Shown here in pieces: positions 1-64,000 of a stretch of 64,000 nt of DNA. How positions within the stretch are numbered: position 1 is the first letter of the stretch; each line of letters opens with the position of its first letter. This stretch comes from Aphanomyces cochlioides (lineage: Eukaryota > Oomycota > Saprolegniomycetes > Saprolegniales > Verrucalvaceae), in contig JAHQRK010000036.1 of the NCBI GenBank assembly GCA_019828595.1, forward strand, positions 1-64,000, in the 5' to 3' direction. The notes under the pieces are model-generated. The model was given only the letters and a program-made list of their open reading frames with translations, did not search any database and was not told the DNA's origin. The translations under genes were made by a program, and so were the position numbers.

Positions 1-110
1 CCGGTCATAGCTCAGTTGGTAGAGCGTTTGACTGTAGTGGCAAGTTGTATTGGATTCAGTATGGCTTCTCAGAACCCAAATGGCCACCGGTTCGATTCCG
101 GTTGACCGGA
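1..110 (+). tRNA. tRNA-Tyr (GTA), intron-containing, variant copy
   Basis: The cloverleaf is C1-G72 acceptor stem, D arm GCTC/GAGC, anticodon GTA at 34-36, T arm ACCGG/CCGGT and discriminator A at 110. An intron of about 37 nt (38-74) follows position 37. This copy differs from the other eight: the 3' side of the anticodon stem reads CCAAA instead of TCAAA, giving an A31-C39 mismatch, and the intron carries extra bases. Its downstream spacer also has many single-base insertions. It is either a decayed copy or a poorly polished end of the assembly, since the window begins at tRNA base 1. Confidence 0.85.
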
Positions 111-1018
111 CTCTCTTTTTCACACTTTCATCTCCTTTCCTCTCTTACCTCTTTTTTTTCCACCTCTCTCTTTCATCTTCACGACCTTTACACGTCCCAA
201 CATTTAAGATTCATCACATTTACCTACACATAGAACACAACTACACACGATACAGTCTATTCCAATGCCACACAAACAAATCTACGCGTTTTCACCAGCA
301 TTCACGCGGCATGAGCCATCATTGCTCCGTCTTGTTTATTTCATGTGCAGGACACATTGGATGCACCCCAAAAGACATTACAATCAAGAGGAAATCACAT
401 TCCCTTACATACGTTGTCGTGCCAGTATTTTTGTCGCTCGTCAATCTCTGACAACTCCTCCACGTAGTAGCATAGAAGTGCCATTTTGAAGGTCCAGTGA
501 GCATACATGCCCCACAGCTCCTACGTTTGCCTTTCGGATGTCTGTGACGGACGGTCAGTTCAAATAGTTGGGTCGACGTTTTAAAGTGATGCCCCGCTAA
601 TTCATTTATCTTGAAATGAACAACACGTTATTTAAACATGGTTGCTTCTTGGAGGATAAAACAGTTTATGTTGGTTGTCCAAAATGAACAGCCTCATCTT
701 CCAACCTCCTGAATCGAGGATAATCCCTTTGCAAAAACAAATCGCAACGCACGTTTTGGCTTCAACACAGAGAGAGAGGAGGAAAAAAAGAGTCTACCAA
801 TCGCAACACGCATACATTTCCTGTTCTTGTTGTGTCGTTGTTTTAGTCATCTCATATTTTGGCAAGTCATATATACATTCTCTTTGGGGGGACACAGCAC
901 GAGGATTCATCGTGCTAACTTGGTGCGTGCCGTGTGGCCACGGTGCGGCGTTGGTAATGGAGACTCCTACAACACTGCATGAGGCAGAGCGAAGAGCTTG
1001 GTAAAGGGTAAGAGTGTT
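111..1018. repeat. tRNA array spacer, 3'-truncated copy
   Basis: This is the non-coding spacer of the 1.19-kb tRNA repeat unit. It begins with a pyrimidine-rich tract after the terminator and runs to AGAGTGTT at 1018, where it joins the interior of element A1. The last roughly 190 bp of spacer, the tRNA stub and the 3' tail of A1 are missing here. It lacks the TC insertion seen in spacers to the right of A elements. No gene is recognised. Confidence 0.8.
116..120 (+). terminator. Pol III T-run terminator of tRNA1
   Basis: Five T residues start 6 nt after the discriminator base, the usual RNA polymerase III stop signal on the sense strand. Confidence 0.7.
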
Positions 1019-1192
1019 GAATTGGAAATCAATTTGGCTTTTCGTTTTCTTGATTCGCTTCGACGTTGGGACTTCGATTTCTTCGGTGTTTGTAAAGCTA
1101 ACACGGCGAATATGTCGGATAAAACTGACTCTTGGCATCTGACCCAGGGGATAATACATTTTCATTGTCTTGGATCATACATAGACTTCGGT

Positions 1193-2194
1193 CTATGCAG
1201 CGCTTGTATCGCTTGGCGAGGACCCAGCAAATTCTCCGTCAGGCTCATCCAATATCGCTCTACAGATATCACGAATTGGATCACCCACCGATTGCTTGAG
1301 CAGTTGACGGGAGAATATGGCGTCGTTGTAGTGGAATCCATGTGTGTATGCCAGCTTGAGAAAATCATGCATCTTGGAAGGGGGAATGCCCGCGTCTTGA
1401 GGAACTCCATGGGCCTCTTTGAAACCCGAAATGACTTCTTCGCTGAGCTCAAAATTGGAGACATTCAAATTGGTAGCAACGATTCGGATTGCAGCCGCAA
1501 GACAAGATTTGTCACTGTTGTTGCCAATTTCTAGCCACAGAGGATCCATCGCTCGAAATTCAGCAAGCGTTGGGGCGAGACCAGTGTTCGTGAGGAAGTG
1601 GGCTCCAGCTTGTCGCCATCGTTGGTACATCGCCACGGCTTCTTGACACCCGCTGAGGTCTTTTTCGTCGAACCAGTCTTTGTCGAGTCCATCCGGGCGT
1701 TGAAACTTCCAGTTGACTTGGTATTGAATAGTTGAAATTCGATTTCGCATTGATGCCACTTCGCGGTGGTCATCGATAAACAACACTTCATCGATGTCAT
1801 CATCGTCGGTTGGAATTCGCAGAGTGCGTGGGCGGTTGGTTGGGGCATCAGCCGTTGTCGCATTCGTTTGTGGCCTGGCTGGAACAGAAACATCGTCCAA
1901 TAGATCCATGAGGGATGGTAGCGGAGATCCATTGTCATTGCCCAAGGGGTCAAATTCGCGGGTGCTCGAGTTCAAAATGGACATATCAGGAGTAAATTGG
2001 TGTTCTTCAGTTGTAACTGGACTTGAAGGACGAGTGTCGGATGATTGCGTCATAGGTACAGAAATCTCAACTCCATCCACTCCCTCAAGAGTAATCCCTG
2101 GAGACATCGAGCTCCCCACACCTCGTGTAGTTATGGGTCTCGACGTCTGCGCGGGGAGTACGCTATCGGCAGTGAAAATCGTTGAAGCTTCCAT
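1193..2194 (-). pseudogene. Family A ORF3, copy A1, broken by a 34-bp deletion
   Basis: This corresponds to the 404-aa ORF3 of A3 (30569-31783) but has lost 34 bp near 1229. The loss removes the VTDSTSHCW segment, including the candidate catalytic His, and shifts the frame into an unrelated tail (AGSSPSDTSAA). The chromodomain-like segment and the DKSCLAAAI segment remain. The deletion is flanked by short matching A-rich sequence, consistent with replication slippage. Start taken at the first in-frame ATG (2194). Confidence 0.75.
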
Positions 2195-2407
2195 TGTTGT
2201 TGTCTTGGGTAAAATCAAAAGTGAGTCTTGGAGAATTGTTTTGAGATTCTCACTGAACTTATTCTCAGTTGCGACACTTGAGTCAGGCACGATTTGATTG
2301 GGCAGTGAAATGTTTTGCGCGGATCGTGAGTGATGGTCGCCAGGATTCCCAATCAAAAATTCAGCTGGGATACCAAGTCAAGAATACAGCTGGGGCTTGT
2401 AATCAAA

Positions 2408-5400
2408 TTACTGGTGTTCAACTCGAAAAGACATGGGATATTTTTCGAATAGCTCGTTGTATCCAGCTTGAGAGAAAAGGACTGAGACCGCTTCGATGAT
2501 GTTTCGATAGTCGAAGTCGTCAGGCGAGAGCAAACGAATTGTTCGCCTGATGGAAGCTGTCCAACTGACAAATATAATCTCGTTCCATAGTAAAATCGGT
2601 AGAGGCCTTTTGCCATCGAACTTGGTTGCATTTCTTTGAGTCCATAAGGAGTACGTGATGGAAGCACAAAGGAGGGACCATAATTTGAATAATGCGTCAT
2701 GCAGGTGTTTTCCTCGCGTATTGGTCTTGAAGCGACTGATATTCGTGGTGGTTGCCCAATCAAACTTAACACCATAAGCTCTCCATGCTCGCTCTTGGAA
2801 CATCCAAACTTGATGTACATGATGACATGTATGGAAGGCATGATGAAAAGTCTCAACATCCGAGCAATCTTCATAGACACAACAAATAGCGTCAGGGTTT
2901 TGGATCTGCATATAGGAAAACCTCGAGTTGACGGGTAACATCTTCATGTGCAATCGAAACCATACATCGCCTTGAACAGGTGGAGGTAGATTACACACAG
3001 TACGAATGAGACGGATATACTTTGCTATGTCTTTGTCAGTTCTTGTCGTAGTCTTCATAGGATGTATAGCTTCAGTCTGGCGTGGTAAGCTAAATGCACC
3101 ACGTTTTTCTTGGGCCACGACTCGAAAGGTAAATCAGCATCCTTGATTCTGGCTGTAAACGGATGTTGACAAGTCGGGACATTAGGCAGTGGCGACCCTT
3201 GCCGAATGTCAAACGATCGAACAACTTTGTCGAAGATTCGTGTGAGTTGATTGTAAATGTCGGTTGTGCGGGGCAATGTGGCAAAGTCCATGACTCCGTC
3301 CTGGTTTAGACAAACTTGGGCAGCTGGATTGTTCGACGACATTCGGTTCACGAACATGGTCTCTGTTGGCCAAGCGCCATGTGGGGTCAGGAAATCCTTC
3401 AGGCATCTGAGACCATTTTTGGCCCCGTGGCGGCACCAGAGACGCATGTCTTCATCTTTCACGACATTTGCTAACATCTTAGCAGAGCCGAAGTGCATTG
3501 CGTCGTAGGCTGTGAGCCATACCGGGAGGTTCAGTACCGTGTCGAGATTTGGAGGCACGCCGATTCGCTTACTCATGTCTGTGGCTGACCAATGTTTCCA
3601 AGTATCAAGCCACAGTGGATGGAGCTCGCGAAGCAAAAGCCACTTGGAGCTTGCATTTGGGTAGTATGAAAGAAAATCGAATGGGTGACTGTCTCGGAAT
3701 AACTGATGTATTGTGCGGCTAAATTGTCGCTGTACAAGTTTCTTCCACACCAGGATTTCACCAGGAGAATCGGCAGACATAAAGAGCTGTAAACGAAGAA
3801 GGCGTTGTGTTCGCAGCCTCGATGCAATGTGGGGATTCCCAAGCCTAAAGGCTTGTCGTACTGCCACCTTCTATGGATTGAGGGACGGTAACTCTCATCG
3901 AGCTGGGTCTTGCGGCAAAGTATGAACTTGTTTAACATTTGTTGCCACGTAACGACCATAGCAGGAGGCACAGGTACAACGGCTGTTACATGCCACAACA
4001 TAGATAGCAACATCGTGGAGGCAATAAGCTTTCGGCCCTGCAATGTCCTTGCTCGTTTACCCCATAGTTGAAAGGACGAGATGAATTTGTCGTTGAGTTT
4101 TTGAAGTTGGGAGTCAGCCGAAAGTCGATGGCCAAAGAGAATACCAAGATATTTCGTACACTGACCAGTTGGTACGATATTGAGCAAACCATCTGCTTCG
4201 ATGTCTTCTTGATCGAGATGGTCGTTGAGAACCAAGGTCATGCACTTGGAACGATTCAGACGGGCCCCTGAAGCCGTGCAAAACTCTTCCACAATTGCCA
4301 TTTGCTCCACAGCAGATTGCAGCGAGTTTGATAACAACGTCGAGTCGTCGGCAAAGAATATACTCGTAATAACTGAGTCGTGGGGAGAGCGATTCCAAGA
4401 TGTGGGGACGCTCGGAGCATCTCACCAAGAGGTTCTAGGTATAGGACGAACAGTAGGCATGATAAAGGACAGCCTTGTTTGACGCCTCGGGTAGGTCGGA
4501 TCTTAGGGCCAAGCTCGCCATTGAAGATGATCTGGACCAAAGGTGAGTCGTACAAAAGAGCTACCCACGCAATGAAACCATCACCAGTGTTGACTTCTCT
4601 CAGCACATCAAGCATAAATTCTCGATCCACCATGTCGTACGCTTTCGAAAAGTCAAGGAATGTTGCATAGTAGTCGTGATCTTCGTTGGTGCAAAACGTT
4701 TGCAAAGTTTGCACAAGCAGGACGTGGTCATGCAGCCGTCGTCCTGGGACAAAGCCAGCTTGACTTGGGTGAATGAGATGAGGAGCTACTGTAGCCAGGC
4801 GATAAGCGAGGGCACGGGATAGTATCTTCACCTCCACTGACATGAGTGCAATAGGTCGGTAGTTTCCAGGATCGCCTCGATCACCAGCTTTGAAGAGCAG
4901 AGCCACAGCACTACGCCTTTGTTGAAGGAGTAGTTTACCGTGGTGGTGAAGTTGGTAGTTGAAGACCCTGACCAGGATTTTCAGAAAGCCTCGGGGTGCT
5001 ACTTGGAAGAAGGCCGCTGGCCATCCATCAGGACCAGGAGACTTGTTTGGACTCATTGTCTTGAGAGCACTACACAGCTCGGCTGCTGTGATAGGTCTGT
5101 CTAGCTCCTCGCGTTGCTCATCATTGAGTTTGCGGGAGATAAACCGTATGACAGCCCTCCGCCTCGCCCGGTTTAGCCGAGGTTGTTCGCCACGAGTGGT
5201 AGTCATTATTGCCTTCCAATGGGCAGTGAATCTCTCTTTGATAGTGGTAGGATCAGACACGGGAATGCCATCGACGTTGACCGTCGTGATAGGAACCTTG
5301 AGTCCTTGTGGCCTTCGAAAGAAGTGGCTCGTACCGCGTTCGTTGATATTTGCATGAAAATCGAATTGCTGATCCATGCGGTATTGGCGATATTCGATTC

Positions 5401-6517
5401 TTGCGTTTTCCAGCGCCAACCGAGTAGCATCAACGGCAGCCTCGTCGAGCAAGCCAGCTTCGTATGATCGTTGTGCAGATATATGTCTCAGTTTTAGGCT
5501 TTTGAGCTCGTGTTGCATGGATTGGAGGTGGTGGCGATGACATTGTTGTAAACGTCGTTTGATTCGCTTAAGCCACCCATACCAGACGGCTCCCATGTTT
5601 GTCGATTCGTCCGCACGCATCTCAGAGAGGAGGTGTGATGCCTCTTCTCGTATGGCTTTGATGACGAGCGGGTCTTTGAGTAGCTCTCTCGGCAGCCTCC
5701 AGTAGCCACGGGTCGTGGGTGTATGACTTGTAGAGAGAACGACAGTGTGCTCCAAGTGATCTCCGGCAAAGCTGTTAGTGGCATATTTTGAGCTTTGGTA
5801 GGATTGGGCAACTAAATCTTGGTCAATGAACCAGTAGTCCAGACGATTGCTTCGTCCTGGACCGCTTGCCAGTCTTTCGTGAGGGTGGTGTAGGCGCCAC
5901 GCGTCGATGACTCCTAGTTGTGACAGCCAGGCAAGACATTCGACTTTTCCAAAGGTGTGATCTTGCCGTGGTTTGGAAGCATCGAGGTGTTCGTTGACAG
6001 GAAGGTTAAAATCTCCCCCAACCAGGTGTACACTGTTAGCTTCAAAAGCGCGAGGGAGACTGTCAAAGAAACTAGCCCGATGTTGAGGGGTAACTGGCGC
6101 GTAAATGTTGTGGATGTAGACTGGGGTTTCATCCCAGTACGTTTTGATCACAATATAACGGCCAGGGATATCGTGTTGTGATAAGTGCACCAGGCTTGAG
6201 AATCCAGGCATCGATTCGTGAAAGTATGATGCAACGCCACATCGACGGTTGTTCAAATTGTCCGTGCGGGTTGTTCGTAAGTCGTTGGTAAAAAGTTTGT
6301 ACTTGCTAACACCCACTTCGTTGTCGAGGTGAGTGTGGAAAGTGTCAAGATGTTTTGCGTTGTTGAGTTTCGTTTCTTGAAAGAGAACAGCTTGTGTCGG
6401 TTTCCGAAGACGCCGTGCAACAAGATGTCCGTTTTCTTTCAGCCCATTGAGGTTGCTCGTCGTCACTTCAAGTATGGGGAGCTTGACAAAATGACCAGCC
6501 GCGACCACTTTAGCCAC
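2408..6517 (-). pseudogene. Family A ORF2 (APE endonuclease-RT), copy A1, multiply frameshifted
   Basis: The first frame (4256-6517) holds the endonuclease and RT motifs up to QGCPLSC. The remainder lies in three further frame segments (3573-4337, 3055-3867, 2408-3118). Breaks lie near 4380 (shared by all A copies, just before FADD), near 3830 (G4 where A3 has G5) and near 3080 (CTGGCG where A3 has a run of six Gs). A pair of compensating indels near 4980 changes APEAFSE to APRGFLK without breaking the frame. The last two breaks are private to A1 or homopolymer-length changes. As read, the gene cannot make a full protein. Confidence 0.85.
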
Positions 6518-8975
6518 GGGAAGCGATCGTTGTGAGATCCGCTAGGTCGCCGTGAATTAAAGTAGGTTCGCTTGGGTGAAACATGACTTGATTGTGGAGA
6601 GTGATATCCAAATCGTTGCTTTCGTGTAGTTGAAGGATTTTTGTCATGATGTGACACATCGATTCTCCGTCGCCAGTGTACATGAATTCCATTCTGTTCC
6701 ATATGTGGAGGCCAAGGTCGGTGTACATCAGGAGTGACATGAGCGTTTCGGAGGATAGACTGCGTTTACCAAGGCGAGAGGGTAACGCTGTCACTGGACT
6801 TTTTGTTGAGGCCAAAATTGCCGCATCGCTATTGAAATATAGTGGAGCATGAACTGCCATCAATACTTCTGCAATGGCCAGCACTTCTTCGACTTCAACT
6901 CTGTTGAGGACGATGTCATCATCGGTGATGATTGCCTCGATGAGTGGGAGGTTGTTGACCATCTTCTGGTCACTGAACACCGAGATCACGTGGTCGTGAG
7001 TGATTGGAGTGCCGAATGTTGCCTCGTAGAGCTGACCAAAAGATTTTGTGCCACCACCAGACGCTCTTAGCCAACGATTAAGCAGTCGAAGACGAACAAA
7101 GTATTCGAAGCTGTCACGATTGGAGACAAAAATTTGGTGCAGTTGCAGTCCAAATTCGATTGGCGCACGTTCTAGATGGATGCAGATCGTGTCAACACGC
7201 CCGTCCGTAATCAATTTCAATAAGTTGAAGGAATCGTGCGCTAACGCTTCCTTAACTTGGGCCGGGATATGTTGTGGTGCGTTTTGAGCCTTGGTGTCAA
7301 GGTCGTTGAGCTCGGCAAGTATGGCATCGAGAGACTTCTCAAACCTTTGGATTGAGCCCTCGTGGGGTTTGATCCCGCTAATGAACTCTTCAGCGGCAAC
7401 GTGCACCTTGTCACCAGATTTGAGTGTCAGCTTTGGAACAATTACTTTGACAGTGGTGTTGCCAACTGTCGTTTCGTGTTCCTCGGGCTCAACATTAGCG
7501 CGTTCGTCCAGAGCCGCAAACATGTTCGGGGAGATCCAAGGACGATCAGGAGCTGGGATTGAGCCAGCGGAGATTGGGGTTTTCTTTCTTTTGCCTGTAG
7601 TTTGAACTTCAGTCCATTCCTTGTTGCTGTCTCGGGTCGTTTTCTGCCGTTTGGCAGTGGATGTCGAGACAGCGGCGTCTCCCCGTGGGCGGTGAGGGGT
7701 TGCGTGAAGTCCATGTTGGGTGGCGATTACATCGAGGTCAAGGCGCGCGAGCTTCTTGTCACGGTAAAACCATCCTTGACCAAACACGCGGAGGCACCGA
7801 CCCTTGAAAATGAATTCTTCAATTGATCGACCGTCATTGTGCATAGATTCGGGTATAGCTGTCCCTTCAAAATACAAGCGATAACGAGAGCTAGCCAAGC
7901 CAGTCGTCGAGGAAACTGTGGAGTATGAGCCCCACAAAAAGCGCGGCTCAAGCTTTGACATGATGCTGAACATGAGACGTTCTTCATCCTGTCCTTGGAG
8001 ACCAGATGGGATATCGATGAAATATCCATCAAGTATATGGGGCTCAGTCATGACAAATCTCTGAGAGCTGCCATCCTTTGCCACTTGGATCTTGAGAGAG
8101 ACTCCACGCAGCTTTTTAAGAGCATCTTCAGAGGCTATGCCCCACTTGAGAAGACGATTGGAGACATCTTTCTCGCACTTGATGACATCGACAAATGCAT
8201 CGTCCAAATCAAGCGCTTGGTTGTCAAACAATAGAGATGTCATTGCCTTGGAGATGTCGATGTATTTGGTGTATTGGCCAGTGGACATTTGTAGCCAGCC
8301 AACAACATCTCTGGGGGAATGTTTTTGGATGGGCAAAGTGTCGTCAAACGTGAGAGATCCTGTCGCGCGTTTTTGCAACAAGGACGCCAGCTCGGCCATA
8401 GTTGGTCGATAATGGCCGACGTCACTGTTCCGCTGAGCCTTGGCAGATTTAGCTCTCTGCTTGGCTTGGAATTCCCACACGCATTCGTTTGGCTTTTTGG
8501 TCGAGGTGTTCGACTCGGGTGGTATTGGCACGGAGCGTGTTGTAGCAGGAGGCGAGGCATCGATTTGAGCTTCAGGCTCCATTTCCACATCAACATTGGT
8601 GTCGCGAATCGATTGGTCTTCAGAGCGCGGCTCCAGCTCAGTGGCTTGAGTAATCGGTGGGGTATGTGGTTGGTTGTTGTTGGAGATATCCTCTATGTCT
8701 TCATCAGGCATCGGAGAAACATTATCCTTGTTGACAGTTTTGTCGCTGGTACGAGCGCTTGGTAATGGCACGCGACCACCGAGTGTAGCAAGACGTATGG
8801 GCGGTTGAGCAGCAGGCGGAGTTTTGTCGATGATTGAGTCAGGTTCATCGTCATCATCATCGTCAACAATCACCTCCATGATACTAGAAGCGTCCGAGGT
8901 ATTGCGAAAGGGAGAGGCAGAAAAAGCTGAGGGCTTGTGTGCATGAGCACGGCTGGAAGAGCGGGTAGTCGCCAT
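6510..8975 (-). CDS. Family A ORF1 protein, copy A1 (821 aa)
   Basis: This is the first ORF of the element and probably its nucleic-acid-binding particle protein; that role is inferred from position. Residues 1-165 are Ser/Pro-rich and acidic, with a run of six Asp near 38-43. Residues about 167-425 are strongly conserved with family B ORF1, including the stretches LTFDDTLPIQKHS, RYRLYFEGT and RCLRVFGQGW. A basic, NLS-like stretch (KRQK, GKRKKT) lies at about 442-466, then a second conserved block from PWISPNMFAALDE (about 479) to the end. No CCHC zinc knuckle is visible. The start is the ATG at 8975 with A at -3 and G at +4, about 50 nt from the element end. The stop overlaps the start of ORF2 by 8 nt. 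The frame is intact in all four A copies. Confidence 0.85.
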   Translation of the reverse strand: MATTRSSSRAHAHKPSAFSASPFRNTSDASSIMEVIVDDDDDDEPDSIIDKTPPAAQPPIRLATLGGRVPLPSARTSDKTVNKDNVSPMPDEDIEDISNNNQPHTPPITQATELEPRSEDQSIRDTNVDVEMEPEAQIDASPPATTRSVPIPPESNTSTKKPNECVWEFQAKQRAKSAKAQRNSDVGHYRPTMAELASLLQKRATGSLTFDDTLPIQKHSPRDVVGWLQMSTGQYTKYIDISKAMTSLLFDNQALDLDDAFVDVIKCEKDVSNRLLKWGIASEDALKKLRGVSLKIQVAKDGSSQRFVMTEPHILDGYFIDIPSGLQGQDEERLMFSIMSKLEPRFLWGSYSTVSSTTGLASSRYRLYFEGTAIPESMHNDGRSIEEFIFKGRCLRVFGQGWFYRDKKLARLDLDVIATQHGLHATPHRPRGDAAVSTSTAKRQKTTRDSNKEWTEVQTTGKRKKTPISAGSIPAPDRPWISPNMFAALDERANVEPEEHETTVGNTTVKVIVPKLTLKSGDKVHVAAEEFISGIKPHEGSIQRFEKSLDAILAELNDLDTKAQNAPQHIPAQVKEALAHDSFNLLKLITDGRVDTICIHLERAPIEFGLQLHQIFVSNRDSFEYFVRLRLLNRWLRASGGGTKSFGQLYEATFGTPITHDHVISVFSDQKMVNNLPLIEAIITDDDIVLNRVEVEEVLAIAEVLMAVHAPLYFNSDAAILASTKSPVTALPSRLGKRSLSSETLMSLLMYTDLGLHIWNRMEFMYTGDGESMCHIMTKILQLHESNDLDITLHNQVMFHPSEPTLIHGDLADLTTIASRG

Positions 8976-9025
8976 GTTGTCAGTTTTGGACAGTGGTACT
9001 GCGGGTAGCTGGCAAATTGGAAACT

Positions 9026-9133
9026 CCGGTCATAGCTCAGTTGGTAGAGCGTTTGACTGTAGTGGAAAGTTGTATTGGATTCAGTATGGCTTCAGAAATC
9101 AAATGGCCACCGGTTCGATTCCGGTTGACCGGA
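9026..9133 (+). tRNA. tRNA-Tyr (GTA), intron-containing (tRNA2)
   Basis: This is the standard copy. Exon 1 is 9026-9062 (acceptor CCGGTCA, D arm, anticodon stem TTTGA, loop with GTA at 9059-9061). The intron is 9063-9097 (35 nt). Exon 2 is 9098-9133 (stem TCAAA, T arm ACCGG-TTCGATT-CCGGT, acceptor TGACCGG, discriminator A). The spliced tRNA is 73 nt with all stems paired. C1-G72 and anticodon GTA are eukaryotic tRNA-Tyr features. The A box (TAGCTCAGTTGG) and B box (GGTTCGATTCC) are intact, so RNA polymerase III should transcribe it although its 5' flank is the 5' end of A1. Confidence 0.95.
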
Positions 9134-10219
9134 CTCTCTTTTTCACACTTTCATCTCCTTTCCTTCTCTTACCCTCTTTTTTCCACCTCTCTCTTCATCT
9201 TCACGACCTTTACACGTCCCAACATTTAGATTCATCACATTTACCTACACATACAACAACTACACACGATACAGTCTATTCCAATGCCACACAAATCAAA
9301 TCTACGCGTTTTCACCAGCATTCACGCGGCATGAGCCATCATTGCTCTGTCTTGTTTATTTCATGTGCAGGACACATTGGATGCACCCCAAAAGACATTA
9401 CAATCAAGAGGAATCACATTCCCTTACATACGTTGTCGTGCCAGTATTTTTGTCGCTCGTCAATCTCTGACAAAAACTCCTCCACGTAGTAGCATAGAAG
9501 TGCCATTTTGAAGGTCCAGTGAGCATACATGCCCCACAGCTCCTACGTTTGCCTTTCGGATGTCTGTGACGGCTCAGTTCAAAGTAGTTCGGGGTTGACG
9601 TTTTAAGTGATGCCTCGCTAATTCATTGATCGAAATGAACAACACGTTATTTAAACATGGTTGCTTCTTGGAGGATAAAACAGTTTATGTTGGTTGTCCA
9701 AAATGAACAGCCTCATACTTTCCAACCTCTGAATTGAGGTATAATCCCTTTGCAAAAACAAATCGCAACGACGTTTGGCTTCAACACAGAGAGAGGAGGA
9801 AAAGAGTCTACCAATCGCACACGCATACATTCCGTTCTTGTTGTGTCGTTGTTTTAGTCACTCATATTTTGGCAAGTCATATATACATTCTTTTTGGGGG
9901 ACACAGCACGAGGATTCATCGTGCTAACTTGGTGCGTGCTGTGTGGCCACGGTGCGACGTTGGTACGGAGACTTCTCTACAACACTGCATGAGGCAGAGC
10001 GAAGAGCTTGGTAAAGGGTAAGAGTGTTTGTAAATAAGAAGGTGGATGGAATGCGATGTTGTAGATGAAATGGCAGAGACGAGTCTCTGAAAATGGGCTG
10101 GAAGATAGTGAGGACTATAAGAATACAGGGTGTAGGATGTGGTTGATGATGCCAGTTGGTAGTGTATGTAGATGACTAAAATAGTGTGTGAAAGGTCGGT
10201 GGCTGGAGGACGTATGTGT
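9134..10219. repeat. tRNA array spacer, type alpha
   Basis: This is the spacer between tRNA2 and tRNA3. It carries the TC insertion (CACAAATCAAATC near 9292) and G in the sequence GTGTGTGAAAGG near 10190. This combination is found in every spacer lying directly right of an A element. It contains a perfect 7-bp stem, 7-nt loop inverted repeat (AGCACGA/TCGTGCT, 9905-9925) and a short palindrome (AGAGACGAGTCTCT). No coding or RNA gene is recognised. Confidence 0.85.
9139..9143 (+). terminator. Pol III T-run terminator of tRNA2
   Basis: TTTTT lies 5 nt after the tRNA 3' end. Confidence 0.7.
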
Positions 10220-10327
10220 CCGGTCATAGCTCAGTTGGTAGAGCGTTTGACTGTAGTGGAAAGTTGTATTGGATTCAGTATGGCTTCAGAAATCAAATGG
10301 CCACCGGTTCGATTCCGGTTGACCGGA
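10220..10327 (+). tRNA. tRNA-Tyr (GTA), intron-containing (tRNA3)
   Basis: The sequence is identical in layout to the copy at 9026-9133, and the intron occupies 10257-10291. This is one of only two copies in the window (with tRNA4) whose natural 5' flank (GACGTATGTGT) is kept, so tRNA3-spacer-tRNA4 shows the uninvaded array unit. Start-to-start distance to tRNA4 is 1192 bp. Confidence 0.95.
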
Positions 10328-11411
10328 CTCTTTTTCACACTTTCATCTCCTTTCCTTCTCTTACCCTCTTTTTTCCACCTCTCTCTTCATCTTCACGACC
10401 TTTACACGTCCCAACATTTAGATTCATCACATTTACCTACACATACAACAACTACACACGATACAGTCTATTCCAATGCCACACAAACAAATCTACGCGT
10501 TTTCACCAGCATTCACGCGGCATGAGCCATCATTGCTCTGTCTTGTTTATTTCATGTGCAGGACACATTGGATGCACCCCAAAAGACATTACAATCAAGA
10601 GGAATCACATTCCCTTACATACGTTGTCGTGCCAGTATTTTTGTCGCTCGTCAATCTCTGACAAAAACTCCTCCACGTAGTAGCATAGAAGTGCCATTTT
10701 GAAGGTCCAGTGAGCATACATGCCCCACAGCTCCTACGTTTGCCTTTCGGATGTCTGTGACGGCTCAGTTCAAAGTAGTTCGGGGTTGACGTTTTAAGTG
10801 ATGCCTCGCTAATTCATTGATCGAAATGAACAACACGTTATTTAAACATGGTTGCTTCTTGGAGGATAAAACAGTTTATGTTGGTTGTCCAAAATGAACA
10901 GCCTCATACTTTCCAACCTCTGAATTGAGGTATAATCCCTTTGCAAAAACAAATCGCAACGACGTTTGGCTTCAACACAGAGAGAGGAGGAAAAAGAGTC
11001 TACCAATCGCACACGCATACATTCCGTTCTTGTTGTGTCGTTGTTTTAGTCACTCATATTTTGGCAAGTCATATATACATTCTTTTTGGGGGACACAGCA
11101 CGAGGATTCATCGTGCTAACTTGGTGCGTGCTGTGTGGCCACGGTGCGACGTTGGTACGGAGACTTCTCTACAACACTGCATGAGGCAGAGCGAAGAGCT
11201 TGGTAAAGGGTAAGAGTGTTTGTAAATAAGAAGGTGGATGGAATGCGATGTTGTAGATGAAATGGCAGAGACGAGTCTCTGAAAATGGGCTGGAAGATAG
11301 TGAGGACTATAAGAATACAGGGTGTAGGATGTGGTTGATGATGCCAGTTGGTAGTGTATGTAGATGACTAAAATAGTGTGTGAAAGGTCGGTGGCTGGAG
11401 GACGTATGTGT
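10328..11411. repeat. tRNA array spacer, type gamma
   Basis: This spacer lacks the TC insertion and has G in GTGTGTGAAAGG. It is the only spacer not touching a retrotransposon on either side and the best representative of the ancestral unit. No gene is recognised. Confidence 0.85.
10331..10335 (+). terminator. Pol III T-run terminator of tRNA3
   Basis: TTTTT starts 4 nt after the tRNA. This copy lacks one TC dinucleotide before the run. Confidence 0.7.
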
Positions 11412-11519
11412 CCGGTCATAGCTCAGTTGGTAGAGCGTTTGACTGTAGTGGAAAGTTGTATTGGATTCAGTATGGCTTCAGAAATCAAATGGCCACCGGT
11501 TCGATTCCGGTTGACCGGA
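11412..11519 (+). tRNA. tRNA-Tyr (GTA), intron-containing (tRNA4)
   Basis: This is a complete copy with its intron at 11449-11483 and its natural upstream spacer. The next tRNA position to the right (12606) has been split by insertion of A2. Confidence 0.95.
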
Positions 11520-12605
11520 CTCTCTTTTTCACACTTTCATCTCCTTTCCTTCTCTTACCCTCTTTTTTCCACCTCTCTCTTCATCTTCACGACCTTTACA
11601 CGTCCCAACATTTAGATTCATCACATTTACCTACACATACAACAACTACACACGATACAGTCTATTCCAATGCCACACAAACAAATCTACGCGTTTTCAC
11701 CAGCATTCACGCGGCATGAGCCATCATTGCTCTGTCTTGTTTATTTCATGTGCAGGACACATTGGATGCACCCCAAAAGACATTACAATCAAGAGGAATC
11801 ACATTCCCTTACATACGTTGTCGTGCCAGTATTTTTGTCGCTCGTCAATCTCTGACAAAAACTCCTCCACGTAGTAGCATAGAAGTGCCATTTTGAAGGT
11901 CCAGTGAGCATACATGCCCCACAGCTCCTACGTTTGCCTTTCGGATGTCTGTGACGGCTCAGTTCAAAGTAGTTCGGGGTTGACGTTTTAAGTGATGCCT
12001 CGCTAATTCATTGATCGAAATGAACAACACGTTATTTAAACATGGTTGCTTCTTGGAGGATAAAACAGTTTATGTTGGTTGTCCAAAATGAACAGCCTCA
12101 TACTTTCCAACCTCTGAATTGAGGTATAATCCCTTTGCAAAAACAAATCGCAACGACGTTTGGCTTCAACACAGAGAGAGGAGGAAAAGAGTCTACCAAT
12201 CGCACACGCATACATTCCGTTCTTGTTGTGTCGTTGTTTTAGTCACTCATATTTTGGCAAGTCATATATACATTCTTTTTGGGGGGACACAGCACGAGGA
12301 TTCATCGTGCTAACTTGGTGCGTGCTGTGTGGCCACGGTGCGACGTTGGTACGGAGACTTCTCTACAACACTGCATGAGGCAGAGCGAAGAGCTTGGTAA
12401 AGGGTAAGAGTGTTTGTAAATAAGAAGGTGGATGGAATGCGATGTTGTAGATGAAATGGCAGAGACGAGTCTCTGAAAATGGGCTGGAAGATAGTGAGGA
12501 CTATAAGAATACAGGGTGTAGGATGTGGTTGATGATGCCAGTTGGTAGTGTATGTAGATGACTAAAATAGTGTGTAAAAGGTCGGTGGCTGGAGGACGTA
12601 TGTGT
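11520..12605. repeat. tRNA array spacer, type beta
   Basis: This spacer has no TC insertion but has A in GTGTGTAAAAGG near 12576. This combination occurs in all three spacers ending directly at the left side of an A element (before A2, A3 and A4). No gene is recognised. Confidence 0.85.
11525..11529 (+). terminator. Pol III T-run terminator of tRNA4
   Basis: TTTTT lies 5 nt after the tRNA 3' end. Confidence 0.7.
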
Positions 12606-12619
12606 CCGGTCATAGCTCA
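12606..12619 (+). repeat. Left target-site duplication (tRNA-Tyr bases 1-14) of A2
   Basis: CCGGTCATAGCTCA is tRNA bases C1-A14 cut off by the insertion; the same 14 bp opens tRNA5 at 20747 on the far side. The preceding T also matches, so the duplication is 14-15 bp. Confidence 0.92.
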
Positions 12620-12637
12620 ATGTCAATGGGGAGTCTA

Positions 12638-12679
12638 TTTGTAGTTAATGTAAACTACAAACTAATATTGCCCGAAGGC
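12638..12679 (-). other. Family A 3'-tail RNA hairpins (A2)
   Basis: On the element strand there is a GCC-TTCG-GGC hairpin with a UUCG tetraloop, followed by a 9-bp perfect stem (TTTGTAGTT/AACTACAAA) with a 6-nt loop. The terminal CTCCCCATTGACAT follows. Confidence 0.7.
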
Positions 12680-12714
12680 TCATCCCATTTCCAACTGCTA
12701 GGCTGAATTGGTAA

Positions 12715-13911
12715 TCAATTTGGCTTTTCGTTTTCTTGATTCGCTTCGACGTTGGGACTTCGATTTCTTCGGTGTTTGTAAGCTAACACGGCGAATATGT
12801 CGGATAAAACTGACTCTTGGCATCTGACCCAGGGGTATACATTTTCATTGTCTTGGATCATACATAGACTTCGGTCTATGCAGCGCTTGTATCGCTTGGC
12901 GAGGACCCAGCAATGGGATGTTGAATCAGTGACAGAAACAACCAAGAATTCTCCGTCAGGCTCATCCAATATCGCTCTACAGATATCACGAATTGGATCA
13001 CCCACCGATTGCTTGAGCAGTTGACGGGAGAATATGGCGTCGTTGTAGTGGAATCCATGTGTGTATGCCAGCTTGAGAAAATCATGCATCTTGGAAGGGG
13101 GAATGCCCGCGTCTTGAGGAACTCCATGGGCCTCTTTGAAACCCGAAATGACTTCTTCGCTGAGCTCAAAATTGGAGACATTCAAATTGGTAGCAACGAT
13201 TCGGATTGCAGCCGCAAGACAAGATTTGTCACTGTTGTTGCCAATTTCTAGCCACAGAGGATCCATCGCTCGAAATTCAGCAAGCGTTGGGGCGAGACCA
13301 GTGTTCGTGAGGAAGTGGGCTCCAGCTTGTCGCCATCGTTGGTACATCGCCACGGCTTCTTGACACCCGCTGAGGTCTTTTTCGTCGAACCAGTCTTTGT
13401 TGAGTCCATCCGGGCGTTGAAACTTCCAGTTGACTTGGTATTGAATAGTTGAAATTCGATTTCGCATTGATGCCACTTCGCGGTGGTCATCGATAAACAA
13501 CACTTCATCGATGTCATCATCGTCGGTTGGAATTCGCAGAGTGCGTGGGCGGTTGGTTGGGGCATCAGCCGTTGTCGCATTCGTTTGTGGCCTGGCTGGA
13601 ACAGAAACATCGTCCAATAGATCCATGAGGGATGGTAGCGGAGATCCATTGTCATTGCCCAAGGGGTCAAATTCGCGGGTGCTCGAGTTCAAAATGGACA
13701 TATCAGGAGTAAATTGGTGTTCTTCAGTTGTAACTGGACTTGAAGGACGAGTGTCGGATGATTGCGTCATAGGTACAGAAATCTCAACTCCATCCACTCC
13801 CTCAAGAGTAATCCCTGGAGACATCGAGCTCCCCACACCTCGTGTAGTTATGGGTCTCGACGTCTGCGCGGGGAGTACGCTATCGGCAGTGAAAATCGTT
13901 GAAGCTTCCAT
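12715..13911 (-). CDS. Family A ORF3, copy A2 (altered C-terminus)
   Basis: This matches the ORF3 of A3 through MIQDNENVYP, including the chromodomain-like segment and both peptidase-like motifs. One G fewer in a G-run near 12832 then shifts the frame and gives a different tail ending NQENEKPN in place of the basic tail of A3/A4. First in-frame ATG at 13911. Confidence 0.6.
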   Translation of the reverse strand: MEASTIFTADSVLPAQTSRPITTRGVGSSMSPGITLEGVDGVEISVPMTQSSDTRPSSPVTTEEHQFTPDMSILNSSTREFDPLGNDNGSPLPSLMDLLDDVSVPARPQTNATTADAPTNRPRTLRIPTDDDDIDEVLFIDDHREVASMRNRISTIQYQVNWKFQRPDGLNKDWFDEKDLSGCQEAVAMYQRWRQAGAHFLTNTGLAPTLAEFRAMDPLWLEIGNNSDKSCLAAAIRIVATNLNVSNFELSEEVISGFKEAHGVPQDAGIPPSKMHDFLKLAYTHGFHYNDAIFSRQLLKQSVGDPIRDICRAILDEPDGEFLVVSVTDSTSHCWVLAKRYKRCIDRSLCMIQDNENVYPWVRCQESVLSDIFAVLAYKHRRNRSPNVEANQENEKPN

Positions 13912-14124
13912 TGTTGTTGTCTTGGGTAAAATCAAAAGTGAGTCTTGGAGAATTGTTTTGAGATTCTCACTGAACTTATTCTCAGTTGCGACACTTGAGT
14001 CAGGCACGATTTGATTGGGCAGTGAAATGTTTTGCGCGGATCGTGAGTGATGGTCGCCAGGATTCCCAATCAAAAATTCAGCTGGGATACCAAGTCAAGA
14101 ATACAGCTGGGGCTTGTAATCAAA

Positions 14125-17100
14125 TTACTGGTGTTCAACTCGAAAAGACATGGGATATTTTTCGAATAGCTCGTTGTATCCAGCTTGAGAGAAAAGGACT
14201 GAGACCGCTTCGATGATGTTTCGATAGTCGAAGTCGTCAGGCGAGAGCAAACGAATTGTTCGCCTGATGGAAGCTGTCCAACTGACAAATATAATCTCGT
14301 TCCATAGTAAAATCGGTAGAGGCCTTTTGCCATCGAACTTGGTTGCATTTCTTTGAGTCCATAAGGAGTACGTGATGGAAGCACAAAGGAGGGACCATAA
14401 TTTGAATAATGCGTCATGCAGGTGTTTTCCTCGCGTATTGGTCTTGAAGCGACTGATATTCGTGGTGGTTGCCCAATCAAACTTAACACCATAAGCACTC
14501 CATGCTCGCTCTTGGAACATCCAAACTTGATGTACATGATGACATGTATGGAAGGCATGATGAAAAGTCTCAACATCCGAGCAATCTTCATAGACACAAC
14601 AAATAGCGTCAGGGTTTTGGATCTGCATATAGGAAAACCTCGAGTTGACGGGTAACATCTTCATGTGCAATCGAAACCATACATCGCCTTGAACAGGTGG
14701 AGGTAGATTACACACAGTACGAATGAGACGGATATACTTTGCTATGTCTTTGTCAGTTCTTGTCGTAGTCTTCATAGGATGTATAGCTTCAGTCTGGGGG
14801 CGTGGTAAGCTAAATGCACCACGTTTTTCTTGGGCCACGACTCGAAAGGTAAATCAGCATCCTTGATTCTGGCTGTAAACGGATGTTGACAAGTCGGGAC
14901 ATTAGGCAGTGGCGACCCTTGCCGAATGTCAAACGATCGAACAACTTTGTCGAAGATTCGTGTGAGTTGATTGTAAATGTCGGTTGTGCGGGGCAATGTG
15001 GCAAAGTCCATGACTCCGTCCTGGTTTAGACAAACTTGGGCAGCTGGATTGTTCGACGACATTCGGTTCACGAACATGGTCTCTGTTGGCCAAGCGCCAT
15101 GTGGGGTCAGGAAATCCTTCAGGCATCTGAGACCATTTTTGGCCCCGTGGCGGCACCAGAGACGCATGTCTTCATCTTTCACGACATTTGCTAACATCTT
15201 AGCAGAGCCGAAGTGCATTGCGTCGTAGGCTGTGAGCCATACCGGGAGGTTCAGTACCGTGTCGAGATTTGGAGGCACGCCGATTCGCTTACTCATGTCT
15301 GTGGCTGACCAATGTTTCCAAGTATCAAGCCACAGTGGATGGAGCTCGCGAAGCAAAAGCCACTTGGAGCTTGCATTTGGGTAGTATGAAAGAAAATCGA
15401 ATGGGTGACTGTCTCGGAATAACTGATGTATTGTGCGGCTAAATTGTCGCTGTACAAGTTTCTTCCACACCAGGATTTCACCAGGAGAATCGGCAGACAT
15501 AAAGAGCTGTAAACGAAGAAGGCGTTGTGTTCGCAGCCTCGATGCAATGTGGGGGATTCCCAAGCCTAAAGGCTTGTCGTACTGCCACCTTCTATGGATT
15601 GAGGGACGGTAACTCTCATCGAGCTGGGTCTTGCGGCAAAGTATGAACTTGTTTAACATTTGTTGCCACGTAACGACCATAGCAGGAGGCACAGGTACAA
15701 CGGCTGTTACATGCCACAACATAGATAGCAACATCGTGGAGGCAATAAGCTTTCGGCCCTGCAATGTCCTTGCTCGTTTACCCCATAGTTGAAAGGACGA
15801 GATGAATTTGTCGTTGAGTTTTTGAAGTTGGGAGTCAGCCGAAAGTCGATGGCCAAAGAGAATACCAAGATATTTCGTACACTGACCAGTTGGTACGATA
15901 TTGAGCAAACCATCTGCTTCGATGTCTTCTTGATCGAGATGGTCGTTGAGAACCAAGGTCATGCACTTGGAACGATTCAGACGGGCCCCTGAAGCCGTGC
16001 AAAACTCTTCCACAATTGCCATTTGCTCCACAGCAGATTGCAGCGAGTTTGATAACAACGTCGAGTCGTCGGCAAAGAATATACTCGTAATAACTGAGTC
16101 GTGGGGAGAGCGATTCCAAGATGTGGGGACGCTCGGAGCATCTCACCAAGAGGTTCTAGGTATAGGACGAACAGTAGGCATGATAAAGGACAGCCTTGTT
16201 TGACGCCTCGGGTAGGTCGGATCTTAGGGCCAAGCTCGCCATTGAAGATGATCTGGACCAAAGGTGAGTCGTACAAAAGAGCTACCCACGCAATGAAACC
16301 ATCACCAGTGTTGACTTCTCTCAGCACATCAAGCATAAATTCTCGATCCACCATGTCGTACGCTTTCGAAAAGTCAAGGAATGTTGCATAGTAGTCGTGA
16401 TCTTCGTTGGTGCAAAACGTTTGCAAAGTTTGCACAAGCAGGACGTGGTCATGCAGCCGTCGTCCTGGGACAAAGCCAGCTTGACTTGGGTGAATGAGAT
16501 GAGGAGCTACTGTAGCCAGGCGATAAGCGAGGGCACGGGATAGTATCTTCACCTCCACTGACATGAGTGCAATAGGTCGGTAGTTTCCAGGATCGCCTCG
16601 ATCACCAGCTTTGAAGAGCAGAGCCACAGCACTACGCCTTTGTTGAAGGAGTAGTTTACCGTGGTGGTGAAGTTGGTAGTTGAAGACCCTGACCAGGATT
16701 TCGGAAAAGCCTCGGGTGCTACTTGGAAGAAGGCCGCTGGCCATCCATCAGGACCAGGAGACTTGTTTGGACTCATTGTCTTGAGAGCACTACACAGCTC
16801 GGCTGCTGTGATAGGTCTGTCTAGCTCCTCGCGTTGCTCATCATTGAGTTTGCGGGAGATAAACCGTATGACAGCCCTCCGCCTCGCCCGGTTTAGCCGA
16901 GGTTGTTCGCCACGAGTGGTAGTCATTATTGCCTTCCAATGGGCAGTGAATCTCTCTTTGATAGTGGTAGGATCAGACACGGGAATGCCATCGACGTTGA
17001 CCGTCGTGATAGGAACCTTGAGTCCTTGTGGCCTTCGAAAGAAGTGGCTCGTACCGCGTTCGTTGATATTTGCATGAAAATCGAATTGCTGATCCATGCG

Positions 17101-18237
17101 GTATTGGCGATATTCGATTCTTGCGTTTTCCAGCGCCAACCGAGTAGCATCAACGGCAGCCTCGTCGAGCAAGCCAGCTTCGTATGATCGTTGTGCAGAT
17201 ATATGTCTCAGTTTTAGGCTTTTGAGCTCGTGTTGCATGGATTGGAGGTGGTGGCGATGACATTGTTGTAAACGTCGTTTGATTCGCTTAAGCCACCCAT
17301 ACCAGACGGCTCCCATGTTTGTCGATTCGTCCGCACGCATCTCAGAGAGGAGGTGTGATGCCTCTTCTCGTATGGCTTTGATGACGAGCGGGTCTTTGAG
17401 TAGCTCTCTCGGCAGCCTCCAGTAGCCACGGGTCGTGGGTGTATGACTTGTAGAGAGAACGACAGTGTGCTCCAAGTGATCTCCGGCAAAGCTGTTAGTG
17501 GCATATTTTGAGCTTTGGTAGGATTGGGCAACTAAATCTTGGTCAATGAACCAGTAGTCCAGACGATTGCTTCGTCCTGGACCGCTTGCCAGTCTTTCGT
17601 GAGGGTGGTGTAGGCGCCACGCGTCGATGACTCCTAGTTGTGACAGCCAGGCAAGACATTCGACTTTTCCAAAGGTGTGATCTTGCCGTGGTTTGGAAGC
17701 ATCGAGGTGTTCGTTGACAGGAAGGTTAAAATCTCCCCCAACCAGGTGTACACTGTTAGCTTCAAAAGCGCGAGGGAGACTGTCAAAGAAACTAGCCCGA
17801 TGTTGAGGGGTAACTGGCGCGTAAATGTTGTGGATGTAGACTGGGGTTTCATCCCAGTACGTTTTGATCACAATATAACGGCCAGGGATATCGTGTTGTG
17901 ATAAGTGCACCAGGCTTGAGAATCCAGGCATCGATTCGTGAAAGTATGATGCAACGCCACATCGACGGTTGTTCAAATTGTCCGTGCGGGTTGTTCGTAA
18001 GTCGTTGGTAAAAAGTTTGTACTTGCTAACACCCACTTCGTTGTCGAGGTGAGTGTGGAAAGTGTCAAGATGTTTTGCGTTGTTGAGTTTCGTTTCTTGA
18101 AAGAGAACAGCTTGTGTCGGTTTCCGAAGACGCCGTGCAACAAGATGTCCGTTTTCTTTCAGCCCATTGAGGTTGCTCGTCGTCACTTCAAGTATGGGGA
18201 GCTTGACAAAATGACCAGCCGCGACCACTTTAGCCAC
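14125..18237 (-). pseudogene. Family A ORF2 (APE endonuclease-RT), copy A2, frameshifted
   Basis: The endonuclease and the start of RT read from 18237. A private one-base loss near 16703 (CGGAAAAG where A3 has CGGAGAAAG) ends this frame after PGPDGWPAAFFQVAP. The next frame continues to the shared break near 16103 before FADD. The thumb and C-terminal part follow in the 428-aa frame 14772-16058. A third break near 14798 (G5 where A3 has G6) splits off the last part (14125-14838), which carries the C-x4-C-x7-H-x4-C zinc motif. Confidence 0.85.
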
Positions 18238-20695
18238 GGGAAGCGATCGTTGTGAGATCCGCTAGGTCGCCGTGAATTAAAGTAGGTTCGCTTGGGTGAA
18301 ACATGACTTGATTGTGGAGAGTGATATCCAAATCGTTGCTTTCGTGTAGTTGAAGGATTTTTGTCATGATGTGACACATCGATTCTCCGTCGCCAGTGTA
18401 CATGAATTCCATTCTGTTCCATATGTGGAGGCCAAGGTCGGTGTACATCAGGAGTGACATGAGCGTTTCGGAGGATAGACTGCGTTTACCAAGGCGAGAG
18501 GGTAACGCTGTCACTGGACTTTTTGTTGAGGCCAAAATTGCCGCATCGCTATTGAAATATAGTGGAGCATGAACTGCCATCAATACTTCTGCAATGGCCA
18601 GCACTTCTTCGACTTCAACTCTGTTGAGGACGATGTCATCATCGGTGATGATTGCCTCGATGAGTGGGAGGTTGTTGACCATCTTCTGGTCACTGAACAC
18701 CGAGATCACGTGGTCGTGAGTGATTGGAGTGCCGAATGTTGCCTCGTAGAGCTGACCAAAAGATTTTGTGCCACCACCAGACGCTCTTAGCCAACGATTA
18801 AGCAGTCGAAGACGAACAAAGTATTCGAAGCTGTCACGATTGGAGACAAAAATTTGGTGCAGTTGCAGTCCAAATTCGATTGGCGCACGTTCTAGATGGA
18901 TGCAGATCGTGTCAACACGCCCGTCCGTAATCAATTTCAATAAGTTGAAGGAATCGTGCGCTAACGCTTCCTTAACTTGGGCCGGGATATGTTGTGGTGC
19001 GTTTTGAGCCTTGGTGTCAAGGTCGTTGAGCTCGGCAAGTATGGCATCGAGAGACTTCTCAAACCTTTGGATTGAGCCCTCGTGGGGTTTGATCCCGCTA
19101 ATGAACTCTTCAGCGGCAACGTGCACCTTGTCACCAGATTTGAGTGTCAGCTTTGGAACAATTACTTTGACAGTGGTGTTGCCAACTGTCGTTTCGTGTT
19201 CCTCGGGCTCAACATTAGCGCGTTCGTCCAGAGCCGCAAACATGTTCGGGGAGATCCAAGGACGATCAGGAGCTGGGATTGAGCCAGCGGAGATTGGGGT
19301 TTTCTTTCTTTTGCCTGTAGTTTGAACTTCAGTCCATTCCTTGTTGCTGTCTCGGGTCGTTTTCTGCCGTTTGGCAGTGGATGTCGAGACAGCGGCGTCT
19401 CCCCGTGGGCGGTGAGGGGTTGCGTGAAGTCCATGTTGGGTGGCGATTACATCGAGGTCAAGGCGCGCGAGCTTCTTGTCACGGTAAAACCATCCTTGAC
19501 CAAACACGCGGAGGCACCGACCCTTGAAAATGAATTCTTCAATTGATCGACCGTCATTGTGCATAGATTCGGGTATAGCTGTCCCTTCAAAATACAAGCG
19601 ATAACGAGAGCTAGCCAAGCCAGTCGTCGAGGAAACTGTGGAGTATGAGCCCCACAAAAAGCGCGGCTCAAGCTTTGACATGATGCTGAACATGAGACGT
19701 TCTTCATCCTGTCCTTGGAGACCAGATGGGATATCGATGAAATATCCATCAAGTATATGGGGCTCAGTCATGACAAATCTCTGAGAGCTGCCATCCTTTG
19801 CCACTTGGATCTTGAGAGAGACTCCACGCAGCTTTTTAAGAGCATCTTCAGAGGCTATGCCCCACTTGAGAAGACGATTGGAGACATCTTTCTCGCACTT
19901 GATGACATCGACAAATGCATCGTCCAAATCAAGCGCTTGGTTGTCAAACAATAGAGATGTCATTGCCTTGGAGATGTCGATGTATTTGGTGTATTGGCCA
20001 GTGGACATTTGTAGCCAGCCAACAACATCTCTGGGGGAATGTTTTTGGATGGGCAAAGTGTCGTCAAACGTGAGAGATCCTGTCGCGCGTTTTTGCAACA
20101 AGGACGCCAGCTCGGCCATAGTTGGTCGATAATGGCCGACGTCACTGTTCCGCTGAGCCTTGGCAGATTTAGCTCTCTGCTTGGCTTGGAATTCCCACAC
20201 GCATTCGTTTGGCTTTTTGGTCGAGGTGTTCGACTCGGGTGGTATTGGCACGGAGCGTGTTGTAGCAGGAGGCGAGGCATCGATTTGAGCTTCAGGCTCC
20301 ATTTCCACATCAACATTGGTGTCGCGAATCGATTGGTCTTCAGAGCGCGGCTCCAGCTCAGTGGCTTGAGTAATCGGTGGGGTATGTGGTTGGTTGTTGT
20401 TGGAGATATCCTCTATGTCTTCATCAGGCATCGGAGAAACATTATCCTTGTTGACAGTTTTGTCGCTGGTACGAGCGCTTGGTAATGGCACGCGACCACC
20501 GAGTGTAGCAAGACGTATGGGCGGTTGAGCAGCAGGCGGAGTTTTGTCGATGATTGAGTCAGGTTCATCGTCATCATCATCGTCAACAATCACCTCCATG
20601 ATACTAGAAGCGTCCGAGGTATTGCGAAAGGGAGAGGCAGAAAAAGCTGAGGGCTTGTGTGCATGAGCACGGCTGGAAGAGCGGGTAGTCGCCAT
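18230..20695 (-). CDS. Family A ORF1 protein, copy A2 (821 aa)
   Basis: The 821-aa product matches A1 ORF1 residue for residue as read. The ATG at 20695 lies 51 nt inside the element 5' end, and the stop overlaps the ORF2 frame by 8 nt. Function is unassigned beyond being the likely ORF1 RNA/particle protein. Confidence 0.85.
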   Translation of the reverse strand: MATTRSSSRAHAHKPSAFSASPFRNTSDASSIMEVIVDDDDDDEPDSIIDKTPPAAQPPIRLATLGGRVPLPSARTSDKTVNKDNVSPMPDEDIEDISNNNQPHTPPITQATELEPRSEDQSIRDTNVDVEMEPEAQIDASPPATTRSVPIPPESNTSTKKPNECVWEFQAKQRAKSAKAQRNSDVGHYRPTMAELASLLQKRATGSLTFDDTLPIQKHSPRDVVGWLQMSTGQYTKYIDISKAMTSLLFDNQALDLDDAFVDVIKCEKDVSNRLLKWGIASEDALKKLRGVSLKIQVAKDGSSQRFVMTEPHILDGYFIDIPSGLQGQDEERLMFSIMSKLEPRFLWGSYSTVSSTTGLASSRYRLYFEGTAIPESMHNDGRSIEEFIFKGRCLRVFGQGWFYRDKKLARLDLDVIATQHGLHATPHRPRGDAAVSTSTAKRQKTTRDSNKEWTEVQTTGKRKKTPISAGSIPAPDRPWISPNMFAALDERANVEPEEHETTVGNTTVKVIVPKLTLKSGDKVHVAAEEFISGIKPHEGSIQRFEKSLDAILAELNDLDTKAQNAPQHIPAQVKEALAHDSFNLLKLITDGRVDTICIHLERAPIEFGLQLHQIFVSNRDSFEYFVRLRLLNRWLRASGGGTKSFGQLYEATFGTPITHDHVISVFSDQKMVNNLPLIEAIITDDDIVLNRVEVEEVLAIAEVLMAVHAPLYFNSDAAILASTKSPVTALPSRLGKRSLSSETLMSLLMYTDLGLHIWNRMEFMYTGDGESMCHIMTKILQLHESNDLDITLHNQVMFHPSEPTLIHGDLADLTTIASRG

Positions 20696-20746
20696 GTTGT
20701 CAGTTTTGGACAGTGGTACTGCGGGGTAGCTGGCAAATTGGAAACT

Positions 20747-20854
20747 CCGGTCATAGCTCAGTTGGTAGAGCGTTTGACTGTAGTGGAAAGTTGTATTGGA
20801 TTCAGTATGGCTTCAGAAATCAAATGGCCACCGGTTCGATTCCGGTTGACCGGA
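20747..20854 (+). tRNA. tRNA-Tyr (GTA), intron-containing (tRNA5)
   Basis: This complete gene was regenerated on the right side of A2 by the target duplication. Its 5' flank is the terminal sequence of A2 (GGAAACT). All stems and both internal promoter boxes are intact; intron 20784-20818. Confidence 0.95.
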
Positions 20855-21942
20855 CTCTCTTTTTCACACTTTCATCTCCTTTCCTTCTCTTACCCTCTTT
20901 TTTCCACCTCTCTCTTCATCTTCACGACCTTTACACGTCCCAACATTTAGATTCATCACATTTACCTACACATACAACAACTACACACGATACAGTCTAT
21001 TCCAATGCCACACAAATCAAATCTACGCGTTTTCACCAGCATTCACGCGGCATGAGCCATCATTGCTCTGTCTTGTTTATTTCATGTGCAGGACACATTG
21101 GATGCACCCCAAAAGACATTACAATCAAGAGGAATCACATTCCCTTACATACGTTGTCGTGCCAGTATTTTTGTCGCTCGTCAATCTCTGACAAAAACTC
21201 CTCCACGTAGTAGCATAGAAGTGCCATTTTGAAGGTCCAGTGAGCATACATGCCCCACAGCTCCTACGTTTGCCTTTCGGATGTCTGTGACGGCTCAGTT
21301 CAAAGTAGTTCGGGGTTGACGTTTTAAGTGATGCCTCGCTAATTCATTGATCGAAATGAACAACACGTTATTTAAACATGGTTGCTTCTTGGAGGATAAA
21401 ACAGTTTATGTTGGTTGTCCAAAATGAACAGCCTCATACTTTCCAACCTCTGAATTGAGGTATAATCCCTTTGCAAAAACAAATCGCAACGACGTTTGGC
21501 TTCAACACAGAGAGAGGAGGAAAAAGAGTCTACCAATCGCACACGCATACATTCCGTTCTTGTTGTGTCGTTGTTTTAGTCACTCATATTTTGGCAAGTC
21601 ATATATACATTCTTTTTGGGGGGACACAGCACGAGGATTCATCGTGCTAACTTGGTGCGTGCTGTGTGGCCACGGTGCGACGTTGGTACGGAGACTTCTC
21701 TACAACACTGCATGAGGCAGAGCGAAGAGCTTGGTAAAGGGTAAGAGTGTTTGTAAATAAGAAGGTGGATGGAATGCGATGTTGTAGATGAAATGGCAGA
21801 GACGAGTCTCTGAAAATGGGCTGGAAGATAGTGAGGACTATAAGAATACAGGGTGTAGGATGTGGTTGATGATGCCAGTTGGTAGTGTATGTAGATGACT
21901 AAAATAGTGTGTGAAAGGTCGGTGGCTGGAGGACGTATGTGT
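20855..21942. repeat. tRNA array spacer, type alpha
   Basis: This spacer between A2/tRNA5 and B1 has the TC insertion and G in GTGTGTGAAAGG. It contains the same hairpin (AGCACGA/TCGTGCT) as the other spacers. No gene is recognised. Confidence 0.85.
20860..20864 (+). terminator. Pol III T-run terminator of tRNA5
   Basis: TTTTT lies 5 nt after the tRNA. Confidence 0.7.
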
Positions 21943-21956
21943 CCGGTCATAGCTCA
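21943..21956 (+). repeat. Left target-site duplication (tRNA-Tyr bases 1-14) of B1
   Basis: CCGGTCATAGCTCA, the same cut point as family A; the partner copy opens tRNA6 at 29282. Confidence 0.92.
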
Positions 21957-21972
21957 CTGCAATGGGGAGGTA

Positions 21973-22022
21973 TATTAATAGACTTTCAATATCTACTAAT
22001 ACTAATATTGCCTACTAACGGC
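21973..22022 (-). other. Family B 3'-tail RNA hairpins (B1)
   Basis: On the element strand there is a GCC-GTTAGTA-GGC hairpin, then a 10-bp stem TATTAGTAGA/TCTATTAATA (one G-U pair) with a 9-nt loop, then terminal CTCCCCATTGCAG. The architecture is that of family A with different stem sequence. Confidence 0.7.
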
Positions 22023-22113
22023 TCATCCCACTTCCAAATGCTTCAGCAGATTTTCTACTTTGGGCTTTGGAGTACAGCGATTTTTGACTTGTTGAATAAA
22101 TACTTGGGGCTTG

Positions 22114-25100
22114 TTAATTTGGGGCTGAAGGTTGGAGCGCGAGCAAAGTCGGGTACTTGGCTACCAGTGGGCGATAGACAGGTTGTCTATGCAAAGTATT
22201 GATTGCTGATATTGCTTCCACTCGTTGAGGGCTGTCAACTTCTTGGAGGCGAAGCCATCTGCGGATCGATGCATGCCATCGGATGAAGCTGACTTCTTGC
22301 CAAATTTCTGGCGGAGGCGGCTTCTTCGATTCGAACTTGGCGGCGTTGTGCGTTGTCCAAATATAGTGAAGGTTGGAAGCACACAGAAGAGCCCAGAGCA
22401 CAAACAGTATGTCTTGAAGCTGGCTACCGCGTTCGTTGACTTGAAAGCGGTCGATGTTGGTGATGGCAGTCCAATCGAAATTGACACCGAAGCATCGCCA
22501 AGCGGTCGCGTGAAAACGCCAAAGGGGATACACGCGAGAGCAGGTGTGGAAGGCGTGGTGTTGGTTCTCCGGTGCGTCGCAATTGGTATAGACACAGCAA
22601 ATTACGTCTGGCTGCTGAGGTTGCAAGTAGAACAAGCGCGAGTTGACAGGCAGCATGTTGAACAACAGTCGAAACCAAACGTCGCCATGGAGGGGAGGCG
22701 GCCAACGGCATGTTTTGCGGATGAGTCGCACGTAGGTCGCAATATCTTGTTGCTCGACGCGGGACGATGTCGCCACTGGGTGCGGTTTTCCATCCGAAGG
22801 GGCGTGATGCGCCAAACGTGATACGAGTCGCTTGGGCCAACGCTCGAAGGATAGCAATTGATCTTTGAAAAGTGCCTTGAAAGGGTGACTTGTTGTATCG
22901 ATATCGGTCAAAGCAGTTCCAGTTCGAACGCCAGACGTGCGGAGGACTTGGTCGAATATCTTGGTGAGGTGGCTATAAACTTGACCAGCACGTTCGGGTG
23001 CTGCAAATCCCATCGCGCCGTTCGCTTGTAACGTCACTTGTGCCGCACGGTTGTTGGATGACAGTCGATCAATAAACGCAGCTCTTGTAGGCCATGTCCC
23101 TTGCCGTGTCAAGAAGTCTTTGAGGCAGTGGAAACCGTTTTGAGACGCATGTCTACACCATCGACGACACAGAGCAGTCTTCACGACATTTGATGTAGCA
23201 CCCGCAGGACCAACTTGCAGAGCGGGGTAGGATGTCAGCCACACGGGGAGGTTCAAAAGTTCTTCGAGGCTTGGTGGCGAAGCGGTTCGCTTGGCCATAG
23301 GTGTGGCGGCCCATTGATGCCAAATGTCGTGCCAAAGAGGATGCAGCTCCCACAAAAACAACCACTTGGAGCTGTGGTTGGGGAAGTACGTGAGAAAGTC
23401 GAACGGGTGGGTGTCGCGATACAGCTTGTTCATGACACGGGAAAATTGTCTCTTGACAAGCAACTTCCATGGGGCAAATGTGTTGGGTGAATTGGGCTGC
23501 ATCAAGAGTTGGAGCCGCAGCAGTCGCTGAGTCCGAAGCTTCGAAGCCACATGCGGAATACCGAGGCCGAGTTTTTGATCGAACTGCCACTTGCGGCAAA
23601 TAGTTGAGCGATGATGGTCGGTGATTTGCGTCTTCCGACCAAGGATGTACTTGTTGACCATTCTTTGCCAAACGGCAACCATCGTTGGAGGCACATACAC
23701 TGCAGCCGTGACATGCCATAACAACGACAACAACATGGTCGATACGATGAGTTTGCGGCCTTGGATGGTTCGCGCACGACTTCCCCACGTTTGAAACGCA
23801 GCCAGAAACTTGTCGTTCAGTTGCTGGACTTGAAAATCGCGCGGCAGTCGGTGGCCAAAGAGAATACCAAGGTATTTCACTGGCTTCTCGCTCGGCAAGA
23901 CGTTCAAGAGGCCACCATCGTCGATGTCTTCGATATCGAGATTGTTGTTGAGCGCCAAAGTCATGCACTTGGCAACGTTGAGACGAGCTCCAGACACAGA
24001 GCAAAAGTCTTCGACAATTGCCATTTGCTCGACCGCCGCTTGGAGGGATGACGAGAGTAGAGTCGTGTCGTCGGCAAAGTAGATGCTCGTCAGTGAGTCT
24101 CCATTTGGAAGGGGAATACCAAAATCAGGAGATCCGCGTAGCATTTCGCCGAGTGGCTCGAGGTAAAGTACGAAGAGCATGCACGATAGGGGGCAACCTT
24201 GCTTGACTCCGCGGGTAGGCCGTATGGTAGGGCCAAGACCGTCGTTGAAAATGATCTGGACCAGAGGCGTATTGTAAAGCAACTGAACCCAAGACACAAA
24301 TGTGGGACCGATGTTCATCTCCTTGAGTACGTCGAAGAGAAAGCCTTGGTCAACCATATCGTATGCCTTGGAAAAGTCGAGAAACGTCGCGTAGTAGTCG
24401 TGGTCTTCATTGGTACAGAAAGTCTGCAATGCTTGTACCAGCATCACGTGGTCGTGCAAGCGACGGCCAGGGACAAAACCAGCTTGGCTTGGGTGAGCGA
24501 GGTATGGGGCAACTTGTGCAAGACGGTAGGCCAGCGCCCGCGATAGAATCTTGACTTCAACCGACATGAGAGTAATCGGCCGATAGTTGCCAGGGTCGCC
24601 TCTGTCTCCAGCCTTGAACAAGAGCGCCACTGCACTTCGGCGTTGTTGGAGCAGGAGGTGACCGTGATGGGTGAGTTGGTAGTTGAACACCTTGAGCAGG
24701 ATTTGGGCGAATACGTCCGGGGAGACTTGAAAGAAAGCTGCAGGCCAGCCGTCTGAACCAGGAGACTTGTTCGGGTTCATAGACTTGAGCGCGCCGCACA
24801 GGTCTTCCGCCGTGAGAGGACTTTCCAGAGCGTCGCGCTGTTCTTGAGTGAGACGTCGAGTAATGGCTCGAATGATAGCTCGGCGACGGGCCCGATTCAA
24901 CGGTGGTTGGTCTCTTGGAGTGACCATGATGTTTTTCCAATGAGACGTAAAACCAGCCTTGACTTCAGACGGGTCAGTCGACGTTACACCGTTGATTGTC
25001 ACGGACGAGAGCGGCACTTTGATCCCCTTGGGTCGACGAAAAAAGTGACTGGTACCTCGCTCGTTGACGTTGGCGTGAAAGTCGAATTGCTGATCCAGGT

Positions 25101-26268
25101 TGAACTGTCGGTACTCGCTGCGGGCAGTGTCAAGGGCTTGACGGGCGGTATTAACAATGGATGTCTCAACGAGTCCCATGTCGAATGCTCGGCGGGAAGT
25201 AAGCCACTTCATCTTGAGGCTGTTGAGTGTGTACTTCATCGAGTCAATGTACTGGCGATGACTGACTTGGAGACGCTTCTTCATTCTCTTCAACCAGCCG
25301 TACCACTTTGCGCCAAAGTTTTGAGTGTCGTCTGCGCGCATCTCGTCCAAAAGTTGATTGGCTTCGGCCTTGATCGCTGCGACTACTTGAGGGTTCTTTA
25401 AGAGCTCACGGGGGAGGCGCCAGTAACTTCGGTCGGGAGCTCGCTGCTCGCAGGAGAGGACCACTTTGTGTTCCATGTGGTCGCCTGCAAAGCTGCTTGG
25501 GGAATAGCTTGAACGTGCGTACGTTTGAGCGACGATATCTTGGTCCACAAACAGGTAGTCGAGGCGGTTGCTTCGACCAGGGCCGCTGTAAACGCGCTCG
25601 TTGGGGTGGTGCATCCTCCACGCATCGATAACACCAAGTGCTGAAAGCCAGGCAATGCATTCCGCCTTACCAGCGTTGTGGTCTTGGCGAGGTCGAGTCG
25701 CGTCCAGATGCTCTTCCAGGGGTAAGTTGAAATCGCCTCCGACAAAGTGAATGCTGTCGTCTTCAAAGTCGCGAGGCAGATCGTCGAAAAACGGTGCTCG
25801 AGAGTGAGCGATAACCGGGGCATAGACGTTGTGAAAGTACACAGGAACGCCGTCCCACTGAGTTCGAACAACCATGTATCTTCCAGGTCGGTCATGGGTG
25901 GTCAAGTGTTGCAGGTCGAGGAATCCAGGCATGGATCCATGGAAATACGATGCCACACCGCAGCGCCGATTGTTGAGTGAGTCGACGCGATCAGTGCGGA
26001 GATCGTTGGTGAAGAGCTTGTATTTGCCAACGCCTACTTCGTTGTTGAGGTGGAGTTGGAAGGTTTCGAGATGTTTGATGTTATTGATTTTGGTTTCTTG
26101 AAAGAAAACGGCTTGGGTCGGAATTTGGAGTCGCCGCGCCACAAGATGTCCGTTGTCTTTCAGCCCATTGAGGTTGGCAGTGGTCAGTTCGAGTATGGGG
26201 AACTTGGTGAAGAGACCGGCCGCGACCACCTTAGCCACGGAACGCGACAGACGTTGCGTTCGCAACAT
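22114..26268 (-). CDS. Family B ORF2: APE-type endonuclease and reverse transcriptase (1384 aa)
   Basis: This enzyme would nick the tRNA gene and copy element RNA onto the break (target-primed reverse transcription). Endonuclease motifs: NLNG near 32-35, QE at 57-58, GGDFN at 177-181, SNRLDY at 233-238, GDH at 262-264. Reverse transcriptase: NKSPGSDGW near 500-508, FKAGDRGDPGNYRPI near 551-565, FLDFSKAYD (catalytic Asp near 631), GVKQGCPLSC near 687-696, FADD at 731-734 and KYLGILFG near 800. A C-terminal C-x4-C-x7-H-x4-C motif (CVYTNC...HAFHTC) matches the zinc-binding region common in L1-type ORF2 proteins. No RNase H is seen. The ATG at 26268 overlaps the end of ORF1 by 38 nt in a shifted frame, which suggests termination-reinitiation. 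All key residues are present, so the protein could be active. Confidence 0.92.
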   Translation of the reverse strand: MLRTQRLSRSVAKVVAAGLFTKFPILELTTANLNGLKDNGHLVARRLQIPTQAVFFQETKINNIKHLETFQLHLNNEVGVGKYKLFTNDLRTDRVDSLNNRRCGVASYFHGSMPGFLDLQHLTTHDRPGRYMVVRTQWDGVPVYFHNVYAPVIAHSRAPFFDDLPRDFEDDSIHFVGGDFNLPLEEHLDATRPRQDHNAGKAECIAWLSALGVIDAWRMHHPNERVYSGPGRSNRLDYLFVDQDIVAQTYARSSYSPSSFAGDHMEHKVVLSCEQRAPDRSYWRLPRELLKNPQVVAAIKAEANQLLDEMRADDTQNFGAKWYGWLKRMKKRLQVSHRQYIDSMKYTLNSLKMKWLTSRRAFDMGLVETSIVNTARQALDTARSEYRQFNLDQQFDFHANVNERGTSHFFRRPKGIKVPLSSVTINGVTSTDPSEVKAGFTSHWKNIMVTPRDQPPLNRARRRAIIRAITRRLTQEQRDALESPLTAEDLCGALKSMNPNKSPGSDGWPAAFFQVSPDVFAQILLKVFNYQLTHHGHLLLQQRRSAVALLFKAGDRGDPGNYRPITLMSVEVKILSRALAYRLAQVAPYLAHPSQAGFVPGRRLHDHVMLVQALQTFCTNEDHDYYATFLDFSKAYDMVDQGFLFDVLKEMNIGPTFVSWVQLLYNTPLVQIIFNDGLGPTIRPTRGVKQGCPLSCMLFVLYLEPLGEMLRGSPDFGIPLPNGDSLTSIYFADDTTLLSSSLQAAVEQMAIVEDFCSVSGARLNVAKCMTLALNNNLDIEDIDDGGLLNVLPSEKPVKYLGILFGHRLPRDFQVQQLNDKFLAAFQTWGSRARTIQGRKLIVSTMLLSLLWHVTAAVYVPPTMVAVWQRMVNKYILGRKTQITDHHRSTICRKWQFDQKLGLGIPHVASKLRTQRLLRLQLLMQPNSPNTFAPWKLLVKRQFSRVMNKLYRDTHPFDFLTYFPNHSSKWLFLWELHPLWHDIWHQWAATPMAKRTASPPSLEELLNLPVWLTSYPALQVGPAGATSNVVKTALCRRWCRHASQNGFHCLKDFLTRQGTWPTRAAFIDRLSSNNRAAQVTLQANGAMGFAAPERAGQVYSHLTKIFDQVLRTSGVRTGTALTDIDTTSHPFKALFKDQLLSFERWPKRLVSRLAHHAPSDGKPHPVATSSRVEQQDIATYVRLIRKTCRWPPPLHGDVWFRLLFNMLPVNSRLFYLQPQQPDVICCVYTNCDAPENQHHAFHTCSRVYPLWRFHATAWRCFGVNFDWTAITNIDRFQVNERGSQLQDILFVLWALLCASNLHYIWTTHNAAKFESKKPPPPEIWQEVSFIRWHASIRRWLRLQEVDSPQRVEAISAINTLHRQPVYRPLVAKYPTLLALQPSAPN

Positions 26269-29229
26269 CTCCCAGCATGAGTGTCTGAGTGTCGGGTTGG
26301 AACATCACTTGGTTGTCGAAGGTGGGGTCCAGGGAGCCAGCCTCATGGAATTCCAGGATCGTGGTCAAGACGTATCGCGACTTCTCGTCTTCGCCGGCAT
26401 ACAACGTTTCCATGATATTCCAAATCAAGAGGCCGAAGCTCGTGTCAAGCAATATGGCAGATAGCGATACGCCCGACAAACAGCGGGAGCCCAAATGAGA
26501 AGCCAGTGCAGTGACCGGGTACTTGGTAGAGGCCACGATCGCAGCATCACTGTTGTAGTACGTTGGAGCATGAATGGCCAAGAGAACTTCTGCCACAGCC
26601 AACACTTCTTCCAGGTCGCCGCGGTGGAGGGAAATCTCGTCGCCGTCAATGGTAGTATCGATGAAGTCGATGTTCTTGAATAGCTCGATGTTGCTGAAGA
26701 TGGCTTGAACGTGCTCGCGGGTCATACGCACACCCCACGTCAATGAGTACAGCTGGGAGAACGGTTTGTCTCCACCCCAAGTCGCTCGAAGCCACCGATG
26801 GAGGAGGCGTTGTCTCACAAAGTACTCAAAGCATGCACGGTCTTCATCAAAAAGTCGGTGCAGTTGCAAGCCAAATTCAATCGGGGAACGCTCGAGATGG
26901 CTACACAGCATATCGACGCGGCCGTCGTTGATGAGTTGGGCAAGGTTGAACGAGCTGTTGGTCACTGCATCTTCGACTTGGGTTGAGAGATGCAATGGAA
27001 CTTTGGCTGTCTTGGTGTCGAGGTCTTGTAGTTCGGCGAGAATTTCGTCAAGAGACATTTCTATGCGCTTGGGAACGCCATCTTGGATCTTGGTGCCGCC
27101 GACAAATTGACCGGACGTAGGGAGGTGGGGAGGGTCATCCGAGACGTCCAGCTTGGGTACAATCGTTGAGATCTTGTAATCGCCAAACTGAGCAACGTGT
27201 TCCTCGGGGTTGACACACACACGTTCGTCGAGGGCTTCAAACATGTTGGGCGAAATCCAAGAGCGGCCATGCTCGGGGGAATCCACTTGCTGTTGCGTCT
27301 TCTTGCGCTTGCCTCTCGACGCCTTGACGCCAGTCCACTGCGGAGGGTTGGCTTGCGCAGTTTTCCGACGTTTTGGCGCCTTGGGAGTCGAAGAAGGCGG
27401 GTTGGTTGGGCTGGGAGCTGGCTTGTTCAATCCATATTGGCGGGACGTTGCATCAAGGTCCAAACGAACCAAGTTCTTGTCACGAAAATACCACCCTTGA
27501 CCGTACACGCGGAGACAACGGCCCTTGAAAAGAATTTCTTCGACGAGACGGCCGTCGCGCTGTATGGTCGTTGGTACGGAGGTTCCTTCAAAGTAAAGGC
27601 GGTACCGAGAGCTCGCCATACCGCTTGAAGAGGAAACGTTGGGGTAGGAGCCCCACAGGAAGCGTGGCTCCAACTTGGTCATGACGTCGAAGATCAGGCG
27701 CTCTTCGTCTTGATCTTGAAGGCCTTGAGGGATGTCCATGAAAAATCCGCCGAGGACGTGCGGAACGTTCATCGTGAAGTGTTGGGACGAGCCATCTCGA
27801 GCGACTTGAATCTTAAACGCGATGCCTCGCAGCTTCGTCATCGCTTCGTGAGAGGCAACACCCCACTTGAGCATGCGGTTCGGGATGTCCTTCTCGCATC
27901 TCACAATGTCAGCAATCGCAGTGTCGAGGCCGAGGGCTTGGTTGTCGAAAAGGATCGATGCCATGGCAGCTGAAACATCGATGGTCTTCGTGTGTGCACC
28001 CGTGGGCATCTGCAACCAGCCGACGATGCCGCGCGCCGAGTGCTTCTGGATCGGGAGGGTGTCTTCAAACGTGAGGGTTCCAGCAGCACGCTTGCGAAGG
28101 AGGGGTTCGAGTTCCTCCATCGTGGGCTGGTAAGGAGCAACGTCCTTGGTCTTGATGGCCTTGGGAGACTGAGACCGCTGTTGCGCTTGGAAGGCCCATA
28201 CGTCGTTGGGGGCCTGGCGGTTGTTGGGTTGGCCACGGCCAGGTGTCTGGGCTCCGCCAGATTGAGAAATGTTTTCCAAATGCGATCCGGGTGAAGCCTG
28301 AGACGATGGCTGGCGGACTGAGTGAGAGTCCGAGTCGTGCGTCAGACCAACACTCAAGCGTGCGTCAGAGGCTTGGTCTTGTCCGGACCCTGTCCCATGG
28401 TGGACAGAGTCACACGTTTGACCTTCACTCGCGTTGGACTTCGAGAAGCTTCCATGGGTGACTTGGTCTTGAGTATTCCCATGACCAACACTGGCCACAG
28501 GGTTGTTCGCGATTGTTCCAGATCTTGCCCGATGATTCTTCGAGAAGAGACCATCACTCATGGAGCGACTAGTCTCGATGGGATCTTGACCTGTCGCCAG
28601 AGTGGACTTGTCGCTCGGGGGATTCTTCGAGAAGGGACCTTCACTCAGGGATGGACTGTTCTCGAATCTTCCTTGACATGTCGTCATGTTGACGTCGGTG
28701 CTTGAGCGAGTCTTCGAGAAGCCACTATCACTCGTCGAGAGAACATTCTCGAAAGGAACAGAACCCAACGGAGTCTTGCCAGGCAAGCCACCATCACTCA
28801 CGATGGACGTGGTTGATGGAGATTCTTCGGGCAAGGTCGTTGACGTCATGAGCACATCTTCCGAGGTTGGAACGCCGTCTTGCCAGGCTTCGTCGCAAGT
28901 GTCAGAGGTCGTTGGATCATTCGCGGGATCGCAAGCCTTCGTCGAGCGAGTCACAGGCAAGGGTTCAAAACGGCGCGGTTTCGAAGGGGTTGCACGTTGA
29001 CGTGGAAACGGAACGCGCGTTGGAGTAGGGAGCGGATTCGTAGACGCGTCATGATGCGAAGCGTTGGAAGCATCGTCGACGTCCTCTTCCAACGACGACG
29101 CCATGTCGGTATCGCTTGGGGATGGGTCAGCAACGACGATGACGTCCATATCGCTGGGGCTGGACGCCGAGGGAGAGAACGCGGAGGAGCAAGATGGGGC
29201 ACGAGGGTTGTCGAGCGGGTAGCAACCAT
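26231..29229 (-). pseudogene. Family B ORF1, copy B1 (N-terminal frameshift)
   Basis: The family start is the ATG at 29229 (MVATRSTNPRAP, A at -3, G at +4), but one G is missing near 29210 (GGTTGTCG where B3 has GGTTGGTCG). The long open frame of 972 aa therefore begins only at the internal Met at 29149 (MDVIVVADPS). The intact family product would be about 999 aa. The N-terminal third is Ser/Thr/Pro-rich with imperfect repeats around G-x-FSK. The rest aligns with family A ORF1 (LTFEDTLPIQKHS, RYRLYFEGT, RCLRVYGQGW, basic KRRK/KRKK stretches, SWISPNMFEALDE). An internal start could still yield most of the protein. A single-base sequencing error is possible. Confidence 0.8.
28435..28810 (-). 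repeat. Imperfect coding repeats in family B ORF1 (G-x-FSK units, B1)
   Basis: Related units read SDSGFSK, SEGPFSK, SDGLFSK and HGSFSK, with a weaker relative SDGGLPGK. The DNA core CGAGAAG recurs at 28442, 28541, 28628 and 28715 (steps of 99, 87 and 87 bp, whole codons). Family A ORF1 has no such block. Confidence 0.7.
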
Positions 29230-29281
29230 ATTGTCAGATAGCGTAGAGTGGTACTGCGGGGTAGCTGGCAAATTGGAAACT

Positions 29282-29389
29282 CCGGTCATAGCTCAGTTGG
29301 TAGAGCGTTTGACTGTAGTGGAAAGTTGTATTGGATTCAGTATGGCTTCAGAAATCAAATGGCCACCGGTTCGATTCCGGTTGACCGGA
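29282..29389 (+). tRNA. tRNA-Tyr (GTA), intron-containing (tRNA6)
   Basis: Complete gene regenerated on the right side of B1; intron 29319-29353. Its 5' flank is the B1 terminus, identical over 35 bp to that of family A. Confidence 0.95.
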
Positions 29390-30476
29390 CTCTCTTTTTC
29401 ACACTTTCATCTCCTTTCCTTCTCTTACCCTCTTTTTTCCACCTCTCTCTTCATCTTCACGACCTTTACACGTCCCAACATTTAGATTCATCACATTTAC
29501 CTACACATACAACAACTACACACGATACAGTCTATTCCAATGCCACACAAACAAATCTACGCGTTTTCACCAGCATTCACGCGGCATGAGCCATCATTGC
29601 TCTGTCTTGTTTATTTCATGTGCAGGACACATTGGATGCACCCCAAAAGACATTACAATCAAGAGGAATCACATTCCCTTACATACGTTGTCGTGCCAGT
29701 ATTTTTGTCGCTCGTCAATCTCTGACAAAAACTCCTCCACGTAGTAGCATAGAAGTGCCATTTTGAAGGTCCAGTGAGCATACATGCCCCACAGCTCCTA
29801 CGTTTGCCTTTCGGATGTCTGTGACGGCTCAGTTCAAAGTAGTTCGGGGTTGACGTTTTAAGTGATGCCTCGCTAATTCATTGATCGAAATGAACAACAC
29901 GTTATTTAAACATGGTTGCTTCTTGGAGGATAAAACAGTTTATGTTGGTTGTCCAAAATGAACAGCCTCATACTTTCCAACCTCTGAATTGAGGTATAAT
30001 CCCTTTGCAAAAACAAATCGCAACGACGTTTGGCTTCAACACAGAGAGAGGAGGAAAAAGAGTCTACCAATCGCACACGCATACATTCCGTTCTTGTTGT
30101 GTCGTTGTTTTAGTCACTCATATTTTGGCAAGTCATATATACATTCTTTTTGGGGGGACACAGCACGAGGATTCATCGTGCTAACTTGGTGCGTGCTGTG
30201 TGGCCACGGTGCGACGTTGGTACGGAGACTTCTCTACAACACTGCATGAGGCAGAGCGAAGAGCTTGGTAAAGGGTAAGAGTGTTTGTAAATAAGAAGGT
30301 GGATGGAATGCGATGTTGTAGATGAAATGGCAGAGACGAGTCTCTGAAAATGGGCTGGAAGATAGTGAGGACTATAAGAATACAGGGTGTAGGATGTGGT
30401 TGATGATGCCAGTTGGTAGTGTATGTAGATGACTAAAATAGTGTGTAAAAGGTCGGTGGCTGGAGGACGTATGTGT
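29390..30476. repeat. tRNA array spacer, type beta
   Basis: This spacer between B1/tRNA6 and A3 has no TC insertion and has A in GTGTGTAAAAGG, as before A2 and A4. No gene is recognised. Confidence 0.85.
29395..29399 (+). terminator. Pol III T-run terminator of tRNA6
   Basis: TTTTT lies 5 nt after the tRNA. Confidence 0.7.
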
Positions 30477-30490
30477 CCGGTCATAGCTCA
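30477..30490 (+). repeat. Left target-site duplication (tRNA-Tyr bases 1-14) of A3
   Basis: CCGGTCATAGCTCA; the partner is at 38621. Confidence 0.92.
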
Positions 30491-30508
30491 ATGTCAATGG
30501 GGAGTCTA

Positions 30509-30550
30509 TTTGTAGTTAATGTAAACTACAAACTAATATTGCCCGAAGGC
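30509..30550 (-). other. Family A 3'-tail RNA hairpins (A3)
   Basis: The UUCG tetraloop hairpin is at 30541-30550. The 9-bp stem is 30509-30517 paired with 30524-30532, loop 30518-30523. Confidence 0.7.
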
Positions 30551-30568
30551 TCATCCCATTTCCAACTG

Positions 30569-31783
30569 CTAGGCTGAATTGGTAATCAATTTGGCTTTTC
30601 GTTTTCTTGATTCGCTTCGACGTTGGGACTTCGATTTCTTCGGTGTTTGTAAGCTAACACGGCGAATATGTCGGATAAAACTGACTCTTGGCATCTGACC
30701 CAGGGGGTATACATTTTCATTGTCTTGGATCATACATAGACTTCGGTCTATGCAGCGCTTGTATCGCTTGGCGAGGACCCAGCAATGGGATGTTGAATCA
30801 GTGACAGAAACAACCAAGAATTCTCCGTCAGGCTCATCCAATATCGCTCTACAGATATCACGAATTGGATCACCCACCGATTGCTTGAGCAGTTGACGGG
30901 AGAATATGGCGTCGTTGTAGTGGAATCCATGTGTGTATGCCAGCTTGAGAAAATCATGCATCTTGGAAGGGGGAATGCCCGCGTCTTGAGGAACTCCATG
31001 GGCCTCTTTGAAACCCGAAATGACTTCTTCGCTGAGCTCAAAATTGGAGACATTCAAATTGGTAGCAACGATTCGGATTGCAGCCGCAAGACAAGATTTG
31101 TCACTGTTGTTGCCAATTTCTAGCCACAGAGGATCCATCGCTCGAAATTCAGCAAGCGTTGGGGCGAGACCAGTGTTCGTGAGGAAGTGGGCTCCAGCTT
31201 GTCGCCATCGTTGGTACATCGCCACGGCTTCTTGACACCCGCTGAGGTCTTTTTCGTCGAACCAGTCTTTGTTGAGTCCATCCGGGCGTTGAAACTTCCA
31301 GTTGACTTGGTATTGAATAGTTGAAATTCGATTTCGCATTGATGCCACTTCGCGGTGGTCATCGATAAACAACACTTCATCGATGTCATCATCGTCGGTT
31401 GGAATTCGCAGAGTGCGTGGGCGGTTGGTTGGGGCATCAGCCGTTGTCGCATTCGTTTGTGGCCTGGCTGGAACAGAAACATCGTCCAATAGATCCATGA
31501 GGGATGGTAGCGGAGATCCATTGTCATTGCCCAAGGGGTCAAATTCGCGGGTGCTCGAGTTCAAAATGGACATATCAGGAGTAAATTGGTGTTCTTCAGT
31601 TGTAACTGGACTTGAAGGACGAGTGTCGGATGATTGCGTCATAGGTACAGAAATCTCAACTCCATCCACTCCCTCAAGAGTAATCCCTGGAGACATCGAG
31701 CTCCCCACACCTCGTGTAGTTATGGGTCTCGACGTCTGCGCGGGGAGTACGCTATCGGCAGTGAAAATCGTTGAAGCTTCCAT
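30569..31783 (-). CDS. Family A ORF3: chromodomain-like plus cysteine-peptidase-like protein (404 aa)
   Basis: This is an extra ORF after ORF2, found only in family A. From the first in-frame ATG (31783), residues about 152-192 (IQYQVNWKF, DWFDEKDLSGCQEAVAMYQRW) resemble a chromodomain: Y-x-V-x-W, an acidic-aromatic strand and a C-terminal helix. Residues about 226-356 carry SDKSCLAAAI (Cys231, with D-x-x-C spacing as in OTU peptidases), SHCWVLA (His333) and MIQDNEN (Asp354), in the Cys-His-Asp order of papain-fold peptidases. The C-terminus is basic (KSKSQRRSESRKRKAK). Both domain calls are by eye. The open frame extends upstream to 31945 without an ATG and is in phase with ORF2, separated from its TAA (31997-31999) by 18 codons that include a TGA. 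It may have been a C-terminal part of ORF2. Function unknown. Confidence 0.65.
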   Translation of the reverse strand: MEASTIFTADSVLPAQTSRPITTRGVGSSMSPGITLEGVDGVEISVPMTQSSDTRPSSPVTTEEHQFTPDMSILNSSTREFDPLGNDNGSPLPSLMDLLDDVSVPARPQTNATTADAPTNRPRTLRIPTDDDDIDEVLFIDDHREVASMRNRISTIQYQVNWKFQRPDGLNKDWFDEKDLSGCQEAVAMYQRWRQAGAHFLTNTGLAPTLAEFRAMDPLWLEIGNNSDKSCLAAAIRIVATNLNVSNFELSEEVISGFKEAHGVPQDAGIPPSKMHDFLKLAYTHGFHYNDAIFSRQLLKQSVGDPIRDICRAILDEPDGEFLVVSVTDSTSHCWVLAKRYKRCIDRSLCMIQDNENVYPLGQMPRVSFIRHIRRVSLQTPKKSKSQRRSESRKRKAKLITNSA

Positions 31784-31996
31784 TGTTGTTGTCTTGGGTA
31801 AAATCAAAAGTGAGTCTTGGAGAATTGTTTTGAGATTCTCACTGAACTTATTCTCAGTTGCGACACTTGAGTCAGGCACGATTTGATTGGGCAGTGAAAT
31901 GTTTTGCGCGGATCGTGAGTGATGGTCGCCAGGATTCCCAATCAAAAATTCAGCTGGGATACCAAGTCAAGAATACAGCTGGGGCTTGTAATCAAA

Positions 31997-34900
31997 TTAC
32001 TGGTGTTCAACTCGAAAAGACATGGGATATTTTTCGAATAGCTCGTTGTATCCAGCTTGAGAGAAAAGGACTGAGACCGCTTCGATGATGTTTCGATAGT
32101 CGAAGTCGTCAGGCGAGAGCAAACGAATTGTTCGCCTGATGGAAGCTGTCCAACTGACAAATATAATCTCGTTCCATAGTAAAATCGGTAGAGGCCTTTT
32201 GCCATCGAACTTGGTTGCATTTCTTTGAGTCCATAAGGAGTACGTGATGGAAGCACAAAGGAGGGACCATAATTTGAATAATGCGTCATGCAGGTGTTTT
32301 CCTCGCGTATTGGTCTTGAAGCGACTGATATTCGTGGTGGTTGCCCAATCAAACTTAACACCATAAGCACTCCATGCTCGCTCTTGGAACATCCAAACTT
32401 GATGTACATGATGACATGTATGGAAGGCATGATGAAAAGTCTCAACATCCGAGCAATCTTCATAGACACAACAAATAGCGTCAGGGTTTTGGATCTGCAT
32501 ATAGGAAAACCTCGAGTTGACGGGTAACATCTTCATGTGCAATCGAAACCATACATCGCCTTGAACAGGTGGAGGTAGATTACACACAGTACGAATGAGA
32601 CGGATATACTTTGCTATGTCTTTGTCAGTTCTTGTCGTAGTCTTCATAGGATGTATAGCTTCAGTCTGGGGGGCGTGGTAAGCTAAATGCACCACGTTTT
32701 TCTTGGGCCACGACTCGAAAGGTAAATCAGCATCCTTGATTCTGGCTGTAAACGGATGTTGACAAGTCGGGACATTAGGCAGTGGCGACCCTTGCCGAAT
32801 GTCAAACGATCGAACAACTTTGTCGAAGATTCGTGTGAGTTGATTGTAAATGTCGGTTGTGCGGGGCAATGTGGCAAAGTCCATGACTCCGTCCTGGTTT
32901 AGACAAACTTGGGCAGCTGGATTGTTCGACGACATTCGGTTCACGAACATGGTCTCTGTTGGCCAAGCACCATGTGGGGTCAGGAAATCCTTCAGGCATC
33001 TGAGACCATTTTTGGCCCCGTGGCGGCACCAGAGACGCATGTCTTCATCTTTCACGACATTTGCTAACATCTTAGCAGAGCCGAAGTGCATTGCGTCGTA
33101 GGCTGTGAGCCATACCGGGAGGTTCAGTACCGTGTCGAGATTTGGAGGCACGCCGATTCGCTTACTCATGTCTGTGGCTGACCAATGTTTCCAAGTATCA
33201 AGCCACAGTGGATGGAGCTCGCGAAGCAAAAGCCACTTGGAGCTTGCATTTGGGTAGTATGAAAGAAAATCGAATGGGTGACTGTCTCGGAATAACTGAT
33301 GTATTGTGCGGCTAAATTGTCGCTGTACAAGTTTCTTCCACACCAGGATTTCACCAGGAGAATCGGCAGACATAAAGAGCTGTAAACGAAGAAGGCGTTG
33401 TGTTCGCAGCCTCGATGCAATGTGGGGGATTCCCAAGCCTAAAGGCTTGTCGTACTGCCACCTTCTATGGATTGAGGGACGGTAACTCTCATCGAGCTGG
33501 GTCTTGCGGCAAAGTATGAACTTGTTTAACATTTGTTGCCACGTAACGACCATAGCAGGAGGCACAGGTACAACGGCTGTTACATGCCACAACATAGATA
33601 GCAACATCGTGGAGGCAATAAGCTTTCGGCCCTGCAATGTCCTTGCTCGTTTACCCCATAGTTGAAAGGACGAGATGAATTTGTCGTTGAGTTTTTGAAG
33701 TTGGGAGTCAGCCGAAAGTCGATGGCCAAAGAGAATACCAAGATATTTCGTACACTGACCAGTTGGTACGATATTGAGCAAACCATCTGCTTCGATGTCT
33801 TCTTGATCGAGATGGTCGTTGAGAACCAAGGTCATGCACTTGGAACGATTCAGACGGGCCCCTGAAGCCGTGCAAAACTCTTCCACAATTGCCATTTGCT
33901 CCACAGCAGATTGCAGCGAGTTTGATAACAACGTCGAGTCGTCGGCAAAGAATATACTCGTAATAACTGAGTCGTGGGGAGAGCGATTCCAAGATGTGGG
34001 GACGCTCGGAGCATCTCACCAAGAGGTTCTAGGTATAGGACGAACAGTAGGCATGATAAAGGACAGCCTTGTTTGACGCCTCGGGTAGGTCGGATCTTAG
34101 GGCCAAGCTCGCCATTGAAGATGATCTGGACCAAAGGTGAGTCGTACAAAAGAGCTACCCACGCAATGAAACCATCACCAGTGTTGACTTCTCTCAGCAC
34201 ATCAAGCATAAATTCTCGATCCACCATGTCGTACGCTTTCGAAAAGTCAAGGAATGTTGCATAGTAGTCGTGATCTTCGTTGGTGCAAAACGTTTGCAAA
34301 GTTTGCACAAGCAGGACGTGGTCATGCAGCCGTCGTCCTGGGACAAAGCCAGCTTGACTTGGGTGAATGAGATGAGGAGCTACTGTAGCCAGGCGATAAG
34401 CGAGGGCACGGGATAGTATCTTCACCTCCACTGACATGAGTGCAATAGGTCGGTAGTTTCCAGGATCGCCTCGATCACCAGCTTTGAAGAGCAGAGCCAC
34501 AGCACTACGCCTTTGTTGAAGGAGTAGTTTACCGTGGTGGTGAAGTTGGTAGTTGAAGACCCTGACCAGGATTTCGGAGAAAGCCTCGGGTGCTACTTGG
34601 AAGAAGGCCGCTGGCCATCCATCAGGACCAGGAGACTTGTTTGGACTCATTGTCTTGAGAGCACTACACAGCTCGGCTGCTGTGATAGGTCTGTCTAGCT
34701 CCTCGCGTTGCTCATCATTGAGTTTGCGGGAGATAAACCGTATGACAGCCCTCCGCCTCGCCCGGTTTAGCCGAGGTTGTTCGCCACGAGTGGTAGTCAT
34801 TATTGCCTTCCAATGGGCAGTGAATCTCTCTTTGATAGTGGTAGGATCAGACACGGGAATGCCATCGACGTTGACCGTCGTGATAGGAACCTTGAGTCCT

Positions 34901-36111
34901 TGTGGCCTTCGAAAGAAGTGGCTCGTACCGCGTTCGTTGATATTTGCATGAAAATCGAATTGCTGATCCATGCGGTATTGGCGATATTCGATTCTTGCGT
35001 TTTCCAGCGCCAACCGAGTAGCATCAACGGCAGCCTCGTCGAGCAAGCCAGCTTCGTATGATCGTTGTGCAGATATATGTCTCAGTTTTAGGCTTTTGAG
35101 CTCGTGTTGCATGGATTGGAGGTGGTGGCGATGACATTGTTGTAAACGTCGTTTGATTCGCTTAAGCCACCCATACCAGACGGCTCCCATGTTTGTCGAT
35201 TCGTCCGCACGCATCTCAGAGAGGAGGTGTGATGCCTCTTCTCGTATGGCTTTGATGACGAGCGGGTCTTTGAGTAGCTCTCTCGGCAGCCTCCAGTAGC
35301 CACGGGTCGTGGGTGTATGACTTGTAGAGAGAACGACAGTGTGCTCCAAGTGATCTCCGGCAAAGCTGTTAGTGGCATATTTTGAGCTTTGGTAGGATTG
35401 GGCAACTAAATCTTGGTCAATGAACCAGTAGTCCAGACGATTGCTTCGTCCTGGACCGCTTGCCAGTCTTTCGTGAGGGTGGTGTAGGCGCCACGCGTCG
35501 ATGACTCCTAGTTGTGACAGCCAGGCAAGACATTCGACTTTTCCAAAGGTGTGATCTTGCCGTGGTTTGGAAGCATCGAGGTGTTCGTTGACAGGAAGGT
35601 TAAAATCTCCCCCAACCAGGTGTACACTGTTAGCTTCAAAAGCGCGAGGGAGACTGTCAAAGAAACTAGCCCGATGTTGAGGGGTAACTGGCGCGTAAAT
35701 GTTGTGGATGTAGACTGGGGTTTCATCCCAGTACGTTTTGATCACAATATAACGGCCAGGGATATCGTGTTGTGATAAGTGCACCAGGCTTGAGAATCCA
35801 GGCATCGATTCGTGAAAGTATGATGCAACGCCACATCGACGGTTGTTCAAATTGTCCGTGCGGGTTGTTCGTAAGTCGTTGGTAAAAAGTTTGTACTTGC
35901 TAACACCCACTTCGTTGTCGAGGTGAGTGTGGAAAGTGTCAAGATGTTTTGCGTTGTTGAGTTTCGTTTCTTGAAAGAGAACAGCTTGTGTCGGTTTCCG
36001 AAGACGCCGTGCAACAAGATGTCCGTTTTCTTTCAGCCCATTGAGGTTGCTCGTCGTCACTTCAAGTATGGGGAGCTTGACAAAATGACCAGCCGCGACC
36101 ACTTTAGCCAC
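31997..36111 (-). pseudogene. Family A ORF2 (APE endonuclease-RT), copy A3, single shared frameshift
   Basis: Frame 1 (33850-36111) holds the endonuclease motifs NLNG, QE, GGDFN, SNRLDY and GDH, and RT motifs to GVKQGCPLSC. Near 33973-33979 a few bases are missing relative to family B (GIALP joins SVITSI where B has GIPLPNGDSLTSI), shifting the frame. FADD (33938-33949), the thumb and the C-x4-C-x7-H-x4-C motif continue in the second frame to 31997. There is no ATG at the ORF1 overlap: the frame opens with GTG (VAKVVAAG) and the first AUG is residue 103, inside the endonuclease. The same defects occur in A1, A2 and A4. It is either an inactive gene or one needing non-AUG initiation plus frameshifting; inactive is more likely. 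Confidence 0.85.
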
Positions 36112-38569
36112 GGGAAGCGATCGTTGTGAGATCCGCTAGGTCGCCGTGAATTAAAGTAGGTTCGCTTGGGTGAAACATGACTTGATTGTGGAGAGTGATA
36201 TCCAAATCGTTGCTTTCGTGTAGTTGAAGGATTTTTGTCATGATGTGACACATCGATTCTCCGTCGCCAGTGTACATGAATTCCATTCTGTTCCATATGT
36301 GGAGGCCAAGGTCGGTGTACATCAGGAGTGACATGAGCGTTTCGGAGGATAGACTGCGTTTACCAAGGCGAGAGGGTAACGCTGTCACTGGACTTTTTGT
36401 TGAGGCCAAAATTGCCGCATCGCTATTGAAATATAGTGGAGCATGAACTGCCATCAATACTTCTGCAATGGCCAGCACTTCTTCGACTTCAACTCTGTTG
36501 AGGACGATGTCATCATCGGTGATGATTGCCTCGATGAGTGGGAGGTTGTTGACCATCTTCTGGTCACTGAACACCGAGATCACGTGGTCGTGAGTGATTG
36601 GAGTGCCGAATGTTGCCTCGTAGAGCTGACCAAAAGATTTTGTGCCACCACCAGACGCTCTTAGCCAACGATTAAGCAGTCGAAGACGAACAAAGTATTC
36701 GAAGCTGTCACGATTGGAGACAAAAATTTGGTGCAGTTGCAGTCCAAATTCGATTGGCGCACGTTCTAGATGGATGCAGATCGTGTCAACACGCCCGTCC
36801 GTAATCAATTTCAATAAGTTGAAGGAATCGTGCGCTAACGCTTCCTTAACTTGGGCCGGGATATGTTGTGGTGCGTTTTGAGCCTTGGTGTCAAGGTCGT
36901 TGAGCTCGGCAAGTATGGCATCGAGAGACTTCTCAAACCTTTGGATTGAGCCCTCGTGGGGTTTGATCCCGCTAATGAACTCTTCAGCGGCAACGTGCAC
37001 CTTGTCACCAGATTTGAGTGTCAGCTTTGGAACAATTACTTTGACAGTGGTGTTGCCAACTGTCGTTTCGTGTTCCTCGGGCTCAACATTAGCGCGTTCG
37101 TCCAGAGCCGCAAACATGTTCGGGGAGATCCAAGGACGATCAGGAGCTGGGATTGAGCCAGCGGAGATTGGGGTTTTCTTTCTTTTGCCTGTAGTTTGAA
37201 CTTCAGTCCATTCCTTGTTGCTGTCTCGGGTCGTTTTCTGCCGTTTGGCAGTGGATGTCGAGACAGCGGCGTCTCCCCGTGGGCGGTGAGGGGTTGCGTG
37301 AAGTCCATGTTGGGTGGCGATTACATCGAGGTCAAGGCGCGCGAGCTTCTTGTCACGGTAAAACCATCCTTGACCAAACACGCGGAGGCACCGACCCTTG
37401 AAAATGAATTCTTCAATTGATCGACCGTCATTGTGCATAGATTCGGGTATAGCTGTCCCTTCAAAATACAAGCGATAACGAGAGCTAGCCAAGCCAGTCG
37501 TCGAGGAAACTGTGGAGTATGAGCCCCACAAAAAGCGCGGCTCAAGCTTTGACATGATGCTGAACATGAGACGTTCTTCATCCTGTCCTTGGAGACCAGA
37601 TGGGATATCGATGAAATATCCATCAAGTATATGGGGCTCAGTCATGACAAATCTCTGAGAGCTGCCATCCTTTGCCACTTGGATCTTGAGAGAGACTCCA
37701 CGCAGCTTTTTAAGAGCATCTTCAGAGGCTATGCCCCACTTGAGAAGACGATTGGAGACATCTTTCTCGCACTTGATGACATCGACAAATGCATCGTCCA
37801 AATCAAGCGCTTGGTTGTCAAACAATAGAGATGTCATTGCCTTGGAGATGTCGATGTATTTGGTGTATTGGCCAGTGGACATTTGTAGCCAGCCAACAAC
37901 ATCTCTGGGGGAATGTTTTTGGATGGGCAAAGTGTCGTCAAACGTGAGAGATCCTGTCGCGCGTTTTTGCAACAAGGACGCCAGCTCGGCCATAGTTGGT
38001 CGATAATGGCCGACGTCACTGTTCCGCTGAGCCTTGGCAGATTTAGCTCTCTGCTTGGCTTGGAATTCCCACACGCATTCGTTTGGCTTTTTGGTCGAGG
38101 TGTTCGACTCGGGTGGTATTGGCACGGAGCGTGTTGTAGCAGGAGGCGAGGCATCGATTTGAGCTTCAGGCTCCATTTCCACATCAACATTGGTGTCGCG
38201 AATCGATTGGTCTTCAGAGCGCGGCTCCAGCTCAGTGGCTTGAGTAATCGGTGGGGTATGTGGTTGGTTGTTGTTGGAGATATCCTCTATGTCTTCATCA
38301 GGCATCGGAGAAACATTATCCTTGTTGACAGTTTTGTCGCTGGTACGAGCGCTTGGTAATGGCACGCGACCACCGAGTGTAGCAAGACGTATGGGCGGTT
38401 GAGCAGCAGGCGGAGTTTTGTCGATGATTGAGTCAGGTTCATCGTCATCATCATCGTCAACAATCACCTCCATGATACTAGAAGCGTCCGAGGTATTGCG
38501 AAAGGGAGAGGCAGAAAAAGCTGAGGGCTTGTGTGCATGAGCACGGCTGGAAGAGCGGGTAGTCGCCAT
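36104..38569 (-). CDS. Family A ORF1 protein, copy A3 (821 aa)
   Basis: Open from the ATG at 38569 to a TAA that overlaps the ORF2 frame. The product is the same as in A1 and A2 as read. Preservation of this frame in four copies whose ORF2 is broken is expected from recent block duplication and does not by itself show selection. Confidence 0.85.
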   Translation of the reverse strand: MATTRSSSRAHAHKPSAFSASPFRNTSDASSIMEVIVDDDDDDEPDSIIDKTPPAAQPPIRLATLGGRVPLPSARTSDKTVNKDNVSPMPDEDIEDISNNNQPHTPPITQATELEPRSEDQSIRDTNVDVEMEPEAQIDASPPATTRSVPIPPESNTSTKKPNECVWEFQAKQRAKSAKAQRNSDVGHYRPTMAELASLLQKRATGSLTFDDTLPIQKHSPRDVVGWLQMSTGQYTKYIDISKAMTSLLFDNQALDLDDAFVDVIKCEKDVSNRLLKWGIASEDALKKLRGVSLKIQVAKDGSSQRFVMTEPHILDGYFIDIPSGLQGQDEERLMFSIMSKLEPRFLWGSYSTVSSTTGLASSRYRLYFEGTAIPESMHNDGRSIEEFIFKGRCLRVFGQGWFYRDKKLARLDLDVIATQHGLHATPHRPRGDAAVSTSTAKRQKTTRDSNKEWTEVQTTGKRKKTPISAGSIPAPDRPWISPNMFAALDERANVEPEEHETTVGNTTVKVIVPKLTLKSGDKVHVAAEEFISGIKPHEGSIQRFEKSLDAILAELNDLDTKAQNAPQHIPAQVKEALAHDSFNLLKLITDGRVDTICIHLERAPIEFGLQLHQIFVSNRDSFEYFVRLRLLNRWLRASGGGTKSFGQLYEATFGTPITHDHVISVFSDQKMVNNLPLIEAIITDDDIVLNRVEVEEVLAIAEVLMAVHAPLYFNSDAAILASTKSPVTALPSRLGKRSLSSETLMSLLMYTDLGLHIWNRMEFMYTGDGESMCHIMTKILQLHESNDLDITLHNQVMFHPSEPTLIHGDLADLTTIASRG

Positions 38570-38585
38570 GTTGTCAGTTTTGGAC

Positions 38586-38620
38586 AGTGGTACTGCGGGG
38601 TAGCTGGCAAATTGGAAACT
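38586..38620 (-). promoter_or_regulatory. Conserved 35-bp 5' terminus of the retrotransposons (A3 example)
   Basis: The outermost 35 bp (AGTGGTACTGCGGGG...AAATTGGAAACT on the + strand) is identical between A2-A4 and the B copies, although the rest of the short 5' UTR and the ORFs differ. It directly abuts tRNA base 1. It probably carries transcription-start or second-strand-joining function (inference). Confidence 0.6.
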
Positions 38621-38728
38621 CCGGTCATAGCTCAGTTGGTAGAGCGTTTGACTGTAGTGGAAAGTTGTATTGGATTCAGTATGGCTTCAGAAATCAAATG
38701 GCCACCGGTTCGATTCCGGTTGACCGGA
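38621..38728 (+). tRNA. tRNA-Tyr (GTA), intron-containing (tRNA7)
   Basis: Complete gene regenerated right of A3; intron 38658-38692, all stems paired. Confidence 0.95.
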
Positions 38729-39816
38729 CTCTCTTTTTCACACTTTCATCTCCTTTCCTTCTCTTACCCTCTTTTTTCCACCTCTCTCTTCATCTTCACG
38801 ACCTTTACACGTCCCAACATTTAGATTCATCACATTTACCTACACATACAACAACTACACACGATACAGTCTATTCCAATGCCACACAAATCAAATCTAC
38901 GCGTTTTCACCAGCATTCACGCGGCATGAGCCATCATTGCTCTGTCTTGTTTATTTCATGTGCAGGACACATTGGATGCACCCCAAAAGACATTACAATC
39001 AAGAGGAATCACATTCCCTTACATACGTTGTCGTGCCAGTATTTTTGTCGCTCGTCAATCTCTGACAAAAACTCCTCCACGTAGTAGCATAGAAGTGCCA
39101 TTTTGAAGGTCCAGTGAGCATACATGCCCCACAGCTCCTACGTTTGCCTTTCGGATGTCTGTGACGGCTCAGTTCAAAGTAGTTCGGGGTTGACGTTTTA
39201 AGTGATGCCTCGCTAATTCATTGATCGAAATGAACAACACGTTATTTAAACATGGTTGCTTCTTGGAGGATAAAACAGTTTATGTTGGTTGTCCAAAATG
39301 AACAGCCTCATACTTTCCAACCTCTGAATTGAGGTATAATCCCTTTGCAAAAACAAATCGCAACGACGTTTGGCTTCAACACAGAGAGAGGAGGAAAAAG
39401 AGTCTACCAATCGCACACGCATACATTCCGTTCTTGTTGTGTCGTTGTTTTAGTCACTCATATTTTGGCAAGTCATATATACATTCTTTTTGGGGGGACA
39501 CAGCACGAGGATTCATCGTGCTAACTTGGTGCGTGCTGTGTGGCCACGGTGCGACGTTGGTACGGAGACTTCTCTACAACACTGCATGAGGCAGAGCGAA
39601 GAGCTTGGTAAAGGGTAAGAGTGTTTGTAAATAAGAAGGTGGATGGAATGCGATGTTGTAGATGAAATGGCAGAGACGAGTCTCTGAAAATGGGCTGGAA
39701 GATAGTGAGGACTATAAGAATACAGGGTGTAGGATGTGGTTGATGATGCCAGTTGGTAGTGTATGTAGATGACTAAAATAGTGTGTGAAAGGTCGGTGGC
39801 TGGAGGACGTATGTGT
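38729..39816. repeat. tRNA array spacer, type alpha
   Basis: This spacer between A3/tRNA7 and the B2 remnant has the TC insertion and G in GTGTGTGAAAGG. No gene is recognised. Confidence 0.85.
38734..38738 (+). terminator. Pol III T-run terminator of tRNA7
   Basis: TTTTT lies 5 nt after the tRNA. Confidence 0.7.
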
Positions 39817-39830
39817 CCGGTCATAGCTCA
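39817..39830 (+). repeat. Left target-site duplication (tRNA-Tyr bases 1-14) of B2
   Basis: CCGGTCATAGCTCA on the left of B2. On the right only CGGTCATAGCTCA (13 bp) matches, because the base before it belongs to the element. Confidence 0.9.
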
Positions 39831-39846
39831 CTGCAATGGGGAGGTA

Positions 39847-39896
39847 TATTAATAGACTTTCAATATCTACTAATACTAATATTGCCTACTAACGGC
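39847..39896 (-). other. Family B 3'-tail RNA hairpins (B2)
   Basis: The two hairpins and terminal CTCCCCATTGCAG are kept, unchanged from B1. Confidence 0.65.
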
Positions 39897-39987
39897 TCAT
39901 CCCACTTCCAAATGCTTCAGCAGATTTTCTACTTTGGGCTTTGGAGTACAGCGATTTTTGACTTGTTGAATAAATACTTGGGGCTTG

Positions 39988-40377
39988 TTAATTTGGGGCT
40001 GAAGGTTGGAGCGCGAGCAAAGTCGGGTACTTGGCTACCAGTGGGCGATAGACAGGTTGTCTATGCAAAGTATTGATTGCTGAAATTGCTTCCACTCGTT
40101 GAGGGCTGTCAACTTCTTGGAGGCGAAGCCATCTGCGGATCGATGCATGCCATCGGATGAAGCTGACTTCTTGCCAAATTTCTGGCGGAGGCGGCTTCTT
40201 CGATTCGAACTTGGCGGCGTTGTGCGTTGTCCAAATATAGTGAAGGTTGGAAGCACACAGAAGAGCCCAGAGCACAAACAGTATGTCTTGAAGCTGGCTA
40301 CCGCGTTCGTTGACTTGAAAGCGGTCGATGTTGGTGATGGCAGTCCAATCGAAATTGACACCGAAGCATCGCCAAGC
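39988..40377 (-). pseudogene. Family B ORF2 C-terminal fragment (B2)
   Basis: About 130 codons from AWRCFGVNFDW to the normal stop (LQPSAPN). No endonuclease, RT or zinc motif remains. Not expected to be expressed. Confidence 0.85.
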
Positions 40378-40483
40378 GGTCATAGCTCAGTTGGTAGAGC
40401 GTTTGACTGTAGTGGAAAGTTGTATTGGATTCAGTATGGCTTCAGAAATCAAATGGCCACCGGTTCGATTCCGGTTGACCGGA
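40376..40483 (+). tRNA. tRNA-Tyr (GTA), intron-containing, C1-to-G variant (tRNA8)
   Basis: The gene is complete except that base 1 is G (from the B2 body) instead of C, giving a G1-G72 mismatch at the end of the acceptor stem. The C1-G72 pair is a main identity element for eukaryotic tyrosyl-tRNA synthetase and base 1 is where RNase P cuts, so this copy may be impaired. Intron 40413-40447; remaining stems and both promoter boxes are intact. Confidence 0.88.
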
Positions 40484-41569
40484 CTCTCTTTTTCACACTT
40501 TCATCTCCTTTCCTTCTCTTACCCTCTTTTTTCCACCTCTCTCTTCATCTTCACGACCTTTACACGTCCCAACATTTAGATTCATCACATTTACCTACAC
40601 ATACAACAACTACACACGATACAGTCTATTCCAATGCCACACAAACAAATCTACGCGTTTTCACCAGCATTCACGCGGCATGAGCCATCATTGCTCTGTC
40701 TTGTTTATTTCATGTGCAGGACACATTGGATGCACCCCAAAAGACATTACAATCAAGAGGAATCACATTCCCTTACATACGTTGTCGTGCCAGTATTTTT
40801 GTCGCTCGTCAATCTCTGACAAAAACTCCTCCACGTAGTAGCATAGAAGTGCCATTTTGAAGGTCCAGTGAGCATACATGCCCCACAGCTCCTACGTTTG
40901 CCTTTCGGATGTCTGTGACGGCTCAGTTCAAAGTAGTTCGGGGTTGACGTTTTAAGTGATGCCTCGCTAATTCATTGATCGAAATGAACAACACGTTATT
41001 TAAACATGGTTGCTTCTTGGAGGATAAAACAGTTTATGTTGGTTGTCCAAAATGAACAGCCTCATACTTTCCAACCTCTGAATTGAGGTATAATCCCTTT
41101 GCAAAAACAAATCGCAACGACGTTTGGCTTCAACACAGAGAGAGGAGGAAAAAGAGTCTACCAATCGCACACGCATACATTCCGTTCTTGTTGTGTCGTT
41201 GTTTTAGTCACTCATATTTTGGCAAGTCATATATACATTCTTTTGGGGGGACACAGCACGAGGATTCATCGTGCTAACTTGGTGCGTGCTGTGTGGCCAC
41301 GGTGCGACGTTGGTACGGAGACTTCTCTACAACACTGCATGAGGCAGAGCGAAGAGCTTGGTAAAGGGTAAGAGTGTTTGTAAATAAGAAGGTGGATGGA
41401 ATGCGATGTTGTAGATGAAATGGCAGAGACGAGTCTCTGAAAATGGGCTGGAAGATAGTGAGGACTATAAGAATACAGGGTGTAGGATGTGGTTGATGAT
41501 GCCAGTTGGTAGTGTATGTAGATGACTAAAATAGTGTGTAAAAGGTCGGTGGCTGGAGGACGTATGTGT
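40484..41569. repeat. tRNA array spacer, type beta
   Basis: This spacer between tRNA8 and A4 has no TC insertion and has A in GTGTGTAAAAGG. One T is missing before the G6 run near 41245. No gene is recognised. Confidence 0.85.
40489..40493 (+). terminator. Pol III T-run terminator of tRNA8
   Basis: TTTTT lies 5 nt after the tRNA. Confidence 0.7.
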
Positions 41570-41583
41570 CCGGTCATAGCTCA
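41570..41583 (+). repeat. Left target-site duplication (tRNA-Tyr bases 1-14) of A4
   Basis: CCGGTCATAGCTCA; the partner is at 49714. Confidence 0.92.
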
Positions 41584-41601
41584 ATGTCAATGGGGAGTCT
41601 A

Positions 41602-41643
41602 TTTGTAGTTAATGTAAACTACAAACTAATATTGCCCGAAGGC
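41602..41643 (-). other. Family A 3'-tail RNA hairpins (A4)
   Basis: UUCG hairpin and 9-bp stem, identical to A3. Confidence 0.7.
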
Positions 41644-41661
41644 TCATCCCATTTCCAACTG

Positions 41662-42876
41662 CTAGGCTGAATTGGTAATCAATTTGGCTTTTCGTTTTCT
41701 TGATTCGCTTCGACGTTGGGACTTCGATTTCTTCGGTGTTTGTAAGCTAACACGGCGAATATGTCGGATAAAACTGACTCTTGGCATCTGACCCAGGGGG
41801 TATACATTTTCATTGTCTTGGATCATACATAGACTTCGGTCTATGCAGCGCTTGTATCGCTTGGCGAGGACCCAGCAATGGGATGTTGAATCAGTGACAG
41901 AAACAACCAAGAATTCTCCGTCAGGCTCATCCAATATCGCTCTACAGATATCACGAATTGGATCACCCACCGATTGCTTGAGCAGTTGACGGGAGAATAT
42001 GGCGTCGTTGTAGTGGAATCCATGTGTGTATGCCAGCTTGAGAAAATCATGCATCTTGGAAGGGGGAATGCCCGCGTCTTGAGGAACTCCATGGGCCTCT
42101 TTGAAACCCGAAATGACTTCTTCGCTGAGCTCAAAATTGGAGACATTCAAATTGGTAGCAACGATTCGGATTGCAGCCGCAAGACAAGATTTGTCACTGT
42201 TGTTGCCAATTTCTAGCCACAGAGGATCCATCGCTCGAAATTCAGCAAGCGTTGGGGCGAGACCAGTGTTCGTGAGGAAGTGGGCTCCAGCTTGTCGCCA
42301 TCGTTGGTACATCGCCACGGCTTCTTGACACCCGCTGAGGTCTTTTTCGTCGAACCAGTCTTTGTTGAGTCCATCCGGGCGTTGAAACTTCCAGTTGACT
42401 TGGTATTGAATAGTTGAAATTCGATTTCGCATTGATGCCACTTCGCGGTGGTCATCGATAAACAACACTTCATCGATGTCATCATCGTCGGTTGGAATTC
42501 GCAGAGTGCGTGGGCGGTTGGTTGGGGCATCAGCCGTTGTCGCATTCGTTTGTGGCCTGGCTGGAACAGAAACATCGTCCAATAGATCCATGAGGGATGG
42601 TAGCGGAGATCCATTGTCATTGCCCAAGGGGTCAAATTCGCGGGTGCTCGAGTTCAAAATGGACATATCAGGAGTAAATTGGTGTTCTTCAGTTGTAACT
42701 GGACTTGAAGGACGAGTGTCGGATGATTGCGTCATAGGTACAGAAATCTCAACTCCATCCACTCCCTCAAGAGTAATCCCTGGAGACATCGAGCTCCCCA
42801 CACCTCGTGTAGTTATGGGTCTCGACGTCTGCGCGGGGAGTACGCTATCGGCAGTGAAAATCGTTGAAGCTTCCAT
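41662..42876 (-). CDS. Family A ORF3, copy A4 (404 aa)
   Basis: Identical as read to ORF3 of A3, with the chromodomain-like and Cys/His/Asp peptidase-like motifs and the basic C-terminus. First in-frame ATG at 42876. The open frame continues upstream without ATG to 43038, in phase with ORF2. Confidence 0.65.
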   Translation of the reverse strand: MEASTIFTADSVLPAQTSRPITTRGVGSSMSPGITLEGVDGVEISVPMTQSSDTRPSSPVTTEEHQFTPDMSILNSSTREFDPLGNDNGSPLPSLMDLLDDVSVPARPQTNATTADAPTNRPRTLRIPTDDDDIDEVLFIDDHREVASMRNRISTIQYQVNWKFQRPDGLNKDWFDEKDLSGCQEAVAMYQRWRQAGAHFLTNTGLAPTLAEFRAMDPLWLEIGNNSDKSCLAAAIRIVATNLNVSNFELSEEVISGFKEAHGVPQDAGIPPSKMHDFLKLAYTHGFHYNDAIFSRQLLKQSVGDPIRDICRAILDEPDGEFLVVSVTDSTSHCWVLAKRYKRCIDRSLCMIQDNENVYPLGQMPRVSFIRHIRRVSLQTPKKSKSQRRSESRKRKAKLITNSA

Positions 42877-43089
42877 TGTTGTTGTCTTGGGTAAAATCAA
42901 AAGTGAGTCTTGGAGAATTGTTTTGAGATTCTCACTGAACTTATTCTCAGTTGCGACACTTGAGTCAGGCACGATTTGATTGGGCAGTGAAATGTTTTGC
43001 GCGGATCGTGAGTGATGGTCGCCAGGATTCCCAATCAAAAATTCAGCTGGGATACCAAGTCAAGAATACAGCTGGGGCTTGTAATCAAA

Positions 43090-46000
43090 TTACTGGTGTT
43101 CAACTCGAAAAGACATGGGATATTTTTCGAATAGCTCGTTGTATCCAGCTTGAGAGAAAAGGACTGAGACCGCTTCGATGATGTTTCGATAGTCGAAGTC
43201 GTCAGGCGAGAGCAAACGAATTGTTCGCCTGATGGAAGCTGTCCAACTGACAAATATAATCTCGTTCCATAGTAAAATCGGTAGAGGCCTTTTGCCATCG
43301 AACTTGGTTGCATTTCTTTGAGTCCATAAGGAGTACGTGATGGAAGCACAAAGGAGGGACCATAATTTGAATAATGCGTCATGCAGGTGTTTTCCTCGCG
43401 TATTGGTCTTGAAGCGACTGATATTCGTGGTGGTTGCCCAATCAAACTTAACACCATAAGCACTCCATGCTCGCTCTTGGAACATCCAAACTTGATGTAC
43501 ATGATGACATGTATGGAAGGCATGATGAAAAGTCTCAACATCCGAGCAATCTTCATAGACACAACAAATAGCGTCAGGGTTTTGGATCTGCATATAGGAA
43601 AACCTCGAGTTGACGGGTAACATCTTCATGTGCAATCGAAACCATACATCGCCTTGAACAGGTGGAGGTAGATTACACACAGTACGAATGAGACGGATAT
43701 ACTTTGCTATGTCTTTGTCAGTTCTTGTCGTAGTCTTCATAGGATGTATAGCTTCAGTCTGGGGGGCGTGGTAAGCTAAATGCACCACGTTTTTCTTGGG
43801 CCACGACTCGAAAGGTAAATCAGCATCCTTGATTCTGGCTGTAAACGGATGTTGACAAGTCGGGACATTAGGCAGTGGCGACCCTTGCCGAATGTCAAAC
43901 GATCGAACAACTTTGTCGAAGATTCGTGTGAGTTGATTGTAAATGTCGGTTGTGCGGGGCAATGTGGCAAAGTCCATGACTCCGTCCTGGTTTAGACAAA
44001 CTTGGGCAGCTGGATTGTTCGACGACATTCGGTTCACGAACATGGTCTCTGTTGGCCAAGCACCATGTGGGGTCAGGAAATCCTTCAGGCATCTGAGACC
44101 ATTTTTGGCCCCGTGGCGGCACCAGAGACGCATGTCTTCATCTTTCACGACATTTGCTAACATCTTAGCAGAGCCGAAGTGCATTGCGTCGTAGGCTGTG
44201 AGCCATACCGGGAGGTTCAGTACCGTGTCGAGATTTGGAGGCACGCCGATTCGCTTACTCATGTCTGTGGCTGACCAATGTTTCCAAGTATCAAGCCACA
44301 GTGGATGGAGCTCGCGAAGCAAAAGCCACTTGGAGCTTGCATTTGGGTAGTATGAAAGAAAATCGAATGGGTGACTGTCTCGGAATAACTGATGTATTGT
44401 GCGGCTAAATTGTCGCTGTACAAGTTTCTTCCACACCAGGATTTCACCAGGAGAATCGGCAGACATAAAGAGCTGTAAACGAAGAAGGCGTTGTGTTCGC
44501 AGCCTCGATGCAATGTGGGGGATTCCCAAGCCTAAAGGCTTGTCGTACTGCCACCTTCTATGGATTGAGGGACGGTAACTCTCATCGAGCTGGGTCTTGC
44601 GGCAAAGTATGAACTTGTTTAACATTTGTTGCCACGTAACGACCATAGCAGGAGGCACAGGTACAACGGCTGTTACATGCCACAACATAGATAGCAACAT
44701 CGTGGAGGCAATAAGCTTTCGGCCCTGCAATGTCCTTGCTCGTTTACCCCATAGTTGAAAGGACGAGATGAATTTGTCGTTGAGTTTTTGAAGTTGGGAG
44801 TCAGCCGAAAGTCGATGGCCAAAGAGAATACCAAGATATTTCGTACACTGACCAGTTGGTACGATATTGAGCAAACCATCTGCTTCGATGTCTTCTTGAT
44901 CGAGATGGTCGTTGAGAACCAAGGTCATGCACTTGGAACGATTCAGACGGGCCCCTGAAGCCGTGCAAAACTCTTCCACAATTGCCATTTGCTCCACAGC
45001 AGATTGCAGCGAGTTTGATAACAACGTCGAGTCGTCGGCAAAGAATATACTCGTAATAACTGAGTCGTGGGGAGAGCGATTCCAAGATGTGGGGACGCTC
45101 GGAGCATCTCACCAAGAGGTTCTAGGTATAGGACGAACAGTAGGCATGATAAAGGACAGCCTTGTTTGACGCCTCGGGTAGGTCGGATCTTAGGGCCAAG
45201 CTCGCCATTGAAGATGATCTGGACCAAAGGTGAGTCGTACAAAAGAGCTACCCACGCAATGAAACCATCACCAGTGTTGACTTCTCTCAGCACATCAAGC
45301 ATAAATTCTCGATCCACCATGTCGTACGCTTTCGAAAAGTCAAGGAATGTTGCATAGTAGTCGTGATCTTCGTTGGTGCAAAACGTTTGCAAAGTTTGCA
45401 CAAGCAGGACGTGGTCATGCAGCCGTCGTCCTGGGACAAAGCCAGCTTGACTTGGGTGAATGAGATGAGGAGCTACTGTAGCCAGGCGATAAGCGAGGGC
45501 ACGGGATAGTATCTTCACCTCCACTGACATGAGTGCAATAGGTCGGTAGTTTCCAGGATCGCCTCGATCACCAGCTTTGAAGAGCAGAGCCACAGCACTA
45601 CGCCTTTGTTGAAGGAGTAGTTTACCGTGGTGGTGAAGTTGGTAGTTGAAGACCCTGACCAGGATTTCGGAGAAAGCCTCGGGTGCTACTTGGAAGAAGG
45701 CCGCTGGCCATCCATCAGGACCAGGAGACTTGTTTGGACTCATTGTCTTGAGAGCACTACACAGCTCGGCTGCTGTGATAGGTCTGTCTAGCTCCTCGCG
45801 TTGCTCATCATTGAGTTTGCGGGAGATAAACCGTATGACAGCCCTCCGCCTCGCCCGGTTTAGCCGAGGTTGTTCGCCACGAGTGGTAGTCATTATTGCC
45901 TTCCAATGGGCAGTGAATCTCTCTTTGATAGTGGTAGGATCAGACACGGGAATGCCATCGACGTTGACCGTCGTGATAGGAACCTTGAGTCCTTGTGGCC

Positions 46001-47204
46001 TTCGAAAGAAGTGGCTCGTACCGCGTTCGTTGATATTTGCATGAAAATCGAATTGCTGATCCATGCGGTATTGGCGATATTCGATTCTTGCGTTTTCCAG
46101 CGCCAACCGAGTAGCATCAACGGCAGCCTCGTCGAGCAAGCCAGCTTCGTATGATCGTTGTGCAGATATATGTCTCAGTTTTAGGCTTTTGAGCTCGTGT
46201 TGCATGGATTGGAGGTGGTGGCGATGACATTGTTGTAAACGTCGTTTGATTCGCTTAAGCCACCCATACCAGACGGCTCCCATGTTTGTCGATTCGTCCG
46301 CACGCATCTCAGAGAGGAGGTGTGATGCCTCTTCTCGTATGGCTTTGATGACGAGCGGGTCTTTGAGTAGCTCTCTCGGCAGCCTCCAGTAGCCACGGGT
46401 CGTGGGTGTATGACTTGTAGAGAGAACGACAGTGTGCTCCAAGTGATCTCCGGCAAAGCTGTTAGTGGCATATTTTGAGCTTTGGTAGGATTGGGCAACT
46501 AAATCTTGGTCAATGAACCAGTAGTCCAGACGATTGCTTCGTCCTGGACCGCTTGCCAGTCTTTCGTGAGGGTGGTGTAGGCGCCACGCGTCGATGACTC
46601 CTAGTTGTGACAGCCAGGCAAGACATTCGACTTTTCCAAAGGTGTGATCTTGCCGTGGTTTGGAAGCATCGAGGTGTTCGTTGACAGGAAGGTTAAAATC
46701 TCCCCCAACCAGGTGTACACTGTTAGCTTCAAAAGCGCGAGGGAGACTGTCAAAGAAACTAGCCCGATGTTGAGGGGTAACTGGCGCGTAAATGTTGTGG
46801 ATGTAGACTGGGGTTTCATCCCAGTACGTTTTGATCACAATATAACGGCCAGGGATATCGTGTTGTGATAAGTGCACCAGGCTTGAGAATCCAGGCATCG
46901 ATTCGTGAAAGTATGATGCAACGCCACATCGACGGTTGTTCAAATTGTCCGTGCGGGTTGTTCGTAAGTCGTTGGTAAAAAGTTTGTACTTGCTAACACC
47001 CACTTCGTTGTCGAGGTGAGTGTGGAAAGTGTCAAGATGTTTTGCGTTGTTGAGTTTCGTTTCTTGAAAGAGAACAGCTTGTGTCGGTTTCCGAAGACGC
47101 CGTGCAACAAGATGTCCGTTTTCTTTCAGCCCATTGAGGTTGCTCGTCGTCACTTCAAGTATGGGGAGCTTGACAAAATGACCAGCCGCGACCACTTTAG
47201 CCAC
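43090..47204 (-). pseudogene. Family A ORF2 (APE endonuclease-RT), copy A4, single shared frameshift
   Basis: The endonuclease and N-terminal RT part is 44943-47204; the part from FADD to the zinc motif is in the other frame down to 43090. The break near 45067-45072 is the one common to the family. No AUG at the start, as in A3. Confidence 0.85.
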
Positions 47205-49662
47205 GGGAAGCGATCGTTGTGAGATCCGCTAGGTCGCCGTGAATTAAAGTAGGTTCGCTTGGGTGAAACATGACTTGATTGTGGAGAGTGATATCCAAAT
47301 CGTTGCTTTCGTGTAGTTGAAGGATTTTTGTCATGATGTGACACATCGATTCTCCGTCGCCAGTGTACATGAATTCCATTCTGTTCCATATGTGGAGGCC
47401 AAGGTCGGTGTACATCAGGAGTGACATGAGCGTTTCGGAGGATAGACTGCGTTTACCAAGGCGAGAGGGTAACGCTGTCACTGGACTTTTTGTTGAGGCC
47501 AAAATTGCCGCATCGCTATTGAAATATAGTGGAGCATGAACTGCCATCAATACTTCTGCAATGGCCAGCACTTCTTCGACTTCAACTCTGTTGAGGACGA
47601 TGTCATCATCGGTGATGATTGCCTCGATGAGTGGGAGGTTGTTGACCATCTTCTGGTCACTGAACACCGAGATCACGTGGTCGTGAGTGATTGGAGTGCC
47701 GAATGTTGCCTCGTAGAGCTGACCAAAAGATTTTGTGCCACCACCAGACGCTCTTAGCCAACGATTAAGCAGTCGAAGACGAACAAAGTATTCGAAGCTG
47801 TCACGATTGGAGACAAAAATTTGGTGCAGTTGCAGTCCAAATTCGATTGGCGCACGTTCTAGATGGATGCAGATCGTGTCAACACGCCCGTCCGTAATCA
47901 ATTTCAATAAGTTGAAGGAATCGTGCGCTAACGCTTCCTTAACTTGGGCCGGGATATGTTGTGGTGCGTTTTGAGCCTTGGTGTCAAGGTCGTTGAGCTC
48001 GGCAAGTATGGCATCGAGAGACTTCTCAAACCTTTGGATTGAGCCCTCGTGGGGTTTGATCCCGCTAATGAACTCTTCAGCGGCAACGTGCACCTTGTCA
48101 CCAGATTTGAGTGTCAGCTTTGGAACAATTACTTTGACAGTGGTGTTGCCAACTGTCGTTTCGTGTTCCTCGGGCTCAACATTAGCGCGTTCGTCCAGAG
48201 CCGCAAACATGTTCGGGGAGATCCAAGGACGATCAGGAGCTGGGATTGAGCCAGCGGAGATTGGGGTTTTCTTTCTTTTGCCTGTAGTTTGAACTTCAGT
48301 CCATTCCTTGTTGCTGTCTCGGGTCGTTTTCTGCCGTTTGGCAGTGGATGTCGAGACAGCGGCGTCTCCCCGTGGGCGGTGAGGGGTTGCGTGAAGTCCA
48401 TGTTGGGTGGCGATTACATCGAGGTCAAGGCGCGCGAGCTTCTTGTCACGGTAAAACCATCCTTGACCAAACACGCGGAGGCACCGACCCTTGAAAATGA
48501 ATTCTTCAATTGATCGACCGTCATTGTGCATAGATTCGGGTATAGCTGTCCCTTCAAAATACAAGCGATAACGAGAGCTAGCCAAGCCAGTCGTCGAGGA
48601 AACTGTGGAGTATGAGCCCCACAAAAAGCGCGGCTCAAGCTTTGACATGATGCTGAACATGAGACGTTCTTCATCCTGTCCTTGGAGACCAGATGGGATA
48701 TCGATGAAATATCCATCAAGTATATGGGGCTCAGTCATGACAAATCTCTGAGAGCTGCCATCCTTTGCCACTTGGATCTTGAGAGAGACTCCACGCAGCT
48801 TTTTAAGAGCATCTTCAGAGGCTATGCCCCACTTGAGAAGACGATTGGAGACATCTTTCTCGCACTTGATGACATCGACAAATGCATCGTCCAAATCAAG
48901 CGCTTGGTTGTCAAACAATAGAGATGTCATTGCCTTGGAGATGTCGATGTATTTGGTGTATTGGCCAGTGGACATTTGTAGCCAGCCAACAACATCTCTG
49001 GGGGAATGTTTTTGGATGGGCAAAGTGTCGTCAAACGTGAGAGATCCTGTCGCGCGTTTTTGCAACAAGGACGCCAGCTCGGCCATAGTTGGTCGATAAT
49101 GGCCGACGTCACTGTTCCGCTGAGCCTTGGCAGATTTAGCTCTCTGCTTGGCTTGGAATTCCCACACGCATTCGTTTGGCTTTTTGGTCGAGGTGTTCGA
49201 CTCGGGTGGTATTGGCACGGAGCGTGTTGTAGCAGGAGGCGAGGCATCGATTTGAGCTTCAGGCTCCATTTCCACATCAACATTGGTGTCGCGAATCGAT
49301 TGGTCTTCAGAGCGCGGCTCCAGCTCAGTGGCTTGAGTAATCGGTGGGGTATGTGGTTGGTTGTTGTTGGAGATATCCTCTATGTCTTCATCAGGCATCG
49401 GAGAAACATTATCCTTGTTGACAGTTTTGTCGCTGGTACGAGCGCTTGGTAATGGCACGCGACCACCGAGTGTAGCAAGACGTATGGGCGGTTGAGCAGC
49501 AGGCGGAGTTTTGTCGATGATTGAGTCAGGTTCATCGTCATCATCATCGTCAACAATCACCTCCATGATACTAGAAGCGTCCGAGGTATTGCGAAAGGGA
49601 GAGACAGAAAAAGCTGAGGGCTTGTGTGCATGAGCACGGCTGGAAGAGCGGGTAGTCGCCAT
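47197..49662 (-). CDS. Family A ORF1 protein, copy A4 (821 aa)
   Basis: Open from the ATG at 49662. Differs from the other copies by Ala20 to Val (GTC for GCC near 49604). No other change was seen by eye. Confidence 0.85.
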   Translation of the reverse strand: MATTRSSSRAHAHKPSAFSVSPFRNTSDASSIMEVIVDDDDDDEPDSIIDKTPPAAQPPIRLATLGGRVPLPSARTSDKTVNKDNVSPMPDEDIEDISNNNQPHTPPITQATELEPRSEDQSIRDTNVDVEMEPEAQIDASPPATTRSVPIPPESNTSTKKPNECVWEFQAKQRAKSAKAQRNSDVGHYRPTMAELASLLQKRATGSLTFDDTLPIQKHSPRDVVGWLQMSTGQYTKYIDISKAMTSLLFDNQALDLDDAFVDVIKCEKDVSNRLLKWGIASEDALKKLRGVSLKIQVAKDGSSQRFVMTEPHILDGYFIDIPSGLQGQDEERLMFSIMSKLEPRFLWGSYSTVSSTTGLASSRYRLYFEGTAIPESMHNDGRSIEEFIFKGRCLRVFGQGWFYRDKKLARLDLDVIATQHGLHATPHRPRGDAAVSTSTAKRQKTTRDSNKEWTEVQTTGKRKKTPISAGSIPAPDRPWISPNMFAALDERANVEPEEHETTVGNTTVKVIVPKLTLKSGDKVHVAAEEFISGIKPHEGSIQRFEKSLDAILAELNDLDTKAQNAPQHIPAQVKEALAHDSFNLLKLITDGRVDTICIHLERAPIEFGLQLHQIFVSNRDSFEYFVRLRLLNRWLRASGGGTKSFGQLYEATFGTPITHDHVISVFSDQKMVNNLPLIEAIITDDDIVLNRVEVEEVLAIAEVLMAVHAPLYFNSDAAILASTKSPVTALPSRLGKRSLSSETLMSLLMYTDLGLHIWNRMEFMYTGDGESMCHIMTKILQLHESNDLDITLHNQVMFHPSEPTLIHGDLADLTTIASRG

Positions 49663-49713
49663 GTTGTCAGTTTTGGACAGTGGTACTGCGGGGTAGCTGG
49701 CAAATTGGAAACT

Positions 49714-49821
49714 CCGGTCATAGCTCAGTTGGTAGAGCGTTTGACTGTAGTGGAAAGTTGTATTGGATTCAGTATGGCTTCAGAAATCAAATGGCCACCG
49801 GTTCGATTCCGGTTGACCGGA
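49714..49821 (+). tRNA. tRNA-Tyr (GTA), intron-containing (tRNA9)
   Basis: Complete gene regenerated right of A4; intron 49751-49785. This is the last full tRNA gene in the window. Confidence 0.95.
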
Positions 49822-50909
49822 CTCTCTTTTTCACACTTTCATCTCCTTTCCTTCTCTTACCCTCTTTTTTCCACCTCTCTCTTCATCTTCACGACCTTTA
49901 CACGTCCCAACATTTAGATTCATCACATTTACCTACACATACAACAACTACACACTATACAGTCTATTCCAATGCCACACAAATCAAATCTACGCGTTTT
50001 CACCAGCATTCACGCGGCATGAGCCATCATTGCTCTGTCTTGTTTATTTCATGTGCAGGACACATTGGATGCACCCCAAAAGACATTACAATCAAGAGGA
50101 ATCACATTCCCTTACATACGTTGTCGTGCCAGTATTTTTGTCGCTCGTCAATCTCTGACAAAAACTCCTCCACGTAGTAGCATAGAAGTGCCATTTTGAA
50201 GGTCCAGTGAGCATACATGCCCCACAGCTCCTACGTTTGCCTTTCGGATGTCTGTGACGGCTCAGTTCAAAGTAGTTCGGGGTTGACGTTTTAAGTGATG
50301 CCTCGCTAATTCATTGATCGAAATGAACAACACGTTATTTAAACATGGTTGCTTCTTGGAGGATAAAACAGTTTATGTTGGTTGTCCAAAATGAACAGCC
50401 TCATACTTTCCAACCTCTGAATTGAGGTATAATCCCTTTGCAAAAACAAATCGCAACGACGTTTGGCTTCAACACAGAGAGAGGAGGAAAAAGAGTCTAC
50501 CAATCGCACACGCATACATTCCGTTCTTGTTGTGTCGTTGTTTTAGTCACTCATATTTTGGCAAGTCATATATACATTCTTTTTGGGGGGACACAGCACG
50601 AGGATTCATCGTGCTAACTTGGTGCGTGCTGTGTGGCCACGGTGCGACGTTGGTACGGAGACTTCTCTACAACACTGCATGAGGCAGAGCGAAGAGCTTG
50701 GTAAAGGGTAAGAGTGTTTGTAAATAAGAAGGTGGATGGAATGCGATGTTGTAGATGAAATGGCAGAGACGAGTCTCTGAAAATGGGCTGGAAGATAGTG
50801 AGGACTATAAGAATACAGGGTGTAGGATGTGGTTGATGATGCCAGTTGGTAGTGTATGTAGATGACTAAAATAGTGTGTGAAAGGTCGGTGGCTGGAGGA
50901 CGTATGTGT
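49822..50909. repeat. tRNA array spacer, type alpha
   Basis: This spacer between A4/tRNA9 and B3 has the TC insertion and G in GTGTGTGAAAGG, plus a private G-to-T change (CACACTATACAG near 49955). No gene is recognised. Confidence 0.85.
49827..49831 (+). terminator. Pol III T-run terminator of tRNA9
   Basis: TTTTT lies 5 nt after the tRNA. Confidence 0.7.
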
Positions 50910-50923
50910 CCGGTCATAGCTCA
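50910..50923 (+). repeat. Left target-site duplication (tRNA-Tyr bases 1-14) of B3
   Basis: CCGGTCATAGCTCA. The expected partner at 58222 is itself interrupted by B4. Confidence 0.92.
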
Positions 50924-50939
50924 CTGCAATGGGGAGGTA

Positions 50940-50989
50940 TATTAATAGACTTTCAATATCTACTAATACTAATATTGCCTACTAACGGC
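50940..50989 (-). other. Family B 3'-tail RNA hairpins (B3)
   Basis: Both hairpins intact, as in B1. Confidence 0.65.
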
Positions 50990-51080
50990 TCATCCCACTT
51001 CCAATTGCTTCAGCAGATTTTCTACTTTGGGCTTTGGAGTACAGCGATTTTTGACTTGTTGAATAAATACTTGGGGCTTG

Positions 51081-54000
51081 TTAATTTGGGGCTGAAGGTT
51101 GGAGCGCGAGCAAAGTCGGGTACTTGGCTACCAGTGGGCGATAGACAGGTTGTCTATGCAAAGTATTGATTGCTGAAATTGCTTCCACTCGTTGAGGGCT
51201 GCGGATCGATGCATGCCATCGGATGAAGCTGACTTCTTGCCAAATTTCTGGCGGAGGCGGCTCCTTCGATTCGAACTTGGCGGCGTTGTGCGTTGTCCAA
51301 ATATAGTGAAGGTTGGAAGCACACAGAAGAGCCCAGAGCACAAACAGTATGTCTTGAAGCTGGCTACCGCGTTCGTTGACTTGAAAGCGGTCGATGTTGG
51401 TGATGGCAGTCCAATCGAAATTGACACCGAAGCATCGCCAAGCGGTCGCGTGAAAACGCCAAAGGGGATACACGCGAGAGCAGGTGTGGAAGGCGTGGTG
51501 TTGGTTCTCCGGTGCGTCGCAATTGGTATAGACACAGCAAATTACGTCTGGCTGCTGAGGTTGCAAGTAGAACAAGCGCGAGTTGACAGGCAGCATGTTG
51601 AACAACAGTCGAAACCAAACGTCGCCATGGAGGGGAGGCGGCCAACGGCATGTTTTGCGGATGAGTCGCACGTAGGTCGCAATATCTTGTTGCTCGACGC
51701 GGGACGATGTCGCCACTGGGTGCGGTTTTCCATCCGAAGGGGCGTGATGCGCCAAACGTGATACGAGTCGCTTGGGCCAACGCTCGAAGGATAGCAATTG
51801 ATCTTTGAAAAGTGCCTTGAAAGGGTGACTTGTTGTATCGATATCGGTCAAAGCAGTTCCAGTTCGAACGCCAGACGTGCGGAGGACTTGGTCGAATATC
51901 TTGGTGAGGTGGCTATAAACTTGACCAGCACGTTCGGGTGCTGCAAATCCCATCGTGCCGTTCGCTTGTAACGTCACTTGTGCCGCACGGTTGTTGGATG
52001 ACAGTCGATCAATAAACGCAGCTCTTGTAGGCCATGTCCCTTGCCGTGTCAAGAAGTCTTTGAGGCAGTGGAAACCGTTTTGAGACGCATGTCTACACCA
52101 TCGACGACACAGAGCAGTCTTCACGACATTTGATGTAGCACCCGCAGGACCAACTTGCAGAGCGGGGTAGGATGTCAGCCACACGGGGAGGTTCAAAAGT
52201 TCTTCGAGGCTTGGTGGCGAAGCGGTTCGCTTGGCCATAGGTGTGGCGGCCCATTGATGCCAAATGTCGTGCCAAAGAGGATGCAGCTCCCACAAAAACA
52301 ACCACTTGGAGCTGTGGTTGGGGAAGTACGTGAGAAAGTCGAACGGGTGGGTGTCGCGATACAGCTTGTTCATGACACGGGAAAATTGTCTCTTGACAAG
52401 CAACTTCCATGGGGCAAATGTGTTGGGTGAATTGGGCTGCATCAAGAGTTGGAGCCGCAGCAGTCGCTGAGTCCGAAGCTTCGAAGCCACATGCGGAATA
52501 CCGAGGCCGAGTTTTTGATCGAACTGCCACTTGCGGCAAATAGTTGAGCGATGATGGTCGGTGATTTGCGTCTTCCGACCAAGGATGTACTTGTTGACCA
52601 TTCTTTGCCAAACGGCAACCATCGTTGGAGGCACATACACTGCAGCCGTGACATGCCATAACAACGACAACAACATGGTCGATACGATGAGTTTGCGGCC
52701 TTGGATGGTTCGCGCACGACTTCCCCACGTTTGAAACGCAGCCAGAAACTTGTCGTTCAGTTGCTGGACTTGAAAATCGCGCGGCAGTCGGTGGCCAAAG
52801 AGAATACCAAGGTATTTCACTGGCTTCTCGCTCGGCAAGACGTTCAAGAGGCCACCATCGTCGATGTCTTCGATATCGAGATTGTTGTTGAGCGCCAAAG
52901 TCATGCACTTGGCAACGTTGAGACGAGCTCCAGACACAGAGCAAAAGTCTTCGACAATTGCCATTTGCTCGACCGCCGCTTGGAGGGATGACGAGAGTAG
53001 AGTCGTGTCGTCGGCAAAGTAGATGCTCGTCAGTGAGTCTCCATTTGGAAGGGGAATACCAAAATCAGGAGATCCGCGTAGCATTTCGCCGAGTGGCTCG
53101 AGGTAAAGTACGAAGAGCATGCACGATAGGGGGCAACCTTGCTTGACTCCGCGGGTAGGCCGTATGGTAGGGCCAAGACCGTCGTTGAAAATGATCTGGA
53201 CCAGAGGCGTATTGTAAAGCAACTGAACCCAAGACACAAATGTGGGACCGATGTTCATCTCCTTGAGTACGTCGAAGAGAAAGCCTTGGTCAACCATATC
53301 GTATGCCTTGGAAAAGTCGAGAAACGTCGCGTAGTAGTCGTGGTCTTCATTGGTACAGAAAGTCTGCAATGCTTGTACCAGCATCACGTGGTCGTGCAAG
53401 CGACGGCCAGGGACAAAACCAGCTTGGCTTGGGTGAGCGAGGTATGGGGCAACTTGTGCAAGACGGTAGGCCAGCGCCCGCGATAGAATCTTGACTTCAA
53501 CCGACATGAGAGTAATCGGCCGATAGTTGCCAGGGTCGCCTCTGTCTCCAGCCTTGAACAAGAGCGCCACTGCACTTCGGCGTTGTTGGAGCAGGAGGTG
53601 ACCGTGATGGGTGAGTTGGTAGTTGAACACCTTGAGCAGGATTTGGGCGAATACGTCCGGGGAGATTTGAAAGAAAGCTGCAGGCCAGCCGTCTGAACCA
53701 GGAGACTTGTTCGGGTTCATAGACTTGAGCGCGCCGCACAGGTCTTCCGCCGTGAGAGGACTTTCCAGAGCGTCGCGCTGTTCTTGAGTGAGACGTCGAG
53801 TAATGGCTCGAATGATAGCTCGGCGACGGGCCCGATTCAACGGTGGTTGGTCTCTTGGAGTGACCATGATGTTTTTCCAATGAGACGTAAAACCAGCCTT
53901 GACTTCAGACGGGTCAGTCGACGTTACACCGTTGATTGTCACGGACGAGAGCGGCACTTTGATCCCCTTGGGTCGACGAAAAAAGTGACTGGTACCTCGC

Positions 54001-55208
54001 TCGTTGACGTTGGCGTGAAAGTCGAATTGCTGATCCAGGTTGAACTGTCGGTACTCGCTGCGGGCAGTGTCAAGGGCTTGACGGGCGGTATTAACAATGG
54101 ATGTCTCAACGAGTCCCATGTCGAATGCTCGGCGGGAAGTAAGCCACTTCATCTTGAGGCTGTTGAGTGTGTACTTCATCGAGTCAATGTACTGGCGATG
54201 ACTGACTTGGAGACGCTTCTTCATTCTCTTCAACCAGCCGTACCACTTTGCGCCAAAGTTTTGAGTGTCGTCTGCGCGCATCTCGTCCAAAAGTTGATTG
54301 GCTTCGGCCTTGATCGCTGCGACTACTTGAGGGTTCTTTAAGAGCTCACGGGGGAGGCGCCAGTAACTTCGGTCGGGAGCTCGCTGCTCGCAGGAGAGGA
54401 CCACTTTGTGTTCCGTGTGGTCGCCTGCAAAGCTGCTTGGGGAATAGCTTGAACGTGCGTACGTTTGAGCGACGATATCTTGGTCCACAAACAGGTAGTC
54501 GAGGCGGTTGCTTCGACCAGGGCCGCTGTAAACGCGCTCGTTGGGGTGGTGCATCCTCCACGCATCGGTAACACCAAGTGCTGAAAGCCAGGCAATGCAT
54601 TCCGCCTTACCAGCGTTGTGGTCTTGGCGAGGTCGAGTCGCGTCCAGATGCTCCTCCAGGGGTAAGTTGAAATCGCCTCCGACAAAGTGAATGCTGTCGT
54701 CTTCAAAGTCGCGAGGCAGGTCGTCGAAAAACGGTGCTCGAGAGTGAGCGATAACCGGGGCATAGACGTTGTGAAAGTACACAGGAACGCCGTCCCACTG
54801 AGTTCGAACAACCATGTATCTTCCAGGTCGGTCATGGGTGGTCAAGTGTTGCAGGTCGAGGAATCCAGGCATGGATCCATGGAAATACGATGCCACACCG
54901 CAGCGCCGATTGTTGAGTGAGTCGACGCGATCAGTGCGGAGATCGTTGGTGAAAAGCTTGTATTTGCCAACGCCTACTTCGTTGTTGAGGTGGAGTTGGA
55001 AGGTTTCGAGATGTTTGATGTTATTGATTTTGGTTTCTTGAAAGAAAACGGCTTGGGTCGGAATTTGGAGTCGCCGCGCCACAAGATGTCCGTTGTCTTT
55101 CAGCCCATTGAGGTTGGCAGTGGTCAGTTCGAGTATGGGGAACTTGGTGAAGAGACCGGCCGCGACCACCTTAGCCACGGAACGCGACAGACGTTGCGTT
55201 CGCAACAT
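51081..55208 (-). CDS. Family B ORF2, copy B3 (1375 aa, 9-residue deletion)
   Basis: Endonuclease, RT (FADD present) and zinc motifs are as in B1. Nine residues (RWLRLQEVD) near the C-terminus are missing through a 27-bp deletion at about 51201, between two CTG repeats, which looks like slippage. Its effect is unknown. ATG at 55208, overlapping ORF1 by 38 nt. Confidence 0.88.
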   Translation of the reverse strand: MLRTQRLSRSVAKVVAAGLFTKFPILELTTANLNGLKDNGHLVARRLQIPTQAVFFQETKINNIKHLETFQLHLNNEVGVGKYKLFTNDLRTDRVDSLNNRRCGVASYFHGSMPGFLDLQHLTTHDRPGRYMVVRTQWDGVPVYFHNVYAPVIAHSRAPFFDDLPRDFEDDSIHFVGGDFNLPLEEHLDATRPRQDHNAGKAECIAWLSALGVTDAWRMHHPNERVYSGPGRSNRLDYLFVDQDIVAQTYARSSYSPSSFAGDHTEHKVVLSCEQRAPDRSYWRLPRELLKNPQVVAAIKAEANQLLDEMRADDTQNFGAKWYGWLKRMKKRLQVSHRQYIDSMKYTLNSLKMKWLTSRRAFDMGLVETSIVNTARQALDTARSEYRQFNLDQQFDFHANVNERGTSHFFRRPKGIKVPLSSVTINGVTSTDPSEVKAGFTSHWKNIMVTPRDQPPLNRARRRAIIRAITRRLTQEQRDALESPLTAEDLCGALKSMNPNKSPGSDGWPAAFFQISPDVFAQILLKVFNYQLTHHGHLLLQQRRSAVALLFKAGDRGDPGNYRPITLMSVEVKILSRALAYRLAQVAPYLAHPSQAGFVPGRRLHDHVMLVQALQTFCTNEDHDYYATFLDFSKAYDMVDQGFLFDVLKEMNIGPTFVSWVQLLYNTPLVQIIFNDGLGPTIRPTRGVKQGCPLSCMLFVLYLEPLGEMLRGSPDFGIPLPNGDSLTSIYFADDTTLLSSSLQAAVEQMAIVEDFCSVSGARLNVAKCMTLALNNNLDIEDIDDGGLLNVLPSEKPVKYLGILFGHRLPRDFQVQQLNDKFLAAFQTWGSRARTIQGRKLIVSTMLLSLLWHVTAAVYVPPTMVAVWQRMVNKYILGRKTQITDHHRSTICRKWQFDQKLGLGIPHVASKLRTQRLLRLQLLMQPNSPNTFAPWKLLVKRQFSRVMNKLYRDTHPFDFLTYFPNHSSKWLFLWELHPLWHDIWHQWAATPMAKRTASPPSLEELLNLPVWLTSYPALQVGPAGATSNVVKTALCRRWCRHASQNGFHCLKDFLTRQGTWPTRAAFIDRLSSNNRAAQVTLQANGTMGFAAPERAGQVYSHLTKIFDQVLRTSGVRTGTALTDIDTTSHPFKALFKDQLLSFERWPKRLVSRLAHHAPSDGKPHPVATSSRVEQQDIATYVRLIRKTCRWPPPLHGDVWFRLLFNMLPVNSRLFYLQPQQPDVICCVYTNCDAPENQHHAFHTCSRVYPLWRFHATAWRCFGVNFDWTAITNIDRFQVNERGSQLQDILFVLWALLCASNLHYIWTTHNAAKFESKEPPPPEIWQEVSFIRWHASIRSPQRVEAISAINTLHRQPVYRPLVAKYPTLLALQPSAPN

Positions 55209-58169
55209 CTCCCAGCATGAGTGTCTGAGTGTCGGGTTGGAACATCACTTGGTTGTCGAAGGTGGGGTCCAGGGAGCCAGCCTCATGGAATTCCAGGATC
55301 GTGGTCAAGACGTATCGCGACTTCTCGTCTTCGCCGGCATACAACGTTTCCATGATATTCCAAATCAAGAGGCCGAAGCTCGTGTCAAGCAATATGGCAG
55401 ATAGCGATATGCCCGACAAACAGCGGGAGCCCAAATGAGAAGCCAGTGCAGTGACCGGGTACTTGGTAGAGGCCACGATCGCAGCATCACTGTTGTAGTA
55501 CGTTGGAGCATGAATGGCCAAGAGAACTTCTGCCACAGCCAACACTTCTTCCAGGTCGCCGCGGTGGAGGGAAATCTCGTCGCCGTCAATGGTAGTATCG
55601 ATGAAGTCAATGTTCTTGAATAGCTCGATGTTGCTGAAGATGGCTTGAACGTGCTCGCGGGTCATACGCACACCCCACGTCAATGAGTACAGCTGGGAGA
55701 ACGGTTTGTCTCCACCCCAAGTCGCTCGAAGCCACCGATGGAGGAGGCGTTGTCTCACAAAGTACTCAAAGCACGCACGGTCTTCATCAAAAAGTCGGTG
55801 CAGTTGCAAGCCAAATTCAATCGGGGAACGCTCGAGATGGCTACACAGCATGTCGACGCGGCCGTCGTTGATGAGTTGGGCAAGGTTGAACGAGCTGTTG
55901 GTCACTGCATCTTCGACTTGGGTTGAGAGATGCAATGGAACTTTGGCTGTCTTGGTGTCGAGGTCTTGTAGTTCGGCGAGAATTTCGTCAAGAGACATTT
56001 CTATGCGCTTGGGAACGCCATCTTGGATCTTGGTGCCGCCGACAAATTGACCGGACGTAGGGAGGTGGGGAGGGTCATCCGAGACGTCCAGCTTGGGTAC
56101 AATCGTTGAGATCTTGTAATCGCCAAACTGAGCAACGTGTTCCTCGGGGTTGACACACACACGTTCGTCGAGGGCTTCAAACATGTTGGGCGAAATCCAA
56201 GAGCGGCCATGCTCGGGGGATCCACTTGCTGTTGCGTCTTCTTGCGCTTGCCTCTCGACGCCTTGACGCCAGTCCACTGCGGAGGGTTGGCTTGCGCAGT
56301 TTTCCGACGTTTTGGCGCCTTGGGAGTCGAAGAAGGCGGGTTGGTTGGGCTGGGAGCTGGCTTGTTCAATCCATATTGGCGGGACGTTGCATCAAGGTCC
56401 AAACGAACCAAGTTCTTGTCACGAAAATACCACCCTTGACCGTACACGCGGAGACAACGGCCCTTGAAAAGAATTTCTTCGACGAGACGGCCGTCGCGCT
56501 GTATGGTCGTTGGTACGGAGGTTCCTTCAAAGTAAAGGCGGTACCGAGAGCTCGCCATACCGCTTGAAGAGGAAACGTTGGGGTAGGAGCCCCACAGGAA
56601 GCGTGGCTCCAACTTGGTCATGACGTCGAAGATCAGGCGCTCTTCGTCTTGATCTTGAAGGCCTTGAGGGATGTCCATGAAAAATCCGCCGAGGACGTGC
56701 GGAACGTTCATCGTGAAGTGTTGGGACGAGCCATCTCGAGCGACTTGAATCTTAAACGCGATGCCTCGCAGCTTCGTCATCGCTTCGTGAGAGGCAACAC
56801 CCCACTTGAGCATGCGGTTCGGGATGTCCTTCTCGCATCTCACAATGTCAGCAATCGCAGTGTCGAGGCCGAGGGCTTGGTTGTCGAAAAGGATCGATGC
56901 CATGGCAGCTGAAACATCGATGGTCTTCGTGTGTGCACCCGTGGGCATCTGCAACCAGCCGACGATGCCGCGCGCCGAGTGCTTCTGGATCGGGAGGGTG
57001 TCTTCAAACGTGAGGGTTCCAGCAGCACGCTTGCGAAGGAGGGGTTCGAGTTCCTCCATCGTGGGCTGGTAAGGAGCAACGTCCTTGGTCTTGATGGCCT
57101 TGGCAGACTGAGACCGCTGTTGCGCTTGGAAGGCCCATACGTCGTTGGGGGCCTGGCGGTTGTTGGGTTGGCCACGGCCAGGTGTCTGGGCTCCGCCAGA
57201 TTGAGAAATGTTTTCCAAATGCGATCCGGGTGAAGCCTGAGATGATGGCTGGCGGACTGAGTGAGAGTCCGAGTCGTGCGTCAGACCAACACTCAAGCGT
57301 GCGTCAGAGGCTTGGTCTTGTCCGGACCCTGTCCCATGGTGGACAGAGTCACACGTTTGACCTTCACTCGCGTTGGACTTCGAGAAGCTTCCATGGGTGA
57401 CTTGGTCTTGAGTATTCCCATGACCAACACTGGCCACAGGGTTGTTCGCGATTGTTCCAGATCTTGCCCGATGATTCTTCGAGAAGAGACCATCACTCAT
57501 GGAGCGACTAGTCTCGATGGGATCTTGACCTGTCGCCAGAGTGGACTTGTCGCTCGGGGGATTCTTTGAGAAGGGACCTTCACTCAGGGATGGACTGTTC
57601 TCGAATCTTCCTTGACCTGTCGTCATGTTGACGTCGGTGCTTGAGCGAGTCTTCGAGAAGCCACTATCACTCGTCGAGAGAACATTCTCGAAAGGAACAG
57701 AACCCAACGGAGTCTTGCCAGGCAAGCCACCATCACTCACGATGGACGTGGTTGATGGAGATTCTTCGGGCAAGGTCGTTGACGTCATGAGCACATCTTC
57801 CGAGGTTGGAACGCCGTCTTGCCAGGCTTCGTCGCAAGTGTCAGAGGTCGTTGGATCATTCGCGGGATCGCAAGCCTTCGTCGAGCGAGTCACAGGCAAG
57901 GGTTCAAAACGGCGCGGTTTCGAAGGGGTTGCACGTTGACGTGGAAACGGAACGCGCGTTGGAGTAGGGAGCGGATTCGTAGACGCGTCATGATGCGAAG
58001 CGTTGGAAGCATCGTCGACGTCCTCTTCCAACGACGACGCCATGTCGGTATCGCTTGGGGATGGGTCAGCAACGACGATGACGTCCATATCGCTGGGGCT
58101 GGACGCCGAGGGAGAGAACGCGGAGGAGCAAGATGGGGCACGAGGGTTGGTCGAGCGGGTAGCAACCAT
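55171..58169 (-). pseudogene. Family B ORF1, copy B3 (frameshift in the middle)
   Basis: The start is the true family ATG at 58169 (MVATRSTNPRAP). The frame is open through the G-x-FSK repeats and the first conserved block. One A is missing near 56220 (GGGGGATCC where B1 has GGGGGAATCC), so the second block, from SPEHGRSWISPNM onward, lies in another frame (55171-56277). Repaired length would equal the roughly 999 codons of the family. Confidence 0.82.
57374..57750 (-). repeat. Imperfect coding repeats in family B ORF1 (G-x-FSK units, B3)
   Basis: Same unit arrangement as in B1. The unit at 57567 has a silent C-to-T change (TTTGAGAAG). Confidence 0.65.
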
Positions 58170-58186
58170 ATTGTCAGATAGCGTAG

Positions 58187-58221
58187 AGTGGTACTGCGGG
58201 GTAGCTGGCAAATTGGAAACT
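58187..58221 (-). promoter_or_regulatory. Conserved 35-bp 5' terminus (B3 example)
   Basis: Identical to the terminus of family A at 38586-38620. Only 17 nt separate it from the ORF1 ATG, and those 17 nt differ between families. Confidence 0.6.
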
Positions 58222-58235
58222 CCGGTCATAGCTCA
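58222..58235 (+). repeat. tRNA-Tyr stub (bases 1-14) between stacked B3 and B4
   Basis: CCGGTCATAGCTCA is at once the right target duplication of B3 and the left one of B4. No spacer or further tRNA sequence lies between the two elements. Confidence 0.92.
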
Positions 58236-58251
58236 CTGCAATGGGGAGGTA

Positions 58252-58301
58252 TATTAATAGACTTTCAATATCTACTAATACTAATATTGCCTACTAACGG
58301 C
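58252..58301 (-). other. Family B 3'-tail RNA hairpins (B4)
   Basis: Both hairpins intact, as in B1. Confidence 0.65.
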
Positions 58302-58392
58302 TCATCCCACTTCCAAATGCTTCAGCAGATTTTCTACTTTGGGCTTTGGAGTACAGCGATTTTTGACTTGTTGAATAAATACTTGGGGCTTG

Positions 58393-61300
58393 TTAATTTG
58401 GGGCTGAAGGTTGGAGCGCGAGCAAAGTCGGGTACTTGGCTACCAGTGGGCGATAGACAGGTTGTCTATGCAAAGTATTGATTGCTGAAATTGCTTCCAC
58501 TCGTTGAGGGCTGTCAACTTCTTGGAGGCGAAGCCATCTGCGGATCGATGCATGCCATCGGATGAAGCTGACTTCTTGCCAAATTTCTGGCGGAGGCGGC
58601 TCCTTCGATTCGAACTTGGCGGCGTTGTGCGTTGTCCAAATATAGTGAAGGTTGGAAGCACACAGAAGAGCCCAGAGCACAAACAGTATGTCTTGAAGCT
58701 GGCTACCGCGTTCGTTGACTTGAAAGCGGTCGATGTTGGTGATGGCAGTCCAATCGAAATTGACACCGAAGCATCGCCAAGCGGTCGCGTGAAAACGCCA
58801 AAGGGGATACACGCGAGAGCAGGTGTGGAAGGCGTGGTGTTGGTTCTCCGGTGCGTCGCAATTGGTATAGACACAGCAAATTACGTCTGGCTGCTGAGGT
58901 TGCAAGTAGAACAAGCGCGAGTTGACAGGCAGCATGTTGAACAACAGTCGAAACCAAACGTCGCCATGGAGGGGAGGCGGCCAACGGCATGTTTTGCGGA
59001 TGAGTCGCACGTAGGTCGCAATATCTTGTTGCTCGACGCGGGACGATGTCGCCACTGGGTGCGGTTTTCCATCCGAAGGGGCGTGATGCGCCAAACGTGA
59101 TACGAGTCGCTTGGGCCAACGCTCGAAGGATAGCAATTGATCTTTGAAAAGTGCCTTGAAAGGGTGACTTGTTGTATCGATATCGGTCAAAGCAGTTCCA
59201 GTTCGAACGCCAGACGTGCGGAGGACTTGGTCGAATATCTTGGTGAGGTGGCTATAAACTTGACCAGCACGTTCGGGTGCTGCAAATCCCATCGCGCCGT
59301 TCGCTTGTAACGTCACTTGTGCCGCACGGTTGTTGGATGACAGTCGATCAATAAACGCAGCTCTTGTAGGCCATGTCCCTTGCCGTGTCAAGAAGTCTTT
59401 GAGGCAGTGGAAACCGTTTTGAGACGCATGTCTACACCATCGACGACACAGAGCAGTCTTCACGACATTTGATGTAGCACCCGCAGGACCAACTTGCAGA
59501 GCGGGGTAGGATGTCAGCCACACGGGGAGGTTCAAAAGTTCTTCGAGGCTTGGTGGCGAAGCGGTTCGCTTGGCCATAGGTGTGGCGGCCCATTGATGCC
59601 AAATGTCGTGCCAAAGAGGATGCAGCTCCCACAAAAACAACCACTTGGAGCTGTGGTTGGGGAAGTACGTGAGAAAGTCGAACGGGTGGGTGTCGCGATA
59701 CAGCTTGTTCATGACACGGGAAAATTGTCTCTTGACAAGCAACTTCCATGGGGCAAATGTGTTGGGTGAATTGGGCTGCATCAAGAGTTGGAGCCGCAGC
59801 AGTCGCTGAGTCCGAAGCTTCGAAGCCACATGCGGAATACCGAGGCCGAGTTTTTGATCGAACTGCCACTTGCGGCAAATAGTTGAGCGATGATGGTCGG
59901 TGATTTGCGTCTTCCGACCAAGGATGTACTTGTTGACCATTCTTTGCCAAACGGCAACCATCGTTGGAGGCACATACACTGCAGCCGTGACATGCCATAA
60001 CAACGACAACAACATGGTCGATACGATGAGTTTGCGGCCTTGGATGGTTCGCGCACGACTTCCCCACGTTTGAAACGCAGCCAGAAACTTGTCGTTCAGT
60101 TGCTGGACTTGAAAATCGCGCGGCAGTCGGTGGCCAAAGAGAATACCAAGGTATTTCACTGGCTTCTCGCTCGGCAAGACGTTCAAGAGGCCACCATCGT
60201 CGATGTCTTCGATATCGAGATTGTTGTTGAGCGCCAAAGTCATGCACTTGGCAACGTTGAGACGAGCTCCAGACACAGAGCAAAAGTCTTCGACAATTGC
60301 CATTTGCTCGACCGCCGCTTGGAGGGATGACGAGAGTAGAGTCGTGTCGTCGGCAAAGTAGATGCTCGTCAGTGAGTCTCCATTTGGAAGGGGAATACCA
60401 AAATCAGGAGATCCGCGTAGCATTTCGCCGAGTGGCTCGAGGTAAAGTACGAAGAGCATGCACGATAGGGGGCAACCTTGCTTGACTCCGCGGGTAGGCC
60501 GTATGGTAGGGCCAAGACCGTCGTTGAAAATGATCTGGACCAGAGGCGTATTGTAAAGCAACTGAACCCAAGACACAAATGTGGGACCGATGTTCATCTC
60601 CTTGAGTACGTCGAAGAGAAAGCCTTGGTCAACCATATCGTATGCCTTGGAAAAGTCGAGAAACGTCGCGTAGTAGTCGTGGTCTTCATTGGTACAGAAA
60701 GTCTGCAATGCTTGTACCAGCATCACGTGGTCGTGCAAGCGACGGCCAGGGACAAAACCAGCTTGGCTTGGGTGAGCGAGGTATGGGGCAACTTGTGCAA
60801 GACGGTAGGCCAGCGCCCGCGATAGAATCTTGACTTCAACCGACATGAGAGTAATCGGCCGATAGTTGCCAGGGTCGCCTCTGTCTCCAGCCTTGAACAA
60901 GAGCGCCACTGCACTTCGGCGTTGTTGGAGCAGGAGGTGACCGTGATGGGTGAGTTGGTAGTTGAACACCTTGAGCAGGATTTGGGCGAATACGTCCGGG
61001 GAGACTTGAAAGAAAGCTGCAGGCCAGCCGTCTGAACCAGGAGACTTGTTCGGGTTCATAGACTTGAGCGCGCCGCACAGGTCTTCCGCCGTGAGAGGAC
61101 TTTCCAGAGCGTCGCGCTGTTCTTGAGTGAGACGTCGAGTAATGGCTCGAATGATAGCTCGGCGACGGGCCCGATTCAACGGTGGTTGGTCTCTTGGAGT
61201 GACCATGATGTTTTTCCAATGAGACGTAAAACCAGCCTTGACTTCAGACGGGTCAGTCGACGTTACACCGTTGATTGTCACGGACGAGAGCGGCACTTTG

Positions 61301-62547
61301 ATCCCCTTGGGTCGACGAAAAAAGTGACTGGTACCTCGCTCGTTGACGTTGGCGTGAAAGTCGAATTGCTGATCCAGGTTGAACTGTCGGTACTCGCTGC
61401 GGGCAGTGTCAAGGGCTTGACGGGCGGTATTAACAATGGATGTCTCAACGAGTCCCATGTCGAATGCTCGGCGGGAAGTAAGCCACTTCATCTTGAGGCT
61501 GTTGAGTGTGTACTTCATCGAGTCAATGTACTGGCGATGACTGACTTGGAGACGCTTCTTCATTCTCTTCAACCAGCCGTACCACTTTGCGCCAAAGTTT
61601 TGAGTGTCGTCTGCGCGCATCTCGTCCAAAAGTTGATTGGCTTCGGCCTTGATCGCTGCGACTACTTGAGGGTTCTTTAAGAGCTCACGGGGGAGGCGCC
61701 AGTAACTTCGGTCGGGAGCTCGCTGCTCGCAGGAGAGGACCACTTTGTGTTCCATGTGGTCGCCTGCAAAGCTGCTTGGGGAATAGCTTGAACGTGCGTA
61801 CGTTTGAGCGACGATATCTTGGTCCACAAACAGGTAGTCGAGGCGGTTGCTTCGACCAGGGCCGCTGTAAACGCGCTCGTTGGGGTGGTGCATCCTCCAC
61901 GCATCGGTAACACCAAGTGCTGAAAGCCAGGCAATGCATTCCGCCTTACCAGCGTTGTGGTCTTGGCGAGGTCGAGTCGCGTCCAGATGCTCCTCCAGGG
62001 GTAAGTTGAAATCGCCTCCGACAAAGTGAATGCTGTCGTCTTCAAAGTCGCGAGGCAGATCGTCGAAAAACGGTGCTCGAGAGTGAGCGATAACCGGGGC
62101 ATAGACGTTGTGAAAGTACACAGGAACGCCGTCCCACTGAGTTCGAACAACCATGTATCTTCCAGGTCGGTCATGGGTGGTCAAGTGTTGCAGGTCGAGG
62201 AATCCAGGCATGGATCCATGGAAATACGATGCCACACCGCAGCGCCGATTGTTGAGTGAGTCGACGCGATCAGTGCGGAGATCGTTGGTGAAAAGCTTGT
62301 ATTTGCCAACGCCTACTTCGTTGTTGAGGTGGAGTTGGAAGGTTTCGAGATGTTTGATGTTATTGATTTTGGTTTCTTGAAAGAAAACGGCTTGGGTCGG
62401 AATTTGGAGTCGCCGCGCTACAAGATGTCCGTTGTCTTTCAGCCCATTGAGGTTGGCAGTGGTCAGTTCGAGTATGGGGAACTTGGTGAAGAGACCGGCC
62501 GCGACCACCTTAGCCACGGAACGCGACAGACGTTGCGTTCGCAACAT
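58393..62547 (-). CDS. Family B ORF2: APE-type endonuclease and reverse transcriptase, copy B4 (1384 aa)
   Basis: Full length with the same catalytic set as B1 (GGDFN, SNRLDY, GDH; FLDFSKAYD, QGCPLSC, FADD; C-terminal C-x4-C-x7-H-x4-C). It differs from B1 in single residues, for example LGVTDAW for LGVIDAW and ESKEPPP for ESKKPPP. ATG at 62547. Confidence 0.92.
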   Translation of the reverse strand: MLRTQRLSRSVAKVVAAGLFTKFPILELTTANLNGLKDNGHLVARRLQIPTQAVFFQETKINNIKHLETFQLHLNNEVGVGKYKLFTNDLRTDRVDSLNNRRCGVASYFHGSMPGFLDLQHLTTHDRPGRYMVVRTQWDGVPVYFHNVYAPVIAHSRAPFFDDLPRDFEDDSIHFVGGDFNLPLEEHLDATRPRQDHNAGKAECIAWLSALGVTDAWRMHHPNERVYSGPGRSNRLDYLFVDQDIVAQTYARSSYSPSSFAGDHMEHKVVLSCEQRAPDRSYWRLPRELLKNPQVVAAIKAEANQLLDEMRADDTQNFGAKWYGWLKRMKKRLQVSHRQYIDSMKYTLNSLKMKWLTSRRAFDMGLVETSIVNTARQALDTARSEYRQFNLDQQFDFHANVNERGTSHFFRRPKGIKVPLSSVTINGVTSTDPSEVKAGFTSHWKNIMVTPRDQPPLNRARRRAIIRAITRRLTQEQRDALESPLTAEDLCGALKSMNPNKSPGSDGWPAAFFQVSPDVFAQILLKVFNYQLTHHGHLLLQQRRSAVALLFKAGDRGDPGNYRPITLMSVEVKILSRALAYRLAQVAPYLAHPSQAGFVPGRRLHDHVMLVQALQTFCTNEDHDYYATFLDFSKAYDMVDQGFLFDVLKEMNIGPTFVSWVQLLYNTPLVQIIFNDGLGPTIRPTRGVKQGCPLSCMLFVLYLEPLGEMLRGSPDFGIPLPNGDSLTSIYFADDTTLLSSSLQAAVEQMAIVEDFCSVSGARLNVAKCMTLALNNNLDIEDIDDGGLLNVLPSEKPVKYLGILFGHRLPRDFQVQQLNDKFLAAFQTWGSRARTIQGRKLIVSTMLLSLLWHVTAAVYVPPTMVAVWQRMVNKYILGRKTQITDHHRSTICRKWQFDQKLGLGIPHVASKLRTQRLLRLQLLMQPNSPNTFAPWKLLVKRQFSRVMNKLYRDTHPFDFLTYFPNHSSKWLFLWELHPLWHDIWHQWAATPMAKRTASPPSLEELLNLPVWLTSYPALQVGPAGATSNVVKTALCRRWCRHASQNGFHCLKDFLTRQGTWPTRAAFIDRLSSNNRAAQVTLQANGAMGFAAPERAGQVYSHLTKIFDQVLRTSGVRTGTALTDIDTTSHPFKALFKDQLLSFERWPKRLVSRLAHHAPSDGKPHPVATSSRVEQQDIATYVRLIRKTCRWPPPLHGDVWFRLLFNMLPVNSRLFYLQPQQPDVICCVYTNCDAPENQHHAFHTCSRVYPLWRFHATAWRCFGVNFDWTAITNIDRFQVNERGSQLQDILFVLWALLCASNLHYIWTTHNAAKFESKEPPPPEIWQEVSFIRWHASIRRWLRLQEVDSPQRVEAISAINTLHRQPVYRPLVAKYPTLLALQPSAPN

Positions 62548-64000
62548 CTCCCAGCATGAGTGTCTGAGTGTCGGGTTGGAACATCACTTGGTTGTCGAAG
62601 GTGGGGTCCAGGAAGCCAGCCTCATGGAATTCCAGGATCGTGGTCAAGACGTATCGCGACTTCTCGTCTTCGCCGGCATACAACGTTTCCATGATATTCC
62701 AAATCAAGAGGCCGAAGCTCGTGTCAAGCAATATGGCAGATAGCGATATGCCCGACAAACAGCGGGAGCCCAAATGAGAAGCCAGTGCAGTGACCGGGTA
62801 CTTGGTAGAGGCCACGATCGCAGCATCACTGTTGTAGTACGTTGGAGCATGAATGGACAAGAGAACTTCTGCCACAGCCAACACTTCTTCCAGGTCGCCG
62901 CGGTGGAGGGAAATCTCGTCGCCGTCAATGGTAGTATCGATGAAGTCGATGTTCTTGAATAGCTCGATGTTGCTGAAGATGGCTTGAACGTGCTCGCGGG
63001 TCATACGCACACCCCACGTCAATGAGTACAGCTGGGAGAACGGTTTGTCTCCACCCCAAGTCGCTCGAAGCCACCGATGGAGGAGGCGTTGTCTCACAAA
63101 GTACTCGAAGCATGCACGGTCTTCATCAAAAAGTCGGTGCAGTTGCAAGCCAAATTCAATCGGGGAACGCTCGAGATGGCTACACAGCATGTCGACGCGG
63201 CCGTCGTTGATGAGTTGGGCAAGGTTGAACGAGCTGTTGGTCACTGCATCTTCGACTTGGGTTGAGAGATGCAATGGAACTTTGGCTGTCTTGGTGTCGA
63301 GGTCTTGTAGTTCGGCGAGAATTTCGTCAAGAGACATTTCTATGCGCTTGGGAACGCCATCTTGGATCTTGGTGCCGCCGACAAATTGACCGGACGTAGG
63401 GAGGTGGGGAGGGTCATCCGAGACGTCCAGCTTGGGTACAATCGTTGAGATCTTGTAATCGCCAAACTGAGCAACGTGTTCCTCGGGGTTGACACACACA
63501 CGTTCGTCGAGGGCTTCAAACATGTTGGGCGAAATCCAAGAGCGGCCATGCTCGGGGGAATCCACTTGCTGTTGCGTCTTCTTGCGCTTGCCTCTCGACG
63601 CCTTGACGCCAGTCCACTGCGGAGGGTTGGCTTGCGCAGTTTTCCGACGTTTTGGCGCCTTGGGAGTCGAAGAAGGCGGGTTGGTTGGGCTGGGAGCTGG
63701 CTTGTTCAATCCATATTGGCGGGACGTTGCATCAAGGTCCAAACGAACCAAGTTCTTGTCACGAAAATACCACCCTTGACCGTACACGCGGAGACAACGG
63801 CCCTTGAAAAGAATTTCTTCGACGAGACGGCCGTCGCGCTGTATGGTCGTTGGTACGGAGGTTCCTTCAAAGTAAAGGCGGTACCGAGAGCTCGCCATAC
63901 CGCTTGAAGAGGAAACGTTGGGGTAGGAGCCCCACAGGAAGCGTGGCTCCAACTTGGTCATGACGTCGAAGATCAGGCGCTCTTCGTCTTGATCTTGAAG
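62510..64000 (-). CDS. Family B ORF1, copy B4 (C-terminal part, runs off the window)
   Basis: The frame is open from the window edge to the stop at 62510, covering the second half of the protein (WGSYPNVSSSSGM to SVAFRG). The site that is frameshifted in B3 is intact here. The start lies beyond 64000. The stop overlaps the ORF2 ATG by 38 nt. Confidence 0.85.
   Translation of the reverse strand, partial: LQDQDEERLIFDVMTKLEPRFLWGSYPNVSSSSGMASSRYRLYFEGTSVPTTIQRDGRLVEEILFKGRCLRVYGQGWYFRDKNLVRLDLDATSRQYGLNKPAPSPTNPPSSTPKAPKRRKTAQANPPQWTGVKASRGKRKKTQQQVDSPEHGRSWISPNMFEALDERVCVNPEEHVAQFGDYKISTIVPKLDVSDDPPHLPTSGQFVGGTKIQDGVPKRIEMSLDEILAELQDLDTKTAKVPLHLSTQVEDAVTNSSFNLAQLINDGRVDMLCSHLERSPIEFGLQLHRLFDEDRACFEYFVRQRLLHRWLRATWGGDKPFSQLYSLTWGVRMTREHVQAIFSNIELFKNIDFIDTTIDGDEISLHRGDLEEVLAVAEVLLSIHAPTYYNSDAAIVASTKYPVTALASHLGSRCLSGISLSAILLDTSFGLLIWNIMETLYAGEDEKSRYVLTTILEFHEAGFLDPTFDNQVMFQPDTQTLMLGDVANATSVAFRG

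Follow-up and report, generated by a model that had tools for sequence, protein, structure and literature searches.

An L1-like LINE lineage in Aphanomyces cochlioides that appears to land in the A box of many kinds of tRNA gene

Introduction

How a retrotransposon can enter the inside of a tRNA gene and still leave that gene complete is the question raised by a 64,000-nucleotide stretch of the 76 Mb genome of the water mould Aphanomyces cochlioides, which attacks sugar beet (positions 1 to 64,000 of contig JAHQRK010000036.1, assembly GCA_019828595.1, here called the window). The window is a tandem array of tRNA-Tyr units of about 1.195 kb, in which two LINE families, A (8.13 kb) and B (7.3 kb), with a mutual identity of about 65%, lie antisense to the tRNA and are joined between tRNA bases 14 and 15. 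A short stub stands on one side of the element and a complete tRNA gene on the other (Table 1), and the claim of an earlier note that a non-LTR element inserts after tRNA base 14 was thus confirmed, since stub, element and complete gene were all found at 12606..20854. The answer that we regard as very probable is that a two-ORF, L1-like LINE lineage of the APE type lands in the A box of tRNA genes of many types and rebuilds these genes on insertion.

Table 1. Coordinates and strands of tRNA-Tyr genes, stubs, elements and reading frames in the window
Position	Strand	Feature
1018..9025	-	Family A copy lacking its last ~85 bp and the stub, fused to a divergent unit
9026..9133	+	tRNA-Tyr, complete, at 5' end of A copy 1018..9025
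10220..12605	+	Two element-free array units with native upstream sequence; unoccupied sites at 10220 and 11412
12606..12619	+	Stub, tRNA-Tyr bases 1-14 (CCGGTCATAGCTCA), left of family A
12620..20746	-	Family A, full length, antisense to tRNA, interrupted frames
20747..20854	+	Regenerated tRNA-Tyr, complete, 108 bp including intron, then T run; element entry point in A box, base 14/15
21943..21956	+	tRNA-Tyr stub left of family B
21957..29281	-	Family B, full length
22114-26268	-	Family B ORF2, ATG-started, 1384 aa, overlaps ORF1
26231-29149	-	Family B ORF1, ATG-started, 972 aa, overlaps ORF2
29282..29389	+	Regenerated tRNA-Tyr, complete
30477..30490	+	tRNA-Tyr stub
30491..38620	-	Family A element
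30569-31966	-	Third frame, A-only, in A copy 30491..38620
33850-36135 and 31997-34015	-	ORF2 of A copy 30491..38620, two overlapping frames
36104-38686	-	ORF1 frame of A copy 30491..38620, extending beyond element end
38621..38728	+	Regenerated tRNA-Tyr, complete
39817..39830	+	tRNA-Tyr stub
39831..40375	-	Family B copy, 5'-truncated, 545 bp left
40376..40483	+	Regenerated tRNA-Tyr, base 1 G instead of C
41570..41583	+	tRNA-Tyr stub
41584..49713	-	Family A, 99.99% identical to copy at 30491
49714..49821	+	Regenerated tRNA-Tyr, complete
50910..50923	+	tRNA-Tyr stub
50924..58221	-	Family B, next B directly adjoining (rebuilt gene re-entered)
58222..58235	+	Stub separating two stacked B elements
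58236..64000	-	Family B, running on outside the window to C30:65561; then a third B, then intact tRNA (C30:72902)

Results and discussion

Junctions and length of the duplication

In the window the 14-mer of the Tyr stub had 15 exact occurrences and one more with a single mismatch, in comparison to a mean of 0.03 matches in 100 shuffles. An Rfam search of positions 9000-30500 returned five tRNA genes, and ARAGORN with introns allowed identified one regenerated copy (L079) as tRNA-Tyr(GTA); its bacterial run detected no tRNA.

The results showed that the 3' ends of the elements are fixed and carry no poly(A), while 5' truncation is frequent. For full-length A and B copies, 14 to 17 bases separate the element end from tRNA base 15, and this was the case for 75 full A/B 5' ends in Tyr, Phe, Asn and Met contexts. 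Ten distinct 5'-truncation junctions, indicating repeated insertion, were found in the Tyr arrays that were fetched, and nine of them kept the T that stands just ahead of base 1 at an unoccupied site; in these nine the duplication is therefore 15 bp, not 14. The variable duplication (14-17 bases) together with 5' truncation at fixed 3' ends in the ten junctions is the behavior of a LINE. The earlier note had given a 14-bp duplication starting at base 1; the 14-bp stub is indeed there, but the length has to be corrected to 15 bp for the nine truncated junctions and to 14-17 bases across full-length A and B copies. Its further statement that every insertion leaves a stub and a complete gene describes the general pattern, with exceptions at 40376, where base 1 of the tRNA gene changed from C to G, at ~1018-9025, where a partial A copy lacks its 3' end and stub, and at the array edge from C30:109912 to ~111650, where tRNA bases 1-31 are missing.

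The junctions were read from assembled contigs, which do break inside the array (C30 starts there and C13 ends there), so we also considered that they might come from collapsed or mis-joined repeats, a reading which is scarcely credible in view of the identical junction being seen hundreds of times on many contigs, beside truncated copies of varied length.

Target range across the genome

Genome-wide, the heptamer TRGCTCA (tRNA bases 8-14) directly precedes 200 of 203 exact family A 3' ends and 220 of 224 family B 3' ends, which puts the majority of copies at a single position of a many-copy sequence, as in target-specific elements, although many copies are array duplicates and these junction counts are not counts of independent events; the leftover 3 A ends and 4 B ends lie outside the junction reading. 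TAGCTCA preceded 151 and TGGCTCA 49 of the 203 family A ends, and among the ends that were read TTGCTCA and TAGCGCA were found as rare entry heptamers. The Tyr 14-mer, however, precedes only 25 of the 203 family A ends, which rules out specificity for tRNA-Tyr, the target that the earlier note had named. Sampled family A copies lie inside Phe, Asn, Met, Lys, Ala and Thr genes, and the three A copies for which both ends were read each sit in one tRNA gene (Lys-TTT, Ala-AGC and Lys-CTT). Guessed 5' junctions of A copies (L067-L076) contained the element 5' end in 4 of 10 cases (L068, L070, L072 and L074), and in L072 the 3' end of another element, with no tRNA, lies beyond the A copy.

A third family, D, uses the identical site in Phe, Asn, Met, Lys, Ala, Thr and Cys genes and in tRNA-like repeats which retain an A box and the B-box-like GGTTCGATAC. 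Of 52 family D 5' ends, 49 lie 5-12 bases ahead of GCTCA, and the remaining 3, when fetched, were also in tRNA genes. Copies at unrelated sites, which the earlier note had held to speak against its reading, were not encountered among the copies read; these shared the same position in other tRNA genes or tRNA-like repeats. One site at C89/C47 (GGTCGTATAGCTCA) was first taken, from its left flank, for an off-target non-tRNA insertion, a reading that was dropped. It has been entered by A, B and D alike, which suggests that GGTCGTATAGCTCA may itself be part of a tRNA gene; toward its right-hand side, no end of an element was present at the guessed 5' junctions L067 and L108, and L109 was another stub.

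The stub changes along with the gene that is entered, reading TGGCTCA at Met genes and TAGCTCA at the others, and is therefore not borne by the element. This bears on an improbable alternative by which the element RNA would carry the 14-mer, through read-through into the antisense stub, and find the nick by base pairing, the precision then coming from RNA-DNA annealing. Other target-specific LINEs offer an analogy for such guidance, and since the 3' end is in every case followed immediately by the stub, a read-through RNA would end complementary to the nicked strand; yet one family enters tRNA types that differ in bases 1-7 and the stub agrees with whichever gene has been entered, an agreement that would leave room for assistance through the common TRGCTCA.

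In the Tyr arrays, 36 of 83 tRNA sites are occupied versus 0 of 76 other TRGCTCA sites (48 of these being one spacer site per unit), and because the latter are empty in the same stretches, the heptamer cannot be the whole signal. The same contrast, as well as the tRNA-like repeats of family D with their A box and B-box-like motif, would fit a reading in which Pol III factors on tRNA genes do the main targeting, as suggested for Dictyostelium TRE5-A, with no more than a local preference contributed by the endonuclease. We consider this unlikely but worth keeping in mind, as insertion is base-exact, whereas the tethered TRE5 and TRE3 scatter across windows outside the gene according to the available passages of PMC5911963, and as entry is limited, among the ends read, to genes with TRGCTCA and rarely TTGCTCA or TAGCGCA.

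Re-entry and array duplication

As the earlier note had proposed, the duplication rebuilds the gene and so recreates the target: another element precedes 11 of the 36 occupied Tyr sites. A gene that is whole again and is entered again gives rise to stacked elements with the latest one adjoining the gene, and stacks that have no array unit between their elements require re-entry. Part of the copies have another origin. The window's three full-length A copies show 99.94-99.99% identity to one another and have a common left-flank variant, which is best read as array duplication of one insertion, and a truncated pair of 474 and 435 bp on C42 is found again on C13. It would still be most improbable that amplification alone, in which unequal crossing-over multiplies one or a few old insertions without active targeting, produced the whole pattern; while valid for part of the copies, it is contradicted for the whole by the exact site, which is common to all three families, to ten distinct truncation junctions and to many types of tRNA, and by the stacks without intervening units.

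Element machinery

Family B ORF2 matched RVT_1 with an E value of 3.5e-34, as expected of a non-LTR reverse transcriptase, and the best solved relative was human L1 ORF2p (196 bits, E 7.3e-57) in comparison to 90 bits for R2. The ORF2 N-terminal endonuclease resembles solved L1 endonucleases (E 4.7e-05 to 3.9e-04), placing it in the APE type, and the Pfam model Exo_endo_phos gave 0.0005 for A and 0.021 for B, both under the curated cut-off. A search of the viral contigs collection with family B ORF2 gave no match, and the genome contigs collection gave four weak matches in bacterial bins.

Comparison with known systems

Dewa is an APE-type element of the Tx1 clade, and elements of the SLACS type, which have a restriction-like endonuclease, insert at one constant position within a small-RNA gene that is repeated in tandem; the latter differ from the Aphanomyces LINEs in target and resemble them in the fixed site. 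As far as the available passages go, SLACS is named among spliced-leader elements (PMC4640811), and Dewa of zebrafish lies in the tRNA-Leu spacer (PMC3706591), whereas the Aphanomyces elements, likewise target-specific non-LTR elements at tRNA genes, lie inside the gene. The earlier note had held that known tRNA-associated non-LTR elements insert outside the tRNA sequence, overlooking the tRNA-gene-specific NeSL-1_TV (tRNA-Pro), LIN15_SM (tRNA-Arg) and LIN25_SM (tRNA-Glu), which the passages of PMC4640811 treat as relatives of NeSL, whose clade has a restriction-like endonuclease. These are tRNA-gene-specific non-LTR elements as well, but one tRNA type is listed there for each, in comparison to many types for the Aphanomyces families, and instead of a C-terminal restriction-like endonuclease without APE we found an APE-type domain at the ORF2 N-terminus.

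The dictyostelid TRE5, TRE3, NLTR-A and NLTR-B are, in the passages of PMC5911963, similar in being APE-type LINEs of the L1 group that target a wide range of tRNA genes, but their insertions spread over a window, 2-64 bp upstream or 40-150 bp downstream, in a Pol III-linked manner, while the Aphanomyces elements enter at base 14/15. Many lineages of Dada DNA transposons enter tRNA nucleotides 8-13 in the A box, those of Perkinsus at TAGCTC then AG with a Tyr family included (PMC8869645, PMC3706591, available passages). The same heptamer was reached independently, yet Dada has a DDE transposase, mostly one tRNA type per family, and a duplication of 6-7 bp by which the tRNA gene is not rebuilt, whereas we found 14-17 bases and a reverse transcriptase.

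In the open-licence literature no prior report of such elements in Aphanomyces was found by title or abstract start, and the passages seen of PMC10886601 and PMC3747384 contain nothing on LINEs inside tRNA genes; with Repbase and Dfam outside the search scope, a database entry is possible. LINEs of tRNA genes are known already; the Aphanomyces elements are APE-type, enter the A box of many tRNA types and leave the gene rebuilt.

Proposed mechanism and implications

For the APE-type LINE reading which we prefer, the sequence shows that elements join between tRNA bases 14 and 15 in antisense and that a duplication of about 14-15 bp restores bases 1-14 ahead of base 15. ORF2p would nick the tRNA-sense strand after TRGCTCA, cDNA would be primed at the nick by target-primed reverse transcription, and the other strand would be cut 14-15 nt upstream; as the heptamer alone is insufficient, a wider sequence readout or Pol III factors may also guide insertion. 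Pol III would still transcribe the rebuilt gene, and array amplification then multiplies elements along with tRNA units.

We further put forward, as a tentative idea that falls somewhat short of probable, that the A box is a general self-healing landing site. Since each insertion rebuilds the Pol III gene entered, any tRNA gene or tRNA-like repeat with TRGCTCA could carry an ordered stack, latest element next to the gene; the A box would be read base-exactly together with a second signal marking real tRNA genes. A second position in the tRNA may serve other LINE families of this genome, and the tRNA arrays of these oomycetes would be a LINE habitat comparable to insect rDNA.

A complete tRNA gene left beside the element allows multiplication without destroying host genes. 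A base-exact L1-like LINE which leaves many kinds of tRNA gene unbroken makes testable how strict endonuclease specificity arises and, secondly, how mobile DNA persists in compact genomes, and because the A box is common to nearly all eukaryotes, a self-repairing site is of relevance to harmless DNA insertion. The order of insertion can be read from the stacks, and the arrays illustrate how amplification of tRNA genes and the spread of elements promote one another.

The element RNA would begin at the first base of the element from a built-in promoter, as hinted by a start motif (A-N-T-Y-Y, 2 nt, MWTTTNC) located at the first element base in each of the families A, B and D. This motif is close to the oomycete INR+FPR block published in PMC3599244 (available passages), with an INR mismatch at the fourth base in the family A and B starts, and the two bases before the start are tRNA-side. 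At the other end, the z scores of the 3' RNA fold were -2.9 for A, -2.0 for B and +0.6 for C, and the joint A/B fold was weak.

Range of tRNA genes entered

The arrangement reported in the earlier note, a stub, an element and a complete tRNA gene, was found as described, in an array whose unit of about 1,195 bp holds one 108-bp tRNA-Tyr gene. Families A (8.13 kb) and B (7.3 kb) share about 65% base identity across 5.2 kb, and both lie antisense to the tRNA with the same entry base. The other array units share only about 94% identity with the first one, which is joined to an A copy lacking its 3' end.

The proposal that tRNA-Tyr is the target proved too narrow, however, since in the genome searched (76.2 Mb, 94 contigs, the window being bases 1-64000 of contig C30) the Tyr 14-mer precedes only 25 of 203 exact matches to the A 3' end, and other tRNA genes were entered too. 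Genome-wide, the preceding heptamer was TAGCTCA at 151 and TGGCTCA at 49 of these 203 ends, and TRGCTCA (tRNA bases 8-14, A box) preceded 220 of 224 B 3' ends; all 29 A left flanks read, hand-picked among the listed places, end in TAGCTCA or TGGCTCA. The 5' end sequence is common to A and B, and 75 full 5' ends followed by GCTCAGTTGG lie in Tyr, Phe, Asn and Met contexts, one of them reading TTGCTCA. ARAGORN called 18 tRNAs in 31 right flanks of A/B and the third family, D (Phe, Asn, Met, Lys-TTT, Lys-CTT, Ala, Tyr, Thr-CGT, Thr-AGT and Cys), two of the Ala calls being uncertain, as something else cuts the gene there; the 13 flanks without a call held tRNA-like repeats, stubs leading into another element, or genes disrupted by other insertions.

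Independent insertion and re-entry

The three full-length A copies in the window are 99.94-99.99% identical and have a left-flank variant in common, which argues that they were copied by the array. Independent insertion events, on the other hand, are indicated by ten distinct 5'-truncation junctions in the Tyr-array stretches fetched from C30, C42 and C13; nine of the ten retain T at -1, and in the tenth (40376) base 1 is changed. In the same stretches, 36 of 83 tRNA-Tyr target sites are occupied, 25 after native units and 11 after another element, the latter showing that a rebuilt gene was entered again. The other 47 run on into the gene with base 15, and upstream of them lies a native unit (19), a full A/B 5' end at base 1 (18), a truncated or extended 5' end (nine) or the contig start (one). 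Three B copies follow one another without an intervening unit. One gene was not rebuilt: at the array edge, the tRNA-Tyr remnant after a family C 3' end lacks bases 1-31.

The heptamer is not the whole signal. None of the 76 other TRGCTCA sites in these stretches was occupied, against 36 of the 83 tRNA sites, and 48 of the 76 are one spacer site of the array unit. Met genes with TGGCTCA were often entered, so the second base cannot be what keeps elements out of the spacer TGGCTCA; besides TRGCTCA, the flanking bases or the state of a tRNA gene must matter.

Coordinates of elements, coding frames and associated tRNA features (L-numbers, fetched stretches; C-numbers, contigs)
Feature	Stretch	Position
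First array unit		window 1-1017
Full-length A copies		window 12620, 30491, 41584
B copy with two long frames		window 21957-29281
A third frame		window 30569-31966
Three consecutive B copies		50924 to C30:72901
Family C 3' end and tRNA-Tyr remnant	L013	C30:109898-111940
Family D element		C42:1-7703
tRNA-like repeat	L086	C3
tRNA-like repeat	L088	C4
tRNA-like repeat	L090	C8
tRNA-like repeat	L096	C45
Interrupted tRNA-Ala	L105	C12:1022950-1023160
Interrupted tRNA-Ala	L111	C22:20000-20990
Interrupted tRNA-Ala	L110	C24:122480-123480
3' end GTGTACAATCGCGTATATT	L072	C2:1109416-1109816
3' end GTGTACAATCGCGTATATT	L089	C8:1163745-1163945
3' end GTGTACAATCGCGTATATT	L103	C23:3975470-3975670

Further families

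Family D has a more distant reverse transcriptase (RT), and 49 of its 52 exact 5' ends sit 5-12 bases ahead of GCTCA. The three exceptional ends were fetched: two are, by eye, anticodon CCA genes in which a longer G-rich spacer precedes TAGCTCA, and the third is an Ala-like gene with TAGCGCA. D also occupies the same A-box position in four tRNA-like repeats, which contain GGGGATAGCTCACTYGRTGAG... and a B-box-like stretch and are probably tRNA-derived SINEs. The 3' end GTGTACAATCGCGTATATT, found after TAGCTCA at three places, probably represents another family (E) at the same site. In three cases a tRNA-Ala gene next to a D element is itself interrupted just after ...GCATGCGGAC or GCATGCGGGAC, on the anticodon stem's 3' side; the interrupting sequence has open frames in tRNA sense and may represent further LINE families using a second tRNA position.

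Mechanism and comparison with known elements

The elements join tRNA genes antisense at bases 14/15, with a fixed 3' end and variable 5' truncation; about 14-15 bp are duplicated, the gene is rebuilt and can be re-entered, and many tRNA types are used. The sense strand would be nicked after A14, with target-primed reverse transcription at the nick and a second cut 14-15 nt upstream; the element would be transcribed from its first base, and the rebuilt gene presumably expressed by Pol III.

Among published elements, some NeSL relatives are non-LTR elements with specificity for tRNA genes (PMC4640811); Dewa uses a tRNA-Leu spacer (PMC3706591), TREs insert in the vicinity of tRNA genes (PMC5911963), and entry at tRNA nucleotides 8-13 is described for Dada transposons (PMC8869645, PMC3706591). 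The portions of these four papers covered here contain no description of an APE-type LINE for which the A box of many tRNA genes is the entry site and which restores those genes; a Repbase/Dfam entry may exist.

A, B and D all start with A-N-T-Y-Y, two bases and MWTTTNC, resembling the oomycete INR+FPR block (YCAYTYY, 2 nt, MWTTTNC), in which transcription starts near the A (PMC3599244). As a lead rather than a result, the start site may therefore be the element's first base; the two bases ahead of this putative start are supplied by the tRNA side, and A and B have G at an INR position calling for Y.

Coding frames and relatives

The B copy has two long overlapping frames of 972 and 1384 aa. 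ORF1 gave no Pfam match, and its structural model is suggestive of an RRM-like fold in part. ORF2 contains an APE-type endonuclease, below the Pfam cut-off score but similar to solved L1 endonucleases, an RT, and conserved C, C, H and C positions close to its end; in the window copies of A it is open only piecewise. The third frame of A, present at 30569-31966 and in other A copies but not seen in B, is matched by two NCBI A. cochlioides proteins (AC1031_016288 and AC1031_020784). In P0085, a named protein from this genome, part of this frame is joined to the apparent end of B ORF2, which suggests exchange between the families. Proteins related to ORF1 and ORF2 are known under the names A. astaci, A. 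invadans, A. stellatus and Thraustotheca clavata; Globisporangium and Phytophthora have more distant relatives. In Phytophthora infestans, tRNA genes in long tandem arrays have been described by a study that includes A. cochlioides in a supplementary legend (PMC9584435).
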